From NCBI GenBank assembly GCA_946800325.1, contig OX326957.1:51703798-51767797 (forward strand): a stretch of 64,000 nucleotides of DNA. Direction: 5' to 3'. Each line of letters begins with the position of its first letter. The first letter of the stretch is position 1. This document shows, in pieces, positions 1 through 64,000 of this stretch. Source of the DNA: Luzula sylvatica (lineage: Eukaryota > Streptophyta > Magnoliopsida > Poales > Juncaceae). The notes under the pieces were generated by a model. That model searched no databases. It worked only from the letters and a program-made list of their open reading frames with translations, and was not told the origin of the DNA. The position numbers and the translations under genes were made by a program.

Positions 1-126
1 ATAAATTATTACAACACAAACATAGTTCGACGACGCAGACATACATAACCATTGTTTAAAAGTCAGACTTTGTTCCTCACAAAACACTCCATTTATTGCT
101 AAATAAATAACTAAAACGCCCAACAC

Positions 127-1656
127 TCAGGTTTTGCATTTCTTAGTGAAACTGGGAAGGCAAATCAAGTTGTATGCACCTGTACCTCTTGCCATGTCAA
201 TGTCTTGCTGATTGAAGACCATTGGCATCTGCTTCACAATGCATTCCACATACTTCACCAAGTAAAGGGCGCTATCTTCTGCATTCTGTCCCCTGGGACA
301 TCGACCATAACGTTCAACCCAATCTCCAATAGCTGCACAATCCATAGTTTCCTTCAAGTACTCCTTCCAGTCCTTCACGAAAGTATTAACCCTCGCTGCG
401 AAAGTGTCCACCTTGCCAACCGAATTGTAAATCGTAACCTCACTTTTTTCAAAATCGAAGACAACCAAAATCCAGTTGCGTCCAACGTTGAAAGGAAGGA
501 ATAGCCAACGGTTTGCGCCAAGTTCAGTCATAGATAATGCTTTGGCAGTGTCGACATCAAACTCTTCAGGAAGCATGCTAGGCACTAACACCTGATTAAA
601 GATATAAAAAGTATTGGTCAAGCCTAAATGTTCTTGCAATGTTTAGTAGTATTTTATATGTTTGAACAGATTACCGAACATGTCGGGCTGACATAACTCC
701 ACCGATTATACGGATCCATGCAGCATAGACACGTCATGTCCAGTAAGACATTGAGTAGCTGTAAAGATGACGAATTGTTACATATATGAATGAAAACTAT
801 ATATGTATAGGAGTAAAAATGTTGTTACCTTGCTCGTAATCTGCTTGCCTTGACACAGAAGTTCTATGTCCATCTTGGTGAACTTCTCCATTGGTTCAAC
901 CTTAAAACAGTCTGTGATGTAAGAATAAATAACGCTCTTCATGAAATTTGGTATTAGCTTGAATGGTGGATAGAGATTTTCCAAGTCTTTAGAGCAATAG
1001 GCGTCATTGCTGACTACGTTGTAATCACTGCCAGACTTCAACAGTTCGACTGCTTCGAAGGGGCTCTTGATTGAATTGTCTTCCGCGTCAAATCCTGGAT
1101 TCGAATAGGAAATTATATATTGTACTTATGGACATTGATAAAAAAAAAAAAATACCTAAGTCGAATGTAGGATTCGCACCAAATGGATTGTCAACCTTCC
1201 CCTTGGACTTGGTGTTGTCTGCTGTACTAGTCTGACCGGTAAACTGTTTCGCATAGCGTTGACCTAATTTCCTTTGGAGATCGTCAGTCTGGCATACCGG
1301 GTGTGAAGGGACATTGGATCCTTTTGCAACCGAATAATTTTCATTCTGGGGCGTTTGGTAGGACTTGTTATACACGCTGGTATCTGGTGTGTTTGTTACA
1401 TTCCCCGAAGATCCTGCTCCTGATTGTCTCGACGGTGTTGACTTGATGGCAACTGGTTGACTCACTGTATAAAAATGGACAGTGTGAAATTGAGTTCGTC
1501 AGAATTATGGTTTAATAAATAGTTACCAGCGATAGCAGGGTCGGAATTTGCCTTCCTTATCGGAGGTCGCTGAAATGAGCTCGAACCACCAACCTTCAAT
1601 CCCCCATAGTTCTTGACTGGCGACTGGTTAAACGAAGGGGTCGAACCACCGACCTT
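127..1656 (-). pseudogene. Ulp1-like (C48) C-terminal part of MULE-encoded protein, catalytic triad lost
   Basis: The C-terminal exons of the gene that starts at 15959. The coding pieces are about 1656-1530, 1450-1160, 1090-825, a short one near 765-670, and 639-127. The last exon has the Ulp1/SENP fold pattern: PFNVGRNWILVVFDF, VTIYNSVG and CPRGQNAEDSALYLVKYVE. In the family these places hold HW, the Asp of YDS, and DCG. Here they are NW, YNS and DSA, so the His, Asp and Cys are all replaced. The inferred exon near 765-670 also holds an in-frame TAA (about 706), unless its boundaries differ from mine. Upstream exons are low-complexity and Ser/Pro/Asn-rich, with a GLKVGGS repeat. Peptidase activity is not expected, and a structural role in transposition is only a guess. 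Confidence 0.65.
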
Positions 1657-1661
1657 CAATC
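1657..1661. repeat. Target-site duplication CAATC (left)
   Basis: The 5-bp direct repeat CAATC lies just outside the left LTR and recurs at 13778-13782 after the right LTR. It shows the element between them inserted as one unit. Confidence 0.9.
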
Positions 1662-2637
1662 TGTTGGGGAATATCCCCGGCCCCGGGCCCGCGCAGCGGA
1701 TATGTAGGCCCGGTCCGATTCCCCGATTCCCGAGATCACGCCACGACTTCGAGGGTACGATGCAAATAGAAGGTTAGATCCATACCAGTTCCAAATTGAT
1801 GGAACACGAAGGGTTGATCGCTGCCTCCTATTCCTTCGGTCACGTTGGTGACTTTACGCGCGTCCCATACCGTGCGTCCTTTACCGTTCGTTCCCGTTCT
1901 TCGATCCTTCGGTTCGATCACAACGGAGAGCCCCAAGTGTTGCTCCTCCACACGTATCCACCTTGAGTCGGAAGACGCCGGACACGGATACACCTGCCTA
2001 GACGATGTATCGGTGCACTTGCTTGATCTCGATCGATTCTCTATTAATCTCTCTTCGTGCCTTTTCACTCACAAAAGATCAAATCTGAATTTGCTCTTTT
2101 CTTGTGTCTTGGGCAGAATATTGCTTTGAATTACTTCTGAATTCCTTAGTGAAGATGAGAGAGAAAATCCTATTTATACCTAATAGGATAAGGATTAGCC
2201 AAAAGGCATGTATATCCAATATACACCCTTTCACACAGAAAACTGTATGAACCTGTTCAGTATTCTGTCCAGACGAAATTGATAAATTTCTCTGACAGAA
2301 AATCAACCAACACGAAAGTTGTAGATAATCTTATTATCTACACAACCCAATTTGGCCCAGCCCAATTGGAGTTCGTATGCAAAAGTTATGACTGTTTTAC
2401 TAACTGTATGTCATACTGTTGCACCCTTTCGGTATTTCACAGAAACGACACTTATACTTCGTTCATATGAAATATATTTCTACATGAAGGTTATAGATAA
2501 TCTAATTATCTATCTTACCCAATTTGAACCATTCAAATCGGATTTTCCTACTGAAAGATATGGCTACGAATGTACGACTACATTCGTTTATCCTTGTGTA
2601 CACTTTTACGGTTGATCCTGAAACTGTATTTCCTTCA
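1662..2637 (-). repeat. 3' LTR of the copia element
   Basis: On the minus strand it begins TGAAGGAAATACAG and ends in TTCCCCAACA, so it has TG...CA ends. A TATA-like GTATAAATAGG on the minus strand (about 2170-2180) fits the U3 promoter. It matches 12802-13777 over the whole 976 bp with one difference seen. Confidence 0.93.
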
Positions 2638-2650
2638 GTCTCCCACTCAA
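2638..2650 (-). other. Polypurine tract of the copia element
   Basis: The minus strand reads TTGAGTGGGAGAC directly against the 3' LTR. This is the usual place and form of a copia polypurine tract, which primes plus-strand DNA synthesis. Confidence 0.75.
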
Positions 2651-3950
2651 TTTCAGATCTACCTAAAAGGTACTCATGCATATCCAATACGCACGATTTT
2701 AGAGAATATAGCTCGCGTATCAAATACCAAGCTATGCACATCCTATGTGCCAATTTTATGATCAAGCCCGACTTAGTACGACTCGTTGTGTGACCATGTA
2801 GGTTCGACTTAACGATGGCAGTAGGTTGTTTCCAATACCTACAAGCTCATGAGCGGGATCTAGTCACTCCATCATAGCTACCCATGTTAAACGAATAATG
2901 ATTGTGATCATTGTGCCTATCTCGAATAGCGGTTACTAGTTCTCTTGTTAGCGATATCCGTTAATCAAAAGGCATGGTAATAGTCATCCTTATAATTTGA
3001 TTAACTACACTTATTCCCCGATTCCGAGTTGAGTTAACAAATTTCAATCGATATTAACCATTAATATCATTGACTGCGGCCGCAGGTTTCGTTAATCGAC
3101 TCATCGAGCGGCGCCTAAGAGATATCTCTTCCTTTCGGAATAAACAATTCCTATCTTGGAGACTCACATTGAATTCCGTGTTTCGGACAATACCCAATGA
3201 TGACCCTTTTAACTCCCTGTTACGGTGAGCGTAAGATCATATCAAAGCATTGTGTTACGCACGAAACGCAATCAATGATCCCCTCAAGTTTGAAGAATCT
3301 AAAACCCCATCCGTCGCAAGTCCATCTATAATGACTAAACCATGTCATGGTCTCGCGGCTTCGGTCATATCCAATACATGTAACCTAACATATATCTACG
3401 TTCCCGATTCGACAAACTCCTTTGTCCCATGATTAGCAAAACATAATCATCTCCTCGGCAAACGTACTAGTGTACGCGTTCAGTCTATTCCCTTGTAATA
3501 GTAATGCTTCTCTCTTAAGCAAACTGACCCGCGACTAGGGATGTTTAGAAATGACACTTTAAGTGTGACGGTTTCGCTGCACATAGTCCTCAACCATGTC
3601 GACGTCCACACAAGTTCAAATCAAGGTTCATGTAACAATCATATTACACAACCCAGCACACAGTTTTCATATAAGGTGAATGCATATTAATTTAAGTAAA
3701 CAAAATTTTAAAAGGGATGCATTCATATGGACTAAGTATTTGGGTGATACAACGTTTACCTATGGGTATCTCCATACCCATAACCTGCGAGGACTATCGT
3801 ATTAGATAACTACACTCTACTCTCTTCTTCCTCCTCTAGGTATCTCCATACCCATAGTCATCGCATGACAGTCACGCGCGACTAGAGAGAGCGGTTTTGT
3901 AAACGGGTCCGCACGTTCCCGCTAGTGTTAATCATCATCAGGATTGGAAC
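2651..3950. other. Decayed copia 3' internal region, no gene
   Basis: No open coding stretch is visible between the purine tract and the RNase H remnant. A short motif, TATCTCCATACCCATA, occurs twice (about 3767 and 3840). The rest looks like eroded element sequence. Confidence 0.5.
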
Positions 3951-6397
3951 ATTTCCAATACCTACGATCACATCTTTTCACAAAATTTCATGGATCAAAT
4001 GAAATTTTCTGAGTATTGGCTAGAAGTGGTTGTGACCTCGGCATTTTTGGCTTGTACTATTGCGTCTAACGCAATAAACAACCATAAATCCGATAACTCG
4101 TGACTACTAGAGTTTGGTCATGTATCCTTGATCCATACCACTTCCTTTTGCGATTAATAACCGCAATATACTCGCCACCGTAAATAGAATCATAAACTAT
4201 TGGTCTTGTGGAACCTTTCCACATAACCGTGTTTTCATTTAAGCAAAACATGTACACACTTTGTGATCGAAAGTCGTGCTACATATTTGGACGTGCTTCA
4301 TCTTTGGAAACTGTTGTTTGTTATAACTCTTTATAACCAACACGTCCTCCACACCATTATAGATAATAAATCCTGAATTCTTTCGCAAAGTATTCAAGGA
4401 TAAACTTCACCTCTATCAATACAAATCTCGATGGGTTTTAAATATACATAACCATTATGTATATATTTGTATAACCATTATACAATCACAAGAGTTAGTC
4501 TCATGTAATCGAATTACATTCAAACTCATGTGATTCCCATGAATTTTATTGACGGTGAACTAGACGCTTTATTTGTATGACAGATAGCCACATACATATC
4601 ATGACAGATATAATAGATCCTAACATCAAATGTAAGGCATCATATTATTACTTTTCGCGCTGCTTGATGTCTCACATCGAGCCGTTGAAAATTTCTGCCA
4701 TTCGACATTTCGATTTATCGCCTCCAAGGAGTTTACATGTTGAAAACCATTTTCAACAATATGTCGATATATGTGCTATAACATAGAACGAGAAACTTTT
4801 TAGATCTATCCTATAGATCTTCACGCTTAATTCATAAGCGGTCTCGTCTAAATCCTTTGTCGTTACAAGAAATATAGCGCAGCTCCCACTAACATTCATG
4901 TGTACACAAAGTTTCCATTCGTTTCGACAATTTTATAACAGTTTATAATTTTGTCAAAACGAATATTCCAATTCCGAGAAGCTTTCTCTAATCCATCATA
5001 TGGATCGTTAAAGCGTGCATATCTTATCCCCGATTCTTATGAATCGACAAAACCGTAAGGTTGTGTCAAGTACACATCCTTTCATAAAATTTCTGTCAAG
5101 AAATTCGGTTTTGACATCCATTTGGCCACATCACATAGTCATAATACGCGACCATGGCAAGCAGAATTTCGAGAATGGGAAAGCATGGCAACAAGCGAAA
5201 ACGTTTCTTCATAGTCCGACTATGAATTGCATGAAACTTTTCGCAAAAAGCCTCGCTTTACATATATGCGTATTCCTATCCATGTCGGTTCTTCATCTTG
5301 AAAAACCCACTCACATTTCACGGGTCTAACCTAGAAAGTAATGAAATCAAGTTCTAAACTTGATAATTCACATGGATCGAATCTCAGACTTCATGACACC
5401 ATGTCATGTGGAATCAACTTTTCATAGCATACTTGTAGGATATCGAATCATCATATGATTGCAATCTATCATCATTAGCCACGATAAATCCGTATTTACC
5501 GGCTTATGATATAGCCTACTTGATCTACGAAAAATTCCTTTGTGTGTTCGACTTGCGTTCATCAACTCTTGATGAACCTATGTCAACTTTCATCGGTACA
5601 ATGTTCATTTTTAAATCACGAACTCTTTCGAGATTTATTCTACTCCCACTAGCCCGCATAGAGAGAAATGGCACCAAGTTCCAAACTTGTGCGCATCTAG
5701 TCCTCCTCCAAGAAGGCATCTCTTCGAGCCACGAAAATCTCATTTTCGTCGGGACGTTTTAACTAATACCCTTTAGTTTCCTTAAGGATAAACGAACAAT
5801 TTCCAGATTTGGGATTGAGTTTAACCGAAACAAATTTCGAAATACACTCACGTCCTCAAATCTGTACAAGTGACAACTTCGGAACCATTCCGATCCATAT
5901 CTCATATGGCGTCTTTTGTACCGATTAGAAGGTTTATGGTTCATATCTTATATGCAACCATTCATTAGTGCCGCTGTCTCAAGGGCGTATCCCCAAAACA
6001 TTTTTGGGAGATCCTATTGACTCATCATTTATCGAACCATGTCCAACATGCGTTCATTTCCTCTTTTCGGACACATCTCAATGTTCCGAATAAAGGCAAT
6101 CGTGAAACGATTCCACAATCATAAATGATCATCAATATTCATAACTCAAATATCGCCTCTTCGATCCTATCGAAAGGTTTAGCTCAAATACTCGCCTTCT
6201 CGATCCTATCGAAAAGCTTTGATTTTCTTGCTTAGTTGATTTCGTATTTCGTTTTTGAAACTCTTTGAATCTTTCAAAAGTCTCTGTTTCGGCACGCATT
6301 AAATAGATATTTTCATATCTACTTTAACCATCCATAAACTTAACAAAATACCGATAGCCTCCTCTTGCCTCGGAACTTATCGGAACATCATATGTAA
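3950..6397 (-). pseudogene. Copia pol remnant: integrase, reverse transcriptase, RNase H
   Basis: The minus strand holds recognisable but broken copia pol. Going downstream along it: YRYFVKFMDG then FERFKEFQ (integrase core, about 6350-6240); FWGYALETAA (integrase end, about 6000-5965); CEWVFQDEE and, in another frame, DYEETFSLVAM (reverse transcriptase, about 5320-5150); and DSIYGGEYIA (RNase H, about 4190-4150, compare DSTTEAEYIA). Stops and shifts separate the blocks. A further integrase piece (LLGKTTNGIILQS, then GERSSELLE) lies at about 10395-10323, beyond the inserted Helitron. The order IN-RT-RH places it in Ty1/copia. No protein can be made from it. Confidence 0.75.
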
Positions 6398-6429
6398 ATA
6401 TAATTTAAATTAATATAATGCAACCCTTT

Positions 6430-8200
6430 TTGCGCTTCTCTCATAGAGCCACGTCACCCTCTTATTCTGGGCCGTTCGATCAAGATCGGACGGTCTAAAA
6501 TTGAATGAACCCGGCTTACATGATCCATGTTATGTTGTTATGGCACGGTTCATATGGACCAAGTCCACCCGGCCTTGAAATGGCCTCAGCCACTTACACC
6601 CCCTTCCCCTCTTCTCTCTCTTCATTTCGACGACAACAAAGAAGAAAAAATCGACGGAAACCCTAGAGGCGAAAAGGGCGAAAAAGAGACGAATCTGACG
6701 CCGAACAGGCGCGACGACGCCGGTGGACGGCGACGATCTCCATGGCAGGAACGTGCGTCGCTCTGCCTCTCTCTTTCAACCCTCTGAAGGAATCAAAACC
6801 CTAGGGTTTTTTGGCGGTTTCGTTCGAGGTCTTTGCGTCGCTTCTGACTTTTTTGCCAGGGACGCGTCGCCTCCCTCTGTCTCTGTTCGAACTGAAATCC
6901 GTCGCCACATAAGTTGGATCCAGTGGTCTCAGTTTTTGTCTCGGTCAATCTCTCTTCTCTGTCAATCGCTCATGTAAGTTTCTCTTGCTATTTTGCTTTG
7001 TCTACGTTCTCTTCTGATTTTGCTTCTCTTAGTGGGTGATTAGGTAGGTAAGAGTTGGTTTATTTTGTTTGTAATTTCAGATCGACAAACAGAAGATCTG
7101 ATTTTGCTATTTTCTAATTAAGATTTAGAATGGTTATGCTTTGTTTAATGATTATCCTATTTTTATGCAGTTGGTAACGACGAATCGGGGCTTCAAATCC
7201 CACATGCCCTGTCAAATATCGAAGTTAAAACTCTAACCTCAATGTTGCTGATTTTTGGCCAATATTAGTATTTCGACTTATTTTTTTGTCATTTTTTCCG
7301 ATGAAATAATTAGGTTCCCGAGAGGAAAAGACCGGACAAAGTAACCAGGACCTGTTTTCAGATCTCAAGTGTGCACCATCTGATTGCAGGAGCTTTTTTG
7401 TAAGTTTCCGCATCACATTGAGGTTCAGTTTGTTAATTTATTATTTGTTTTTTTTTATTAATTTCAAAAATCTCAGTTTTTTTTTTCAGATCCTAAAGTG
7501 ATTGTTAATTGAATTGGTGCCGTGGATCGATTGACGCGGATTTAGTCGTTGACCATGCACACCAGGTTTGTTCTATTATAAATGTAACTAATTTGGATGG
7601 TTATATGATTTTTTTTATAAGGTGTTTTTTGTAATTTTGTAATTTTAATTTTCGATAATGTATAGCCACACAAGCACAAGTTTCATTTGGAGCCATAAAT
7701 TCGGCAAAGCCGTTTAATATCCCCAATTTTTTATATACTGGTAAATCAAGTAAAACATTTTTTTGGACTAAATTGCATATATAAATCGTGCTAACAATTT
7801 ACTTTATCTATCTTTTTAGATGCATCATCCTCAAAAGTTGAGAAAGAGTATATCCAACCTTGCGTACGTATTTATTCACAACAATACCACTGGAGATCAC
7901 CAGTTGAATTTAATCTTTATAAATTTATATTTTTGTTATGATTATAATTCGAATTATCCAATAACTCTTCCTTTAAGACCACCCTATGCAGGGGATCCAG
8001 GTACTCGATCAAATTTTCTAATCCAACAAATCAAATTCTTAATTTCGATTTGGTTTAAATTGTGATTTTGATTTTGATTTTTGAAATTATAGAAATTCTC
8101 AACGAGGAGGAATTTGGTGATATTGCATCTACGAGTTTATTAACAACGAAGACCCAATCAAATTCAGCATGTGAACTTGGCCTGACAGTATGATTTTTTT
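6430..8200 (+). other. Captured gene-like segment in the Helitron
   Basis: This part is richer in G+C than its surroundings and holds short open stretches (for example 6527-6787 and 6723-6977) separated by T-rich blocks ending in CAG or AG, as plant introns do. No product is recognised. It may be a piece of a host gene's 5' region carried by the Helitron. The homology is unknown. Confidence 0.35.
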
Positions 8201-8478
8201 CCAAATTGACCCTAAATTTCGTACAAATTAGGAAAATAATAATTTAAGTATCGTTGATAGGAAACAAGAGAGGATTCCGCAATGTTTTTCAGTTTTTTTT
8301 TTCACAATTTTTGCGGCTCTTCTCAGAAAATCATGCCGTAAGCATTTCTAAGGGTATCCGTGACATTTCTAATTTTACAATTTATCTTTGAGTATTTGAT
8401 ATTTTCAGATTTTTTAAGTGTTTTTAATTTTTTCACAGTTCAGGGGCTTATTCGATATGGTCCTATTTTTTACTTTTC

Positions 8479-9060
8479 TGAATATCAGGGTATTTTTGAA
8501 ATTTTTATATTTTAATAGCGTATTTTTGAAATTTTCTTTTTCTAGAGGGGCGTATTTGATATTTTAAGGTTTTATGCGGGTATTTTTGAAAATTTTGCTT
8601 ATTAGAGGGGTGAATTTGATATTTTTAGATTGGAGAAAGATATTTTTGATATCTTGAAATTCAGAGAGCACATTTGCTATTTTTAGGGTTTTTATAAGTC
8701 ATTTTGGAAATTTTCGCCTCTTAGAGGGGTAATTATGATATTTTTATGATTCGGGAAAGTTGTTCTGAATATTGGGGTATTTTTCAAATTTTATATTTTA
8801 ATAGTGTAATTTTGAAATTTTCATATTCTAGAGGGGTGTATGTGATATTTTCTGGTTTTATGAGGGCATTTTTGAATTTTTTGCTTATTACAGAGCTGAA
8901 TTAGATATTTTGTGATTTTAGAAAGGTATTTTGGATTTCTATAAATTTAGAGGGGGCACATTTGTAATTTCTCGGGTTTTTACAAAATATTTTTGAAATT
9001 TCTTGCTTTTAGAGGGGTAAATCTGATATTTTTCAGATTCGAGAAATGCGTTTTGGGATA
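8479..9060 (+). repeat. Two-copy tandem repeat, about 290 bp, in the Helitron
   Basis: The block from GAATATCAGGGTATTTTTG (about 8479) to GGGAAAGTTGTTCT (about 8768) is repeated from GAATATTGGGGTATTTTTC (about 8769) to about 9060. Within each copy a shorter theme (TATTTTTGAAATTTT then AGAGGGG) recurs roughly every 60-70 bp. The copies have diverged and hold no ORF. Confidence 0.7.
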
Positions 9061-9224
9061 ATTCAGCTTCTTGCTCAGATTTTGCTATTCCTTTAGATTC
9101 TTAATTTTCTGTATAAGGTTGAAATAATGGAGGGAAATGTATTTCTGAATTTTGGACTGATTTGTTAATTTTTCGTTTTTGATAGGGACATGTATGAAAA
9201 ATCTCTTATTTTATGAACTAACAA

Positions 9225-9673
9225 ATAGGAGTGTTCAAACGGTTCGGTTTATTCGGATACCGAACCGAACCGGTCGAATTCGATTTGATAGGTTCGGTTT
9301 TTTGGTTTATTCGGTTTAAAAAATGGTATTGTTCGGTTTATTCGGTTCGGTTCGGTTTTCATGTGATGAAAACCGGTTAAACCGAACAGACCGAATAATA
9401 TTTCATTTTTCGTAATTTTTAATATAATAATGTTAAAATATAAAAAAATAATATAATTTTTTTTATCAAATAATACAATTATATTTTATAATATGTATTT
9501 ATATTTTTTGATAATAAAATATATTTTTTCGATAAATTTATTTTTATTTTAAAGTTACAATGTTTCTTATTCGGTTCAACCGAATAAACCGAATAAAATT
9601 CGGTCTATTCGGTTCGGTTTAAATTGGTTTGGCCTTATGCCGTTCGGTTTGAACCGACCGAATGCACACCCTT
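9225..9673. mobile_element. hAT-type MITE
   Basis: A 449-bp element flanked by the 8-bp duplication ACTAACAA (9217-9224 and 9674-9681). The ends are inverted: GGAGTGTTCAAACGG on the left against GGGTGTGCATTCGGTC read from the right. Both arms are built from GGTTCGGTTTATTCGG-like units, so the ends can pair over a long distance. The centre is AT-rich and there is no coding capacity. The 8-bp duplication places it with hAT elements. Confidence 0.85.
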
Positions 9674-10322
9674 ACTAACAAGTTGAATGTTATTGACCAA
9701 TGTCTTGGATTTAGCTAGGTTTGGTTTATCGGGTCGGGTTTGGTCCAAATTAATTAGAGAAAAAAAATTGCGCATCTTTTTACTTGAAGGGATACTACAA
9801 TTGGAAATTATGTTTCTACTTTTGGGCATCTTTTTTGTACAAAAGGTATACTACAACATTGTTCAACAAAATAGAATTCTCAAACAAAATAAAAAATATA
9901 TATGACAACAATATGATCAACACAAATTAAAACCCATCTTATGCAGGTACACAATTGGAAATGCTACAACACTGTCTAGCAAAACAAAAATCTCAAACAA
10001 AAAATGAACATATACTCGCACCAAAAGCAATTTATGTGTACTTATTTGTACTAATTTTCAAATATTCCTTTGATCTAACTTTGAATTTGTGTTCTATTCG
10101 TGATGTTAATTTCCATCTTTCATTATTTATTACAACAAATGCGATACAAAATCCTACATTTTTTTGTGCATTTATATAAATCATCATTTTTAACAATTAA
10201 ATGGCATTGTCTCGGTTTTGTTCGATGTTTTCATAGATTGTACTGATATTCATCGAAAAAATACTCATGCCAAACAATTGTTTTTACAACGAACCCGTGC
10301 AATTGCGCGGGTACCACACTAG

Positions 10323-12010
10323 TTTCCAATAATTCGCTGGATCTTTCTCCAATACTTTGGAGAATGATGCCATTTGTCGTTTTGCCTAATAAATAAGTAT
10401 TGCATTAATCAATCAAATCTAATTCGAATGATTCTAGCATTCCATCACATGGAATCTAGATACGCGTATCTCGTTTATATGGCCAAGACGGCAATGCCAA
10501 AAGAAGCAATCAACTTCTAGGTTTAATCCTCCTCGGATTTCACCATTCTTTGAGTCACTAGTTTGGACAACTCCTTGTCCGAACTTTCCATTTTGGAAAA
10601 CATTTTCCCAAAATACCCTTAGACATACATTTCTTTCGATCCCGCTTTTGAATTACAAGGACATCCACGCATCTATATGCATTGGATTCCACGGAAACTC
10701 TGAGCATCTCCAATTCAAATTTAAATCGCATCATATGCAATTTCGGGATCGACTTATCTATCGAATGCATATGATATTCGGTCACGAACATCAAATCTCG
10801 TACCATCAACACACGAGTGTTAATCAAAGACCCATAAGGCGTCTCAAAATTAACCTACTCTTTGAGCCGCATTGAGTCATTCAACGCGCTCTAGCTCTTG
10901 AAACTATTTCATGAGCGTTGTGTTTTACTTTCATATACACCCGAATTCTCAAAACAATTTTGAGAAATTTGCGTCTATACATGCCACCACAAGGCACGTA
11001 ATATTGTTCGATTCCTTCTTAAGTTTATCGAACCCGGCCTTCTCTAAAGCCAAAGCCTCGAGCCCCGAATCTACCATTTCCGTGTCCAACACGTTCCTTT
11101 AAGTCTAAGAACTATTCTTTGACTATCAAGGTTAATAACGGTAATTCCGACCCAAAAGCCATCTATCATATCGATCTAATCGATATATTTGGTGTTGCTT
11201 GAAAACATAATTCTAAACGGATGATGAAGATTAATTCCTAACCGTGCGTACTTAATCTATATGCTTATATGATAATTATATGATAGTGTTATTTTATCGA
11301 ATCGATAACCCTCATATCGATACGGGACTCCAAGTCCATAACACTCAAGATCCATATATCACGATCCTCCCATAAGTTGCTTTGGCAGACGAATGGGATC
11401 TCGCTATTTAGGTAGGATTATATCCAATCGCATCCAATGCGACTCTTGAACCTTTATAGGATTTCGGTGATGAATCGTATCCAATACAATCCCAGTTCCG
11501 TGTGTGCATCCTATCTATGCCCCGAACTTCCAATCAAGTCGGCTTTGGCCTCAACCCTTACTGGCTAGAACGGTTAAGTCACAACCATACTCATCGTATC
11601 GTTCAAATAAACTACTAATAAGTCGGCTTTGGCCTTAACCCTTATCAGTCCCTATTTAACGCTTGCCACCCCGTCGATGACTACAATAACCCATGTCGGC
11701 TTTGGCCTTAACCCATGTGAGACGTAGTACCGATCATAGTGGTTGTGAATATGGAAGGCATTTCCATGACTTAAATATTATGAGGGATCATGCCATTGCA
11801 CGTTTCTAAATCCGTGACATAATCCAATTATATCACTATCACAAGATTTTCATAAATGCATATGTATTTATTTGGGAGTCTAATTATTCTAAATAATTAT
11901 CTAATTATATGCTAGTATGATTGATGCCGATCAAATCGATATAAAGAACTCAATATTCCAAGTTGTGTAGCCAAAGTTATCACGAAAACAAAATCAGCAA
12001 CCAGAAACCA
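10323..12010 (-). other. Copia internal region, gag side, decayed
   Basis: After a short integrase remnant (10323-10395) no open gag or protease is visible. A motif GTCGGCTTTGGCC followed by TTAACCC or TCAACCC occurs three times (about 11538, 11622, 11695). The rest has only short chance ORFs. Confidence 0.5.
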
Positions 12011-12547
12011 GTCCGTTGTAACGCAACATAGTCCGTTACAACGGACCTCCAGTATTCTTGGCATTCCGTTACAACAGAAGTCCAGTCCGTTACAACGCTA
12101 TTTATTTCGGAGTTTGGCCAAATTTTGCCAGAAACATGTCCGTTACAACGCAACCTAGGTCCGTTACAACGCTATTTTCTGCAAACTTTCGTCCAAATTT
12201 CCAGATACCAGTCCGTTACAACGCAACATACAGTCCGTTACAACGGACAAACTGTGTAGAGCTCCGTTACAACGGACCCAGTCCGTTACAACGGACTCCA
12301 ATAGACACCCTAGGCATCCCCGCAACCTCGTATCAGATACAAGGTCCGTTACAACGGACTCCAAGTCCGTTACAACGGAATATGCAGTTTTCACGGTCCT
12401 CCTCACACCCCCGCATCCTATACAGGGTCCGTTACAACGGACACCAAGTCCGTTCTAACGGAATATGTGTTTTTTCGAAAAAATCTCAATTTTCTGTATC
12501 TGCTACAGTGTCCGTTGCGACGGACTGAGCAGTCCGTTATAACGGAC
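12011..12547. repeat. Palindrome array 1: 16 copies of GTCCGTTACAACGGAC-like units
   Basis: Sixteen 16-mers start at 12011, 12031, 12064, 12085, 12138, 12159, 12211, 12233, 12262, 12281, 12344, 12365, 12427, 12448, 12510 and 12532. They fall into eight pairs whose members are 20, 21, 21, 22, 19, 21, 21 and 22 bp apart. Many units are full inverted repeats (GTCCGT...ACGGAC), while others end ACGCAA or ACGCTA. The array lies about 240 bp inside the element from the primer-binding site, in what would be the leader before gag. No known repeat name is recognised. Confidence 0.9.
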
Positions 12548-12788
12548 TATGCGATTTTTGAACTGCTGTTTTCGCTCGTTTCCAAAACGATCAATCATGA
12601 AACCTTTTCACGATTATTCCTAGATACTCTCAATCAACTATTGATCGATCTCTAGCGAATTTCACTTGTGATTTTAATGGAATTTGACATTCTTAATATG
12701 TAACATCATGCAAACGGGTACGAACTTTGATAACCCGTGCGTATATCTAATATACGACTATGATTCGACCCTCGAATCGATGGCGATC

Positions 12789-12800
12789 GCTCTGATACCA
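12789..12800 (-). other. Primer-binding site (tRNA-Met type)
   Basis: The minus strand reads TGGTATCAGAGC one base from the end of the 5' LTR. This is the sequence complementary to the 3' end of plant initiator tRNA-Met used by copia elements, and it fixes the element's orientation. Confidence 0.92.
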
Positions 12801-12801
12801 C

Positions 12802-13777
12802 TGTTGGGGAATATCCCCGGCCCCGGGCCCGCGCAGCGGATATGTAGGCCCGGTCCGATTCCCCGATTCCCGAGATCACGCCACGACTTCGAGGGTACGA
12901 TGCAAATAGAAGGTTAGATCCATACCAGTTCCAAATTGATGGAACACGAAGGGTTGATCGCTGCCTCCTATTCCTTCGGTCACGTTGGTGACTTTACGCG
13001 CGTCCCATACCGTGCGTCCTTCACCGTTCGTTCCCGTTCTTCGATCCTTCGGTTCGATCACAACGGAGAGCCCCAAGTGTTGCTCCTCCACACGTATCCA
13101 CCTTGAGTCGGAAGACGCCGGACACGGATACACCTGCCTAGACGATGTATCGGTGCACTTGCTTGATCTCGATCGATTCTCTATTAATCTCTCTTCGTGC
13201 CTTTTCACTCACAAAAGATCAAATCTGAATTTGCTCTTTTCTTGTGTCTTGGGCAGAATATTGCTTTGAATTACTTCTGAATTCCTTAGTGAAGATGAGA
13301 GAGAAAATCCTATTTATACCTAATAGGATAAGGATTAGCCAAAAGGCATGTATATCCAATATACACCCTTTCACACAGAAAACTGTATGAACCTGTTCAG
13401 TATTCTGTCCAGACGAAATTGATAAATTTCTCTGACAGAAAATCAACCAACACGAAAGTTGTAGATAATCTTATTATCTACACAACCCAATTTGGCCCAG
13501 CCCAATTGGAGTTCGTATGCAAAAGTTATGACTGTTTTACTAACTGTATGTCATACTGTTGCACCCTTTCGGTATTTCACAGAAACGACACTTATACTTC
13601 GTTCATATGAAATATATTTCTACATGAAGGTTATAGATAATCTAATTATCTATCTTACCCAATTTGAACCATTCAAATCGGATTTTCCTACTGAAAGATA
13701 TGGCTACGAATGTACGACTACATTCGTTTATCCTTGTGTACACTTTTACGGTTGATCCTGAAACTGTATTTCCTTCA
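12802..13777 (-). repeat. 5' LTR of the copia element
   Basis: The partner of 1662-2637, with the same length and one difference seen. It is followed by the CAATC duplication at 13778-13782 and then by the interrupted MULE gene. Confidence 0.93.
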
Positions 13778-13782
13778 CAATC

Positions 13783-15959
13783 CACTATAGTTCTTGACTG
13801 GCGACTGGTTAAACGAATGGATCGAACCACCTCTCTCGCCAGAGACGGAATTTGCTTTGTGTTCGGCTACTATCTTCTCCACATCCGGCAACTCGTGATC
13901 TTCAATGTAGGCTGGGTCCTGCTCGTCAACCATAGCCGTCATCTCGAGCACTGTTTACGAGAATAAAGGGAACTGATTAATAAAATCTTTTATTATCATT
14001 GAACAGTGATGACTAACCTATGTTCCCATGTTCGCCTCCTACTGGCAGATAGATTTCCTCCCCTACTTTGAGACCCAAATCGTCAATGTTGTAAATAGTG
14101 GGCTCTTTCAATCCGCTACTCTGCCCCTCATTTCCCAAGTTGACCGATGCGTTAGATTCTGTGGAAAAATCCATAGAAACAAAAACAACGTTATTCAACT
14201 TCAACAGAACGAACTATCAATTTTTTTCAGAAAACTAACCTGACGGTAAGGGGTCGAACTTTTGCTTCTTTTGACGATTAGTTCTGCTCATCGGCATCTC
14301 CAAGTAATCGTCCTCTGATTCGTTGTCTTCTGACTCCTCATCGAAATCTGCGCATAGTTCAATAATTTATCAAATTTCACGAAATTATTTATCAATAAGA
14401 GATGTTAAACCTTCGACGTGAACCGAAGATTCCAACTTCTGAGTACACTTAGGCCTAGGTATGTTTAACACTTCTGAGAATAATTAAAAGACAAATTTAT
14501 TCTACAGTTCAATGGTAGAGATAATAAGTAAGGTATATGGACTAACCTTGAACTCCCCCCGTTTTCTGCGCTTGGAGACGGGGAGAACGACGCGTTGGGC
14601 TGCAACGACGCATCGTCGCAGCAGAAGGCTCAGCTACCCCCTTCCCCTTAGTCGCAGCAGACGGTTCTCCTACTGCCTTCGCCTTTTTCCTCGCAGCGGC
14701 TAAATATGTTCAATAGAGTTTAACATCAGTTGTTAACTTGTGGGAGAACAAAACCTTTTTTGCGGAAATTACCAGTGTTTGTTTGCGTCGCTGCGGGTGA
14801 CCTTGAAGACTGCCTGCTTGTATTTGACCTTGGGGGCGTTCGGTCCATCATGTGACGGAGGTGAATCATCGTCTCGTGGCCATCGGTAAGCATCTGCTCC
14901 ATTGTGTGGACTAACGCCTTAGCGTGTGTCTCTCCGGGTGCTTCTGTGAAGAAGTACTTCCTTGCGTTGCCTGTGTCGTGTTCGAAAACCCAAGCCTCCT
15001 CCCTCTCTGGTGTTAAACATACCACCATCCTCGCCGGATCCATGGACAATTCGATCTTGTTGAAGGCCTCTCTCGTTTCCTCAGTGTTCAATTGCCAACA
15101 CCTGTAACGCGGATAAACCCTAGGAGTAATCTTGATCAGTTCGGGCTTGGTGTGCTCGTAATACCAAACCTGTAAATAAGATCAGTCAATTAAAAATTTC
15201 CTTGACATGATATAATCCTGTAAATAGTGTTAAACATACCAGTAGAGCGAAGGAACATCCGATCAAGGTTGGCGTCGAGTTCCCAGCCAAATTGCCGGAA
15301 ATGTAACTGTGCGCTTTTGCTCCGATTTCAGGAATTGATTTTTGCATGAAGTCAAAAACTGCCTGACCCCATGCATACTCCCACAGGTTGTCGACATCGA
15401 CGGCGTAATCCCAGAACTGTTGCGGGGTAAGCCGGTTGCTCATCGGGAACAAGACAGTGGTAAACAGGTACATGGTGAACATGGTTAACCATTCCTTTGG
15501 AGTTACTGTCTTCTTCTCTCCCAATTCGTAGTCCAACTTGGACTCGTAATCGACAGCCTCAAGGTGCGAATCTCTATTGAAGAATTTTTTGGTGATGTGG
15601 TTGTCAACCATGTGACGAGGGGATATGTCTACTGGTTGACCGAAACCACGTAACCCTAGTACGAGGCATGCATCGTGGGCGGAGAAGCGGAGGTTCTTAT
15701 CGTTGACAACGAAGCACCCTATTAGAGGGTTCCAGTGACACATCACTCTGGAAAGGTACTCCCGTTGCATGTTAATCGGTGGCATGGAGAGGAAGTTCTG
15801 GAACGGCCATTTGTTCAGTTCCTCCACGTGCTCCGGTGTGAGTTTCCTCTTCAAGAAGTCATTGTAGAACTGAGAGAATCTTTTAGGGCTGCAACGAGTT
15901 TTTACGGTGAATGTTGAATCTCTAGGGGTTTTTTTCTGTTGTTTCCGTTTGGGCGCCAT
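13783..15959 (-). pseudogene. Plant-mobile-domain-like N-terminal part of the MULE Ulp1-like gene (5' exons)
   Basis: Exon 1 (15959-15240) begins with ATG, then basic MAPKRKQQKK, then a domain with NPLIGCFVVNDKNLRFS and LVLGLRGFG, resembling the plant-mobile-domain/DUF1985 group that precedes Ulp1 domains in MULE proteins. It joins in frame to exon 2 (15169-14773) across GTATG...ACAG. Later exons encode a Lys/Arg/Ala-rich stretch (about 14700-14548), an acidic-then-basic stretch (about 14345-14243), and Asn/Ser/Gly-rich sequence (about 14160-14020 and 13945-13783). The gene is then broken by the copia element and resumes at 1656. Joined across the CAATC duplication, the reading frame continues through a duplicated FNQSPVKNY unit, so the insertion broke an otherwise continuous exon. 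The function of this N-terminal domain is not established. Confidence 0.7.
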
Positions 15960-16524
15960 TGTTGTCTGAAGAGAAGAAAAGGAAGAGGAAAGAGGCGAGT
16001 GAACAGCAGAAGGGGAATAGGTGGATTTATATTGACACCATTAATGGCGAAAGGTGGGTGGTGAGGGTGTGCATTGATTGGCAGTGAAGGGGCGGGGGTT
16101 AGAGTCACGATGCGTATCTTTTGGTTTGCAAGGCGGCAAAGTCGTGATTAGAATCTTTTGAACAAGCAAGAGACGTGACGTTTAACAGTGTACCTTTGCA
16201 GCCTTTCCCACGTGGTTTAACACCTCTAAAAGGTGCGATTTGACTCGTGTATTTCAGGGAGATGTAAAATATTGATGGGCTTCAAAGTAATGGCCTGTGA
16301 AAAAATAAGATAAAAAGTAATGGGCTTTCAGATATTAATGGGCTGTGAAATATTAATGGGCTAATAGATGTTAATTGTGCTAATATTAATTAGTCATGAG
16401 ACTCCAAAAATAAGTTTGATTCTACTGATAGCAGGAATTAACATTAAAACAACAGTTTTAATTAGGAAACATAAAAAAAAAAATATTGGGGCTTCGTATC
16501 AAATAAAATGATAGCGGCCTTGTT
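15960..16524. other. Spacer between the two MULE genes
   Basis: A non-coding interval upstream of the Ulp1-like gene and downstream of the transposase. It has repeated ATTAATGGGCT-like motifs (about 16275-16380) and no ORF. It presumably holds the promoter of the Ulp1-like gene, but no clear TATA box was fixed. Confidence 0.5.
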
Positions 16525-19257
16525 TCAATTGTTAAATCGTGAAAATTTCATCATTAGATCGGTGTTTGAAATTCCCGGGTCAGAGCCTTCGAGCTATGGG
16601 TGGAAAACAAGAATAAATTAGTATATCCATGTACAGTTAAGCTGAAATGGAATTGTATGTATAAACTTACATGGATGACAGGGGCTTTTGTAGCTTGCTT
16701 CTTCCTCTTCATTGAAGCAATCTCGACCTTGGATTTTAGCCTGGTTGATCTGGGTCGTCCAAGACATTTTACCCGTTTAGGATCATAGATTTTAACATCA
16801 TCTTCTTCGTCTTCCGAAAGGTATTCTTCATCAGCGACGTCTCGGACAATTTTGTTACTGTCGCATATGCGAATCGCCATTTGTTCGAACCAGCCAAGCA
16901 ATTGGTTCACCGCTAAATTGTCCCTGTAAGTGCACTCGATCATGTCGACCATGTAGCTGTGTGCGCGTGAATATGCCGAGTCGTAAGTGCAAATGTTGCG
17001 TTGAACTTTGGTGGAATTAATTTTTATTCTGGTGTGAGTTCGTATGTAGTCTTTTTGCCATCTAGGGAGAACGTAGCAATTGGGGATATCTTGAACGACA
17101 TGCTGACGATAAATGGTCAAACCATGTCGACACACTATTCCCTTGAATTGGAATAATAAGCGTTCGCAATAGTACGTTTTCTGGTCTGAGCACTATTGAA
17201 CGGTGTATGTTCTACCATCTGATGTGTCGACGACACAGTACAGATTAATGCCGTCTTGTTCGGACAATTTTTCCGTGTGACACCCGATTAGCGCCTTTAT
17301 CTCGTCCTGGAGTAAATAGAAAATCCGATGGGTGTACAATTCTGAGAACTGCTTCTCGAAGGATAAAGCGGAAACAAGCAAGGGAGCACGGTTATTGCAA
17401 TTGAAGTCCTCCATCCTCTCTTTCTCCCATTTCGATTGCAATGCTAGTTCATATTTTTCAGCAAAATTCAATAGAGACGTGGACGAATTGACGTAACCAT
17501 CGAAAAAAGCATTCATCGACTCGCTTCTTTGTGTGGTCGACATACCCGCCCAAAAATATTTTCTTACATAAACTGGAACCCAATGAGTCCTTATTGAGAA
17601 CATACGTTCGAGCCACTTGAGACTAGCTTTGTTTTGGGGATCTTCGATTAACTCCTGCCAACCTTTCTCGAACAGGTCAACTTCAGAAGTGTCGTACACT
17701 AATTGACAAACCTGCGTAAGAAAGGTTTGTAATAAACTCAAAAAACGATTAAACCACAATAAATTTGTTACCTTATGTATGAACGCATCTTTGTTTTCTC
17801 CCCATCCAGCTTTGCCCGGCAATTTTTTCATTATGTGCCACAAGCACAAACGATGACGAGACTGAGGAAAAACAGTGGAAACCGCAGAACATATGGCAGC
17901 GCACTGATCAGTTATAATTGCAGGAGGGGGTACTCTGTTCATGCAGTCAAGGAAGGTCTTGAAAAGCCATTCGTACGTCTCGGTGCATTCGTCAGCTAGT
18001 AATACGCAAGCAAGCAGAATAGAATGTCCGTGGTGGTTGACACCCACGAATGGTGCAAAAGGCATGTCATACCTACGATTAGGTTAACGTAAGATTGAAC
18101 AGTTTTAAATTTGACAAAAATGTATACCTTACTTGTTTGTTAAATAAGTGGTGTCAAATGTTATAACATCTCCATAAAACTGGTAAGCAGCGCGGCTACG
18201 ACCATCTGCCCAGAAAACATTGCGCAATCTCCCGTCATCGTCAATTTCACACAGGTAAAAGAAATTGGGGCATTTGTTTTGACGGTCTCTGAAGTATTTC
18301 ACCAAAGCGTTCGCATCTCCTGCTGCCAGTTTCAAGGACCTACGAGTTTGAACATGATTGCGCAAATCCCGGTCAGTGAACATGCAATTCTCGTGCCTCC
18401 CAGCTTGGTTGAACATAGCGTTGAAAGAGCGGTGCTGCGGGATCCCTGATATAGGAAATTAAATGTGGTTTAACAATCAGTTAAACCAAAAATGAGTACA
18501 CAATATCGAACATAATGGGGGTTTGACAGTTCAGCAAAAATGCTGGGATCCCAGATATGGAAAGTTAAAAAAATGGTTTAACAGTAGTCTGTTCAACGAA
18601 AACTGAGTACACACTATCGAACATAATGGGGGTTTAACAGTTCATCAAAAATGCTGGGATCCCTGATATGGAAAGTTAAAAAAGTGGTTTAACAGTAGTA
18701 TGTTCAACGAAAACTGAGTACACACTATCGAACATAATGGGGGTTTAACAGTTCATCAAAAATGCTGTTTAAACTTAACCTGAATCGTCGTTTATTTCTA
18801 TCTGTTTCTTTACGAATTCAGGAATGTTACGGTGACACCTCATGTAACGAACAGCATCAGGGCGTAAATCATGGTTATGATCCAGTTCGATATGAGAGAT
18901 GGTCCACAACCCATTCAAAAGGTAGTCCTTGACAATGATTTTTGCAGGACAAGCCGTTCCTTGGTAGCTATTCCTCCTTTTTCCGTATCCGTCTAACTTG
19001 GGACGTGTAAGGGGTTTCTTCTCCTTATTGCAAGCAAACGTGGAATCAGAAGTTTGCCCGTAAAAATTGTGCTTGGAACGTTTTACAATGCCAAAGCCTT
19101 TGATGCAGGAGTACTTCAAATAGAAAAGATATGCATCTTCGCGTGATTCGAATCGCATCCCAACGGAAGGGTCTGGCAAAGTGTGTTCTTGGGTAGCTAA
19201 ATTGGGGGGGGTAAAATCATGGTGATCACTGAAAACATCATTGTACAAATTCTCCAT
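16525..19257 (-). CDS. MULE transposase, FAR1/FHY3-related, one in-frame stop
   Basis: My exon model is 19257-18780, 18445-18133, 18072-17772, 17711-16671 and 16593-16525, all with GT-AG introns and matching phases. Exon 1 has a FAR1-type DNA-binding domain (FYLKYSCIKGFGIVKR, CPAKI, ELDHNHDL). The MULE/DDE domain follows: ITFDTTYLTNKY (first Asp, split by an intron), AIITDQCAAI (second Asp), CLWHIMKKL, and TTQRSESMN (the likely Glu). A SWIM-type zinc-binding end is suggested by FQFKGIVCRHGL. A TAG at 17190-17192 falls in frame between the DDE and SWIM parts, with open frame on both sides. Unless read through or spliced around, it removes the SWIM and C-terminal parts. The role would be binding the family's ends and catalysing cut-and-paste movement. 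Confidence 0.8.
18433..18762 (-). repeat. Three about 110-bp tandem repeats in transposase intron 1
   Basis: Units run about 18433-18540, 18541-18651 and 18652-18762. Copies 2 and 3 are close to identical and copy 1 is more diverged. Each carries GGGATCC(C/T)TGATAT-like sequence, which on the minus strand contains the acceptor (ATATCAG then GGATCCC) used for exon 2, so the splice acceptor is present in duplicate. Confidence 0.8.
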
Positions 19258-19516
19258 TGTTGAACGCTGGAAGGGGGGGAGTGATGGAAAATGAGAGAAG
19301 GAAAAGAAGGAAAGAGATAAACAGGAGGGAAAAGGTAAATGATGAAGAAAGTACTGTTTTTCGAAAAAAAGCAACGTGGGATGGACGTACGTGCCAGGAA
19401 ACGTTGAAAAATGGGAACAAGTACGCCGTGTGTAAGGTTGAACAGTGATGTGATTTTTGTGCAGTGAGCTGTAAACCACTGAAATGGTGCTCTTGGTTTA
19501 CCACCTATGCTTTGGT

Positions 19517-19580
19517 TTAACACGTTGTGCCAGCGCATCAACGGAGCGGGGGGAGGATAGGGGGTCATACAACATTTTCC
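19517..19580 (-). repeat. Right terminal inverted repeat of the autonomous MULE
   Basis: Read inward from 19580 it matches the first 50 or so bases of the element at 19595: GGAAAATGTTGTATG, a C-rich stretch, then TTGATGCGCTGGCAC. The two ends face each other across 14 bases. Confidence 0.75.
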
Positions 19581-19594
19581 TATATTTTTCATAT

Positions 19595-21141
19595 GGAAAA
19601 TGTTGTATGCCCCCCTAATTTCCCCTGGTGGCCTTGATGTGCTGGCACCAGCTGTTAAACTATACGATGTGTTAAACCTTCCGCGTCAGAGGTGTTGTCA
19701 CTGTTAAACCTTTCGCGTCAGATGTATTGTCACTGTTAAACCTTCCGCTGTCAGATGAGTTATCATTTAACACCTATTTTGGAGGGAAAATGAGTTTGAG
19801 TTTGAATTTTGAATTGTGGGTTTGAATGTTTGAGTTCTTGTTAATTACAATAATTAACTGTTAATCTGTAATTACAATCACAAAAATAATATTACTCAAC
19901 TGTTAATTTGTAAGTACAATAATTAACAATCACAAAATAGTAGTTACAATTACAAAAATACTCCGATTAACATTTATAACATCACTCAACTGTTAATCCG
20001 TAATTAACAATAATTAACAACAATACCATTTAACAGTTATTAACTACAATATCACTCAAATTTGATTTTATTAACAATAATTAACAACAAATACAATTAA
20101 CAACAATACCATTTAATCTTTCAAGTAACACCATAATATCTTTCAAGTAACAATCAAATATTTGTAATTATCAAATTTGGCAAGTAACACCATAATAGTA
20201 AAAACACCATAATAGTTAATTTTCACCTCAATTCATATGGAAATTTCTAATTAAAAATGACAAGTAATTAAATTCATCCTTAATTATCAAATCTTTCAAA
20301 TAATACAAAAATTTGCCTTAATAATACAAATTATTTCCTTAATATAAAATACAATTTTTTTCCCTAATTAAATCTTACAAAACCGTCCCTGACATTTACA
20401 GAAAATGAAAAATTACAAAACAGCCCTGAAAAATTACAGAACAATCCCTGAAAAATTACAAAACATCCCCTGAAAAATTATAAATTTACGGAAGAGCCCC
20501 TGAAAAATTGCGAAACAGTCCCTGAAATTTACAATACTACAAAACAAACCCTGAAAATTAAAAATTTACAAAATTGCTGTCATGGAGTGGAGGGATCCAG
20601 CTTCGTCGTCGAGGGCTTTTGGCGGATCTCAATTTTGACGAGAAAAATGGCCATGGCGGATCTCAATTTTGGCGAGAAAGACGAGAAAGGCGAGAAAAAT
20701 GGGAGAGTTTTTGGCGAGGAAGCTTCGTCGTCGAGGAAGGCGAGAAAGGCGAGAAAAATGGCCATGGCGAGGAAGCCTCAGCAAGCATGGCTTGCTCGTC
20801 GGCGTTGGCCTGTTGGCCACCTACGTCGGCGACGGCTGAAATCTGACGAAGGAGACGGCGGCGACGGTGTTAAACCTCAAGTCGCGATCTGTGGAGAGAG
20901 AGAGAGAGAAAGAGAGAGAGGAGGCGGCTGTGGGAAATGAGAGGAGAGAGAAAAATAGGGTTTCTAATCATATATAGAGTATGGGCCTGTTAAACGTTAG
21001 GCCTGTTAAACGATAAATGGGTAAAAAAAATCGATCCCCTTAAGGGTTGGGGAAAAAATACCATTTAAGATTTAACACCATGCACTTTACAACACATCAA
21101 CAGGTTGGGGGTAAGATAAGTGGGGGCATACATCACGACTC
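19595..21141. mobile_element. Non-autonomous MULE derivative A
   Basis: A 1547-bp element with the 9-bp duplication TTTTCATAT (19586-19594 and 21142-21150), a Mutator-type mark. The left end is GGAAAATGTTGTATGCCCCC and the right end read inward is GAGTCGTGATGTATGCCCCC; both continue to TTGATGTG(C/T)TG. Three subterminal copies of a GTTAAACCTTCCGCGTCAGA-like unit follow the left end (about 19668-19765). Inside are AT-rich sequence, a CCCTGAAAAATTACAAAACA repeat (about 20380-20560) and a GC-rich part (20574-20940) with repeated GGCGAGAAA units that could be a captured fragment. No transposase ORF is present. Confidence 0.85.
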
Positions 21142-21150
21142 TTTTCATAT

Positions 21151-22023
21151 ATACACTAGAGGCTATATTTTGGGAAGGAAAAAATATACTTGGTCCCCAA
21201 ACTCATTCTAACATCCTTGATTAGTGGATAAAAAATGTTAGATGAATTGATTATTTTTTAATTGACTCAATTAAATATTAATTGACACGTAAATAATTTA
21301 TGATATGTTAATATTAATACATGTTAATTGACGAGTCAATTTAATTAAATGATCAATTAAATCGTTAATTAAATTAATTAATAATACTAATTAACTCACT
21401 TATCACTTCCTTGCCACACGTTCTTTTTCAGTTTGTGGGGCTGAATATATAACCTCTTTGAATATATAACCTCTTTGGGAAGTTGCTGTCAAATTTAAAG
21501 GCAATCCATTACATTAACTTGCATTAAATTAATCGTCATTCCTTTTTATGAAAGCCATCCCTTCCTTGACCAATTAAAAATGGATTCAGCATGACAACAC
21601 TCCTGTGCTATAAGATCAATTTCAATTATTACACAATTTTTAGCTTTTATGTATGTAATTTTAAATAAATCATGTAATTTTTCCTCGCAAACTGTCATCC
21701 ACTTCTTTAAATTTGAACAGGACATGTATCTCTAAAATATCACCAATCTAAATGGGTTAGAGGTCATTGAATTTCTTATTAATATAACTGAGAATAATCA
21801 ATTATAGTGATATTGGCCTATTTAGTATTTACTATTAAACAAAATATTGTTAACCAATAAATAATAAAATAGATTGGTAATTGAGACAGATTACTCCCCC
21901 ACAATATTAAAATATGTTTTCTTTTTCTCCACCGAAACGGCCAGATTTTTAGTCCACTGAATTTCTATTTTAGCGCTCTGAGAAAAGCAAAACAGCTTTC
22001 TGTGGAAAGGAAGTTACTCTTAT
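21151..22023. other. AT-rich intergenic stretch
   Basis: No gene is visible. GAATATATAACCTCTTTG is repeated side by side (about 21443-21478). About 21190-21400 is rich in ATTAATTGAC-like words that also occur near 43730 and 51120, perhaps from old MITEs. Confidence 0.4.
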
Positions 22024-22032
22024 TAATGAAAA

Positions 22033-23271
22033 GGAAAATGTTGTATGCCCCCCAACTTTCCCCTGACACTGTTGATGTGTTGGCATGGGTGTTAAACCAT
22101 AGGACACTGCTAAACCTTCCGCGTCTGATGTGTTGTCACTGTTCAACCTTCCGCTGTCAGATGAATTATCGTTTAACACCCATTGGGAGGGAAAATAATT
22201 TTGAGTTTGAATTTTGAATTGTGAGTTCAAATGTTGAGTTCTTGTTAATTAGTAAATTATGTTGTTAAACGTTAATTGCTAATTCCAATGTTATTGTATT
22301 TTGATGATTTCATTGTCCGTTAATTGCTAATTTTGATAATCTTTTGGTGTTTAACCATAAACAATTTGTTTGGGTCTGTTAAACGGATTTCATTCTCGGC
22401 TGGTCTGTTAAATAACATTTTTTTGGTTTAATCTCTTATTTTACATTGGAATAATATTTAACATGAATTAACTGTGTTAAGCGTAACATTTAATGTTCGT
22501 TAATTACTAATTTTAATGTTCGTTAATTACTAATTTTAACCATAAACAATTTTTTTGGATCTTGTTAAACTGTTAAACGGATAATTAACTGTGTTAAGCA
22601 TAACATTTAACATTTGATATCGCTTAACAATCTAAAAGATCACATACCATAGTTGGAAATAATACAAATATTCATGCTTAATTATCAAATCTTTCAAATA
22701 ATACAAATATTTTCCTTAATAATACAAATTATTTCCTTAATGTAATACAAAAAATTTCCTTAATTAAATCTTACAAAACCGTCACTGACATTTACAGAAA
22801 ATAAAAAAATTACAAAACAGTCCCTGAAAAATTACAAAACAGTCCCTAAAAAATTACAAAATTGCCCCTGAAAAATTAGGTCAGAGCTGGGTTTCGACGG
22901 CTGGGTTTCTACCGGCAATGAGCTGGGTTTCGACAGCTCCTTGCTTTATGTCCGAATCTAAGCAAGATTTAACAGGGAAAAACAGGAATTAACAAAAATT
23001 AACAGGAATTAACAGAAATTAACCCCGAATCTAAGCAAGAATTAACAAAAAAACTCGAATCTAAGCAAGAAAATAACTAAAAAACTCGAATCTAGTTAAA
23101 CCCGAGAAAAAATCGATTTAAACCCTAGAAAAATCGATTTAAACCCGTCAAAAAACGACAAAAATCGAGTTAAACCCGAGAAAGGCGAAAAAAATCGGCC
23201 GATTTTACCTGAGTGGCCGCCACGGCTGAACGGTCGCGCGGCGGCGGATCTGGTCGCGTGCGTACAGAGGG

Positions 23272-23338
<67 letters not shown>

Positions 23339-23347
23339 GCGGCTGTG

Positions 23348-23422
<75 letters not shown>

Positions 23423-23713
23423 AGAGAGAGAGAGAGAGAGGAAGCGACGGTCTGTTAAACGGCGGATCTGGTCGCGGCTGTGGAGAGAGAGAGGAGGCGG
23501 CTGTGGAGAATGGGAAGAGAGAGAAAAATAGGTTTCTAATCATATATATAGAATTTTGGCCTGTTAAACGTTAGGCCTGTTAAACGATAAATGGTAAAAA
23601 AATCGATCCCCTTAAGGGTTGTGAAAAAAATACCATTTAAGGTTTAACACCATGCACTTTACAGCACATCAACAGGTGGGGGGTAAGATAAGTGGGGGCA
23701 TACATCACGACTC
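22033..23713. mobile_element. Non-autonomous MULE derivative B
   Basis: It has the same ends as derivative A: it starts GGAAAATGTTGTATGCCCCC and ends in GGGGGCATACATCACGACTC. The flanking 9-mers TAATGAAAA (22024-22032) and TGATGAAAA (23714-23722) differ at one base, so they are a likely Mutator duplication. Subterminal AAACCTTCCGCGTC units and the CCCTGAAAAATTACAAAACA repeat are shared with A, as are about 250 bases at the right end. Long GA tracts lie near that end. Confidence 0.82.
23272..23441. repeat. (GA)n microsatellite in MULE derivative B
   Basis: Two long GA runs, about 23272-23333 and 23352-23441, separated by GGAGGCGGCTGTG. The long Arg/Glu and Ser/Leu ORFs on the two strands here are products of the repeat. 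Confidence 0.9.
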
Positions 23714-23717
23714 TGAT

Positions 23718-26395
23718 GAAAAATGTTGTATGCCCCTCTAATATCTCCCGAAGGTCTTGATGTGTTGTCATCAACTGTTAAACCATACGACATGTGGTAA
23801 ACCATGACCATATTTTATCAGGACATGCGTATCCTTGCAATCAAATTGTTGTTAAACCTTACGCGCGGTTGATAGTGACAGCGTCAGACAGTGACAGCGT
23901 CTCACAGTTGAACCTTACAAGGACATACGGTAATAATGACTTTTTCTTAATTACTTTCCCTTCTTTCTTCTTCATCCATTCACTCTTCTCTATTTTTTCT
24001 CTCTTCCACCAATCTTGGCGTTCTTGGCTCTAATATTTTACGCCAGACAACAATGGAGATTGGCCTACCACAAATATCTAGTGTTCGACAACGTTGAACC
24101 TTCAAGGGTAGCGACGACCATCATTGACAAACCAAGAAGCATGATACTCTTTTCCAACAATATTGTTTTCGGTGATCAACCTTACTGGTGTAGTTTTTTC
24201 TTGATGATATTATTTTTCAGCGATATCGTTTTCCAGTGACCAACCTTACTTGTACAGTTTTTTCTAGTATTTTTTTTCATCTTTTATTAACCCTATTTTT
24301 GTGTGTTTTTCAGATGCATTTTTGTTTTCTTTCTCTCTCAAAACATGTACTCGGTTAAGAAAAACTGAAAGTTTAATGTTTTCAGTGTTCGACGATGACC
24401 ATCCATATACTGGCTGTGATTATGCTTTAATGATTAACTAAGATTATACTTTAATGTGTCATGTTTTTAATTTAAATTTTGAAATTTGGTCTGTAATGTT
24501 TAACTGTGATTATGCTTTAGTTGGGATGATTTTAATGTTATGCTGTCAAATCGCATTTTATTGATGATTTTAATATTTAACTGGGATTAAGCATAATGTT
24601 TAATTAGGATTATGCTTTAATGTTTCATTTTGTTCATGTTTATTTTGGAGTTTGATATTTCTAAACAATGTTTTGTAAAAATTATGTCTATGACAAGGTG
24701 TGTTTAGGTTTATTTTGAAAAATATTTTGTTAATGTATGTTAAATTCTCATTTAATATAATTGACTGTGATTATGCTGTAATATTTTTTTATTTAGGTTT
24801 ATTTTGAAGTTTGGTATTTGTGAACGATTTTTTGTATTAATTATGTGTAGGATTTGGGGTGAAACTGTGCGATATTGTGTGAAATTCTCATGTAATATAA
24901 ATTTTTGTTCGGTTTAATAAAGTGTGTGAAATTGTGGTTTAATAGTTAGTTAATCCTTATGGAATCAAGTTAGAACGAACCTCTTCAAAACGAATTCGAA
25001 AATTTTGCAAAATGAAATATCAAATAAAAGTAAAACCTGAAAACGGAATTAGGTAAAATTGAAACTGTTATTGCAATAAATTTATGTTAAATGTAACATC
25101 AAATGACAACAAAACCTAAAAACAAAATTATTTAATCTTGAAAAGAAATTTAAAATTGAATGATTCTAAGGATGAAAATATTTTAAACTCCTTTTGAAAT
25201 TGTATATTAAACCTCATTAGGAAAAATAGAAATTAAATCTTAAAAGAATTTTAAAATTAATTCGAAATTTTTGTAAAATGAAATATGGATTAACAGTAAA
25301 ACCTAAAAACACAATTACAAAAAGTTAAATCTACAAAGAAATTTGGTTCGAAATCAAAATTTTGTTTTCTTAAAAGCATTACAGGAACACCAAAAAATGG
25401 TTCAATCCAAAAAGAAATTGATAGAAAATCAAAATTATTTCACTGAAATTCGTTAAATAAAACAACAAAAAGAAATTAAATCTAAAAAGAAATTTGGTTC
25501 GAAATCAAAATTATTAGTGTTAAAAGCATTATAGGAACACCAAAAAACAGTTCAATCTAAAATAAATTAATATAAAATCAAAATTAATTTTCTGATACTC
25601 ATTAAATCGAACAACAAAAAGAATTTGAATCTAAAAAAAATTGGTTCAAAATCATAATTATTTGTCTTAAAAGCATTAAAGAACACTAAAAAACAGTTTT
25701 AATCTAAAAAGAAATTGATAGAAAATCAAAATTATTTCTCTGATACTCATTAAATCGGACAACAAAAAGAATTTAAATCTAAAAAGGAATTTGGTTCAAA
25801 ATAAAAATTATTTGTCTTAAAATCATTACAAGAACACCAAAAAACAGTTCAATCTGAAAAGAAATTGATAGAAAATCAAAATTATTTCTCTGATTTTGCA
25901 CTGAACTGTCAAACAGTCGCATATTTAAGAATCAAATGCATTAGCTCCAGTTTTATGCATGAAACTGACAAAATTAACAACCAGAAAAAATTACTAACTA
26001 AGCTTAATTTGAAATTTGTTGTATTTGTGTAAAATTGTTATTTTCATCTAGGTTGTATTTTATACCAGTGTTGTCTAAATTTGAATTTCAAAAAAAATTG
26101 AATTTTCCTCCTATGGTTGTTAACGTTAAATGACATAGAAGAGCAATTAATGCCAACTAAATCAATTAATGCTCTCCTGCTATACAATCTTGGCTGCAAA
26201 TAGTACAAATTCGATACAGCATGTTAAATGCAAAATCCTATAACATTTAACATATCGGGAAAAAGGTGGGGGTTCAACCTTAAACTCAAAAAATGGATTT
26301 GTCGCAATAGGTCCGCGAAAAAAAAAATCCACAAGATTTAACAGGCCTACTTTCCAGCACATCAACAATCTTGAGGAGTCTCTGCTATGTGCTCT
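23718..26395. mobile_element. Non-autonomous MULE derivative C
   Basis: It starts GAAAAATGTTGTATGCCCC almost on top of the right flank of derivative B and continues to TTGATGTGTTG with GTTAAACC subterminal words, as in A and B. The right end is worn: TTTAACAGGCC then GCACATCAACAATCTTGAGGAG (about 26335-26380) resembles the right ends of A and B, but the outermost bases and target duplication are not clear. The interior is AT-rich and non-coding, with an array at 25338-25900. Confidence 0.5.
25338..25900. repeat. About four tandem repeats of about 150 bp
   Basis: Units begin at GAAATTTGGTTC-like sequence near 25338, 25488, 25637 and 25786. Each contains TTAAAAGCATTA, GGAACACCAAAAAA and AGAAATTGATAGAAAATC. 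The copies have diverged and are non-coding. Confidence 0.7.
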
Positions 26396-26483
26396 CTACT
26401 CCTTAGCCATTCTAAATAAATAAGGACTTTGCTTAATTGAACATAAATACATAATTCATGTTTTCATGCTGCATGCAGTTATA

Positions 26484-26780
26484 TGTTTGCAGTGGCGATC
26501 TAGGGGGCGAACGGGAGGCCCGGCCCCCCCATGAAATCAAGAACCGATGCGTTAGCGAAGAAATAAGGTGATTTTGCTCGTTTAGAAAGTAATAAATATG
26601 ATAAATTTGTTTGTATTTCACAAATATTAGAGTAGTGTTGTGATAAAGTTGATATTTGAGAGATAGAAGGTTTTGAGTTCAAGACCCTCAAGTCACATTT
26701 TTTATTTTATTTTTATTTCGGTCCTCCCTATAAAATTCGGCTCCCCTATATATTGATCCTGGATCCTCCCGTCTGTTTGG
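26484..26780. mobile_element. Possible hAT-like MITE
   Basis: The left end CAGTGGCGATCTAGG and the right end, read inward as CAGACGGGAGGATCCAGG, form a weak inverted repeat of the kind seen at intact hAT ends elsewhere in this window. No clean 8-bp duplication was found. Confidence 0.35.
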
Positions 26781-27764
26781 AAGCTGTTTGGAAGCCTAAA
26801 AAATGGATCCAAATTGAAAAAGCTAGATACATCTCCCGAATATTTGGGCCCAAATATGTACTCATAACAGAGTTGGGCCATGATAATATCAAACCCTAAT
26901 TTACTGCCTAACACAATATATTAGAGTTCTTCTCAATATTTTACTTGTCCATGACCCCATGTACGGTGCTCCCTTATTTCACCAAAACATCATCTATATA
27001 ATAATTAACATAATTAATCAGCATATCATATATATATATATATAGTATTAAGTGGCACATGTTAATTGTTATGCATGTTAATTATATGACACATGTTAAT
27101 TAATTATGTATCATATGTTAATTTTAATATAAAGGATGTTTTGGTGAATTCTGGGAGCAAAGTAAATTTCCCCAATTTTTACTAAAAGCATGTTAATTTT
27201 TTTTGTCAATAGCAACTGATGGCTGAAAGACAACAGTACACAAAGAGCTCCACTGATCAGTATCAGTCTCAGAAAATTGGTGAAATGATTTTGGGATTCC
27301 AATCCAGTGAGCAATACCTGAGTCATTTAATAGCACACCATTACAATATACCAAAAAGAAAGCAATTTAAAATCATTCTCAACTCTCAATGAGATATTTT
27401 ATCTCTTTCAGAAAAGAAATGAGATATTTTATCATGCTGATCAAATCGTCTATTATTTTTCGCCGACAAAATTATTACCGCATGAGGTGTGTTTGACACT
27501 ATATAGCAATTATAAGCAACACTACTAGATCTCGAATTGATATTTTTGTGGATGAAATTCTTGAGTAGATTTTGATATTTCACTTAATTTTTTTTTTTTT
27601 AAGAAACAGACGTAGCCTTTTTGATATATTGAAATAAAGAAAAGTTTTATACAATAATCATGAACATGTTGTTCAAGTTAAAAGGTAAATTTAAACGAAA
27701 ATTTGCTTAAGTATTTCACTTAATTTTACTTGTAAATTTGTAATAAAGTACTGAAAGTTCCGCC

Positions 27765-27772
27765 TATATAAA
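27765..27772 (+). promoter_or_regulatory. TATA box of peptide gene copy 1
   Basis: TATATAAA within CGCCTATATAAACCG lies about 40 bases before the 5'UTR donor at 27814. The same sequence stands at the same place in copy 2. Confidence 0.7.
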
Positions 27773-27898
27773 CCGTTTCCGTAAGTAAATAATAAAAAGA
27801 AAAGTTCTTAAAGGTAAGCTCTAAATATCTTCTCTTATGTTTGCTTTTATTATAATAAATTCAAAATAAAATTACTTGAAATGAAAAAAATCAACAAC

Positions 27899-28009
27899 TT
27901 CCTAGACCAAAAAAAATGCGCTTAAACACAGTAAATTCTTGTTAGCATGGTTTGGACCGTGTATAAAAGAAAAGAAAAACCGTGTTTAAACGCGTTTTTT
28001 GGTGTAGTG
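27899..28009. mobile_element. CACTA-type miniature element in the 5'UTR intron of copy 1
   Basis: The right end read inward is CACTACACCAAAAAACGCG, the classic CACTA/En-Spm terminus. The left end CCTAGACCAAAAAAAATGCG is a decayed partner. The 111 bases are absent from the matching intron of copy 2, so insertion followed the duplication, or excision occurred in the other copy. Confidence 0.65.
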
Positions 28010-28125
28010 ATAGATACCATTTAACCTATCAGTATAAAACTATTAATGGAAATGGTGAACAATGTAAGTATAGATCTTGACAAAAAAAATCACGAAATAA
28101 TATTGTGCAGGCCGCATAACCAGCT

Positions 28126-28497
28126 ATGAAGTACGCATTCCTGCTTCTTGTTGTGTTCTTTTCCGCAATTGCTTTCTCGGAGTCTCTAACAATAGGTGAA
28201 AAGCACTGCGACAACAAAGCAATAGTTTTCACTCTGCGTGGGCTTAAAATAAAATCAAGCACAGTCAACTCCTTTGTCGATGCAAAAACTATAAATGACG
28301 ATCTTATAGGTGGAACGTTCAAGACTAATGCTAAAAAGCTCTCTCTTGGTCACAACCATGTGACATGATCGACTAAAAGTTATGGAACTATGAATGTTCA
28401 TGTAAAAGATGTGATAACAGATGAGAGCCACCATCAGTTTAGTATTACCGATGCTCGTAGAATCGCCCATATGATGAATGGAGCACATCCACCTTAA
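28126..28497 (+). pseudogene. Small secreted protein gene, copy 1, with one nonsense codon
   Basis: It encodes a signal peptide (MKYAFLLLVVFFSAIAFSES) and then follows copy 2 closely. A TGA at 28366-28368 replaces the GGA (Gly) codon of copy 2. Beyond it the frame stays open to the TAA at 28495-28497 and still encodes the conserved end (SHHQFSITDA ... GAHPP). The gene has a TATA box, a 5'UTR intron (27814-28110) and an ATG 15 bases after the acceptor. The stop leaves an 80-residue product without the conserved tail. It could be a recent pseudogene, a readthrough candidate, or a shorter functional form; the first is simplest. Confidence 0.7.
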
Positions 28498-29384
28498 ATG
28501 CTATATATATAGTGTATATGTTAGTATGGTGTTCCAGACTTCTAGTTAAGAATTGCGGAATGCCTTGAACAAAATCAAGGGGTACCTTCTTGATCATGTA
28601 ATATTATATCAAGTTATGATGCATAACATAGTGTCCAAGCGAAGTTAAAATTAATTGTCGGAAAGTTATTGCGACACTCCATTATGCAGCAAAATATCTA
28701 GCATTTATAATTTATGTGAATTTCTTTTGAGAAACGTATTATCTTGATTTCCTAGCAAATATGGATAACATTTCCGTCAACGAGAAAAGAAACATACTTC
28801 TTTCCAGAAACAAAATGGGCGATTCCAAATCTTTACCGAAACAAAAAATTAATTGTTCTGCATGTTAAATTAATTATATATCATATGTTAATTGTAATAT
28901 AGATGATGTTTTGTTGAATTTGGGGCAAAGTAAATTTCCCCATGTTTACTGTTTTGCATTCTGTTTAATTTTACTAAAACCAGATTAATTTTTTTTTTTT
29001 TTGCGAATCATCAATTGAGGGCTGAGAGACAACAGTACACAGAGAACTCCACTGATCAGTGTCAGTTTCAGAATGATTTTCAAATCCAGTGAGCAATACC
29101 CGAGTCTTTTTATAACATAACTTACAGATATTACCAAAAAGAAAACAAATTTAACTGAAACCATTCTTAAGTCTCAATGAGATATTTTTATCGTGCCGAT
29201 CAAATCGTCTATATTCTTTTTTGCCGACAAAATTATTACCACATGTGATGTGTGTTTGACACTATATAGCAATTATAAACAACACTACTAGATCTCGATT
29301 AGATATTTCTGTGGATGAAATTATTGAGTAGATGTTTGATATTTCACTTAATTTTAATTGTAATAAAGTACTCAAAGTTCCGCC

Positions 29385-29392
29385 TATATAAA
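29385..29392 (+). promoter_or_regulatory. TATA box of peptide gene copy 2
   Basis: TATATAAA in CGCCTATATAAACCG, in the same context as copy 1 and about 60 bases before the 5'UTR donor at 29451. Confidence 0.7.
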
Positions 29393-29673
29393 CCGTTCAT
29401 CCGTTTATGTTTCCTTAAGTAAAATTAATAAAAAGAAGAGGTTCTTAAAGGTAAGCTCTGAATATCTTCTCTTATAAGTTTGCGTGTATTGTAATAAATT
29501 CAAAATAAAATATTACATGAAATGAAAAGAAATCAACAACTTGCTAGATTCATTACCTTATCATTTAAAAATGAAAAACTATGTAGATAAAACTATCAAT
29601 AGAAATGGTAAGAAATGTATGTATAGATGTTGACAAAAACTCTCGAAATAATATTGTGCAGGTATAACCAGCT

Positions 29674-30048
29674 ATGAAGTACTACTCATTTCTGCTTCTT
29701 GTTGTGTTCTTTTCCGCAATTGCTTTCTCGGAGTCTCTAACAAAAGGTGAAAAGCACGGCGACAACAATGCAATAGTTTTCACTCTACGTGGGCTCAAAA
29801 TAAAATCAAGCACAGTCAACTCCTTTGTCGATGCAAAAACTATAAATGACGATCTTATAGGTCGGACGTTCAAGACTAATGCTAAAAAGCTCTCTCTTGG
29901 TCTCAACCATGTAACTGGATCGACTAAAAGTATTGGTACTACGAATGTTCATGTAAAAGATGCGATAATAGATCAGAGCCACCATCAGTTTAGCATTACC
30001 GATGCTCGTGGATTCGCCCATATGATGAACGGAGCACATCCACCTTAA
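29674..30048 (+). CDS. Small secreted protein, 124 residues, unknown family
   Basis: The intact member of the tandem pair. A 5'UTR intron runs 29451-29661 (GTAAGC...TTGTGCAG) and the ATG is 12 bases into exon 2. Residues 1-20 or so form a signal peptide (hydrophobic core FLLLVVFFSAIAFS). The rest is polar and basic, has no Cys, and ends in DQSHHQFSITDARGFAHMMN then GAHPP. The layout (signal peptide, variable middle, conserved His-rich tail) is that of a secreted peptide precursor or small apoplastic protein. I do not recognise it as CLE, CEP, IDA, PIP, RGF or SCOOP. The gene at 31575 has a similar end (DSHHQFSLDQYH ... TPHP). The signalling role is inference. Confidence 0.8.
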   Translation: MKYYSFLLLVVFFSAIAFSESLTKGEKHGDNNAIVFTLRGLKIKSSTVNSFVDAKTINDDLIGRTFKTNAKKLSLGLNHVTGSTKSIGTTNVHVKDAIIDQSHHQFSITDARGFAHMMNGAHPP

Positions 30049-30250
30049 ATGTTATATATATAGTGTATATAATTAGTAATTAGTATGGTGTTTCTAGTTA
30101 AGAATTGGGGAATGTCTTGGACAAAATCAAGGGGTAACCCCTTGATCATGTAATAATTTTATCAAGTTATGATGCATAAAATAATGTCCAAGATAAGTTG
30201 GATTTAATTGTAGGAAAAGTTATTGCGACACACCATTATGCAGTAAAATA

Positions 30251-31370
30251 TAGGTTTTATAACTTATGTGAATTTCAATTTCTTTTGAGAAACGTACTAT
30301 CTTGATTATCCTAGAAAATATGGTTACCATTTCCCTCAACCAGAACAGATACATACTTCTTTTCAGAAACAAAATGGGCCAATCCAAATCTTTAAGGACA
30401 CAAAAAAAAAATATTTAGAAAAGAAACATACTTCTTTTCAGACACGAAACAAACGAAAACAAAAATGTTTATTTACAAGTACACATACAGAAACAAAGAA
30501 AAGATATCAATTTCTCCAAAACCTTATTTTGCTGATAATTCATTCAATTTCATTCCAAATGAATGAATATTGGCTTTACTCTTTATTGTATCGTAATATT
30601 ACCTAATTAATGAAACATAGTTCCTCCTATATATTATTTTATGAAGTAAAACTTCTCCAACATATTATATAGCCCTCCTTACCATTTAATTTTGATTGCC
30701 ATGAATCTATACTAGATTAGATGATAGGCTCGAATGATGTCGAAATGAACCTAATATTTTGAGGCTTAAGCTAAGTTTTCTTGCATCAAATAATTTTCAG
30801 CAGGGTGTCTGAAATCTTGTAAGAGCTAGCGCATCATAATACCAGATAGCGAACAAAATAGTAAATACCAGCCTTTTACAATTTATCTACAAATTAAATA
30901 TCCTTAATGTTGTTTTTGTCGATTCCAATCATTTACAAATATCGAAAACAAAATTATTATTATTATTATTATACACTAGTTTGTGCGTTCACGGTGTGGT
31001 ACGCATTATCGGTGTGATAAGCATTACCATCTAGGCACTTATTTATTGCTTCCTAGCAGAATTACATGACTGAATTATAAAATATATCTTTTTTTTTAGG
31101 TAATAATTATGAAAAGATGTCACCAATTTACATGATTACATTGGTTTTTACTTCTTGATGTATGTTCTCAATTTCATTTTACTTGTACTAACACTGTTCT
31201 TGCTCCTTTCCCTTTAAATTGCGCGACAAAATTATGCGTCGTTACATTAATAATTATTTTCTTAAGCATGCGCAATATCTATCGAATGCGCGTCAATTGT
31301 GATAAGATTCACCACTATCCTGGTATATATATTTTTCTTAATTTTAGCCTATTAATAAAGTGACTTCAAA
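30251..31370. other. Intergenic, no gene seen
   Basis: AT-rich sequence with a short (ATT)n run at about 30955-30972. No coding or TE structure was recognised. Confidence 0.45.
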
Positions 31371-31378
31371 GTTAGTAC

Positions 31379-31386
31379 TATAAATA
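31379..31386 (+). promoter_or_regulatory. TATA box of the third peptide gene
   Basis: TATAAATA lies about 57 bases before the proposed 5'UTR donor (AAAAAG then GTGAAC at 31443), the same layout as the two upstream genes. Confidence 0.55.
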
Positions 31387-31574
31387 TATAACATCCTTTC
31401 ATAGATAACCACTAATTCAACTAAAGAAGGAATAATAAAAAGGTGAACTCTATTATACCCTTCTTTTTCTTTTTTCCTTAAAACCTAAGATTATTTCCTG
31501 CCATAAATTGCACTTCAAACATGAAATCACAAGTAACTAATATAAGTACTTCTTTATCTCATTCAGGATTGAGA

Positions 31575-31838
31575 ATGAAGATCTCGTATAAATTTCTCGC
31601 CATTCTAGTATTCGCATTCATTATCTTCTCTGAAGATCTTGTTGAAGGGAGGGAGTTAGAAAACAAGATGGATCAGAAAAATGGTGTTACAAGCACTTCG
31701 GTTATTCCCGAAACAACAACCAGTAATGGAGATACAAAAGACGAAACGACCTATAGTGGCACATCAACTGATTCGCACCATCAATTCTCACTAGATCAAT
31801 ATCATAGGATTTCGCACAACCTCACTCCTCACCCCTAG
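31575..31838 (+). CDS. Small secreted protein, 87 residues, related to the 29674 gene
   Basis: I take the ATG at 31575, not the in-frame one at 31521. TTCTTTATCTCATTCAG ending at 31566 is a good splice acceptor, and with a donor at 31443 it gives a 5'UTR intron like those of the two upstream genes. From 31575 the protein opens with a typical signal peptide (MKISYKFLAILVFAFIIFSE). A Ser/Thr-rich, Cys-free middle follows, then DSHHQFSLDQYHRISHNLTP and HP. The tail shares SHHQFS and the final His-Pro with the 29674 product. Same strand, 1.5 kb downstream. Likely the same family of secreted peptides; the receptor and role are unknown. Confidence 0.75.
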   Translation: MKISYKFLAILVFAFIIFSEDLVEGRELENKMDQKNGVTSTSVIPETTTSNGDTKDETTYSGTSTDSHHQFSLDQYHRISHNLTPHP

Positions 31839-32804
31839 ACGCGCTTTATTAATTAAGATGCAACAATATAGTTCGAAGGTTGTGTGCTTTATTTTGTTAA
31901 GTGTGTGACAAAAGTGTGTCTTGGATAAAATGGCCTATCGTGTCATATAATTATGCGTGATGATTGAATAAATATCCAAGAATACCTAGTGTGGTTTATT
32001 TAATGTAACTTTGTTTTGTTACTTTTGGTGATTATGCTCATTTGACAAACAATTGCAATTATGCAATTACCTTGCAGAAATTCAGCACGAATAACCCTCA
32101 TTAGGGTTTTGTGTATAGTTTATGTTAACAATCAGAAAGTTACTTAATTGGGCTACCATTTTGTACCATTCAATAAAAGTTCATTATTAATTGCACATAA
32201 ATTTGTCTTTTGGTAGCATAGTGTCTAAGTAAACAAATGCATCATATTGTCTGACCTATCTGTATGCTAGCATTTTTTTTTTTTTTTTTTTTTTTTGCAA
32301 AATGTGTATGCTAGCATTACTAATGTTTCTTAACTCTATATTAGTTGAACTTGGGAAAGAAGATTCCCACCCTGAAAAGCAAAAGAATGTTTAGTTTAAT
32401 GCCCATTATGTTTTTTCATTAATAATATCATTACACTTTGTTTGTTTAGATCTTCTAATTAACGAAGTACCTGAATCCAGTACAAGCACAGAAAGAAAGT
32501 ATTTTATTGCTACCTACTAGTAGCCGTTAGGCGTTAGGGCATGAATAATCTTTTATTACAGTGCTTTCTAGGGTTTCAAGTATACATGCCTATTGGGCCC
32601 AAGGGCATGTGATGTGGAACCCTTAATGCCTGTAGAGTGGAGAGAGTGAAATTGCTCAAGTTGCATTATGATTGAAGTCCATTGTTTTAGAGGGTCTATA
32701 TTTAAAAGGCCCGTACTATTATAGGCCGAACTAGTGGGCTGATACATCCGTTTTAGGGCTTCTATCATGTCGATGTTTCCATAAAAAGCTGCATATATTC
32801 AACA
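31839..32804. other. Intergenic, with poly(T) tract
   Basis: No gene is visible. A run of about 24 T lies at about 32273-32297. The segment 32560-32770 resembles a worn exon but has no recognised homology. Confidence 0.45.
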
Positions 32805-32807
32805 TTA

Positions 32808-33538
32808 GGGGATTTACATATTTACCCTTTCTTAAATTTAAAATTACATATTTATCTTTTTTAAAATTAAAATATCATATTTATTCTTTCATAAATTTAA
32901 AATATCATATTTACCCAAAAATTAAATACCATCCAATTTCCCCGTTAAAATTAAAGGTCAACATTTAAAATTACTATTTTACCCTTTACATATTTACCCT
33001 TCTAAAAATCCAAAATATCATATTTACCCTTTTAAAAATAAAAAATATCATATTTACCCAAAGAATATAAAAATTTAATCTCATATAAAACAATATAAAC
33101 GCAAAAATACATCAATAAAATTCCAAAAGATAAGCATTGTACTAATCTCAAATGACAAAAACAAAAATGTAAAAAATATAGCTTCATAGCAAAAATTTAA
33201 CCATAACTAAAAATATTATTAAAATGTAGGACGTGATTTCTTCTCGTCGAGTGAGTAATGGTACGTATGTTATTTTTATTATTGAAAGGGTAAATATGAT
33301 ATTTTTATTTTTAAAGGGGTAAATATGATATTTTGGATTTTTAGAAGAGCAAATATGCAAAGGGTAAAATAGTAATTTTAAATCTTAACCGTTAAGTTTA
33401 ACGGAGAAATTGGATGGTTATTAATTTTTGGGCAAATATGATATTTTAGATTTATGAAAGGGTAATATGATGTTTTAATTTTACGAAGGGTAAATATGTA
33501 ATTTTAAGTTTAACAAAGGATAAATATGTAAATCTCCC
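32808..33538. mobile_element. Fold-back MITE, PIF/Harbinger-like
   Basis: A 731-bp element with long inverted arms (about 32808-33065 against 33285-33538) built from ATATCATATTTACCC units, flanked by TTA on both sides (32805-32807 and 33539-33541). The 3-bp TTA duplication is typical of PIF/Harbinger elements. Its transcript would fold into a long hairpin, a possible source of small RNA. No ORF. Confidence 0.75.
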
Positions 33539-33541
33539 TTA

Positions 33542-34690
33542 TAATAATAGTAAAAAAAAAATTATGATATATATTTTTTAACATTCATTGCATCATAAAT
33601 TATCTCAACAATAATACTATATATTATTATAAAAAAAAAAAACAATAATACTATATATAACATGAGACCCACAGCTTAACATTTATTTCCCTTGTTTTTT
33701 CTATTGTGAGACCCAAATTTTTGTTTTTTGTTTTTACTTTGTAATGTATTCCTCTCTTAAATTTTTTTATCAAAAATGAAATACCTATAGTGCAACCAAA
33801 AAGAAAAACTAATTTGGATAAAAAAAATGAAAAAAAATGTTTTTATTGCTTCCCAACATGAAAAATATCAGCAAGTACTGATTATAAAAAGAATAGATAA
33901 AACAATTTTGCAAAGTTAATCATTGAAAAATTGAACATATAAAAAAAATAAAACTATAAAGATGGGAATAGTTTATTTTTATTAAATGTAAAAACATTTT
34001 GTTTCTCGTCTATTATTAATTGGTGTCGTTGAGAATATAGCTCATGATCTATCATTATTGTATTATGTGGATTAACCACTTGAGTTATGAACCCAGTGAC
34101 TAAAAATAAGAATAGTCATGTTGTATCATAATTCTATGCATGTTTTTGCGATATTGAAGGCGTGAAATAAAATTAGATTTTAACTTGTTCTTTATTTTTT
34201 TCGCTACGGTGAGAAGAGAAAATGAAGAAAATAGGAAACAACCGAGATTAGAAGAAAGGATAAGAGAGATGATCATGATATTTTATTTGTAATTTTCTCA
34301 CTTTATCAAACATGAAACAATTCAACAAAAGAACAAATTACATTGTAGGAGTGGTATGCTATTAAATACATACATGATCTCTCATTAATAGTATGCATGA
34401 TTTCACTGATTCAATAATTTCATAAATATTATGCATAAATAGCACTGTTCTTAATTCAAAAAATCTTCAAAAACATGATGACAAAACAAACTTTATTAAG
34501 ATGTAACTATATATAGAACTTTCATACAAGCCAATCTCGAAGTACAACTTAATTAAGTAATACATCAATATATGTCTCTCAGACATGATATACTAACTAC
34601 TCATGATCTCTCTATTTATACATATGCACGCACCATACTCATAATACTAAATATATATATAACCCTCGTATGTACGCATGATCTAATCAT
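33542..34690. other. AT-rich intergenic, nothing recognised
   Basis: Short A/T runs and no coding potential. A weak repeat, ATACTATATAT, occurs near 33617 and 33649. Confidence 0.45.
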
Positions 34691-35407
34691 TACTTTCGGG
34701 CAGGGACGGATCTTATAAGGGGCCGCAGGGGGCGATCGCCCCCCCAAGAATTTTGAACATGTAGTATATATTATTCATAATTATGTATTTTGATATGTCG
34801 AAATAAAAATTGTATGTTAATTTTCAGCCCCAAAATAATAATGAAATATATTGTGAATTGTGATTTAAGAAACACAAAGTAAAATTTATAAATTGAAATA
34901 ATAAATTAAGTTTTTGAATAAAACTCATATGTCAAGTCTTATATCTCTCAAGATTTTTTATACATTGAAGTCCATACCTCTTTAAATCAAGCCCATGCAT
35001 AAATGAAAAGTAGTATTTCTCCTCTCTTTTTTACTTCCACAAAATCACTGGGACAGACTTTGTGGTTTGTCTGGGCCTCTTTCCCACGCACAAAGAAAAA
35101 AATATATCATTGTTGAAGATCAAGATGTATTTGTAGACAAAAAGTTGCATTTAAATAAGGTTTTGATTTATTCTTATCTTTCTTTCTTGATTTACTTCTT
35201 CACTTCTTTGGTCCTAGTATATTTTGTTCTTCACCATTATGTATTTGTGTAATAATAGTATCCCATGAAGTGTTCGATGAAATGTTTAAGTGAAAATTAA
35301 ACTATTATTTTTATGTTGTTGAAGTATCTAACTTATTTATGGTTTTATTTATTTGATTGTATTAGGAATCATGGTTAAAAGCAAGAGTTACAAGATCAAA
35401 AATTACG

Positions 35408-35764
35408 TTGAACTTTCAATTACATCATTTTGTTGTCGAGATCCCACAAAATGCAAAGTTCAATAATTTAGAAACCATTTCTGATTTGTGTCGAGTTCTT
35501 GTAGAGACCAAAAAACAATCTAATTTTAGTTTCGTCGATAGACTAATTCGGTTGCTTCTAACGCTTCTCGTTTTTACTGCATCGGCGGAACGTGCATTTT
35601 CGGCAATGAAAATAGTAATGATGAGACTTCGTAATAGGATGGAAGATGAATTTCTCGCGAATAGTTTGGTTGTGCATATCGAAAGAGAAATTGCGGAAAA
35701 TTTCACTTTAGATGAATTAATTGAAGACTTCAAAAATTTTAAAGAGCGAAGAGCTCGGCTTTAG
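35408..35764 (+). pseudogene. hAT transposase C-terminal dimerisation domain, truncated
   Basis: The 118-residue open stretch contains LLTLLVFTASAERAFSAMK and RLRNRMEDEFLANSLVVHIE, the hallmark of the hAT family dimerisation domain near the end of the protein. The zinc finger and catalytic parts that should precede it are absent between the left end and 35408. The ATG at 35408 is simply the first in frame and probably not a true start. Confidence 0.8.
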
Positions 35765-35909
35765 ATGGATTAGATATTAATTAAAATAGTTATTTTAATA
35801 TTTATATTTTATATTTTGTTGTTTTGTTAAGACAAATTTTACTATAGTTAGAATATATTTGTATTATGTGTTAGTTAATAATTGCAATGAAAAATATTTT
35901 GTGTTTATA

Positions 35910-35910
<1 letters not shown>

Positions 35911-35944
<34 letters not shown>
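35911..35944. repeat. (C)34 homopolymer
   Basis: A run of 34 C (G on the minus strand) near the right end of the hAT element. The exact length may be affected by sequencing error. Confidence 0.85.
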
Positions 35945-35946
<2 letters not shown>

Positions 35947-35955
35947 GAATATGGC

Positions 35956-36099
35956 TCAAGATCCGCCACTGCTTTCGGGTCTAGTTGATTGCTTTCCGCC
36001 GCTCCCACCAGTTCCAGGCATATTGCCAGGACTGCTCCAGTTATCATATTGATCTCTCGGTATCGCATGGTGATTATCAACCGACGAAGAACCAGACAT
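35956..36099 (-). CDS. Short protein with HHAIPRDQY motif, 3' end altered by a hAT insertion
   Basis: From the ATG at 36099 the ORF reads MSGSSSVDNHHAIPRDQYDN, then a Gly/Ser/Pro-rich tail. The open frame extends upstream to about 36208 (FTPNKFTLLGEIIHRKNEG) but with no in-frame ATG. The coding sequence now ends in the hAT end, whose GGCGGATCTTGA adds Ser-Gly-Gly-Ser-stop. Without the element the frame would read Glu-Ser-Asn-Asp-stop using the flank at 34692. A 5' exon ending at 36969 (CTTTTCAG then GTAAGTAG) and a TATA box at 37054-37063 suggest a 5' intron. DNHHxIPRDQY recalls DSHHQFSLDQY at 31575. The signal peptide was not found, so the true start is unsure. Confidence 0.5.
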   Translation of the reverse strand: MSGSSSVDNHHAIPRDQYDNWSSPGNMPGTGGSGGKQSTRPESSGGS

Positions 36100-36320
36100 T
36101 ATCTTTCTCCCTTCATTCTTTCGGTGTATTATTTCTCCTAGCAACGTGAATTTATTCGGCGTAAAGCTGCTAGTAGCTTCATGCTTTTTCCTGCCATGCT
36201 ATATTTGACCCCTTGAAGAACAACCTAATTAATAAATGTTTCCTTATTATATTTGGCCTAGATTGTGTTATAAAAGGTATTGATAATTGATAATAATAAT
36301 ATAATGGATTGTGTATCAGT

Positions 36321-36942
36321 CTAGGGGTGTCAATGGTTCGGATAGTGGTCGTACCAGATCCATATCCATATTATTTTTCGGATACGGATCCGGATACGGA
36401 ATTACCCGGATACGGATACGGTCGGATAGTAAACGGATACGGATACGGTTCAGATATTGTCGGATACGGATACGGATACGGTTTTTTTTCGGATAGTAAA
36501 ACGGATAATATGTTATGATAACATAACTTATTTTTTAATTAGAAATATATATAATTTGTAACATAAACGATATATATGATTATATTTAAACGTGATTTTA
36601 CGATTGTGATTTTAAATCACTCATAAATCATTAATTTATATATGATATATGAACTAATATCAAATAAAATACATAAAAACAATACAAAATATACGGATCC
36701 GGATCCGGTTCCGGATACTCGAATCCGGTTCCGAGTATCCGGATCCTAAAAATACTCGGATCCGGAACACGGATCCGGTCCTGGCACCAAAACCGAATAT
36801 CGGATCCGGTTCCGGTTCAAAAAATGTGCAACCATATCCATATCCGGATCCACTCGGATCCGGATATTTTTTTCGAATTCGGATATTTCTTCGGATACGG
36901 TTCGGGTCGGTTCGGGCAATAACCACACCATTGACACCCCTA
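36321..36942. mobile_element. hAT-type MITE in the 5' intron of the 36099 gene
   Basis: A 622-bp element with the exact 8-bp duplication GTATCAGT (36313-36320 and 36943-36950). The inverted ends TAGGGGTGTCAATGGT and ACCATTGACACCCCTA are perfect. The arms are made of CGGATACGGATACGG-like and GGATCCGGATCCGG-like words, around an AT-rich centre. No coding capacity. Confidence 0.92.
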
Positions 36943-37053
36943 GTATCAGTGTATGTACTACTACTTACCTGAAAAGGAAAGTGGGAAACCCTAGATGAGA
37001 TCTTGTTGTAGTTTAGTTTATTGTAGTGTAATTAACAAATGTTGCATCGTGTG

Positions 37054-37063
37054 TTATTTATAG
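37054..37063 (-). promoter_or_regulatory. TATA box of the 36099 gene
   Basis: CTATAAATAA on the minus strand, about 95 bases before the donor at 36968. The LTR element at 37089-40694 inserted about 21 bases upstream of it. Confidence 0.55.
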
Positions 37064-37088
37064 ATGAAGAGATGAAAAGTGATAATGC

Positions 37089-37701
37089 TGTTGGAACATT
37101 ATTCCAACATTGGACTTATATGTAAAATATTATGTGTTGTAATATTGTCATTTATATGCTTATTAATAGAGTGATGAATTTTAGTTATAAAATTAAGCAT
37201 TAAATATGTCAATTAAGTTGTGGGCCTTTTGATGTGTTGAATATTGTGAGTGGTGATTCTATTTTCTATGATGGGCTGAATTAGAAAATCCACATTAGGT
37301 AGCCCAAAATGTATGTCTTTGTGAAAAGATGTCTTGTGGCTATAAAAGCAAATTGGTCCCAAGCACATATGAGATTCTGCCATTCTCTTTTCCATCCCAT
37401 TAAGAAAAGAGAGATATCCATAGGAGAAAAGAAATCGAAGGATTCTTCAAATTGGAGATCATAAAGTGCTTGGAATTCCAAATTTTTGCGACTAAGGCTT
37501 CATGAACGCAACAACGGTAATGACGCGACATCAATTCGGACGGATTCCATACGCTTCCGCATACGGTTAAGGTACGATTTTGATTAAGTTTATTCGGTTG
37601 AATTCACATAGTTATTACGGTCCGTTTGTATGGGCATATTGAATTATTTTATTCACGGGGCGGTGCCGGATCGGTGTCGGATCGTTGCCGCCGCCCCAAC
37701 A
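37089..37701 (+). repeat. 5' LTR of the non-coding element
   Basis: 613 bp, TG...CA ends, beginning with the inner palindrome TTGGAACATTATTCCAA. It matches 40085-40694 with scattered substitutions and small indels. Confidence 0.92.
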
Positions 37702-37702
37702 A

Positions 37703-37715
37703 TTGGTATCAGAGC
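37703..37715 (+). other. Primer-binding site of the non-coding element
   Basis: TTGGTATCAGAGC begins just after the 5' LTR and is complementary to initiator tRNA-Met. Confidence 0.88.
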
Positions 37716-38019
37716 GAAACTATGATGAATCACGGTTTAAATGGAAGAGAAACGAAGTATATAATTTCGGATAATTTCGTTTTTTATCGAAACGGGTCAC
37801 AAACGGGTTACAAAATTAGAGAGAAAGAAAAGTTTATAGAAAATTTGTACTATCTCTCTATACTCAGTGAGTAATTCCGGACACATCTATGGTCTCCGTT
37901 TCGTCAACGGACGTCGGTGGCACCGTGGCCCGCCGACCAGACAAGGGACCAGAGAGGAGACGCCATGAAAGAATATAATCCCTTCTATCATTCAATGGAT
38001 CTGATGGCTGGTCGTAATG

Positions 38020-38640
38020 TTTTGAAAAGACGGGAATTCATTTCTTAGTTTTTATGTTAATTGAAAATTAGGATTTAAAATTCTGGTTTGTTAAGTTTAT
38101 AAAAAATCCGGAATTACAAATTCTAAGTATAAAATCAGGATATCAAATTCTGAATTTAAAAGTCTGGATTTGGAAATTAGGATACAAAATTCTGGATTCC
38201 AATGGCTGGATTTTTAAAATTAGGAAAAGTAAAACTTGGAAATAAATTTAGGATTTGATATTCCGGTTTTCTGAAGGTATTTCAAATTCGGAGAATATAA
38301 AAGTCAGGATTTCAAAGTTTGGATTTGAAAATAAGGAAAAGAAAAACTGGGAAATAGATTTTGGATTCAATATTCCGGTTTTCTGAGGGTGCTTAAAATA
38401 CCGAATTTCCAAATCTGGGAAATAAAACCTGGAATATGGAAATTCAAGACAATAAAATTCTGGAATCTGAAACCTGCAATATAGATATTCTGGACATTCA
38501 AAGTCCGGAATCAGGAATTCCGAATCTGGAAACAGGATTTTGAAATCCGGAGCAGGAAAATTCTGAATTTGGAAATTCTAAATATGGAAATTTTGAATAA
38601 GGAAATTATGGATATTAAAATACAGAATATTAAGGAAATT
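38020..38640 (+). repeat. Degenerate TCTGGAATT/ATTCTGGATTT-rich region
   Basis: The interior here is a loose array of short words such as AAATTCTGGA, ATTCCGG and GGATTTGGAAAT, with no ORF. It probably arose by slippage within an old spacer. Confidence 0.5.
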
Positions 38641-39673
38641 ATCCATAATAAGGTATAATTTTAGGATTAATTAAAAGGTTAAAGGTATATGTGTTTTAAA
38701 ATTAATTAAGGTCAGCAACATGTCGCCAAAGTGACCTCTCTTGTTAAAATTAATTATATTTTAAAATGTAAAAAAGATATGTGTTTGATATTATTTAAAT
38801 ATTGATCGGCCCAAAGGAAGACAATATTTAATATAATTTCATATGCATCTGTGGTAATAAGTGTGTGATAATTATTTGGTTTTACATGTGACTTATGTAA
38901 TCGGCCCAAAGGAAGGTTAATTTGTTGACACGTTAATTTATTATCAATTCTTGATTACTACGACAAGATATTAATAAGAAGTTAATATGATTGGCCAAAG
39001 TCAAAATATTAACGGAAAAGGTATATCTTGATGATGGGGATAACCTTTAATTAAATTTATTATTATTATTCGGTTATTTTGGTGAGCAATACAATGCTTG
39101 ATTATAGTTTTCTATTTAACGTTAATTCGGTTCTTGTATTTATGCGATTTATGATTCTTTAAAGATGTCTTGTTTGCGGGGGAAAAATACGGCTACAAAT
39201 TTTGTTTAGCCGAAAAGACAAACTTTGATATCTGAAGAACATTGACATTGGTATATATATATTTTTGGTTTTATAATAAAATCATCTTATTTGGTTTTGA
39301 GATGGATTTTGTTAATTATTAAATATACCATTACTTACGTGAGAGAAAGTAAAGAAATTCAGAGTAATATTTGTCTATCATATATTTTGGTACAAACTCC
39401 AATAAGGTATAATTACCCAAAATGTTAAGATATGTTATATAAGCAAGACGTTGCTTATATGGGTGTAATTTCGGTTAAGGATATTCAGTTATAGTGGGAG
39501 TAAATATTTGTACAGTTATTATGATATAGACACGTGATATAAACATATGTCATACACATATGATAAGGTTATAAAGTTATAAAGTTTTCGGTATTATGGT
39601 TATTCTGCAGAATTAAAGTTATATTTATCACTTTACTCTGATTTAAATCATGTTCGTCTCAATACGGTTTAAA

Positions 39674-39790
39674 GGAGACGGTTTTGTCTCATAAGGTATT
39701 CAAGGAGACGGTTTGTCTCAATGCGGTTTTAAAGGAGACGGTTTGTCTCATTAAGTTATTAAAGGAGACGATTTTAAGGATCTCACTAAA
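39674..39790 (+). repeat. Four GGAGAC...GTCTC hairpin repeats
   Basis: AAAGGAGACGGTTTGTCTC-like units start at 39674, 39704, 39734 and 39774. The first three can form a small hairpin (GAGAC, loop, GTCTC). They lie about 300 bp before the purine tract. Confidence 0.75.
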
Positions 39791-40066
39791 TTTATTTTTA
39801 GGCGGACCAAGTTGGAAATAGGCATGTTAAAATCACATTACATGAAATTTCCATGCTATACATGCACATCATGATTCATGTCATTCAGTTGTATTAGTAT
39901 ATGTGACCATTGAAGGTTTAGTTACGTTAAATGTGAAGAAAGCCGGTTTGATCCTACATTGATATTATTGATGGACGAAATTGGTTAGGGACACATAAGG
40001 TTTTTTATGACAAACAAGTACGCGTATTTCGGTTTATGTTCAATACATAATTATAAGGAATTAAAT

Positions 40067-40084
40067 ATAGTCCAAGTGGGAGAT
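40067..40084 (+). other. Polypurine tract of the non-coding element
   Basis: GTCCAAGTGGGAGAT lies directly against the 3' LTR, as expected for the plus-strand primer. Confidence 0.75.
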
Positions 40085-40694
40085 TGTTGGAACATTATTC
40101 CAACATTGGACTTATATGTAAAATATGATGTGTTGTAATATTGTCTTTTATATGCTTATTAATAGAGTGATGAATTTTAGTTATAAAATTAAGCATTAAA
40201 TGTGTCAATTAAGTTGTGGGCCTTTTGATGTGTAGAATATTGTGGGTGGTGTTTCTATTTCTATGATGGGTTGAATTAGAAAATCCACATTAGGTAGCAC
40301 AAAATGTATGTCTTTGTGAAAAGATGTCTTGTGGCTATAAAAGCAAATTGGTCCCAAGCACATATGAGATTCTGTCATTCTCTTTTCCATCCCATTAAGA
40401 AAAGAGAAAGATCCATAGGAGAAAAGAAACCGAAGGATTCTTCAAATTGGAGATCATAAAGTGCTTGGAATTCCAAATATTTGCGACTAAGGCTTCATGA
40501 ACGCAACAACGGTAATGACGCGACATCAATTCAGACGGATTCCATACGCTTCCGCATACGGTTAAGGTACGATTTTGAAAGTTTATTCGGTTGAATTCAC
40601 ATAGTTATTACGGTCCGTTTGTACGGGCATATTGAATTATTTTATTCACGGGGCGGTGCCGGATCGGTGTCGGATCGTTGCCGCCGCCCCAACA
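40085..40694 (+). repeat. 3' LTR of the non-coding element
   Basis: The partner of 37089-37701. It is followed by the AATGC duplication and then the continuation of the gene upstream region (CACTAGAGATAATATATG). Confidence 0.92.
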
Positions 40695-40699
40695 AATGC

Positions 40700-41034
40700 C
40701 ACTAGAGATAATATATGCATTCCCAAAAGTTTTCATTTTATGATAGTATAATATATTAATGTGTGAAGATCGATATATATTTATGAATCTTTGTAGTTGA
40801 AATAAATTCTAAAACATAATCTTCCCAAAAATCTTATTTCCGAAATAAGATTTTGGACTCCCAGTTATTTTATTTTATTTTATTACGGGACGGTTTTTCT
40901 AAACATTTTGCTCCAACTCCTTCACTGTTTTTATTTTATTTTATTTTGAGCAAAAACTCCTTCACTGTTAAGTAAATATATTACTGTAAAAAGATTTAAC
41001 TTTTACTAAATAGAGAAATGAAGATGATATTTTG
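40700..41034. other. Short intergenic stretch
   Basis: AT-rich, with TTTTATTTTATTTTATT-like runs and no gene seen. It is probably the displaced upstream region of the 36099 gene. Confidence 0.4.
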
Positions 41035-41048
41035 GTGGTTGTGATTCT

Positions 41049-43003
41049 TTTTTTGAGCAAAATAGAGTAGGCTCAAAGTCCTACATCCATTATATTTAAT
41101 TAAAATTATTTTACAGATACTATATTGGGAAATAAAATCCCCACTAAAGCACCTCTCTATTACATAAAACTCATTACTTGTTCAAACTCAAATCATAACT
41201 ATAAAATAAAAACCCAAATAATAAAACCCTGTTTTTCTGTTAACTAGAATCTCAAAACTTGGAAATGAAAACCTTTACTCTTACCACAAGCTGACAAAAA
41301 CAGGTCAAGACCAAACAGGTCAAGACCATCCCTTCTATCTCGTCCCCTCTACTCTCTTACCACTCAAACCCTACTTTGCCGTCCATCTCTTTCCTCCCTC
41401 TTTTGGCGATTGAAGTAATCTTCTCTTCAAATCCTCCTCCTTTCCTTCCCTAGACAGGCAAGTATTCATCTAAAAACCTCAATCTTCTCCTTCTTCTCCT
41501 TCATTATCGCTTCGCAGCCTTTCTTTCATAATATTTTTGGTTTGATTTTTGGCTTTTTCGTACAGCTTTAGATCCGAGATTATTGAGTCAATCAATTGCC
41601 AAGGCCGAAGCTTTTCTTCTCCAAACACCCTTCTACATCGTTCACACCAAATAGAATACATGAATACCGCAATCAGTCGATTATAAGAAGCTTTGTCTGG
41701 ATCAAGTTCCATCAGCATCAAAGGATTAATATTCTGAGGAATCGAAAAACCCAGAGAGGTATTTAATTTCTTCCAAACTTCTATTGAATAATCACATTCC
41801 CCAATCATATGAACCGCTGATTCCTCTTGACAGACACATAAGCTGCAGCGATTTGGCAAAATCCAACCCTTCTTCTTCAAATTATCAATGGTATTTAATC
41901 TATTTTTACTCAATAGCCAAATAAAAAATTTTATCTTTAAAGGAACTCCCAGATTCCACATTTGATATAATGGATATTTTTCAAAAACCCCCATAACTAA
42001 CTTTTCATATGCACTTTTGCAATTAAAGGTATAATTTGAAGTCCACTTCCATAAGATTTTATCGGGTACATCCTGGAGATTGGTATTCAGCAAATCTTCC
42101 TCCAAATTATTCAATTGAGATGCTGCCTCAACCGATAGAGAAAAGAAAGGATTCAAAATGGTATGTAAGTCCTCTGACTCTAATTTGTTAAATATATCTG
42201 ATAATGTTAGATATGTATTATTAACAAAAGAATATAGTTCCTTGAATTTTGATTTTAATATACCATAATTCCAATTATCTTCCCAAAAATCAATTTTCTC
42301 TCCTGTACCAATAAGAAAAGTAGAACTTTCTTTAAAAAAATCCAAATTTTTTAATACATCCTTCCAAAAATAAGATATACTATTATAGAATTGCAAATCA
42401 ATTTCCCCAATTGGCATCTTAATTAGCTCATTCCAAGGCAAATTTTCTCCAATTTGATAATATTTCCAAAGCCATTTTGTTAATAAAGCCTTGTTAAAAA
42501 TCTCCAGATTTATTACTCCTAATCCTCCACACTCTTTAGGCTTACAAACCTCTACCCAATTAACAAGATTATACCCCTGATTTTTATCCCCTCTCCATAA
42601 AAAAGTCCTTCTTATTGCATCAATTTCTTTCAAGGCCCATTTTGGAAACTTGAAAACATTAAAATAGTAAATTGGTAGGGAAGTTAAAACTGAATTTATA
42701 AGGATCAATCTTCCACTCATTGACAGTGTACTCCCTTTCCATCCTCCCAATTTAGTATTTAGTTTATCCACAAATTCTTTGAATTGCGCCTTATTTGGTC
42801 TTTTGAAATGCAGTGGTAGACCCAAATAATTGATTGGAAATTGCTTAATGGGACAATTTATTTCTTTTGAAATTCCCTCCATAATATTATTTTCAATATT
42901 CATTCCCACTATCTCTGATTTATGAAAATTTATTTTCAATCCAGTATTTACCTCAAAGACCTCCAATAAATACTTTAATCTTCTTATATTTGTCAAACGA
43001 GAT
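41049..43003 (-). mobile_element. 5'-truncated L1-type LINE
   Basis: A LINE fragment flanked by a 14-bp duplication, GTGGTTGTGATTCT (41035-41048 and 43004-43017). A short T run beside the left copy is the reversed poly(A) tail. Only the 3' third of ORF2 remains; the endonuclease and the catalytic part of the reverse transcriptase are missing. Truncation at the 5' end is usual for target-primed reverse transcription. Confidence 0.85.
41479..42996 (-). pseudogene. LINE ORF2 C-terminal fragment (RT thumb, zf-RVT)
   Basis: An open frame of about 505 residues without a true start codon. It begins inside the reverse transcriptase, after the YADD box, at FEVNTGLKINFHKSEI. It goes on through NYLGLPLHF, LGGWKGSTLSMSGRLILINS, FLWRGD and GGLGVINLEIFNKALL to the zf-RVT Cys/His motif CSLCVCQEESAVHMIGEC. 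The same blocks occur in the complete LINE at 53536, but at clearly lower than full identity, so this is another member of the family. It cannot act alone. Confidence 0.85.
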
Positions 43004-43017
43004 GTGGTTGTGATTCT

Positions 43018-43650
43018 CTATTAAGGCAATTTGACAAATGGGGACTCCACCAAAATGAGACAAAAATAAGTGGGACGAATCAATTATTTCGATTAAACAA
43101 GTGTTTGTTAGAAATTTGACAAGGAAAAAAAAAAAACTAGGTTAATTAGGGTTAGCTTAGAAGTTATATTCGAAAAGACATGACTCCACCAAAGCAATAA
43201 GAAATGTTTCTAGAGTACTTTTGGGCCAAATTTCTTCCTAACATTTTTAAAACTTTGGACATTTTAAAAGTCAGTGGGCTTATTAGTAGGCACTCTAAAC
43301 CTGAATTTAGTGAACAGACCAGCCCGCTTAATATATTTAGAAGAATAATTTATTCCAAAGAGAGCTTTCATTAGATCCAAATCAATGTATTATGAGGCCA
43401 GCCCGCTTAATATATTGACACGTAACCTGATTATGAGGCAATTAATTTCATTCAAACATAAATGATTACGAGGGAATAAAATGCCAAAAAAGGAGTGAAC
43501 TCTGGAGAACTTATTTTGTTGATTTATCAACTGGGCACATGAACACGAAAAGCTTGTGAAATGAACAAAGAATATGCTTCTCTGAAAATTCATGTCACTA
43601 AAAATCAACCTAGTTAGTAGCATCCCAGTAAACAAAATCAAGAGTACTTG
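43018..43650. other. Intergenic, nothing recognised
   Basis: No gene. CCAGCCCGCTTAATATATT occurs twice (about 43319 and 43394). Confidence 0.4.
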
Positions 43651-43654
43651 AAAG

Positions 43655-43924
43655 GGAAATGTTAGTGTCTCTCACTCTCACTCCGACCTTCCTGATGTGT
43701 CAAACGAGATGTGGTTGAGTGAGAGTGATTTAACATTTCGATTAACGATTAATTGGCACGTAAATTCAATTTGTTATATACGTATTCGTACATATTAATT
43801 GACACGCCAATTCAATTAAACGTTCAATGAATCATTAATTACGGTACTAATTACTCCAATTAACCATTTTCGATTAGCGCATCAAGAATGATTAATTGGG
43901 AGTGGAGGGGCATGTATAACGCAT
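43655..43924. mobile_element. Small MULE-like MITE
   Basis: About 270 bp. The left end GGAAATGTTAGTGTC leads to CTTCCTGATGTGTC. The right end read inward (ATGCGTTATACATGCCCCTCC) leads to TTCTTGATGCGC. This matches the layout of the MULE ends at 19580-23713. The flanking 9-mers ACTTGAAAG and ATTTGAAAT agree at seven of nine bases. Confidence 0.45.
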
Positions 43925-43969
43925 ATTTGAAATTGCAATTTAATAACAACTATTAAATTTAGTGGCGGA

Positions 43970-44155
43970 TCTTGACATAGTTAAAATATGTACGTTATAA
44001 AAATAAATTTGAGAAGACAATAAAATTTATACTGTTATATTGATAAACTACAATTAATCACTCTCTATATATACTATTAAGCGAAATTTTTGGAGGGACC
44101 AAGGTCTCATCCCCCTCCCTCCTATATAGATCAGTTCCTGCTTCGTCATTATTTG
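43970..44155. mobile_element. Possible worn hAT MITE
   Basis: AGTGGCGGATCTTGACATAG at the left is hAT-end-like (compare 35971 read inward), and GGGACCAAGGTCTCATCCCCC occurs near the right. No duplication was found. Confidence 0.3.
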
Positions 44156-44367
44156 TTGTCAATACAAAGGAGGATCATTTTTCCAATTATCTTAATGTAT
44201 TGATTAACGTATTGATGATGTGATGGTTTGTATTGTAATGATAAATGAATAGATGATAAATAAGTAAGTTGAAATGTCTATGGATGGATATATAATGCAA
44301 GAGTAAATGAAATTTTGTCGGGAGGAAAACATTCTCTGTTCATTTATCTTCTATATTAATTAATTAA

Positions 44368-44925
44368 TTAATACTTGCGGCTCTTCAATCGTAAGCAGTC
44401 TCGTGCTTCTGGTATTGCCATCCGTGCTGACAGATTGATTTGATTCGCATCCATGGTATCCTTCATAATTTGGATCACCTCGCAATTATCCGATATGAAC
44501 ACATATTTTCTCTGCAAGAATTTATCATGAATCAACTGCAACGCCATTTTCAGTGCTTCAAATTCGCCTTGTAATGAGTTTGGATATCCTTGACCTCCTC
44601 GTGCTCGCACATAGAGTATTTGGCCACACTTGTCCTTCAAGATTGTTCCCAGCCCATAATTGCCGAACTGATCCCCGGAGAAAACATTGCAGACCAGGTC
44701 TTGGATTTGGATGTCGCTGGTCAGAGTGTGCATGATAGGGTGTGAGGTCGTGCCAGAGATTGCCCCGTACATCTGGTCCAATCGAGCAAGATAAAACACT
44801 TCTTCGAACCGAATTGGTTTGTGCTGAAAAACCCATTGATTTCGTGCCTTCCACCACTGCCATAGAATGGTCATAAATAGAGGTATATCTCTCGGATTAA
44901 GTTGTTGAAGCCAGTACTGCACCAT
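44368..44925 (-). pseudogene. LINE-derived RNase H-like (RVT_3) fragment
   Basis: 185 residues. LWQWWKARNQWVFQ is the helix that links zf-RVT to RNase H in plant LINE-derived proteins. It is followed by GLGTILKDKCGQILYVRARG, GEFEALKMALQLI and FISDNCEVIQIM, which match RVT_3/RNase H. The Glu and the second Asp of the catalytic set are present, but the usual first Asp (normally just before the first block) is not clear. There is no poly(A) tail or duplication in view. It is probably a fragment of an old LINE, less likely a small host gene. Confidence 0.6.
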
Positions 44926-45823
44926 TTGGTGTCCATACCGGTGGGGTGGAAGTCCAACAATGTTGAGAGAAGATAGGGACTAATTAATCGGTATTCTGAA
45001 TAAAACATTTGAATTCTAAATCTGATGCTGATGAGATCAATTAATCGGGAACCTACCATTTATTTATTTTGGAACGTATCATATGCTTCAAAAAGAAAAA
45101 TAAGTGTGTATTTATTGCATAATACTTGTGGGACAATATTTAACAATCTCACTGAATAAGGAGACTTGTTTTTTTTTTTTAAGATGTTTCTCTAGATAAT
45201 TAGTATGATATACTTATTTTTTAAATTATCAATTATGCAGATTATTTTTCATTTTTACTTGTAATGTTTTGGATAAAATTATTATTTTATGATCATAGTA
45301 AAATTACAGTCAGATAGAAGTCTAAAATCATTAACATAATTAATATAAAAAAGAAAAAAACCAAGTGGAAAACAATGATGTCTAAACTTGTCTTTGTAGG
45401 AAGTGCATTACAATAATTTATGAAGATTATTTTTCATTTTACTTGTAATGTTTTGGATAAAATTATTATTTTACTATCGAAAATCGATGTTTTAATTCAA
45501 ATTTAGGAAATTTTAGAATTTTTGGGCTAAATTGCAAAATGACACAAAATTGAGCAAAATTCATGATAGAAAGACCTTTAATAAATCAATTATTGGATAT
45601 TTGTATGTTATTAAAGTGTTAAACATATTGGATCTGTTGAAAATTGGATTTTCGGAACGAAACGACAAAGAAATCAGGTATTGAGAAAACTGGCAGATTA
45701 GAGTTCGTTCGAACGGACTAATCGGGTTTTTCAAAAAAAAAAAAAAAAAAAAATTGGCAACCAAATTTTTTTTTCTGTCAAAAATGCCCAATAATTTAAA
45801 ATTTCCAATTTATAAATTCGATT
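44926..45823. other. AT-rich intergenic with a diverged direct repeat
   Basis: Two copies of about 52 bases (TTTTTCATTTT...ACTTGTAATGTTTTGGATAAAATTATTATTTTA) lie at about 45243-45295 and 45427-45478. An (A) run of about 21 is at 45731-45752. One isolated 16-mer of the array type, GTTCGTTCGAACGGAC, is at 45703-45718. Confidence 0.5.
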
Positions 45824-46116
45824 CGGTATAGCATATAGCCTAAAACGGGGACGATTGTCTGTGAATGCTTGTATGTGTGTTGTGTGGGGGCCGGTGAGCT
45901 TTCCAAATTGTATTTTATTTAATTATGTGGGGACCGGTGAGTCTTCCAAAGTTGTAATAAAATAAAATAGGTTTAGTTTTGAAGAGGGACCTTCAAGGCA
46001 AGACGACACGACACGGAGATTGGATCTTCAAAGCACGGAATCATCTTGGGTTTTAGGGTTGGGAATTTAGGGTTTTATGATTGCTAATAAAACTAAAAGG
46101 CCAATATGCTATACCG
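45824..46116. mobile_element. Possible MITE with CGGTATAGCATAT ends
   Basis: Inverted ends CGGTATAGCATATAGCC (45824) and, read from the right, CGGTATAGCATATTGGCC (46116). The 293 bases between have no ORF and include two GG(G/A)CCGGTGAG(C/T)(C/T)TTCCAAA blocks. The target duplication is not clear. Confidence 0.55.
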
Positions 46117-46741
46117 TAATATTTTATTTGTTTTTATGAATGAATAAAATAAATGATTTTTATTAAAAGAAAATCCTCCCACGTAATTATCAAGTTATTT
46201 GCCTCCCAAAGTGGAGCATTCAAGACTAGTACTTGTTTATTTGTGTTGCATGGCCTTCGTCTGGCACAGATTTACACGTACGTAGCATGGAAGGCATGCA
46301 TTGATTAGGAGTTGACGTGTTGCATGGCCATAGTCTGGCATGTCAATTCGCTAATTGAATGATACTCCACTTGTGGTTTGGACTTGACCAATTCGCTAGC
46401 TAGGCTAGGATTTGGGGCAAGGAGTGAGGTACACACACACTGGTTTTGAGTTGGACTCAATACCGGTCCTCACGAACAAAGCAAGAATCGTCTTGGAGAT
46501 GATTGGACATTGTCCTACCCAACGTAACGTATTTTCTAAGTGGATGGCCTTCGTCACCTTAGAGATACGCTAAATAGGGATCTTGTCCATTACGAGATTT
46601 AAGGTATCAAATCTCCGTTTCAATAGTGGGGGCTATTTTGAAATGATAAAATAATGGGTATTTCAAGTTGTTTAAAATGAATTTTAATATATGAAAGACC
46701 ACGTTATTAATTACATTATTTTTCAAAAAAATTGTAGAATT

Positions 46742-47984
46742 CATGGCTTTACCAAGTAACAACCGTTTTAGTTTGCGTTCCATTTTGGAAAGGGAACGAA
46801 TGAACGGAAAGAACTTTCTCGACTGGTAGAGGAATCTGGGATTCGTTCTGAAACAGGAAGGAAAGGCACATGTCTTGGAGACGCCTATCCCTCCTGTGCC
46901 AAGGGATAAAGCAGCTGAGGATGATGTATTCGAACATACGACCATCTTGGACGATTCGAATGATGTCACATGCCTCATGTTGGCTACTATGACTCCTGAA
47001 TATCAAATCCAGTTTGAGAAACAGGATGCATATGAGATTATGAAACAACTCAGGGAGATGTTTCAGGTTCAAGCAAGGGTGGAGAAGTATCAAGCTCTTG
47101 GCAATGCGACGCAATGCAAGATGCAAGATGGTACGCCCGTTAGCTCGCACCTTCTCAAGATGAAAGGATATTTCGATCATCTTGAGAGGCTTGACATGAA
47201 ATTCGAGGTGGAGTTACAAACTGATTTGATCATGTTGTCACTGCCACCGAGTTTCGATTCGTTCATTTCACATTTCCATATGTCAGACATGCAAAGGACT
47301 ATTCCCCAACTTTTCGGAATGCTCAGAACATTCGAAAATGACATGAAACCACGATACATGAAGTCTAGGACTTCGGAGGTATTGGTGGTTGAAGGGAAGA
47401 GCCCAAGCAATGGGAACAAAAACAAGAAGGCAAAGGGCAACAAGGTTGTGCCTAAGCCTATGAGAAAGAAACCCAATGATGACAATAAGTGTTTCCATTG
47501 CCTCAAGGAGGGGCATTGGAAGCGTGATAGCGAGATCTTCCTGAGGGAGAGCAAGCAAAAGACCGCTTCCTTGGACACAACGGCATCATGTATTTTAGTT
47601 ATCGAATCTCATTTCTTTAATTCATCATCATGGGTGTTGGACATTGGATGTGGGACTCATATTTGTAATAATATGCAGGGCCTAAGAAGTAGAAGATCTT
47701 TGATTCGTGGCAAAATTAATTTACGCGTCGGGAATGGAGCTCGAGTAGCAGCATTAGCCGAAGGGACGTATATTTTAACTTTGCCAAATGGACTTATATT
47801 AGTTTTGAATAATTGTTGTTATGTACCTACTTTGAGTGGGAGTATTATTTCTATTTCGAGACTTGTTGCGAATGGATATGAATTAGTTATTGGTACTAAT
47901 GATTGTTTTATTTGCAAGAATGACATTTTCTTTAGTAATGTTCTAGTTCAAAATGGTCTATATGTCTTGGATTTAGAAAAATAA
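46742..47984 (+). pseudogene. Copia gag-protease, broken
   Basis: ATG at 46742, then a gag N-terminus that follows the copia pattern (NFLDW, VLKQEGKAHVLETP, CLMLATM). A TAG at about 46826 follows NFLDW in frame, and the frame is open from there to 47984. The zinc knuckle is CFHCLKEGHWKRDS, with Ser at the last Cys position. The protease motif is SSWVLDIGCGTHICNN, where copia has DTG or DSG. Both changes would impair function. The rest of pol is not in this frame. Confidence 0.8.
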
Positions 47985-48059
47985 CAACAATAATCAGTCC
48001 ATTTATAACATGAATACTAAATGTTTAAATACTCAAACTAATGAAACATACTCATGAAA

Positions 48060-49060
48060 GTTAAAGTCATTCGATCGGATCGAAGTGGTGAATACTTGAG
48101 CTATGAGTTTGAGGACTATCTTCGGGATTGTGGTATAGTACCACAATTAACTCAACCCGGTACACCCCAATGAAATGGAGTGTCTGAGAGGAGAAATCAA
48201 ACCTTGTTAGACATGGTTCGCTCGAAGATGAGTCGAACGGATTTGCCAAAGTCATTTTGGGGTTTAGCGCCTCAAACAACTGCTCATTACTGAATAGAGT
48301 TCCGTCCAAATCGTTTTTAAAAAGACACCATATGAATTATGGCATGGCATGGTGCCCTTGTTGTCTTATCTTAAGATTTGGGGCTGCGAGACAGACGACA
48401 AACTCGAGCCAAGATCCAACAAATGTTTATTTGTGGGGTATCCCGAGGATACTAATTTTACTTGCCTAGCGAAAACAAGGTTTCCGTGGTTTGACGAGGA
48501 TACTTCTTAGAGAAGGAATTCCAAGATTATCAAGCCAGTCGGAGTAAAAAAAATTGATCTCGAAGAAATTCGAGAACCACATAGTGAACAAGTTAATACG
48601 GAACAAAATTCTGAGTTACCATTGGATGGTAAACAAGTGATTATGTCTTCACGCTCCATTGGAGCTATTGTTTGGAAATGCTCCAAACAGAAGACGGTGG
48701 TTGATTCTACAACTGAAGCGGAATACATCGCGGCTTCGGAAGCCGCAAAGGAGGCTGTCTGGCTACGACAGTTCGTGATGGAACTTGGCGTTATGCCAAG
48801 CATCTCGGGTCCCATGGATGTGTATTGTGACAATACGGAGCAATAGCACAATCCAAGGAACCGCGAGCGCATCACAGGTCCAAGCATGTACTCCGGCGTT
48901 ACCACTTGATTCGTGAGATTACGAAAAGAGTTGACGTGAAAATAATGAAGATACCTACTGATGATAACGTGGCCGATCCATTTACGAAGCCACTATCACG
49001 TGCCAAGCATGAGCAGTATGCTAGGGCGATAGGATTGGGATATCTATCGCAGTATTAGAT
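48060..49060 (+). pseudogene. Copia integrase and RNase H remnants
   Basis: Integrase blocks VIRSDRSGEYLSYEFEDYL, NGVSERRNQTLLDMVRS and LPKSFWG (about 48066-48270) carry stops (for instance just before NGVSERR). RNase H is better kept: VVDSTTEAEYIAASEAAKEA, VWLRQFVMELG and DVYCDN (about 48700-48835), then a stop. The reverse transcriptase that should lie between has been lost. Confidence 0.8.
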
Positions 49061-49129
49061 TAGGTGTTTTATTTATGTTTCTTATTGCATAAGGGGATTC
49101 GATCTGCCTAGTGCAAGTGGGAGAACATT

Positions 49130-49723
49130 TATTATGCCCTAGGCGTGTTATTGGGATTGTATTTGTTTATGAGACAGATATTTATATTATTATTCATCAT
49201 ATGACCTAAACCTTCATATTTCAAAAATTTTAAATAACAAGAAAGTGTGTGAAAGGTTATTCGATTATAATAATCGGATAGACCTTGAATTTTATTCTAG
49301 TTTAGTGCATCGAGTCAGTTGAGAATAATATGTTGCATGGACATAATATGTTGCTCGGGAAATTAGGGTTTTGAGCCGCCGCTTTCTCTCTCTTCTTCCA
49401 CAGAAAATAGATTAGATCTAGAGTGATTTAGAGGGAGATTCGAGCAAGTTCTTGAGAGAATTGATCGTGACGGCAACTAGAACGACGTCAACGATTCCGA
49501 TCGGTCGAAATCAAGGTGGACACGAGTAGAGGGATTGCACGAGCACTCCTTGGAGAAGGTTCACGGATTTGGAGAAGAAATCGACACGTACTAACTTGTA
49601 CGAGGTAATTTTCTCCAACTCTTCATTTTTGGATGGTTTTCGGGCGTGATCCCGGTAGAATTAGGTTACGCATGCGAAAATAATTCCGCTGCACACTTTG
49701 ATAAACGTGTGCGTAACCCTACA
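49130..49723 (+). repeat. 3' LTR of the decayed copia element
   Basis: It begins a few bases after the purine tract (exact start unsure) and ends CGTAACCCTACA at 49723. Its last 370 or so bases (49352-49723) match 62175-62547 on the opposite strand. The first part has no match there. Confidence 0.7.
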
Positions 49724-50640
49724 GCCGATACCCAACAGACCCGTGATCATTTTCTAACAAGATAGTTATCTGACTTCTACGATACTTGCTAATCAATCAC
49801 AAAGCATGGTTATCATGTCAACATTGATTTGATTAGCGTCGTTTTCCCGAGCAAGTATTAGGCACACAAAAGAGAAAATTATATTACCAACAAATTTTAG
49901 TATCATTATGAGCATGACCATTCATTTCTTCAGTTCAAATTGAACAGGTGGCTAAAGGTATCTCTCTCTAAAGATGAGAATAAATCTCGTCTTGGTTATT
50001 CACACTCCTCTTCATGCTTCGCTTCATACACTACAACATCCTATCAGTCATCTGTCAAGATGGCATAAAAATGTATCAAAGTATAAAGTTATACATACAT
50101 GAAATCCATGACAAACCTCAGGTCGTAGGATTTACCAGACCATATGTTATGGGAATCCTTGATTACAATAACCATGCATCTTCCCATGTGGTGGTCATTC
50201 CAGTATGTTAATCTAGATTACATACCTATGTTTCAAACTTGATAACCAATATTTATGGTTAGAAAAATGTAACCATCAATTTGCAAACATGCTAGTGCGA
50301 GTACATAATTTTCCTAGATAAATATGTTTGTCTCTAAAAACATCATATGTACTATTAGAAACTCATTTTAGAGTGATGTCTTCTTTGATTCATAGTTTAC
50401 GATTAGAGTCACGTACATTTATGATATGATCGAGATTGTCATTCATGATTTATTTTTTTAAGATTAAAATAAAAATGTTAAACAATAAACAATAATAATT
50501 ATATTTTTTTTTGCTGAATAAATAATGTTGTATTACACAATCTTTCGTAACTATTACGTAGGCCTAGGACACCACAGTCCACACATTCATATTCAACCCC
50601 TCTCTCCCCAAGTCATGCTGGGACAACATTTACATCCCTA
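49724..50640. other. Intergenic, nothing recognised
   Basis: No clear gene. The short ORF at 50014-50211 has no recognisable domain or context. Confidence 0.4.
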
Positions 50641-50648
50641 CCATGCTC

Positions 50649-50650
<2 letters not shown>

Positions 50651-50701
<51 letters not shown>

Positions 50702-50709
50702 ACACACAC
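50651..50709. repeat. (C)37-(CA)n microsatellite
   Basis: A run of 37 C (50651-50687) passes directly into CA repeats to about 50709. The length is likely to vary and is error-prone. Confidence 0.9.
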
Positions 50710-51072
50710 CAAATAACACCTGAATTAACTTAACAATTGATACATAATTAATAAAAATTTCATTTGTAGTTTAACATATTTACCGATTAACAATTAATAA
50801 TTAATATTTAGAAGTTGTGAAATTATGTATTAGTCGTTAATTGCCATTTTAAATAAGATGTTAATTGAAATTTGGGAAAATAAAAAAATGAGAAGCTAAG
50901 TAAAGTAATCAAACCCGAACAAAAAAAATTCAGTTAAGTGTTTCTTTCAACAGTTAAAAGTATAATGGAATCGTTAATCACCTTGTTAGTTTTCTATTTG
51001 CTGCCTCGTGTTTATTAAATAGGCACACCATCACCTGTACTGTACTTCTGTCAAATAAAATAATTTTTGTTA

Positions 51073-51773
51073 GAAAAATTGTATTTAATGTCCTCTCTAC
51101 ATTCCCCCACAATCATTGATGTGTTGGCAATAATTTAATTGACTCAATTTAATACTAAATTCAAATTAATACATGGTGAACAATAAAATTATGCAAACTA
51201 ATACATGATATTAATTAGGTGGCAAAATCGTATTAATTAGATGATAAAAGACATTTATTATGTGGTAAATCAAATTAATAAAAAATAATTTGGTTTATTT
51301 AATTATTTATTATATTTGATTTTACACATGGCAAGTCATATTTATATTAATAAATTTTTGTTATTTTTTTTTTTTTGATCTTTTTTAAAAATAAAGTATT
51401 TTCATTTTTATTTTGCTAATTTTTGCGAACTTATTATTTTTATTTTTAATGTTGTATTTTTGTTTATTTTTAATGATATTTTTATTCACGTGTATCCGTT
51501 TAACGCATGTTAAACGGTGTATTAATTCGGTCAAATAACTTCTTTTCTAAATTTATAAATTTAAATTTGATTATTACTATTATAAATGATTGTAAACAAA
51601 CTTGTTTAAAATATTAAATAAATTAATGATGTGTGAAATGGTGAATATTTTTTACCTTTTTTTCTATATAGAATGGAAAAAATTAAATATTCATGGTTTA
51701 CCAACATCATTAATGCAGGCGCCAACACATCAATGAATCTAGGAGATTTTAAGGAAGACATGCATCACCACTC
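51073..51773. mobile_element. MULE-like MITE, 701 bp
   Basis: The left end GAAAAATTGTATTTAATGTCC leads to ATTGATGTGTTGGC. The right end read inward (GAGTGGTGATGCATGTCTTCC) leads to the same ATTGATGTGTTGGC. The flanking 9-mers TTTTTGTTA (51064-51072) and TTTTTCTTA (51774-51782) differ at one base. The ends resemble those of the MULE family at 19580-23713. AT-rich, no ORF. Confidence 0.7.
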
Positions 51774-51782
51774 TTTTTCTTA

Positions 51783-53523
51783 TACCCCTCAATAATGCCA
51801 ATAATGTGAAATTACACGAATACCCGTCAAATATCACGGATATCCTTTTAAAATCTTTCAAATATCGTGATTAACCTATAAATTTCTCACATATAGCCCT
51901 ATTATTTCAATAAAAACCATCAATTTTTTTTGTTCTTAATCAATCGATTACCTAAATTTCAAAATTATTTTTCTATCTAACTGAAACCCTAGCAGACGAT
52001 GCAGACGAAGGAGACGATGCAGACGAAAGGGGTTGCGTAGTAGACACAGACGAAGGAGCTCACAAAAGACGAGACGATGCTGAAACCCTAGCAGCTCACA
52101 AAAGACGAGACGACACACGACTGTATGCACTGTATGGACGAAGGAGCTCACGAAAGGGGTTGCGTAGTAGACGAAGGAGGTCGAAGACGAAGGAGACGGC
52201 GCACTTTATGGTGCCATAAACCCTAGCTGACGAGGAGACGACGAGATTCGACTGCAATTACTGGTAAGTTTATAGATTTCATTGAGTTGCACGAATTTGA
52301 TGGTAATTAGCAGTTAATTCCTTAATCTGGGTGACAGCAATTAGGAACTAATTTATGTGATATGACGACCGGTACGCTACGATTACCAGTTAATAGAGTT
52401 TCAGTAAGTATTGTTACCCATTAATTTAAGACGACGAATTTCAGGTTTAATAGTATGAATTAACGACGAATTTCAAATTTGTTTCAGGTTTTTGTAAATG
52501 CAGCTTTTCACCGATGAAATATCCAGCAATGTCAGGGGCAAATTGAACTGGTACTCATTAAGTGACGAGCAATTTCAGGCATAAATGGAACTGGTACAGA
52601 TTATTAAGCGAGCAAGGTTTGTTGATTTGTTTAATTTCAGGTTTGCTGGATTAATGATTAGCTTCGATTGTTTAATTTCAGGGGTAAATGGACTGGTACG
52701 TTAGCAGGAGATGGATGTGGAGGTGGAGGTGGAGCTGGAGCACGAGATGGATGCGGAGGTGTAGCTGGAGCAGGAAATTGATGCGGAGTCGAGTGGTGAT
52801 GGAGTTCCTGTTTTCTGGAATTGACGACGTTTTGGGAACTGGTACGCTCGGTAAATTCCTGTTTTCAAGATCGGCTTCGATTGGCGGCGATTTGGCTGCG
52901 ATTGAGGATTGGCGGCGAGTTGGCTTCGATTGGCGGGGAGTTGGCGAGTTGGGTTAGCTTTGAATTTGCGAAGAATTGGCGGTGGTGCGGGATAAATGCG
53001 GTGGTGCAGGGGCTAATTTGTAATAATGATTTTAATAAGGATTTTTGTTAATTGTGTTAATAATGATTTTTGATAATTGAATTTGTTTATTGAATTATTG
53101 TTGTTAATTAAATATTGGTCTGAAAATAATTTGATTAATTTGGTTAATTAATTGTGTTTTTAATTTATTCTGTTAATTCAAATGAATTTCTTAAGTGTTA
53201 ATTGAGATTAGAATTGTTGGTATAATTATCAATTGTTAATTAAATTGATTTTATTGTGATTTTATTAATTATAATTATAAAGTGTTAATTGAATTTGTTT
53301 ATTGAATTAATTTTGTTAATTAAATATTGGTCTTACAATAATTTCATTAATTTGGTTATTTAATTGTGTTTTGAACTTGTTTTATTAATTGGGAAATTTT
53401 ATTAAGTGTGAATTGATTTTCGAATTATTGGTATAATTATCAATTGTTAATTAAAATGATTTTATTATGATTTTTATTAATTGTGTTATTAAGTGTTAAT
53501 TGAATTGTTTGTTAATAAGTGGG
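51783..53523. other. Region upstream of the LINE, no sure gene
   Basis: 51985-52250 is rich in GACGAAGGAGACGATGCAGA-like words in several copies. 52690-53000 is GC-rich with repeated GGAGGTGGAGCTGGAGCA-like and TTGGCGGCGA-like words. These could be parts of a worn first exon or captured DNA. From 53077 two AT-rich units of about 210 bp stand in tandem. Confidence 0.4.
53077..53497. repeat. Two tandem units of about 210 bp, AT-rich
   Basis: AATTGAATTTGTTTATTGAATT begins both units (about 53077 and 53288), and GGTATAATTATCAATTGTTAA stands near the end of both. A third unit starts at 53498 and is cut by the LINE. Confidence 0.75.
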
Positions 53524-53722
53524 AAATTTTGAATTAAAATTGGGTGGAAATTCTTGGAGAGACTTGAGAGGCGATTCTTGAAAGCACTCGAGTCCTTCCT
53601 CTCCGGCAATCGCCGGAAGAGATCCTAGAGAGAGAATACAGTCTTTAAGGCGGGAAAAGAGTATATAGGCCTTCGTGAAAGGCTAAGCTCTTCATCGCCT
53701 TGATTTTCTTCTCGGATTAGCA

Positions 53723-55348
53723 ATGGAGAAATCGTATAAAGAGGTAGTGCTGAATAAAGATGATAGAGGTAAAGAAGAAGGAGACTGGACGAGAGTCACC
53801 AGATCGAAATTCAAAGTTAACACAAATCGGAACAATCAATTTTGCTTCAAATGCTTAGGGAAAGGGCATATAAGGAAAGATTGTCGTGATCCAATAAAAT
53901 GCATAATTTGTAAGGAAAATGGACATATTTCCTTGAATTGCAAAAACAAGAAGGAAGGAGAGAGGAAGAAGAGTTATGAGAGTGTTAATTACAGACCTTT
54001 TGAGTATAAATTTTTCACAAAATCTAATGAATTACAAGAGGGAGTGATAACTCAAAAGGAAAATCAAATCAAAGGATTAATTACAATCAAAAATCTTCCC
54101 GCAAAAATGATGAATGAAGAAAGAATTGGAGATCTGGTCGCTAGCTTTGGTACTGTAACAAAAGTGAGAAGAATGAGTGTTGGAAATGCGGTAATTGAAA
54201 TGAATATTGATAAAAAGAATGAAATACCTTGGCAATTGAGGCTCAGAGATGGGAAAAATTCAGTAATTGTGAAGATTTTTTTCTCTGAAATGGAGGTAAT
54301 GAATGGTAAAGAGAGGGAAGAAAAATGGGTTAAAAAGAATAATATGCAAGAAACAAACCTCAAGATGCAAGCCATGGAGATTATTAATATTGAAGGAAGA
54401 TCCACAGTGCAAAAGTCAATAAGTTCTCCTTCAAAAATTGAAAATTATATCAGTTCTTCTCAAAAGGTAAATAAAGACAATATTTCAGTAATTGGAGGGG
54501 GTATTGTGAAAGAAAGAGAGTTAATTGAAGAAGTGGTACCGATTAAAAAAATGGTGCAATTGGAAGATAAATGCTGGTGGTTGGTACCTGTTAGAAAAGA
54601 ACCTGTTATAGATGAAGCTGAATCTGTGAAAAATAAGTGTAAGAGGGGTTCAATTGATAAACTAGAAAAAGAAGGGGTAAATGGGAAAAGTGTAACAAAA
54701 AAGGGTGAAGAAGACTCACCATTAAAAATCATGTGGAATCATATAAACAATGATTTAGAGTTGGATGGAGGAAATGGAGAATATGGTGAGGAATCCTTGG
54801 TACCTGAAAATAAAAATGAAAGCATAGATAAGTTGGAGGGCCTTTCTGCAAAAAAGAAGATAATTCTATATAAGGAGATGATAAGAGAGGAAGAGAAAGC
54901 AGTGAAAAGAGGAGAAGAAAGAGAGAAGTTTAATAAAAAATGGGGGGATGAAGATGAAATGGATTTTAGGGTTTTGGAGGATGGTTATGGAAAAAGTACC
55001 AGTTTAATGGGGAATGATGAAGAAAAACCTTTACAAATGGTCCCAGTAAGGATGCTGAGAAGGAGTGAGAGGCTAAAAGATAAACAACCAGATGAATATG
55101 TATCTACATTAAGAAAAGCTCAATTGACTCAATTTAAGGAGGATACATATGATCTGGAAAAAAAGGGTAAAATGAAGAGAAATTCAAAAATTGAAGAGGA
55201 ATTGTACCTGGAGAATAAGGAGGATAAGGAGGAGAAGAAAGGCAAAATGTTGAGTGTGGAAGATGTTTGCTCAATTCTGAATTCCATAGGTGTGATTGTG
55301 GATTCAGAAGTCCATGAAAGTTTGGAGAAATTGGCCTCTTCAGGATGA
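53723..55348 (+). CDS. LINE ORF1, nucleic-acid-binding protein
   Basis: 541 residues, ATG at 53723. Two CCHC zinc knuckles stand at about residues 41-73 (CFKCLGKGHIRKDC and CIICKENGHISLNC). A weak RRM-like fold follows (about 115-190, GLITIKNLPAKMM). The rest is long, charged and Lys/Glu-rich, probably disordered or coiled. ORF1 proteins bind the LINE RNA to form the particle that returns to the nucleus. The two knuckles stand N-terminal to the RRM-like part. ORF2 follows after 42 bases in another frame. The start is supported by the leader and by the knuckles lying close behind it. Confidence 0.85.
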   Translation: MEKSYKEVVLNKDDRGKEEGDWTRVTRSKFKVNTNRNNQFCFKCLGKGHIRKDCRDPIKCIICKENGHISLNCKNKKEGERKKSYESVNYRPFEYKFFTKSNELQEGVITQKENQIKGLITIKNLPAKMMNEERIGDLVASFGTVTKVRRMSVGNAVIEMNIDKKNEIPWQLRLRDGKNSVIVKIFFSEMEVMNGKEREEKWVKKNNMQETNLKMQAMEIINIEGRSTVQKSISSPSKIENYISSSQKVNKDNISVIGGGIVKERELIEEVVPIKKMVQLEDKCWWLVPVRKEPVIDEAESVKNKCKRGSIDKLEKEGVNGKSVTKKGEEDSPLKIMWNHINNDLELDGGNGEYGEESLVPENKNESIDKLEGLSAKKKIILYKEMIREEEKAVKRGEEREKFNKKWGDEDEMDFRVLEDGYGKSTSLMGNDEEKPLQMVPVRMLRRSERLKDKQPDEYVSTLRKAQLTQFKEDTYDLEKKGKMKRNSKIEEELYLENKEDKEEKKGKMLSVEDVCSILNSIGVIVDSEVHESLEKLASSG

Positions 55349-55390
55349 GCTATAAAAAGATATAAAGAGGAAGATTAATAAGTGAATATA

Positions 55391-58300
55391 ATGATGAAAA
55401 ATATGAAAAAAATAAAGTTGATGACATGGAATGTGAGAGGTTTAAATGGGTTGGAAAAGAGAGAGAGAGTGAAAAACTTTTTGATAAGCCAAAATCCTAA
55501 TTTTGTCGGTTTGCAGGAAACCAAAATGAAGGAAATAAATGGAATTATACAAAAAGAAATATGTGGAGGAATTTTAAGAGATTTTGAGGTATTAGAGGCT
55601 AAAGGAACCTCAGGGGGTATTATTTCTGCTTGGGACCCAAATTTTTTTTATTGTGTGGAATGTATTAAATTGGAATTTACCCTAACCACTAGCTTAAAGT
55701 GCAAATGGGATAATTCAATTTTCATGATCACTAATGTGTATGGGCCACAGAAATTGGAGGAAAAAAGAAAGCTTATTTTGGAAATGGAGGATTTAAGATC
55801 AAGAAAAAAAGAGGAAATTTGGATAATATTAGGGGATTTTAATATGGTATTGGAGAAAAAAGAAAAAAATGGAGATTCTAAGAAAGATTGGAGAGATATG
55901 GATCTATTTCAGGATTTTGTTAACAAGGAAAATCTAATGAACCCTATATTAAAAGGAAGATTATTTACTTGGACAAATTCCGAAGCAAAAGCTAAATTGG
56001 ACAGATTTTTGTATTCTCAAAATCTATTGAAAAATTCTCCAAATATAAATCAAAGAGCATTATACAATAATATCTCTGATCATTGTCCAGTTCAACTAAC
56101 AATGTCTTCAAATTTCCCAAGGTACAATGGGTTTAGATTTGAAAATCATTGGCTCCATAACAAGGAGGTGAAGGATTTGATTAAAGAACACTTAAGAAAA
56201 ACAAAATCCAGAAATATGGAAGAATTAGAACTGAAATTAAGGAGTCTGGGGAAAATGTTAAAAAAATGGGATAAAGAAAGAAAAGCTAAGGAGAAGGAAT
56301 TTGTTCAGAAAAGTGAGGAATATTTGCTTAAGCTGGAATTAAAGGCTGATTTGAATGAATTATCTGTATTGGAAATTTGGGTAAAGGAGAAAATAAAAGG
56401 ACGATTGAAGGAATTGAAAATGTGGGAGGAAATTTACTGGAAACAAAGATCAAAAATTAAATGGCTAAAGGAGGGAGATTGTAATACAAAATTTTTTCAT
56501 ACACAAGCAACAATCAGGAAATCAAAATCTCTGATTGCTTCTCTAAGTAATGGAAATGGGGATTTTTGTGATCATAAATCAAAGGCAGATATCTTATTCA
56601 ATTTTTTCAAGGATTTGATGGGAAAAAAAGGAAGGAGAGAGGATTCTCAGAATTCAATTAATTTAGAAAAATTATTTGAAAATGAGAAAGTAAATCTTTC
56701 TGAATTGGAAGAGGAAATTAAAGAAGAGGAGATCAAGGAGGTGATAAATAAATGGAAGGATAATAAATCCCCTGGACCAGATGGTTTCACAGGGGAATTT
56801 TATAAGGAATTTCTTCCTTGGATTATGGAGGATTTATTGGTGATTTTTAATAATGATGAAATAATGAAAAAAGGTATGGGTTATTTTGGTACTTCATATA
56901 TGGCATTATTACCAAAAAAGATGGATGCAAATGAGCCAAGAAATTTCAGACCAATCAGTTTGATTAGCAGTGTGCAAAAAATTTATTCAAAAATTTTGGC
57001 AAAAAGATTGAAAAGAAGAATTGGGGATTTAATTCAGGAAAATCAAGTAGGGTTTATGGAAGGAAGAGAGCTGGCTGAAGGGTATGTTTATGCTAGGGAG
57101 GTCCTAAATAAAGCACATATGGAAAAAAAGCCACTATTAATCTTTAAGGCTGATATTCATAAGGCTTTTGATATGGTTTCTTGGGATTTTTTGCTGGAAA
57201 TTTTGAAAGTGAGGGGTTTTGGAGAGAAATGGATATCCAGGATTTCAAATAATGTATTAAAAGGAAGCACTAAAATTCTCCTAAATGGAATCCCAGGAAA
57301 ATCTATTCACTTGAATAGAGGGGTAAGGCAAGGGGATCCTTTATCCCCTCATTTATTCATTTTAGTGATAGATGTGCTTGCAAGGATTTTTGAAAAACTA
57401 AGTATAAGAAGAGTGATAGAGAAACCAATAGAGGGAATACATATATCTTTGCATTATGCAGATGATTCCTTGTATTTGGTAAAACCAGAAGTGGGTCAAA
57501 TCAGAAGATTGAAGGGAATTCTGGACTTATTTGGAAATTTCTCAGGTTTACAAATTAATTATGAGAAATCTGAAATTTCCATAATTAATAAGGACAGAAA
57601 AGATTGGAAGGAAATTTCAGAAATTTTAGGTTGCCCCATAAAGGATTTGCCTCTCCAATATTTAGGGTTACCTTTGCATCACAAAAAACCTAATAAAAGT
57701 TTTTATAAGGAGGTGATTGGGAAATTTCAGAAGAAATTAGGAGGGTGGAAAAGTACATTACTCTCAATTGGAGGAAGATTAACATTGATAAATTCAGTGT
57801 TATCTACACTACCAATTTTCTATTTTTCAATTTTCAAATTTCCACAATGGGTAATAAATGAAATGGATGTGATAAGAAGAAGATTTATGTGGAAAGGAAA
57901 TTCAGAGAATGCATATAACTTGGTAAAGTGGAGCACTTTAAAGAGGCCTAAAGAGGAGGGAGGATTGGGAATTTTAGATCTAAAACTATTTAACAGAGCT
58001 ATGTTAATCAAATGGATCTGGAAATATTTTAAGAAAAAAGGAAAAGGTGGTTTAAATTGGGATTATTTGGTTAGTAATATTGAAAGAGATCATAGTGCAA
58101 GAAAATTTGATTCTTATTTCTGGAGACAAGTGAAGGAAAATGTGGAGTTCTTCTACCAAAATTCACAATTTACTGTTCATGAAGGAACATTAGTAAATTT
58201 TTGGTACAGTGAGTGGAATAAAGAAGGAATTTTGGCTGAAAAATATGAAATCCTTAAAAGTTTCACTGAGAATGACAGTGTAACTGTCAAGGATATGATA

Positions 58301-59092
58301 AGAGGAGGAGGAGAAGTTGAAAAGAAGTTATCCTTAAGAGATAATATCTCAAGTAAAGCTAATGATCAACTAACTATGATGAAAGATATGTTAAATGGGA
58401 TAATTTTAATAACAAACAAAAAGGATGAAATAAAATGGAGAAGTAAAAAAGATGGAACTTACAGTGTAAAAGAGGGATACAAAGCTCTGGTTAGAAGGGA
58501 AATTGAGGAGGATGAAGAGGAGTGGAGTAAAGAGCTGGTAAACATCTGGTCAGTGAAGGTGCCTGCGAGAATAAAAATTTTCATGTGGATTAGTATGCAA
58601 GAAAAAATATTAACAATAGATAACTTAAAAAAAAGAGGTATCCATTTGGTGAATAGATGCTATATGTGTGAGAGAGAAGAAGAAAATGGAACTCATCTGA
58701 TTAAAGGGGGGTGTTTGGTAGTACAAAAATGGTGGAATGAGTTTATAAACCTGAAATTGGTTAAAAAAATTAAATTGAAGTCAGATTTAAAAGAGGCGTT
58801 TAATGAATGTTTTGATAAGAAAGCAAAAGAGATTAATCGACAAATTACCGTGTTCTTCGTGCATGGAGTATGGAAAGAGAGATGCCGCAGAGTATATAAT
58901 GGAGAAAAAAGGTCATATCAAGGTGTAATTGAAGAAATCTGGCAAACATGGGAGTTTTTCAGAAGAATTCAAAAAATTGATGAATATTCGAGGAAAAGGA
59001 AGGTTGGTGAAGAGATACAAACCTTCAAAATCTGCAGCAGAGAGGTTATTGAATCAAATACAGCTCGGAGTGAAGAGTATGGCCTGAGCTGA
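55391..59092 (+). CDS. LINE ORF2: endonuclease, reverse transcriptase, zf-RVT
   Basis: About 1233 residues from the ATG at 55391. The open frame reaches 55382, but only with a GTG. An APE-type endonuclease comes first: TWNVRGLNG, LQETKM, VYGP, LGDFNMVL, LDRFL and SDHCPV, all key residues present. The reverse transcriptase follows: NKSPGPDGFTGEF, NFRPISL, NQVGFMEGR, KADIHKAFDMVSW, GVRQGDPLSPHLF and the catalytic LHYADDSLYL. Then LGLPLHHKKPNK, the thumb region, and the zf-RVT Cys/His motif (CYMCEREEENGTHLIKGGC). There is no RNase H domain. It nicks target DNA and copies the LINE RNA there. No stop or shift was seen. Confidence 0.93.
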   Translation: MMKNMKKIKLMTWNVRGLNGLEKRERVKNFLISQNPNFVGLQETKMKEINGIIQKEICGGILRDFEVLEAKGTSGGIISAWDPNFFYCVECIKLEFTLTTSLKCKWDNSIFMITNVYGPQKLEEKRKLILEMEDLRSRKKEEIWIILGDFNMVLEKKEKNGDSKKDWRDMDLFQDFVNKENLMNPILKGRLFTWTNSEAKAKLDRFLYSQNLLKNSPNINQRALYNNISDHCPVQLTMSSNFPRYNGFRFENHWLHNKEVKDLIKEHLRKTKSRNMEELELKLRSLGKMLKKWDKERKAKEKEFVQKSEEYLLKLELKADLNELSVLEIWVKEKIKGRLKELKMWEEIYWKQRSKIKWLKEGDCNTKFFHTQATIRKSKSLIASLSNGNGDFCDHKSKADILFNFFKDLMGKKGRREDSQNSINLEKLFENEKVNLSELEEEIKEEEIKEVINKWKDNKSPGPDGFTGEFYKEFLPWIMEDLLVIFNNDEIMKKGMGYFGTSYMALLPKKMDANEPRNFRPISLISSVQKIYSKILAKRLKRRIGDLIQENQVGFMEGRELAEGYVYAREVLNKAHMEKKPLLIFKADIHKAFDMVSWDFLLEILKVRGFGEKWISRISNNVLKGSTKILLNGIPGKSIHLNRGVRQGDPLSPHLFILVIDVLARIFEKLSIRRVIEKPIEGIHISLHYADDSLYLVKPEVGQIRRLKGILDLFGNFSGLQINYEKSEISIINKDRKDWKEISEILGCPIKDLPLQYLGLPLHHKKPNKSFYKEVIGKFQKKLGGWKSTLLSIGGRLTLINSVLSTLPIFYFSIFKFPQWVINEMDVIRRRFMWKGNSENAYNLVKWSTLKRPKEEGGLGILDLKLFNRAMLIKWIWKYFKKKGKGGLNWDYLVSNIERDHSARKFDSYFWRQVKENVEFFYQNSQFTVHEGTLVNFWYSEWNKEGILAEKYEILKSFTENDSVTVKDMIRGGGEVEKKLSLRDNISSKANDQLTMMKDMLNGIILITNKKDEIKWRSKKDGTYSVKEGYKALVRREIEEDEEEWSKELVNIWSVKVPARIKIFMWISMQEKILTIDNLKKRGIHLVNRCYMCEREEENGTHLIKGGCLVVQKWWNEFINLKLVKKIKLKSDLKEAFNECFDKKAKEINRQITVFFVHGVWKERCRRVYNGEKRSYQGVIEEIWQTWEFFRRIQKIDEYSRKRKVGEEIQTFKICSREVIESNTARSEEYGLS

Positions 59093-59438
59093 GAAGAAGC
59101 GGCGCAGAAGGTTGAATGAAAAGTATGAAGTATCGGGAAGATAAGGAAGAGAGATAGAAGGAGTTGAAGATTGAGCTGAAGAAAACAATTAGAGGAAAAG
59201 ATCATGGGCTTTACTCAGCCCAAATCGAACTCTTTAAAATCAGGAAAGAGGCCTGTTTTTAAAGTTCACACATTTTTTTTTTAATTGTAAATTTCTGTAA
59301 AAAAGAGAATGGTAGAGTTGTAATAGGAGAGATGAGATGATGATACAAGTGTAATAGGATGATATGTGTAAAAATCATTTTTAATATTAACACGTAACCG
59401 TTTTAGAAGTGGGACAATAAAGCCCACTCTAAACTTTT

Positions 59439-59480
<42 letters not shown>

Positions 59481-59485
59481 GAATT

Positions 59486-59958
59486 TAAAGAGGGGGAAAA
59501 TTTTGTCAAATTGCTGGCCAATACAAGGCTGATGATGACCATTACTAATGTATGATGCATCATGTTTTTAGGAGCAAACGTGGAATTATGGTATTTTGTA
59601 GGGTCACACATTAAATAAATTCTTCCTATTAGGTAAGGAACCGATGTCGCCGTCCAACATTTTCCTTTTATTATTTCCTAAATCCTATCCAGGGTTTTTT
59701 TGTACGATCCATCTTCCCGCCATCTCGACTCTGCCTCCTCCTAGCTCTCGTATACCGATCGAATTGGTACCTTCGTCACCACCCATCGTCCCCGCCTCCA
59801 GTCTTAGGTTCTTACTCTCGCAAAGGTTTTCTCTTTTGCATCCATCGTCCCGCCTCATCGCCGACGGTTTGTCTCTCCACACCTCTAACTCGGTGTCCGA
59901 TTGGATGGACAGGATACATATACCGTATCGGTACTTTTATCCCCATCTTGAGAAAGAG

Positions 59959-59996
<38 letters not shown>

Positions 59997-60073
59997 TATA
60001 TCTGTGTTGTTGTATTCTCCATTATGTGTGGTATTTTAGGAAATAAGACATTATATTAGGCGATGAACTTACA
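59486..60073 (+). other. Possible 5' end of the gene downstream, with (CT)n
   Basis: 59644-59961 is open for 105 residues (Ser/Pro-rich, no domain). It could be the leader or first exon of the gene whose remnants lie at 60900-62132, but no link can be shown. A CT run lies at 59963-59993. Confidence 0.3.
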
Positions 60074-60081
60074 GTTTGAAC

Positions 60082-60880
60082 CATGGTTCGAAATCTCGGT
60101 ATCGGAATCGGACTCGGTCGGGTCTGGAGACTCGGGACTCGGCTGACTCGGACAAGACTCGGGCGAGTCAAAAAAAAAAATCGGACTGCTAGTAAAAAAA
60201 TCGGAAAAAATAGAAAAAAATTAAAAAACTTATTTTAAAAATATATAAATATTCATAAACATGATACACACAAATTCAACTCATGAAACTCAAATTACTA
60301 CATTAAAAAAATTACATTACCTAAGAAAATTACTAAATCAGTACATTAAAAACTTCTACTGCCAAAAACTGTGACGAGCGGGTTGCGTTGTATAATCATT
60401 ATCTTCATATTGATCATGAGGAGGAAAATACATTTGTAAATTTGTATTGTCGAAAATGTTCATCATTGAGTCGAAGGGTGATCGGTTTTCGTGTTGTGTG
60501 TTACCAGTATACGGATCGGAATAGTTTTCATTATTTGCGCTTCCAGTTGAACTTATATCCATTCCTGAAAAATTAGATCCCTCACTATAATTAGAGCCGT
60601 CATAAAAATACGGATCGGAATAGTTTTCATCATTGAGTCTGTAGTTACAAAGCATCTGTAGTAACAAAAATATATAACAATCTCAAAAAAATATATAACA
60701 AAATATATAACATCTATCTCTACAAAATAAACATATAAAAAAAAAATTAAAAAAAAAAAAAAAAAAAAAAAAATCGGGTTATCGGATCCGATTTATCCGG
60801 GTCAATATCGGATCGGTGGGGTCCGAGTCCGAGTCAACTCGGCCGAGTTTTTTTTGACTCGGCCGAGATTTCGAACCATG
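60082..60880. mobile_element. hAT-type MITE, 799 bp
   Basis: Exact 8-bp duplication GTTTGAAC (60074-60081 and 60881-60888). The inverted ends CATGGTTCGAAATCTCGG and CCGAGATTTCGAACCATG are perfect. The arms are made of GACTCGG-like words. The interior has short ORFs (for example 60667-60356, minus strand, Asn/Tyr/Ser-rich) of no recognised family, perhaps captured. Confidence 0.9.
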
Positions 60881-60924
60881 GTTTGAACAAATATCGGAAT
60901 TCTTCTTCTTCTTGTTTATTGCAG

Positions 60925-62132
60925 TTATCAGGTGTACGACTCGAAGAAGCATCGTAAAAATAACATTGATGATGCGGGGCCTTGTGCAGATATACTCTGT
61001 GCAAATCATAGATTGCTGTCAAAAATATCTGGAACCTATACGTGGCAGAATTTACATTTTTTTTCACAGAAATATTTAACAGGGGAATTGACAATCATAT
61101 GATCCAAAGGTGACTCTCTTCTTATTTTCTCTCACAAACACTCTTTCTTATTATGTTTCTCTCTCTTAAAGGGTTATGTTAGGTTGAAAGGTCCATTGCG
61201 CCCCATAGATGCAGGGCATACAATCTACTTGGAGACTAGGCTTTACAGGAAGAACCATCGCGAGGATTACCTTCATCCAGATAGCGGTGTGGAGGTAGAC
61301 GGGTTTTTGCGTCCGAAGGAGGACTGGCAAGGATTAACCCGCTCATGAAGGTTTTTCGAATAATCGAATGTGGTTGTGCGATGAACGGTCCTTTACTTCG
61401 ATGACTAATCAAATTATAAGTTCTGAGATGGAGACCATATGCGGCTGAGTGTTTTTTTGACCCTTAAGATCCTCAACTAATGTTTATAGTAAAGTTGTGG
61501 CGTTAAATTCAAGGGGGCTTCTATCATACATCCCTTTCTTTATCATACACCCATTTTCAAGGGTATTTGGTGTAATTATTCATTTATAAATATTTAAGGT
61601 AAGATATCAAATATATTTATCAATTAATGTTTAACTAAATTGGAATTTTGTATTGTTCATTTAAACAATAATTTCCATAAAAAATAAATTTTATGATACA
61701 CTCTTTTACAAATATAATTAATTGTTAAAATACCCAAAATACCCTTGTAAAAGGGTGTAGAACTCCCCTAAATTCAATATTCAGCGGTGACGATCGTGCT
61801 GAGTGTGTAATCTATGACCGGAAGAGAGACGAGCCTGAATGCGTTAAGACTGGGCAGTTTATCGAGTTGCAGAGGCCCGAGTACGCACTTGGTCTAGGAC
61901 AAAAGCTCACTATTAAATTACACATCAAGCACGTCCACATGGATGATCCAAAATCTGACCTGGTCATTGCCGAAGGCACTTTATCGTTTCAGCCTAAGGT
62001 TAAGTGCAACTTTGCAAATTCTTCACACCACAATGGTATTATTGATTCTAAAAAAATCACCGGCGAATGGGGTAAGGTTCAAGTCAAGGCTTATTGGTTG
62101 CCCTATTGGGCCCCATCATCGGAAGAAGGGTA
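60925..62132 (+). pseudogene. Gene remnant, possibly DUF6598-like
   Basis: Exon-like pieces: about 60933-61110 (ends CCAAAG then GTGACT); 61160-61348 (acceptor CTTAAAG; GYVRLKGPLRPIDAGHTIYL); and about 61480-62132 (VVALNSIFSGDD, CVIYDRKRDEPECVKTGQFI, IAEGTLSFQPKVKCNF, stop at 62130). The arrangement of VRLKGPLRP, and of YDRKRDEPE followed by a beta-rich part, recalls plant DUF6598 proteins, but I could not check this. Stops and phase problems between the pieces, and a MITE inside the last one, suggest a pseudogene. Leaving out the MITE, the frame runs from LNS into IFSGDD without a break. Confidence 0.4.
61513..61768. mobile_element. MULE-type MITE, 256 bp, inside the gene remnant
   Basis: Flanked by the exact 9-bp duplication TAAATTCAA (61504-61512 and 61769-61777). 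The ends are GGGGGCTTCTATCATACATCCC on the left and, read from the right, GGGGAGTTCTACACCC. The 9-bp duplication fits Mutator-type elements, but its ends differ from the family at 19595. Confidence 0.75.
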
Positions 62133-62161
62133 ATTTTTCTTTCGTTTTTTAGCGAGCGATT

Positions 62162-62173
62162 GATCTGATACCA
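62162..62173 (-). other. Primer-binding site next to the 62175 LTR
   Basis: The minus strand reads TGGTATCAGATC (one base different from the usual tRNA-Met site), one base from the LTR end. Only about 20 bases of internal sequence remain beyond it before the gene remnant begins. Confidence 0.7.
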
Positions 62174-62174
62174 C

Positions 62175-62760
62175 TGTAGGGTTACGCACACGTTTATCAA
62201 AGTGTGCAGCGGAATTATTTTCGCATGCGTAACCTAATTCTACCGGGATCACGCCCGAAAACCATCCAAAAATGAAGAGTTGGAGAAAATTACCTCGTAC
62301 AAGTTAGTACGTGTCGATTTCTTCTCCAAATCCGTGAACCTTCTCCAAGGAATGCTCGTGCAATCCCTCTACTCGTGTCCACCTTGATTTCGACCGATCG
62401 GAATCGTTGACGTCGTTCTAGTCGCCGTCACGATCAATTCTCTCATGAACTTGCTCGAATCTCCCTCTAAATCACTCTAGATCTAATCTATTTTCTGTGG
62501 AAGAAGAGAGAGAAAGCGGCGACTCAAAACCCTAATTTCCGAAAAGAGGCTTAGGTTAAAACGAAATCAGAATTATATATATATAGGAATTAGGTCAGTT
62601 CGAACGCACCTAAATGGTTCGTTCGAACGAAACCAGTTCGTTCGAACCCACTTAAATGGTTCGTTCATTCTGACTATCACGAATAAGTCCGTTCGAACGC
62701 ACTTAAATAGTTCGTTCGAACAAACCCAATTCTGACTGCAGATTTGCCTATTTATATAAA
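62175..62760 (-). repeat. Copia 5' LTR fragment, minus orientation
   Basis: It ends TGTAGGGTTACGCACACG (the LTR 3' end read in reverse) beside a primer site. 62175-62547 matches the LTR at 49352-49723 on the other strand. From 62548 the sequence differs from that LTR: it holds a TATA-like CCTATATATATATAAT (minus, about 62572-62585) and palindrome array 2 just upstream of it. The outer LTR boundary is not fixed. Confidence 0.65.
62594..62725. repeat. Palindrome array 2: GTTCGTTCGAACGAAC-like units
   Basis: Six units start at 62594, 62617, 62636, 62659, 62687 and 62710, in three pairs each 23 bp apart. The pair spacers are alike (CTAAATG or TTAAAT(A/G)). Units fit GTnCGT-TCGA-ACGnAC with some worn ends. 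On the minus strand the array lies about 10 bp upstream of a TATA-like box. Confidence 0.8.
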
Positions 62761-62799
62761 TTCTTCCAAGTTAATTCTTAAGCCATATTTTCTTTCATC

Positions 62800-63733
62800 G
62801 GCGTCATTATCGAGCCCCGTGCAGCGGATTGTGAGGCCCGGTCCGACTCGATCCTGAGGACCACGTCGACGACTCGAAAGTACGAATCATGAAAGGCAAC
62901 TAAAACCTATGAAATTAACTCTTAATTCATAGAGAATCATACCACGTGAAATTGATCACGGAGACGGGTTGATTCTTGCGTAGTTACTGTTGTCCTTACT
63001 TCGACTCCGGCGACACACACGTCTCACGCCCGTGCGATTTGACACGTAATTCGAATCTCCGATTTGTCGTATACAACCGGAATTTATCCGGTTTGTCTCC
63101 GACCTTGCTCGACCTTGCTCTCGATTGATCACACCAGAGAATCTCAATTGAGATTCCTCTACTCGTATCCACCTCGAGCTCGCGTCTTTCGGTTACGCGT
63201 GATTCCCCTAAAATCACCGTAAACTTGCTCAAAATCTTGAATCTCTAATGGATTTCTCTCTTTTCTTGTCTCACAAGAATTTCCTCTCCCAGATCCAGAA
63301 TTATAACCAGCAGAAGAGAGAGAGAGAAAAGGCACAGATCTTATAATCAAAGCCTCCATTAATGGGGCATTAATGAGTATCAAAACTGCTAATCCAGAAT
63401 TTGGATCACAGTGCGTCATGACGCACGATATGGTGCGTCATGACGGACGTGTCACGAGTACTAGATCTAGCCGTTATAATTGTGCTCCGTCATGACGGAC
63501 TGAACTGTGCGTCATGACGCACCACCGTCATGATGCACTGGATGGTGCGTCATGACAGTATACTCACATATTGGCTTATTCAGAAATAAATTACTGTGCG
63601 TCATGACGGACCATGTAAATTCTGTGATATTTTGCATATTCCTATTATGCATCCAATCGTTCCGACGAATACGTACGTTCATCTACCCTCATATGTACAA
63701 TTTACTAGTTGATCTGTAACTATATTTCCTTCA
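62800..63733 (-). repeat. LTR fragment related to the 1662-13777 element
   Basis: The left part (GAGCCCCGTGCAGCGG, GTGAGGCCCGGTCCGA) matches the corresponding part of that LTR (GCAGCGGATATGTAGGCCCGG). The right end (GTTGATCTGTAACTATATTTCCTTCA) matches its outer end. The last 15 or so bases on the left (TGTTGGGGAATATCCCC in the other element) are missing. It is a diverged family member with array 3 inside its U3 part. No internal region is attached. Confidence 0.65.
63411..63611. repeat. Palindrome array 3: GTGCGTCATGACGCAC-like units
   Basis: Seven units start at 63411, 63433, 63485, 63507, 63523, 63545 and 63596. Three pairs are exactly 22 bp apart, with 6-bp spacers. Units fit GTnCGT-CATG-ACGnAC. 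On the minus strand, which is the LTR's own direction, a TATA-like TTATAAG lies about 65 bp downstream (about 63345). Confidence 0.85.
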
Positions 63734-64000
63734 GGATCATCAATGTAATTTGGTGATCATATTCTTTTATTAGAGACCGCTTATGATTTACGGTGATGCG
63801 GTGAACCTCTTCCATTTGTTGTTATGAAATGAATGTCATCTTAGGATGTCATGATAACTAGGAGATTACCCTCTCTTCGCGGCGCTTTTGTTTAATTTAT
63901 TTTGCCATACACATAATATATAGTTATGATTTTTCGGAATCAAACATAAGACTTTTTGAAAATAAAAATCATATTGATTAAGAAAGTTTGATGATGACAA
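63734..64000. other. Window end, nothing recognised
   Basis: Unique-looking AT-rich sequence after the LTR fragment, with no open coding stretch. Confidence 0.4.

What the first reader, a model, noticed from the sequence alone, without database searches (positions are those of the whole stretch)
12011..12547. Paired palindrome arrays with a shared GTnCGT-nnnn-ACGnAC scaffold in different LTR elements
Seen directly: sixteen 16-mers (GTCCGTTACAACGGAC type) in eight pairs, members 19-22 bp apart. Two other LTR fragments in this window (62594-62725 and 63411-63611) carry arrays of different 16-mers with the same outer scaffold and the same paired spacing (23 bp and 22 bp). The half-site GTnCGT is constant while position 3 and the 4-base core change together between families. 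Inference: this looks like a site for a dimeric DNA-binding protein, placed two helix turns apart, whose specificity has diverged between families. It is not explained by the usual parts of a copia element.
Basis: partly seen in the sequence, partly recalled or inferred. Interest (0 to 1): 0.85.

Follow-up and report, generated by a model that had tools for sequence, protein, structure and literature searches.

The report
Palindrome arrays in plant copia elements
Three families of plant jumping genes each carry a dense array of short mirror-symmetric DNA boxes set in pairs about 22 bases apart, most likely docking sites for a regulatory protein; similar arrays are known from one other group of plant retrotransposons, so this looks like a new variant rather than a new kind.

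Summary
The arrays are real: 13 exact GTNCGTNNNNACGNAC matches against 0.02 expected, 12 of them in three arrays of 16, 6 and 7 sites, paired 19-23 bp apart. Two points need correcting. The main array is not in an LTR: it lies in the internal leader, 254-790 nt after the 5' LTR of a young element without recognisable coding (1662-13777, minus strand). And position 3 does not follow the core; it varies within families. The other two arrays lie in LTRs, upstream of TATA-like motifs (loose evidence). In the leader array, duplicated units keep their palindromes (59/64) while spacers drift (53/79), so the boxes look selected. Best reading: clustered binding sites for a dimeric protein, acting as enhancer or, in the leader, gypsy-insulator-like. 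RNA hairpins are not excluded (pairing 171 vs 173 of 224). The known counterpart is the Sirevirus palindromic motif, reported absent from classic copia (PMC2829016); element 1 fails the Sirevirus junction tests made. A new variant of a known kind. The genome-wide test did not complete in five tries.

The parts
1662..13777 (-). Element 1: complete LTR retrotransposon, 12,116 bp, 5-bp target-site duplication CAATC (1657-1661 and 13778-13782), no long gag-pol ORF
   Evidence: LTR pair and flanks; no minus-strand frame of 150 aa or more inside it; 36 open fragments scanned against Pfam at E 0.01 give one gag_pre-integrs trace; a weaker Peptidase_A2_2 match at E 0.021; both below Pfam's cut-offs
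12802..13777 (-). 5' LTR of element 1 (976 bp); partner copy at 1662-2637 differs at one base
   Evidence: 99.898% over 977 aligned positions, one of them a flanking base; TATAAATA at 13318
12789..12800 (-). Primer binding site TGGTATCAGAGC, one base (G) after the LTR end
2640..2647 (-). Polypurine tract AGTGGGAG, followed by AC/TG at the 3' LTR
12011..12547 (-). Family 1 array: 16 palindromes (sense GTCCGTTGTAACGGAC type) in eight pairs, in the internal leader 254-790 nt after the 5' LTR
62175..62797 (-). LTR of family 2 (623 bp), one G and then a PBS-like TGGTATCAGATC beyond it; start set by eye at a TGAAAG; truncated element
62594..62725 (-). Family 2 array: six palindromes (GTTCGTTCGAACGAAC type) in three pairs 23 bp apart, 9-140 bp upstream of a TATA-like run starting at 62585
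   Evidence: another TATA-like match at 62758 lies upstream of the array
62798..63733 (-). LTR of family 3 (about 936 bp, 3' end uncertain or truncated), related to LTR1
   Evidence: 75-79% over three blocks, at the start, in the middle and near the end
63411..63611 (-). Family 3 array: seven palindromes (GTGCGTCATGACGCAC type), three pairs 22 bp apart and one single, 65 bp and more upstream of TTATAAG at 63346
   Evidence: the stricter scan for TATA[AT]A found none in this LTR
45703..45718 (+). Lone family 2 type palindrome about 1.1 kb upstream of the gag-type ORF 46830-47981 of a decayed copia element whose 3' LTR (to 49724) shares its last 367 bp with LTR2

Best explanation
The boxes are clustered DNA binding sites for a dimeric host transcription or chromatin factor (or a few related ones), amplified by tandem duplication as cis-regulatory modules of three copia-type families. 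In families 2 and 3 they would form the U3 enhancer upstream of the promoter; in family 1 the cluster lies in the leader, where it would act as a downstream enhancer or insulator, in the manner of the su(Hw) sites of gypsy or the leader enhancer of Drosophila copia. Two dimers about two helix turns apart would bind together. Shown: dyad boxes, pairing, positions, and better conservation of the boxes than of spacers in the leader array. Inferred: protein binding, its dimeric nature, its effect on transcription, the U3 assignment. Unknown: which protein.
For: 13 exact sites vs 0.02 expected. Families 2 and 3 lie in LTRs upstream of TATA-like motifs, the place where Sirevirus palindromic boxes lie. 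In the leader array, duplicated units 2/3 and 5/6 keep 59/64 palindrome bases but only 53/79 aligned long-spacer bases (Fisher p 4e-4; with units 6/7 added 89/96 vs 78/124, p 2e-7, unit 6 then counting twice). The leader array is present in a young insertion (one difference between LTRs) without recognisable coding beyond traces, as expected of a cis-acting part. AACGGA is invariant in 16/16 sense sites of family 1. Spacing within pairs is 21.6 +/- 1.1 in 14 pairs. The two phage contigs found with the paired scaffold carry it inside replication-initiation genes; that such arrays are usually origin iterons bound by the initiator is recalled, not tested.
Against: The outer three bases of the left half-site vary in family 1 (8 T/8 G, 14 T/2 A, 11 C/5 G) while the right half is nearly constant: a strict symmetric dimer would constrain both. 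The TATA evidence is loose: family 3's LTR has no TATA[AT]A, only TTATAAG, and family 2's LTR has a further TATA-like match at 62758 on the far side of the array; no chance control was made in this AT-rich DNA. Phasing between pairs is weak. The arrays fold far better than shuffles as RNA (z -10.1, -7.6, -6.0). No candidate protein was found. The sites were defined by similarity to a consensus, which favours their side of the conservation comparison, and only unit pairs whose spacers could still be aligned were compared.
Confidence: 0.52

Rival explanations
1. RNA hairpins: neighbouring palindromes pair with each other (16-bp stem, 3-7 nt loop) in the transcript and act in silencing (small-RNA source), RNA stability, packaging or dimerisation of the genomic RNA. 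All three arrays would be in the genomic RNA (leader, or U3 at its 3' end).
For: Folding z-scores -10.1, -7.6, -6.0. Sense RNA folds better than antisense in two of three arrays (-237.1 vs -182.0, -60.7 vs -51.6, but -88.0 vs -95.8); family 1's usual centre GU allows wobble pairs on the sense strand. One pair (63523/63545) pairs across 13/16 while its members are poor palindromes (8/16). Maize Sirevirus palindrome clusters attract small RNAs (Bousios 2016 as described in PMC10760457).
Against: An array of palindromes is expected to fold well whatever its role. Within-site and cross-site pairing are equal overall (171 vs 173 of 224, summed by hand); pair 63485/63507 keeps symmetry inside its sites (15/16) better than across (13/16). 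Two families have the array in the LTR upstream of TATA-like motifs, as a promoter element would be.
Confidence: 0.27
2. Neutral tandem amplification: a palindrome prone to slippage or hairpin-mediated duplication spread inside LTR and leader with no function.
For: Family 1 units are plainly tandem duplicates with periods of about 74 and 82-83 bp.
Against: Boxes are conserved while spacers of the same duplicated units have drifted; three families share the half-site and the pair spacing.
Confidence: 0.14
3. Element-encoded recognition: a protein of the autonomous relatives binds the boxes of its own family only, as VANC proteins do in VANDAL elements, and the boxes diverge with the protein.
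For: Family-specific arrays in non-coding DNA that differ between related elements, and an array kept in a copy without recognisable coding, resemble the VANC target pattern described in PMC5735166 (passages) and PMC10398659 (abstract).
Against: No extra ORF was recognised in the elements of this window, though they are defective; the autonomous partner is unknown; the word palindrome does not occur in the main text of PMC5735166.
Confidence: 0.05

Closest known systems
Sirevirus palindromic repeated motifs (RM; Bousios et al. 2010, PMC2829016; Results and one Discussion section read)
   Same: Copia elements; 8-32 copies of a family-specific palindrome of 10-20 bp; in the LTR shortly before the TATA box and, in some, in internal non-coding DNA; similar motifs shared by divergent elements
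   Different: Core CGG-CCG there (except Tnd-1), GTnCGT-nnnn-ACGnAC here; none of the nine of 13 RM consensus sequences that I checked holds the half-site. Internal copies there lie in the linker before env, here in the 5' leader. Element 1 fails the Sirevirus junction tests made. The paper reports RMs absent from classic copia. Pairs at about 22 bp are not mentioned in the sections read
Drosophila gypsy su(Hw) insulator and copia leader enhancer (PMC7168160, passages)
   Same: Array of repeated protein binding sites in the 5' untranslated leader of an LTR retrotransposon; 12 sites in 350 bp there, 16 sites in 537 bp here
   Different: Insects; binding protein known there; the su(Hw) sites are described there as degenerate, with no mention of paired palindromes in the passages seen
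Tnt1 and Retrolyc1 subfamilies defined by U3 regulatory regions (Vernhettes 1998, Araujo 2001: seen only as citations in PMC10760457; variable U3 regions of subfamilies also in a passage of PMC10794571)
   Same: Related copia families that differ in their U3 regulatory motifs
   Different: No shared half-site or paired architecture known to me (recalled)
VANDAL/VANC target motifs (PMC5735166 passages; PMC10398659 abstract)
   Same: Short motifs in tandem repeats in non-coding DNA, diverging between related families
   Different: DNA transposons (recalled class); targets of an element-encoded protein; the motifs given there are not palindromes

Membership tests
Sirevirus RM arrays | Palindromic motif, at least eight copies per element, in the LTR before the TATA box | tested here: inconclusive
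   Family 1: 16 copies but in the leader; families 2 and 3: six and seven copies in LTRs before TATA-like motifs
Sirevirus RM arrays | CGG-CCG core signature | tested here: not met
   Cores are CGTTnnAACG, CGTTCGAACG, CGTCATGACG; family 1 has CCG...CGG one base further out; Tnd-1 in the paper also lacks the signature
Sirevirus genus | PPT octamer AGGGGGAG, about four copies, mostly near the 3' LTR | tested here: not met
   Element 1 only: 0 copies of AGGGGGAG; AGTGGGAG at the LTR and also at 4890 and 5650. Families 2 and 3 have no PPT junction here to test
Sirevirus genus | AT/TG and CA/ATTGG attachment sites | tested here: not met
   Element 1: AC/TG and CA/G/TGGTATCAGAGC. Family 2: one G before the PBS. 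Family 3: no junction to test
Sirevirus genus | RT/RNaseH phylogeny in the Sirevirus clade | not tested
   Element 1 has no recognisable RT and no reference set was at hand
Ty1/copia (Pseudoviridae) elements | 5-bp TSD, TG..CA LTRs, initiator-Met PBS, copia-type gag-pol | tested here: inconclusive
   TSD, LTR ends and PBS met for element 1; coding only a gag_pre-integrs trace below the Pfam cut-off; the decayed relative of family 2 at 46830-47981 has Retrotran_gag_2 and Pol_BBD above cut-off
gypsy-type leader insulator | Blocks enhancers, bound by su(Hw) or a similar protein | not testable with these tools
   Needs reporter and binding assays
VANC targets | Element family encodes a sequence-specific anti-silencing protein | tested here: inconclusive
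   No such ORF recognised in the window's copies, which are defective

The most novel reading that the evidence does not exclude
Several non-Sirevirus copia families share one operator architecture, paired dyads with a constant GTnCGT half-site and a family-specific 4-base core, read by one family of dimeric proteins whose specificity has radiated with the elements, so that each retrotransposon family runs on its own private regulatory code, kept even by coding-less copies that depend on that family.
Probability: 0.13. Interest if true: 0.72.

Novelty: new variant of a known kind. Interest (0 to 1): 0.42.

Why it matters
Palindrome arrays in copia elements were described as specific to Sireviruses and suspected to be both promoter parts and small-RNA triggers, with the trans-acting factor unknown. 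Paired arrays in elements of which at least one fails the Sirevirus junction tests, that one with the array in the leader of a young copy without recognisable coding, suggest that the device is wider than one genus, and give short, testable 16-mers for DAP-seq, EMSA and small-RNA mapping.

Tried and rejected
Considered and set aside: (1) That the first array is part of an LTR: rejected, since the LTR ends at 12802 and the PBS lies at 12789-12800. (2) That spacing proves helical phasing: suggestive over all distances, weak between pairs. (3) That covariation would tell protein from hairpin: undecided. (4) Known plant boxes recalled from memory: family 1's AACGG resembles the MYB3R/MSA core, family 3's TGACG the TGA/as-1 half-site; no call tested this, and the families would then need different factors. 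(5) Literal search of the palindromes in papers: one hit, an unrelated cancer paper. (6) The paired scaffold in other collections: spacing 22 in IMG/VR gave 2 stretches, spacing 21 in prokaryote genomes gave 5; other spacings were not scanned; both IMG/VR cases lie in replication-initiation genes; the five prokaryote cases were looked at as sequence only. (7) Gag homologues: 177 proteins with E <= 1e-10, 120 listed; those listed with an organism name are from flowering plants; best 87% identity, to an unnamed JGI contig; host species not identified. (8) Literature: ten searches listed no paper that I recognised as describing such paired arrays outside Sireviruses; I saw listings, and opened seven papers in part. 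The library lacks most subscription journals, and Bousios 2016 itself is not held.

Full report
Observation. The scaffold GTNCGTNNNNACGNAC occurs 13 times in the window against a mean of 0.02 in 100 dinucleotide shuffles. Twelve matches lie in three arrays and one is alone at 45703. Allowing deviations, the arrays hold 16 sites (12011-12547), six sites (62594-62725) and seven sites (63411-63611); these are 29 of the 39 rows, the other ten being one poor match at 12332 and nine family 2 rows in an overlapping register, dropped by hand. Fourteen pairs can be written, with spacings 20,21,21,22,19,21,21,22 in the first, 23,23,23 in the second and 22,22,22 in the third; one site of the third is unpaired. 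Only 12 of the 29 sites match the scaffold exactly.

Where the arrays are. Element 1 runs from 1662 to 13777 on the minus strand: two LTRs of 976 bp with one difference, a 5-bp duplication CAATC, a PBS TGGTATCAGAGC one base after the LTR, and a PPT AGTGGGAG before the 3' LTR. The first array therefore lies inside the element, 254 to 790 nt after the 5' LTR, not in an LTR as reported. Of 39 open fragments of at least 45 codons on the coding strand of the internal region, 36 were scanned against Pfam (the three overlapping the array left out); at E 0.01 one matched, gag_pre-integrs at 0.00025 (21.2 bits, cut-off 28.4), and a Peptidase_A2_2 match at 0.021 (15.3 bits, cut-off 27) is weaker still. 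The element is thus a young copy without recognisable coding beyond traces, presumably non-autonomous. The second array lies in an LTR of 623 bp (62175-62797), 9-140 bp upstream of a TATA-like run starting at 62585, but the same LTR has another TATA-like match at 62758, on the other side of the array. The third lies in an LTR of about 936 bp (62798-63733), upstream of TTATAAG at 63346; the stricter motif TATA[AT]A is absent from that LTR. LTR1 and LTR3 are related (75-79% over three blocks, at the start, in the middle and near the end); LTR2 shares one 25-bp stretch with LTR3.

What the sites look like. In family 1, read on the element's sense strand, AACGGA is invariant in 16 of 16 sites and CGTT nearly so (15 or 16 of 16 per base), but the outer three bases of the left half vary. 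Position 3 among exact half-sites is C in 22 of 22 in family 1 and mixed in family 2 (T4, G2, C1) and family 3 (G7, C3); with inexact half-sites family 1 is mixed on the left side too (C11, G5). This contradicts the claim that it changes with the core. Three families share five of eight half-site positions; random half-sites do so with probability 6e-5 to 3e-4 in register and up to 1.6e-3 with sliding. The arrays had been picked for looking alike, so this is a guide, not a test.

Is it selected? In family 1, pair units were duplicated in tandem (periods of about 74 and 82-83 bp). Spacers of units 2/3, 5/6 and 6/7 are still alignable (z above 3 against shuffles). Between units 2 and 3 and units 5 and 6 the palindromes are identical at 59 of 64 bases but the long spacers at only 53 of 79 aligned bases, gaps left out (Fisher p 4e-4); adding units 6 and 7, 89 of 96 against 78 of 124 (p 2e-7, unit 6 used twice). 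Units 7 and 8 gave 28 of 32 against 21 of 27 with 19 gap columns; the end of the last spacer had been set arbitrarily, and this comparison, which would weaken the contrast, was left out of the test. The boxes thus appear to be kept while their surroundings drift. A bias remains: sites were defined by resemblance to a consensus.

Protein or RNA? Paired palindromes can be two dimer sites about two helix turns apart, or a 16-bp hairpin with a 3-7 nt loop. Watson-Crick pairing within sites (171 of 224) equals that across pairs (173 of 224) (sums by hand). Single pairs point both ways: 63485/63507 keeps symmetry within, 63523/63545 across. RNA folding is far better than shuffled (z -10.1, -7.6, -6.0), as an array of palindromes would be in any case. 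Sense folds better than antisense in two of three. All 26 successive distances concentrate near 10.5 bp (R 0.62, 0 of 5000 jittered sets reach it), but the 12 distances between pairs do so less (R 0.60, p 0.013; distinct values R 0.53, p 0.06) and prefer 11.3 bp. I lean to protein binding because of the conservation of boxes over spacers, the LTR placement in two families, and the record of such arrays as binding sites or proposed binding sites in retrotransposon LTRs and leaders (PMC2829016; PMC7168160), but the margin is modest. The paired scaffold at spacing 22 also turned up in two phage contigs, in both inside a gene of the replication-initiation class; this is convergence, and shows only that such paired dyads arise where a protein is likely to bind.

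Known counterparts. Bousios et al. 2010 (PMC2829016; Results and one Discussion section read) described palindromic repeated motifs in 13 Sireviruses, in the LTR before a TATA box and in the linker before env, and stated that they are absent from classic copia. Later work tied maize Sirevirus palindromes to small RNAs (Bousios 2016, not held; described in passages of PMC10760457, and PMC5311732). Element 1 fails the Sirevirus PPT, attachment-site and PBS-junction tests; family 2 fails the one junction test that its remnant allows; family 3, related to LTR1, has no junction to test. The motif lacks the CGG-CCG core. RT phylogeny was not tested. For the leader location the closest parallels are insect ones: 12 su(Hw) sites in 350 bp of the gypsy 5'UTR and the repeat in the copia 5'UTR.

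Limits. All conclusions about the plant elements rest on one 64-kb window. The genome search did not complete in five tries, and I used no collection described as holding plant genomes. The host species was not identified.

Noticed in passing
L001:3454-3545 and L002:1263-1346: Two IMG/VR phage contigs each carry four GTnCGTnnnnACGnAC palindromes 22-30 bp apart inside a replication-initiation gene next to a DnaC-like helicase-loader gene: probable phage origin iterons.
   Followed up: partly
window 49358-49724 and 62174-62540: Two LTRs share their last 367 bp at 98.9% but BLAST found no similarity further upstream, and the copy ending at 49724 lacks the array. It looks like a chimeric LTR or U3 replacement.
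   Followed up: partly
window 13477-13649 (LTR1, before its TATA box): Two copies of another palindrome, TAGATAATnAGATTATCTA, 172 bp apart in the LTR of element 1, within a duplicated block of 64 bp.
   Followed up: no
window 11520-11720: Three copies of GGTTrAGGCCAAAGCCGAC further down the leader of element 1.
   Followed up: no
window 4890 and 5650 (minus strand): Two further copies of the PPT octamer AGTGGGAG inside element 1, 2-3 kb before the 3' LTR.
   Followed up: no
window 37089-40695: Another LTR element (LTRs 97% identical, TSD AATGC) with a CA/ATTGG PBS junction like Sireviruses but PPT AGTGGGAG, and no palindrome array found in its LTR; it has only single imperfect scaffold sites at 37620 and 40613.
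   Followed up: partly
L003:5006-5042 and L005:6024-6060: Two contigs of one Spirochaetaceae MAG with tandem ACGTTCGTCGTGACGAACAA-type palindromic repeats.
   Followed up: no
window 127-642 and 14726-19497: Peptidase_C48 (Ulp1-type) fragment at 127-642; ORFs at 14726-19497 that look like a Mutator-like/FAR1 element (recalled resemblance, ORFs).
   Followed up: no
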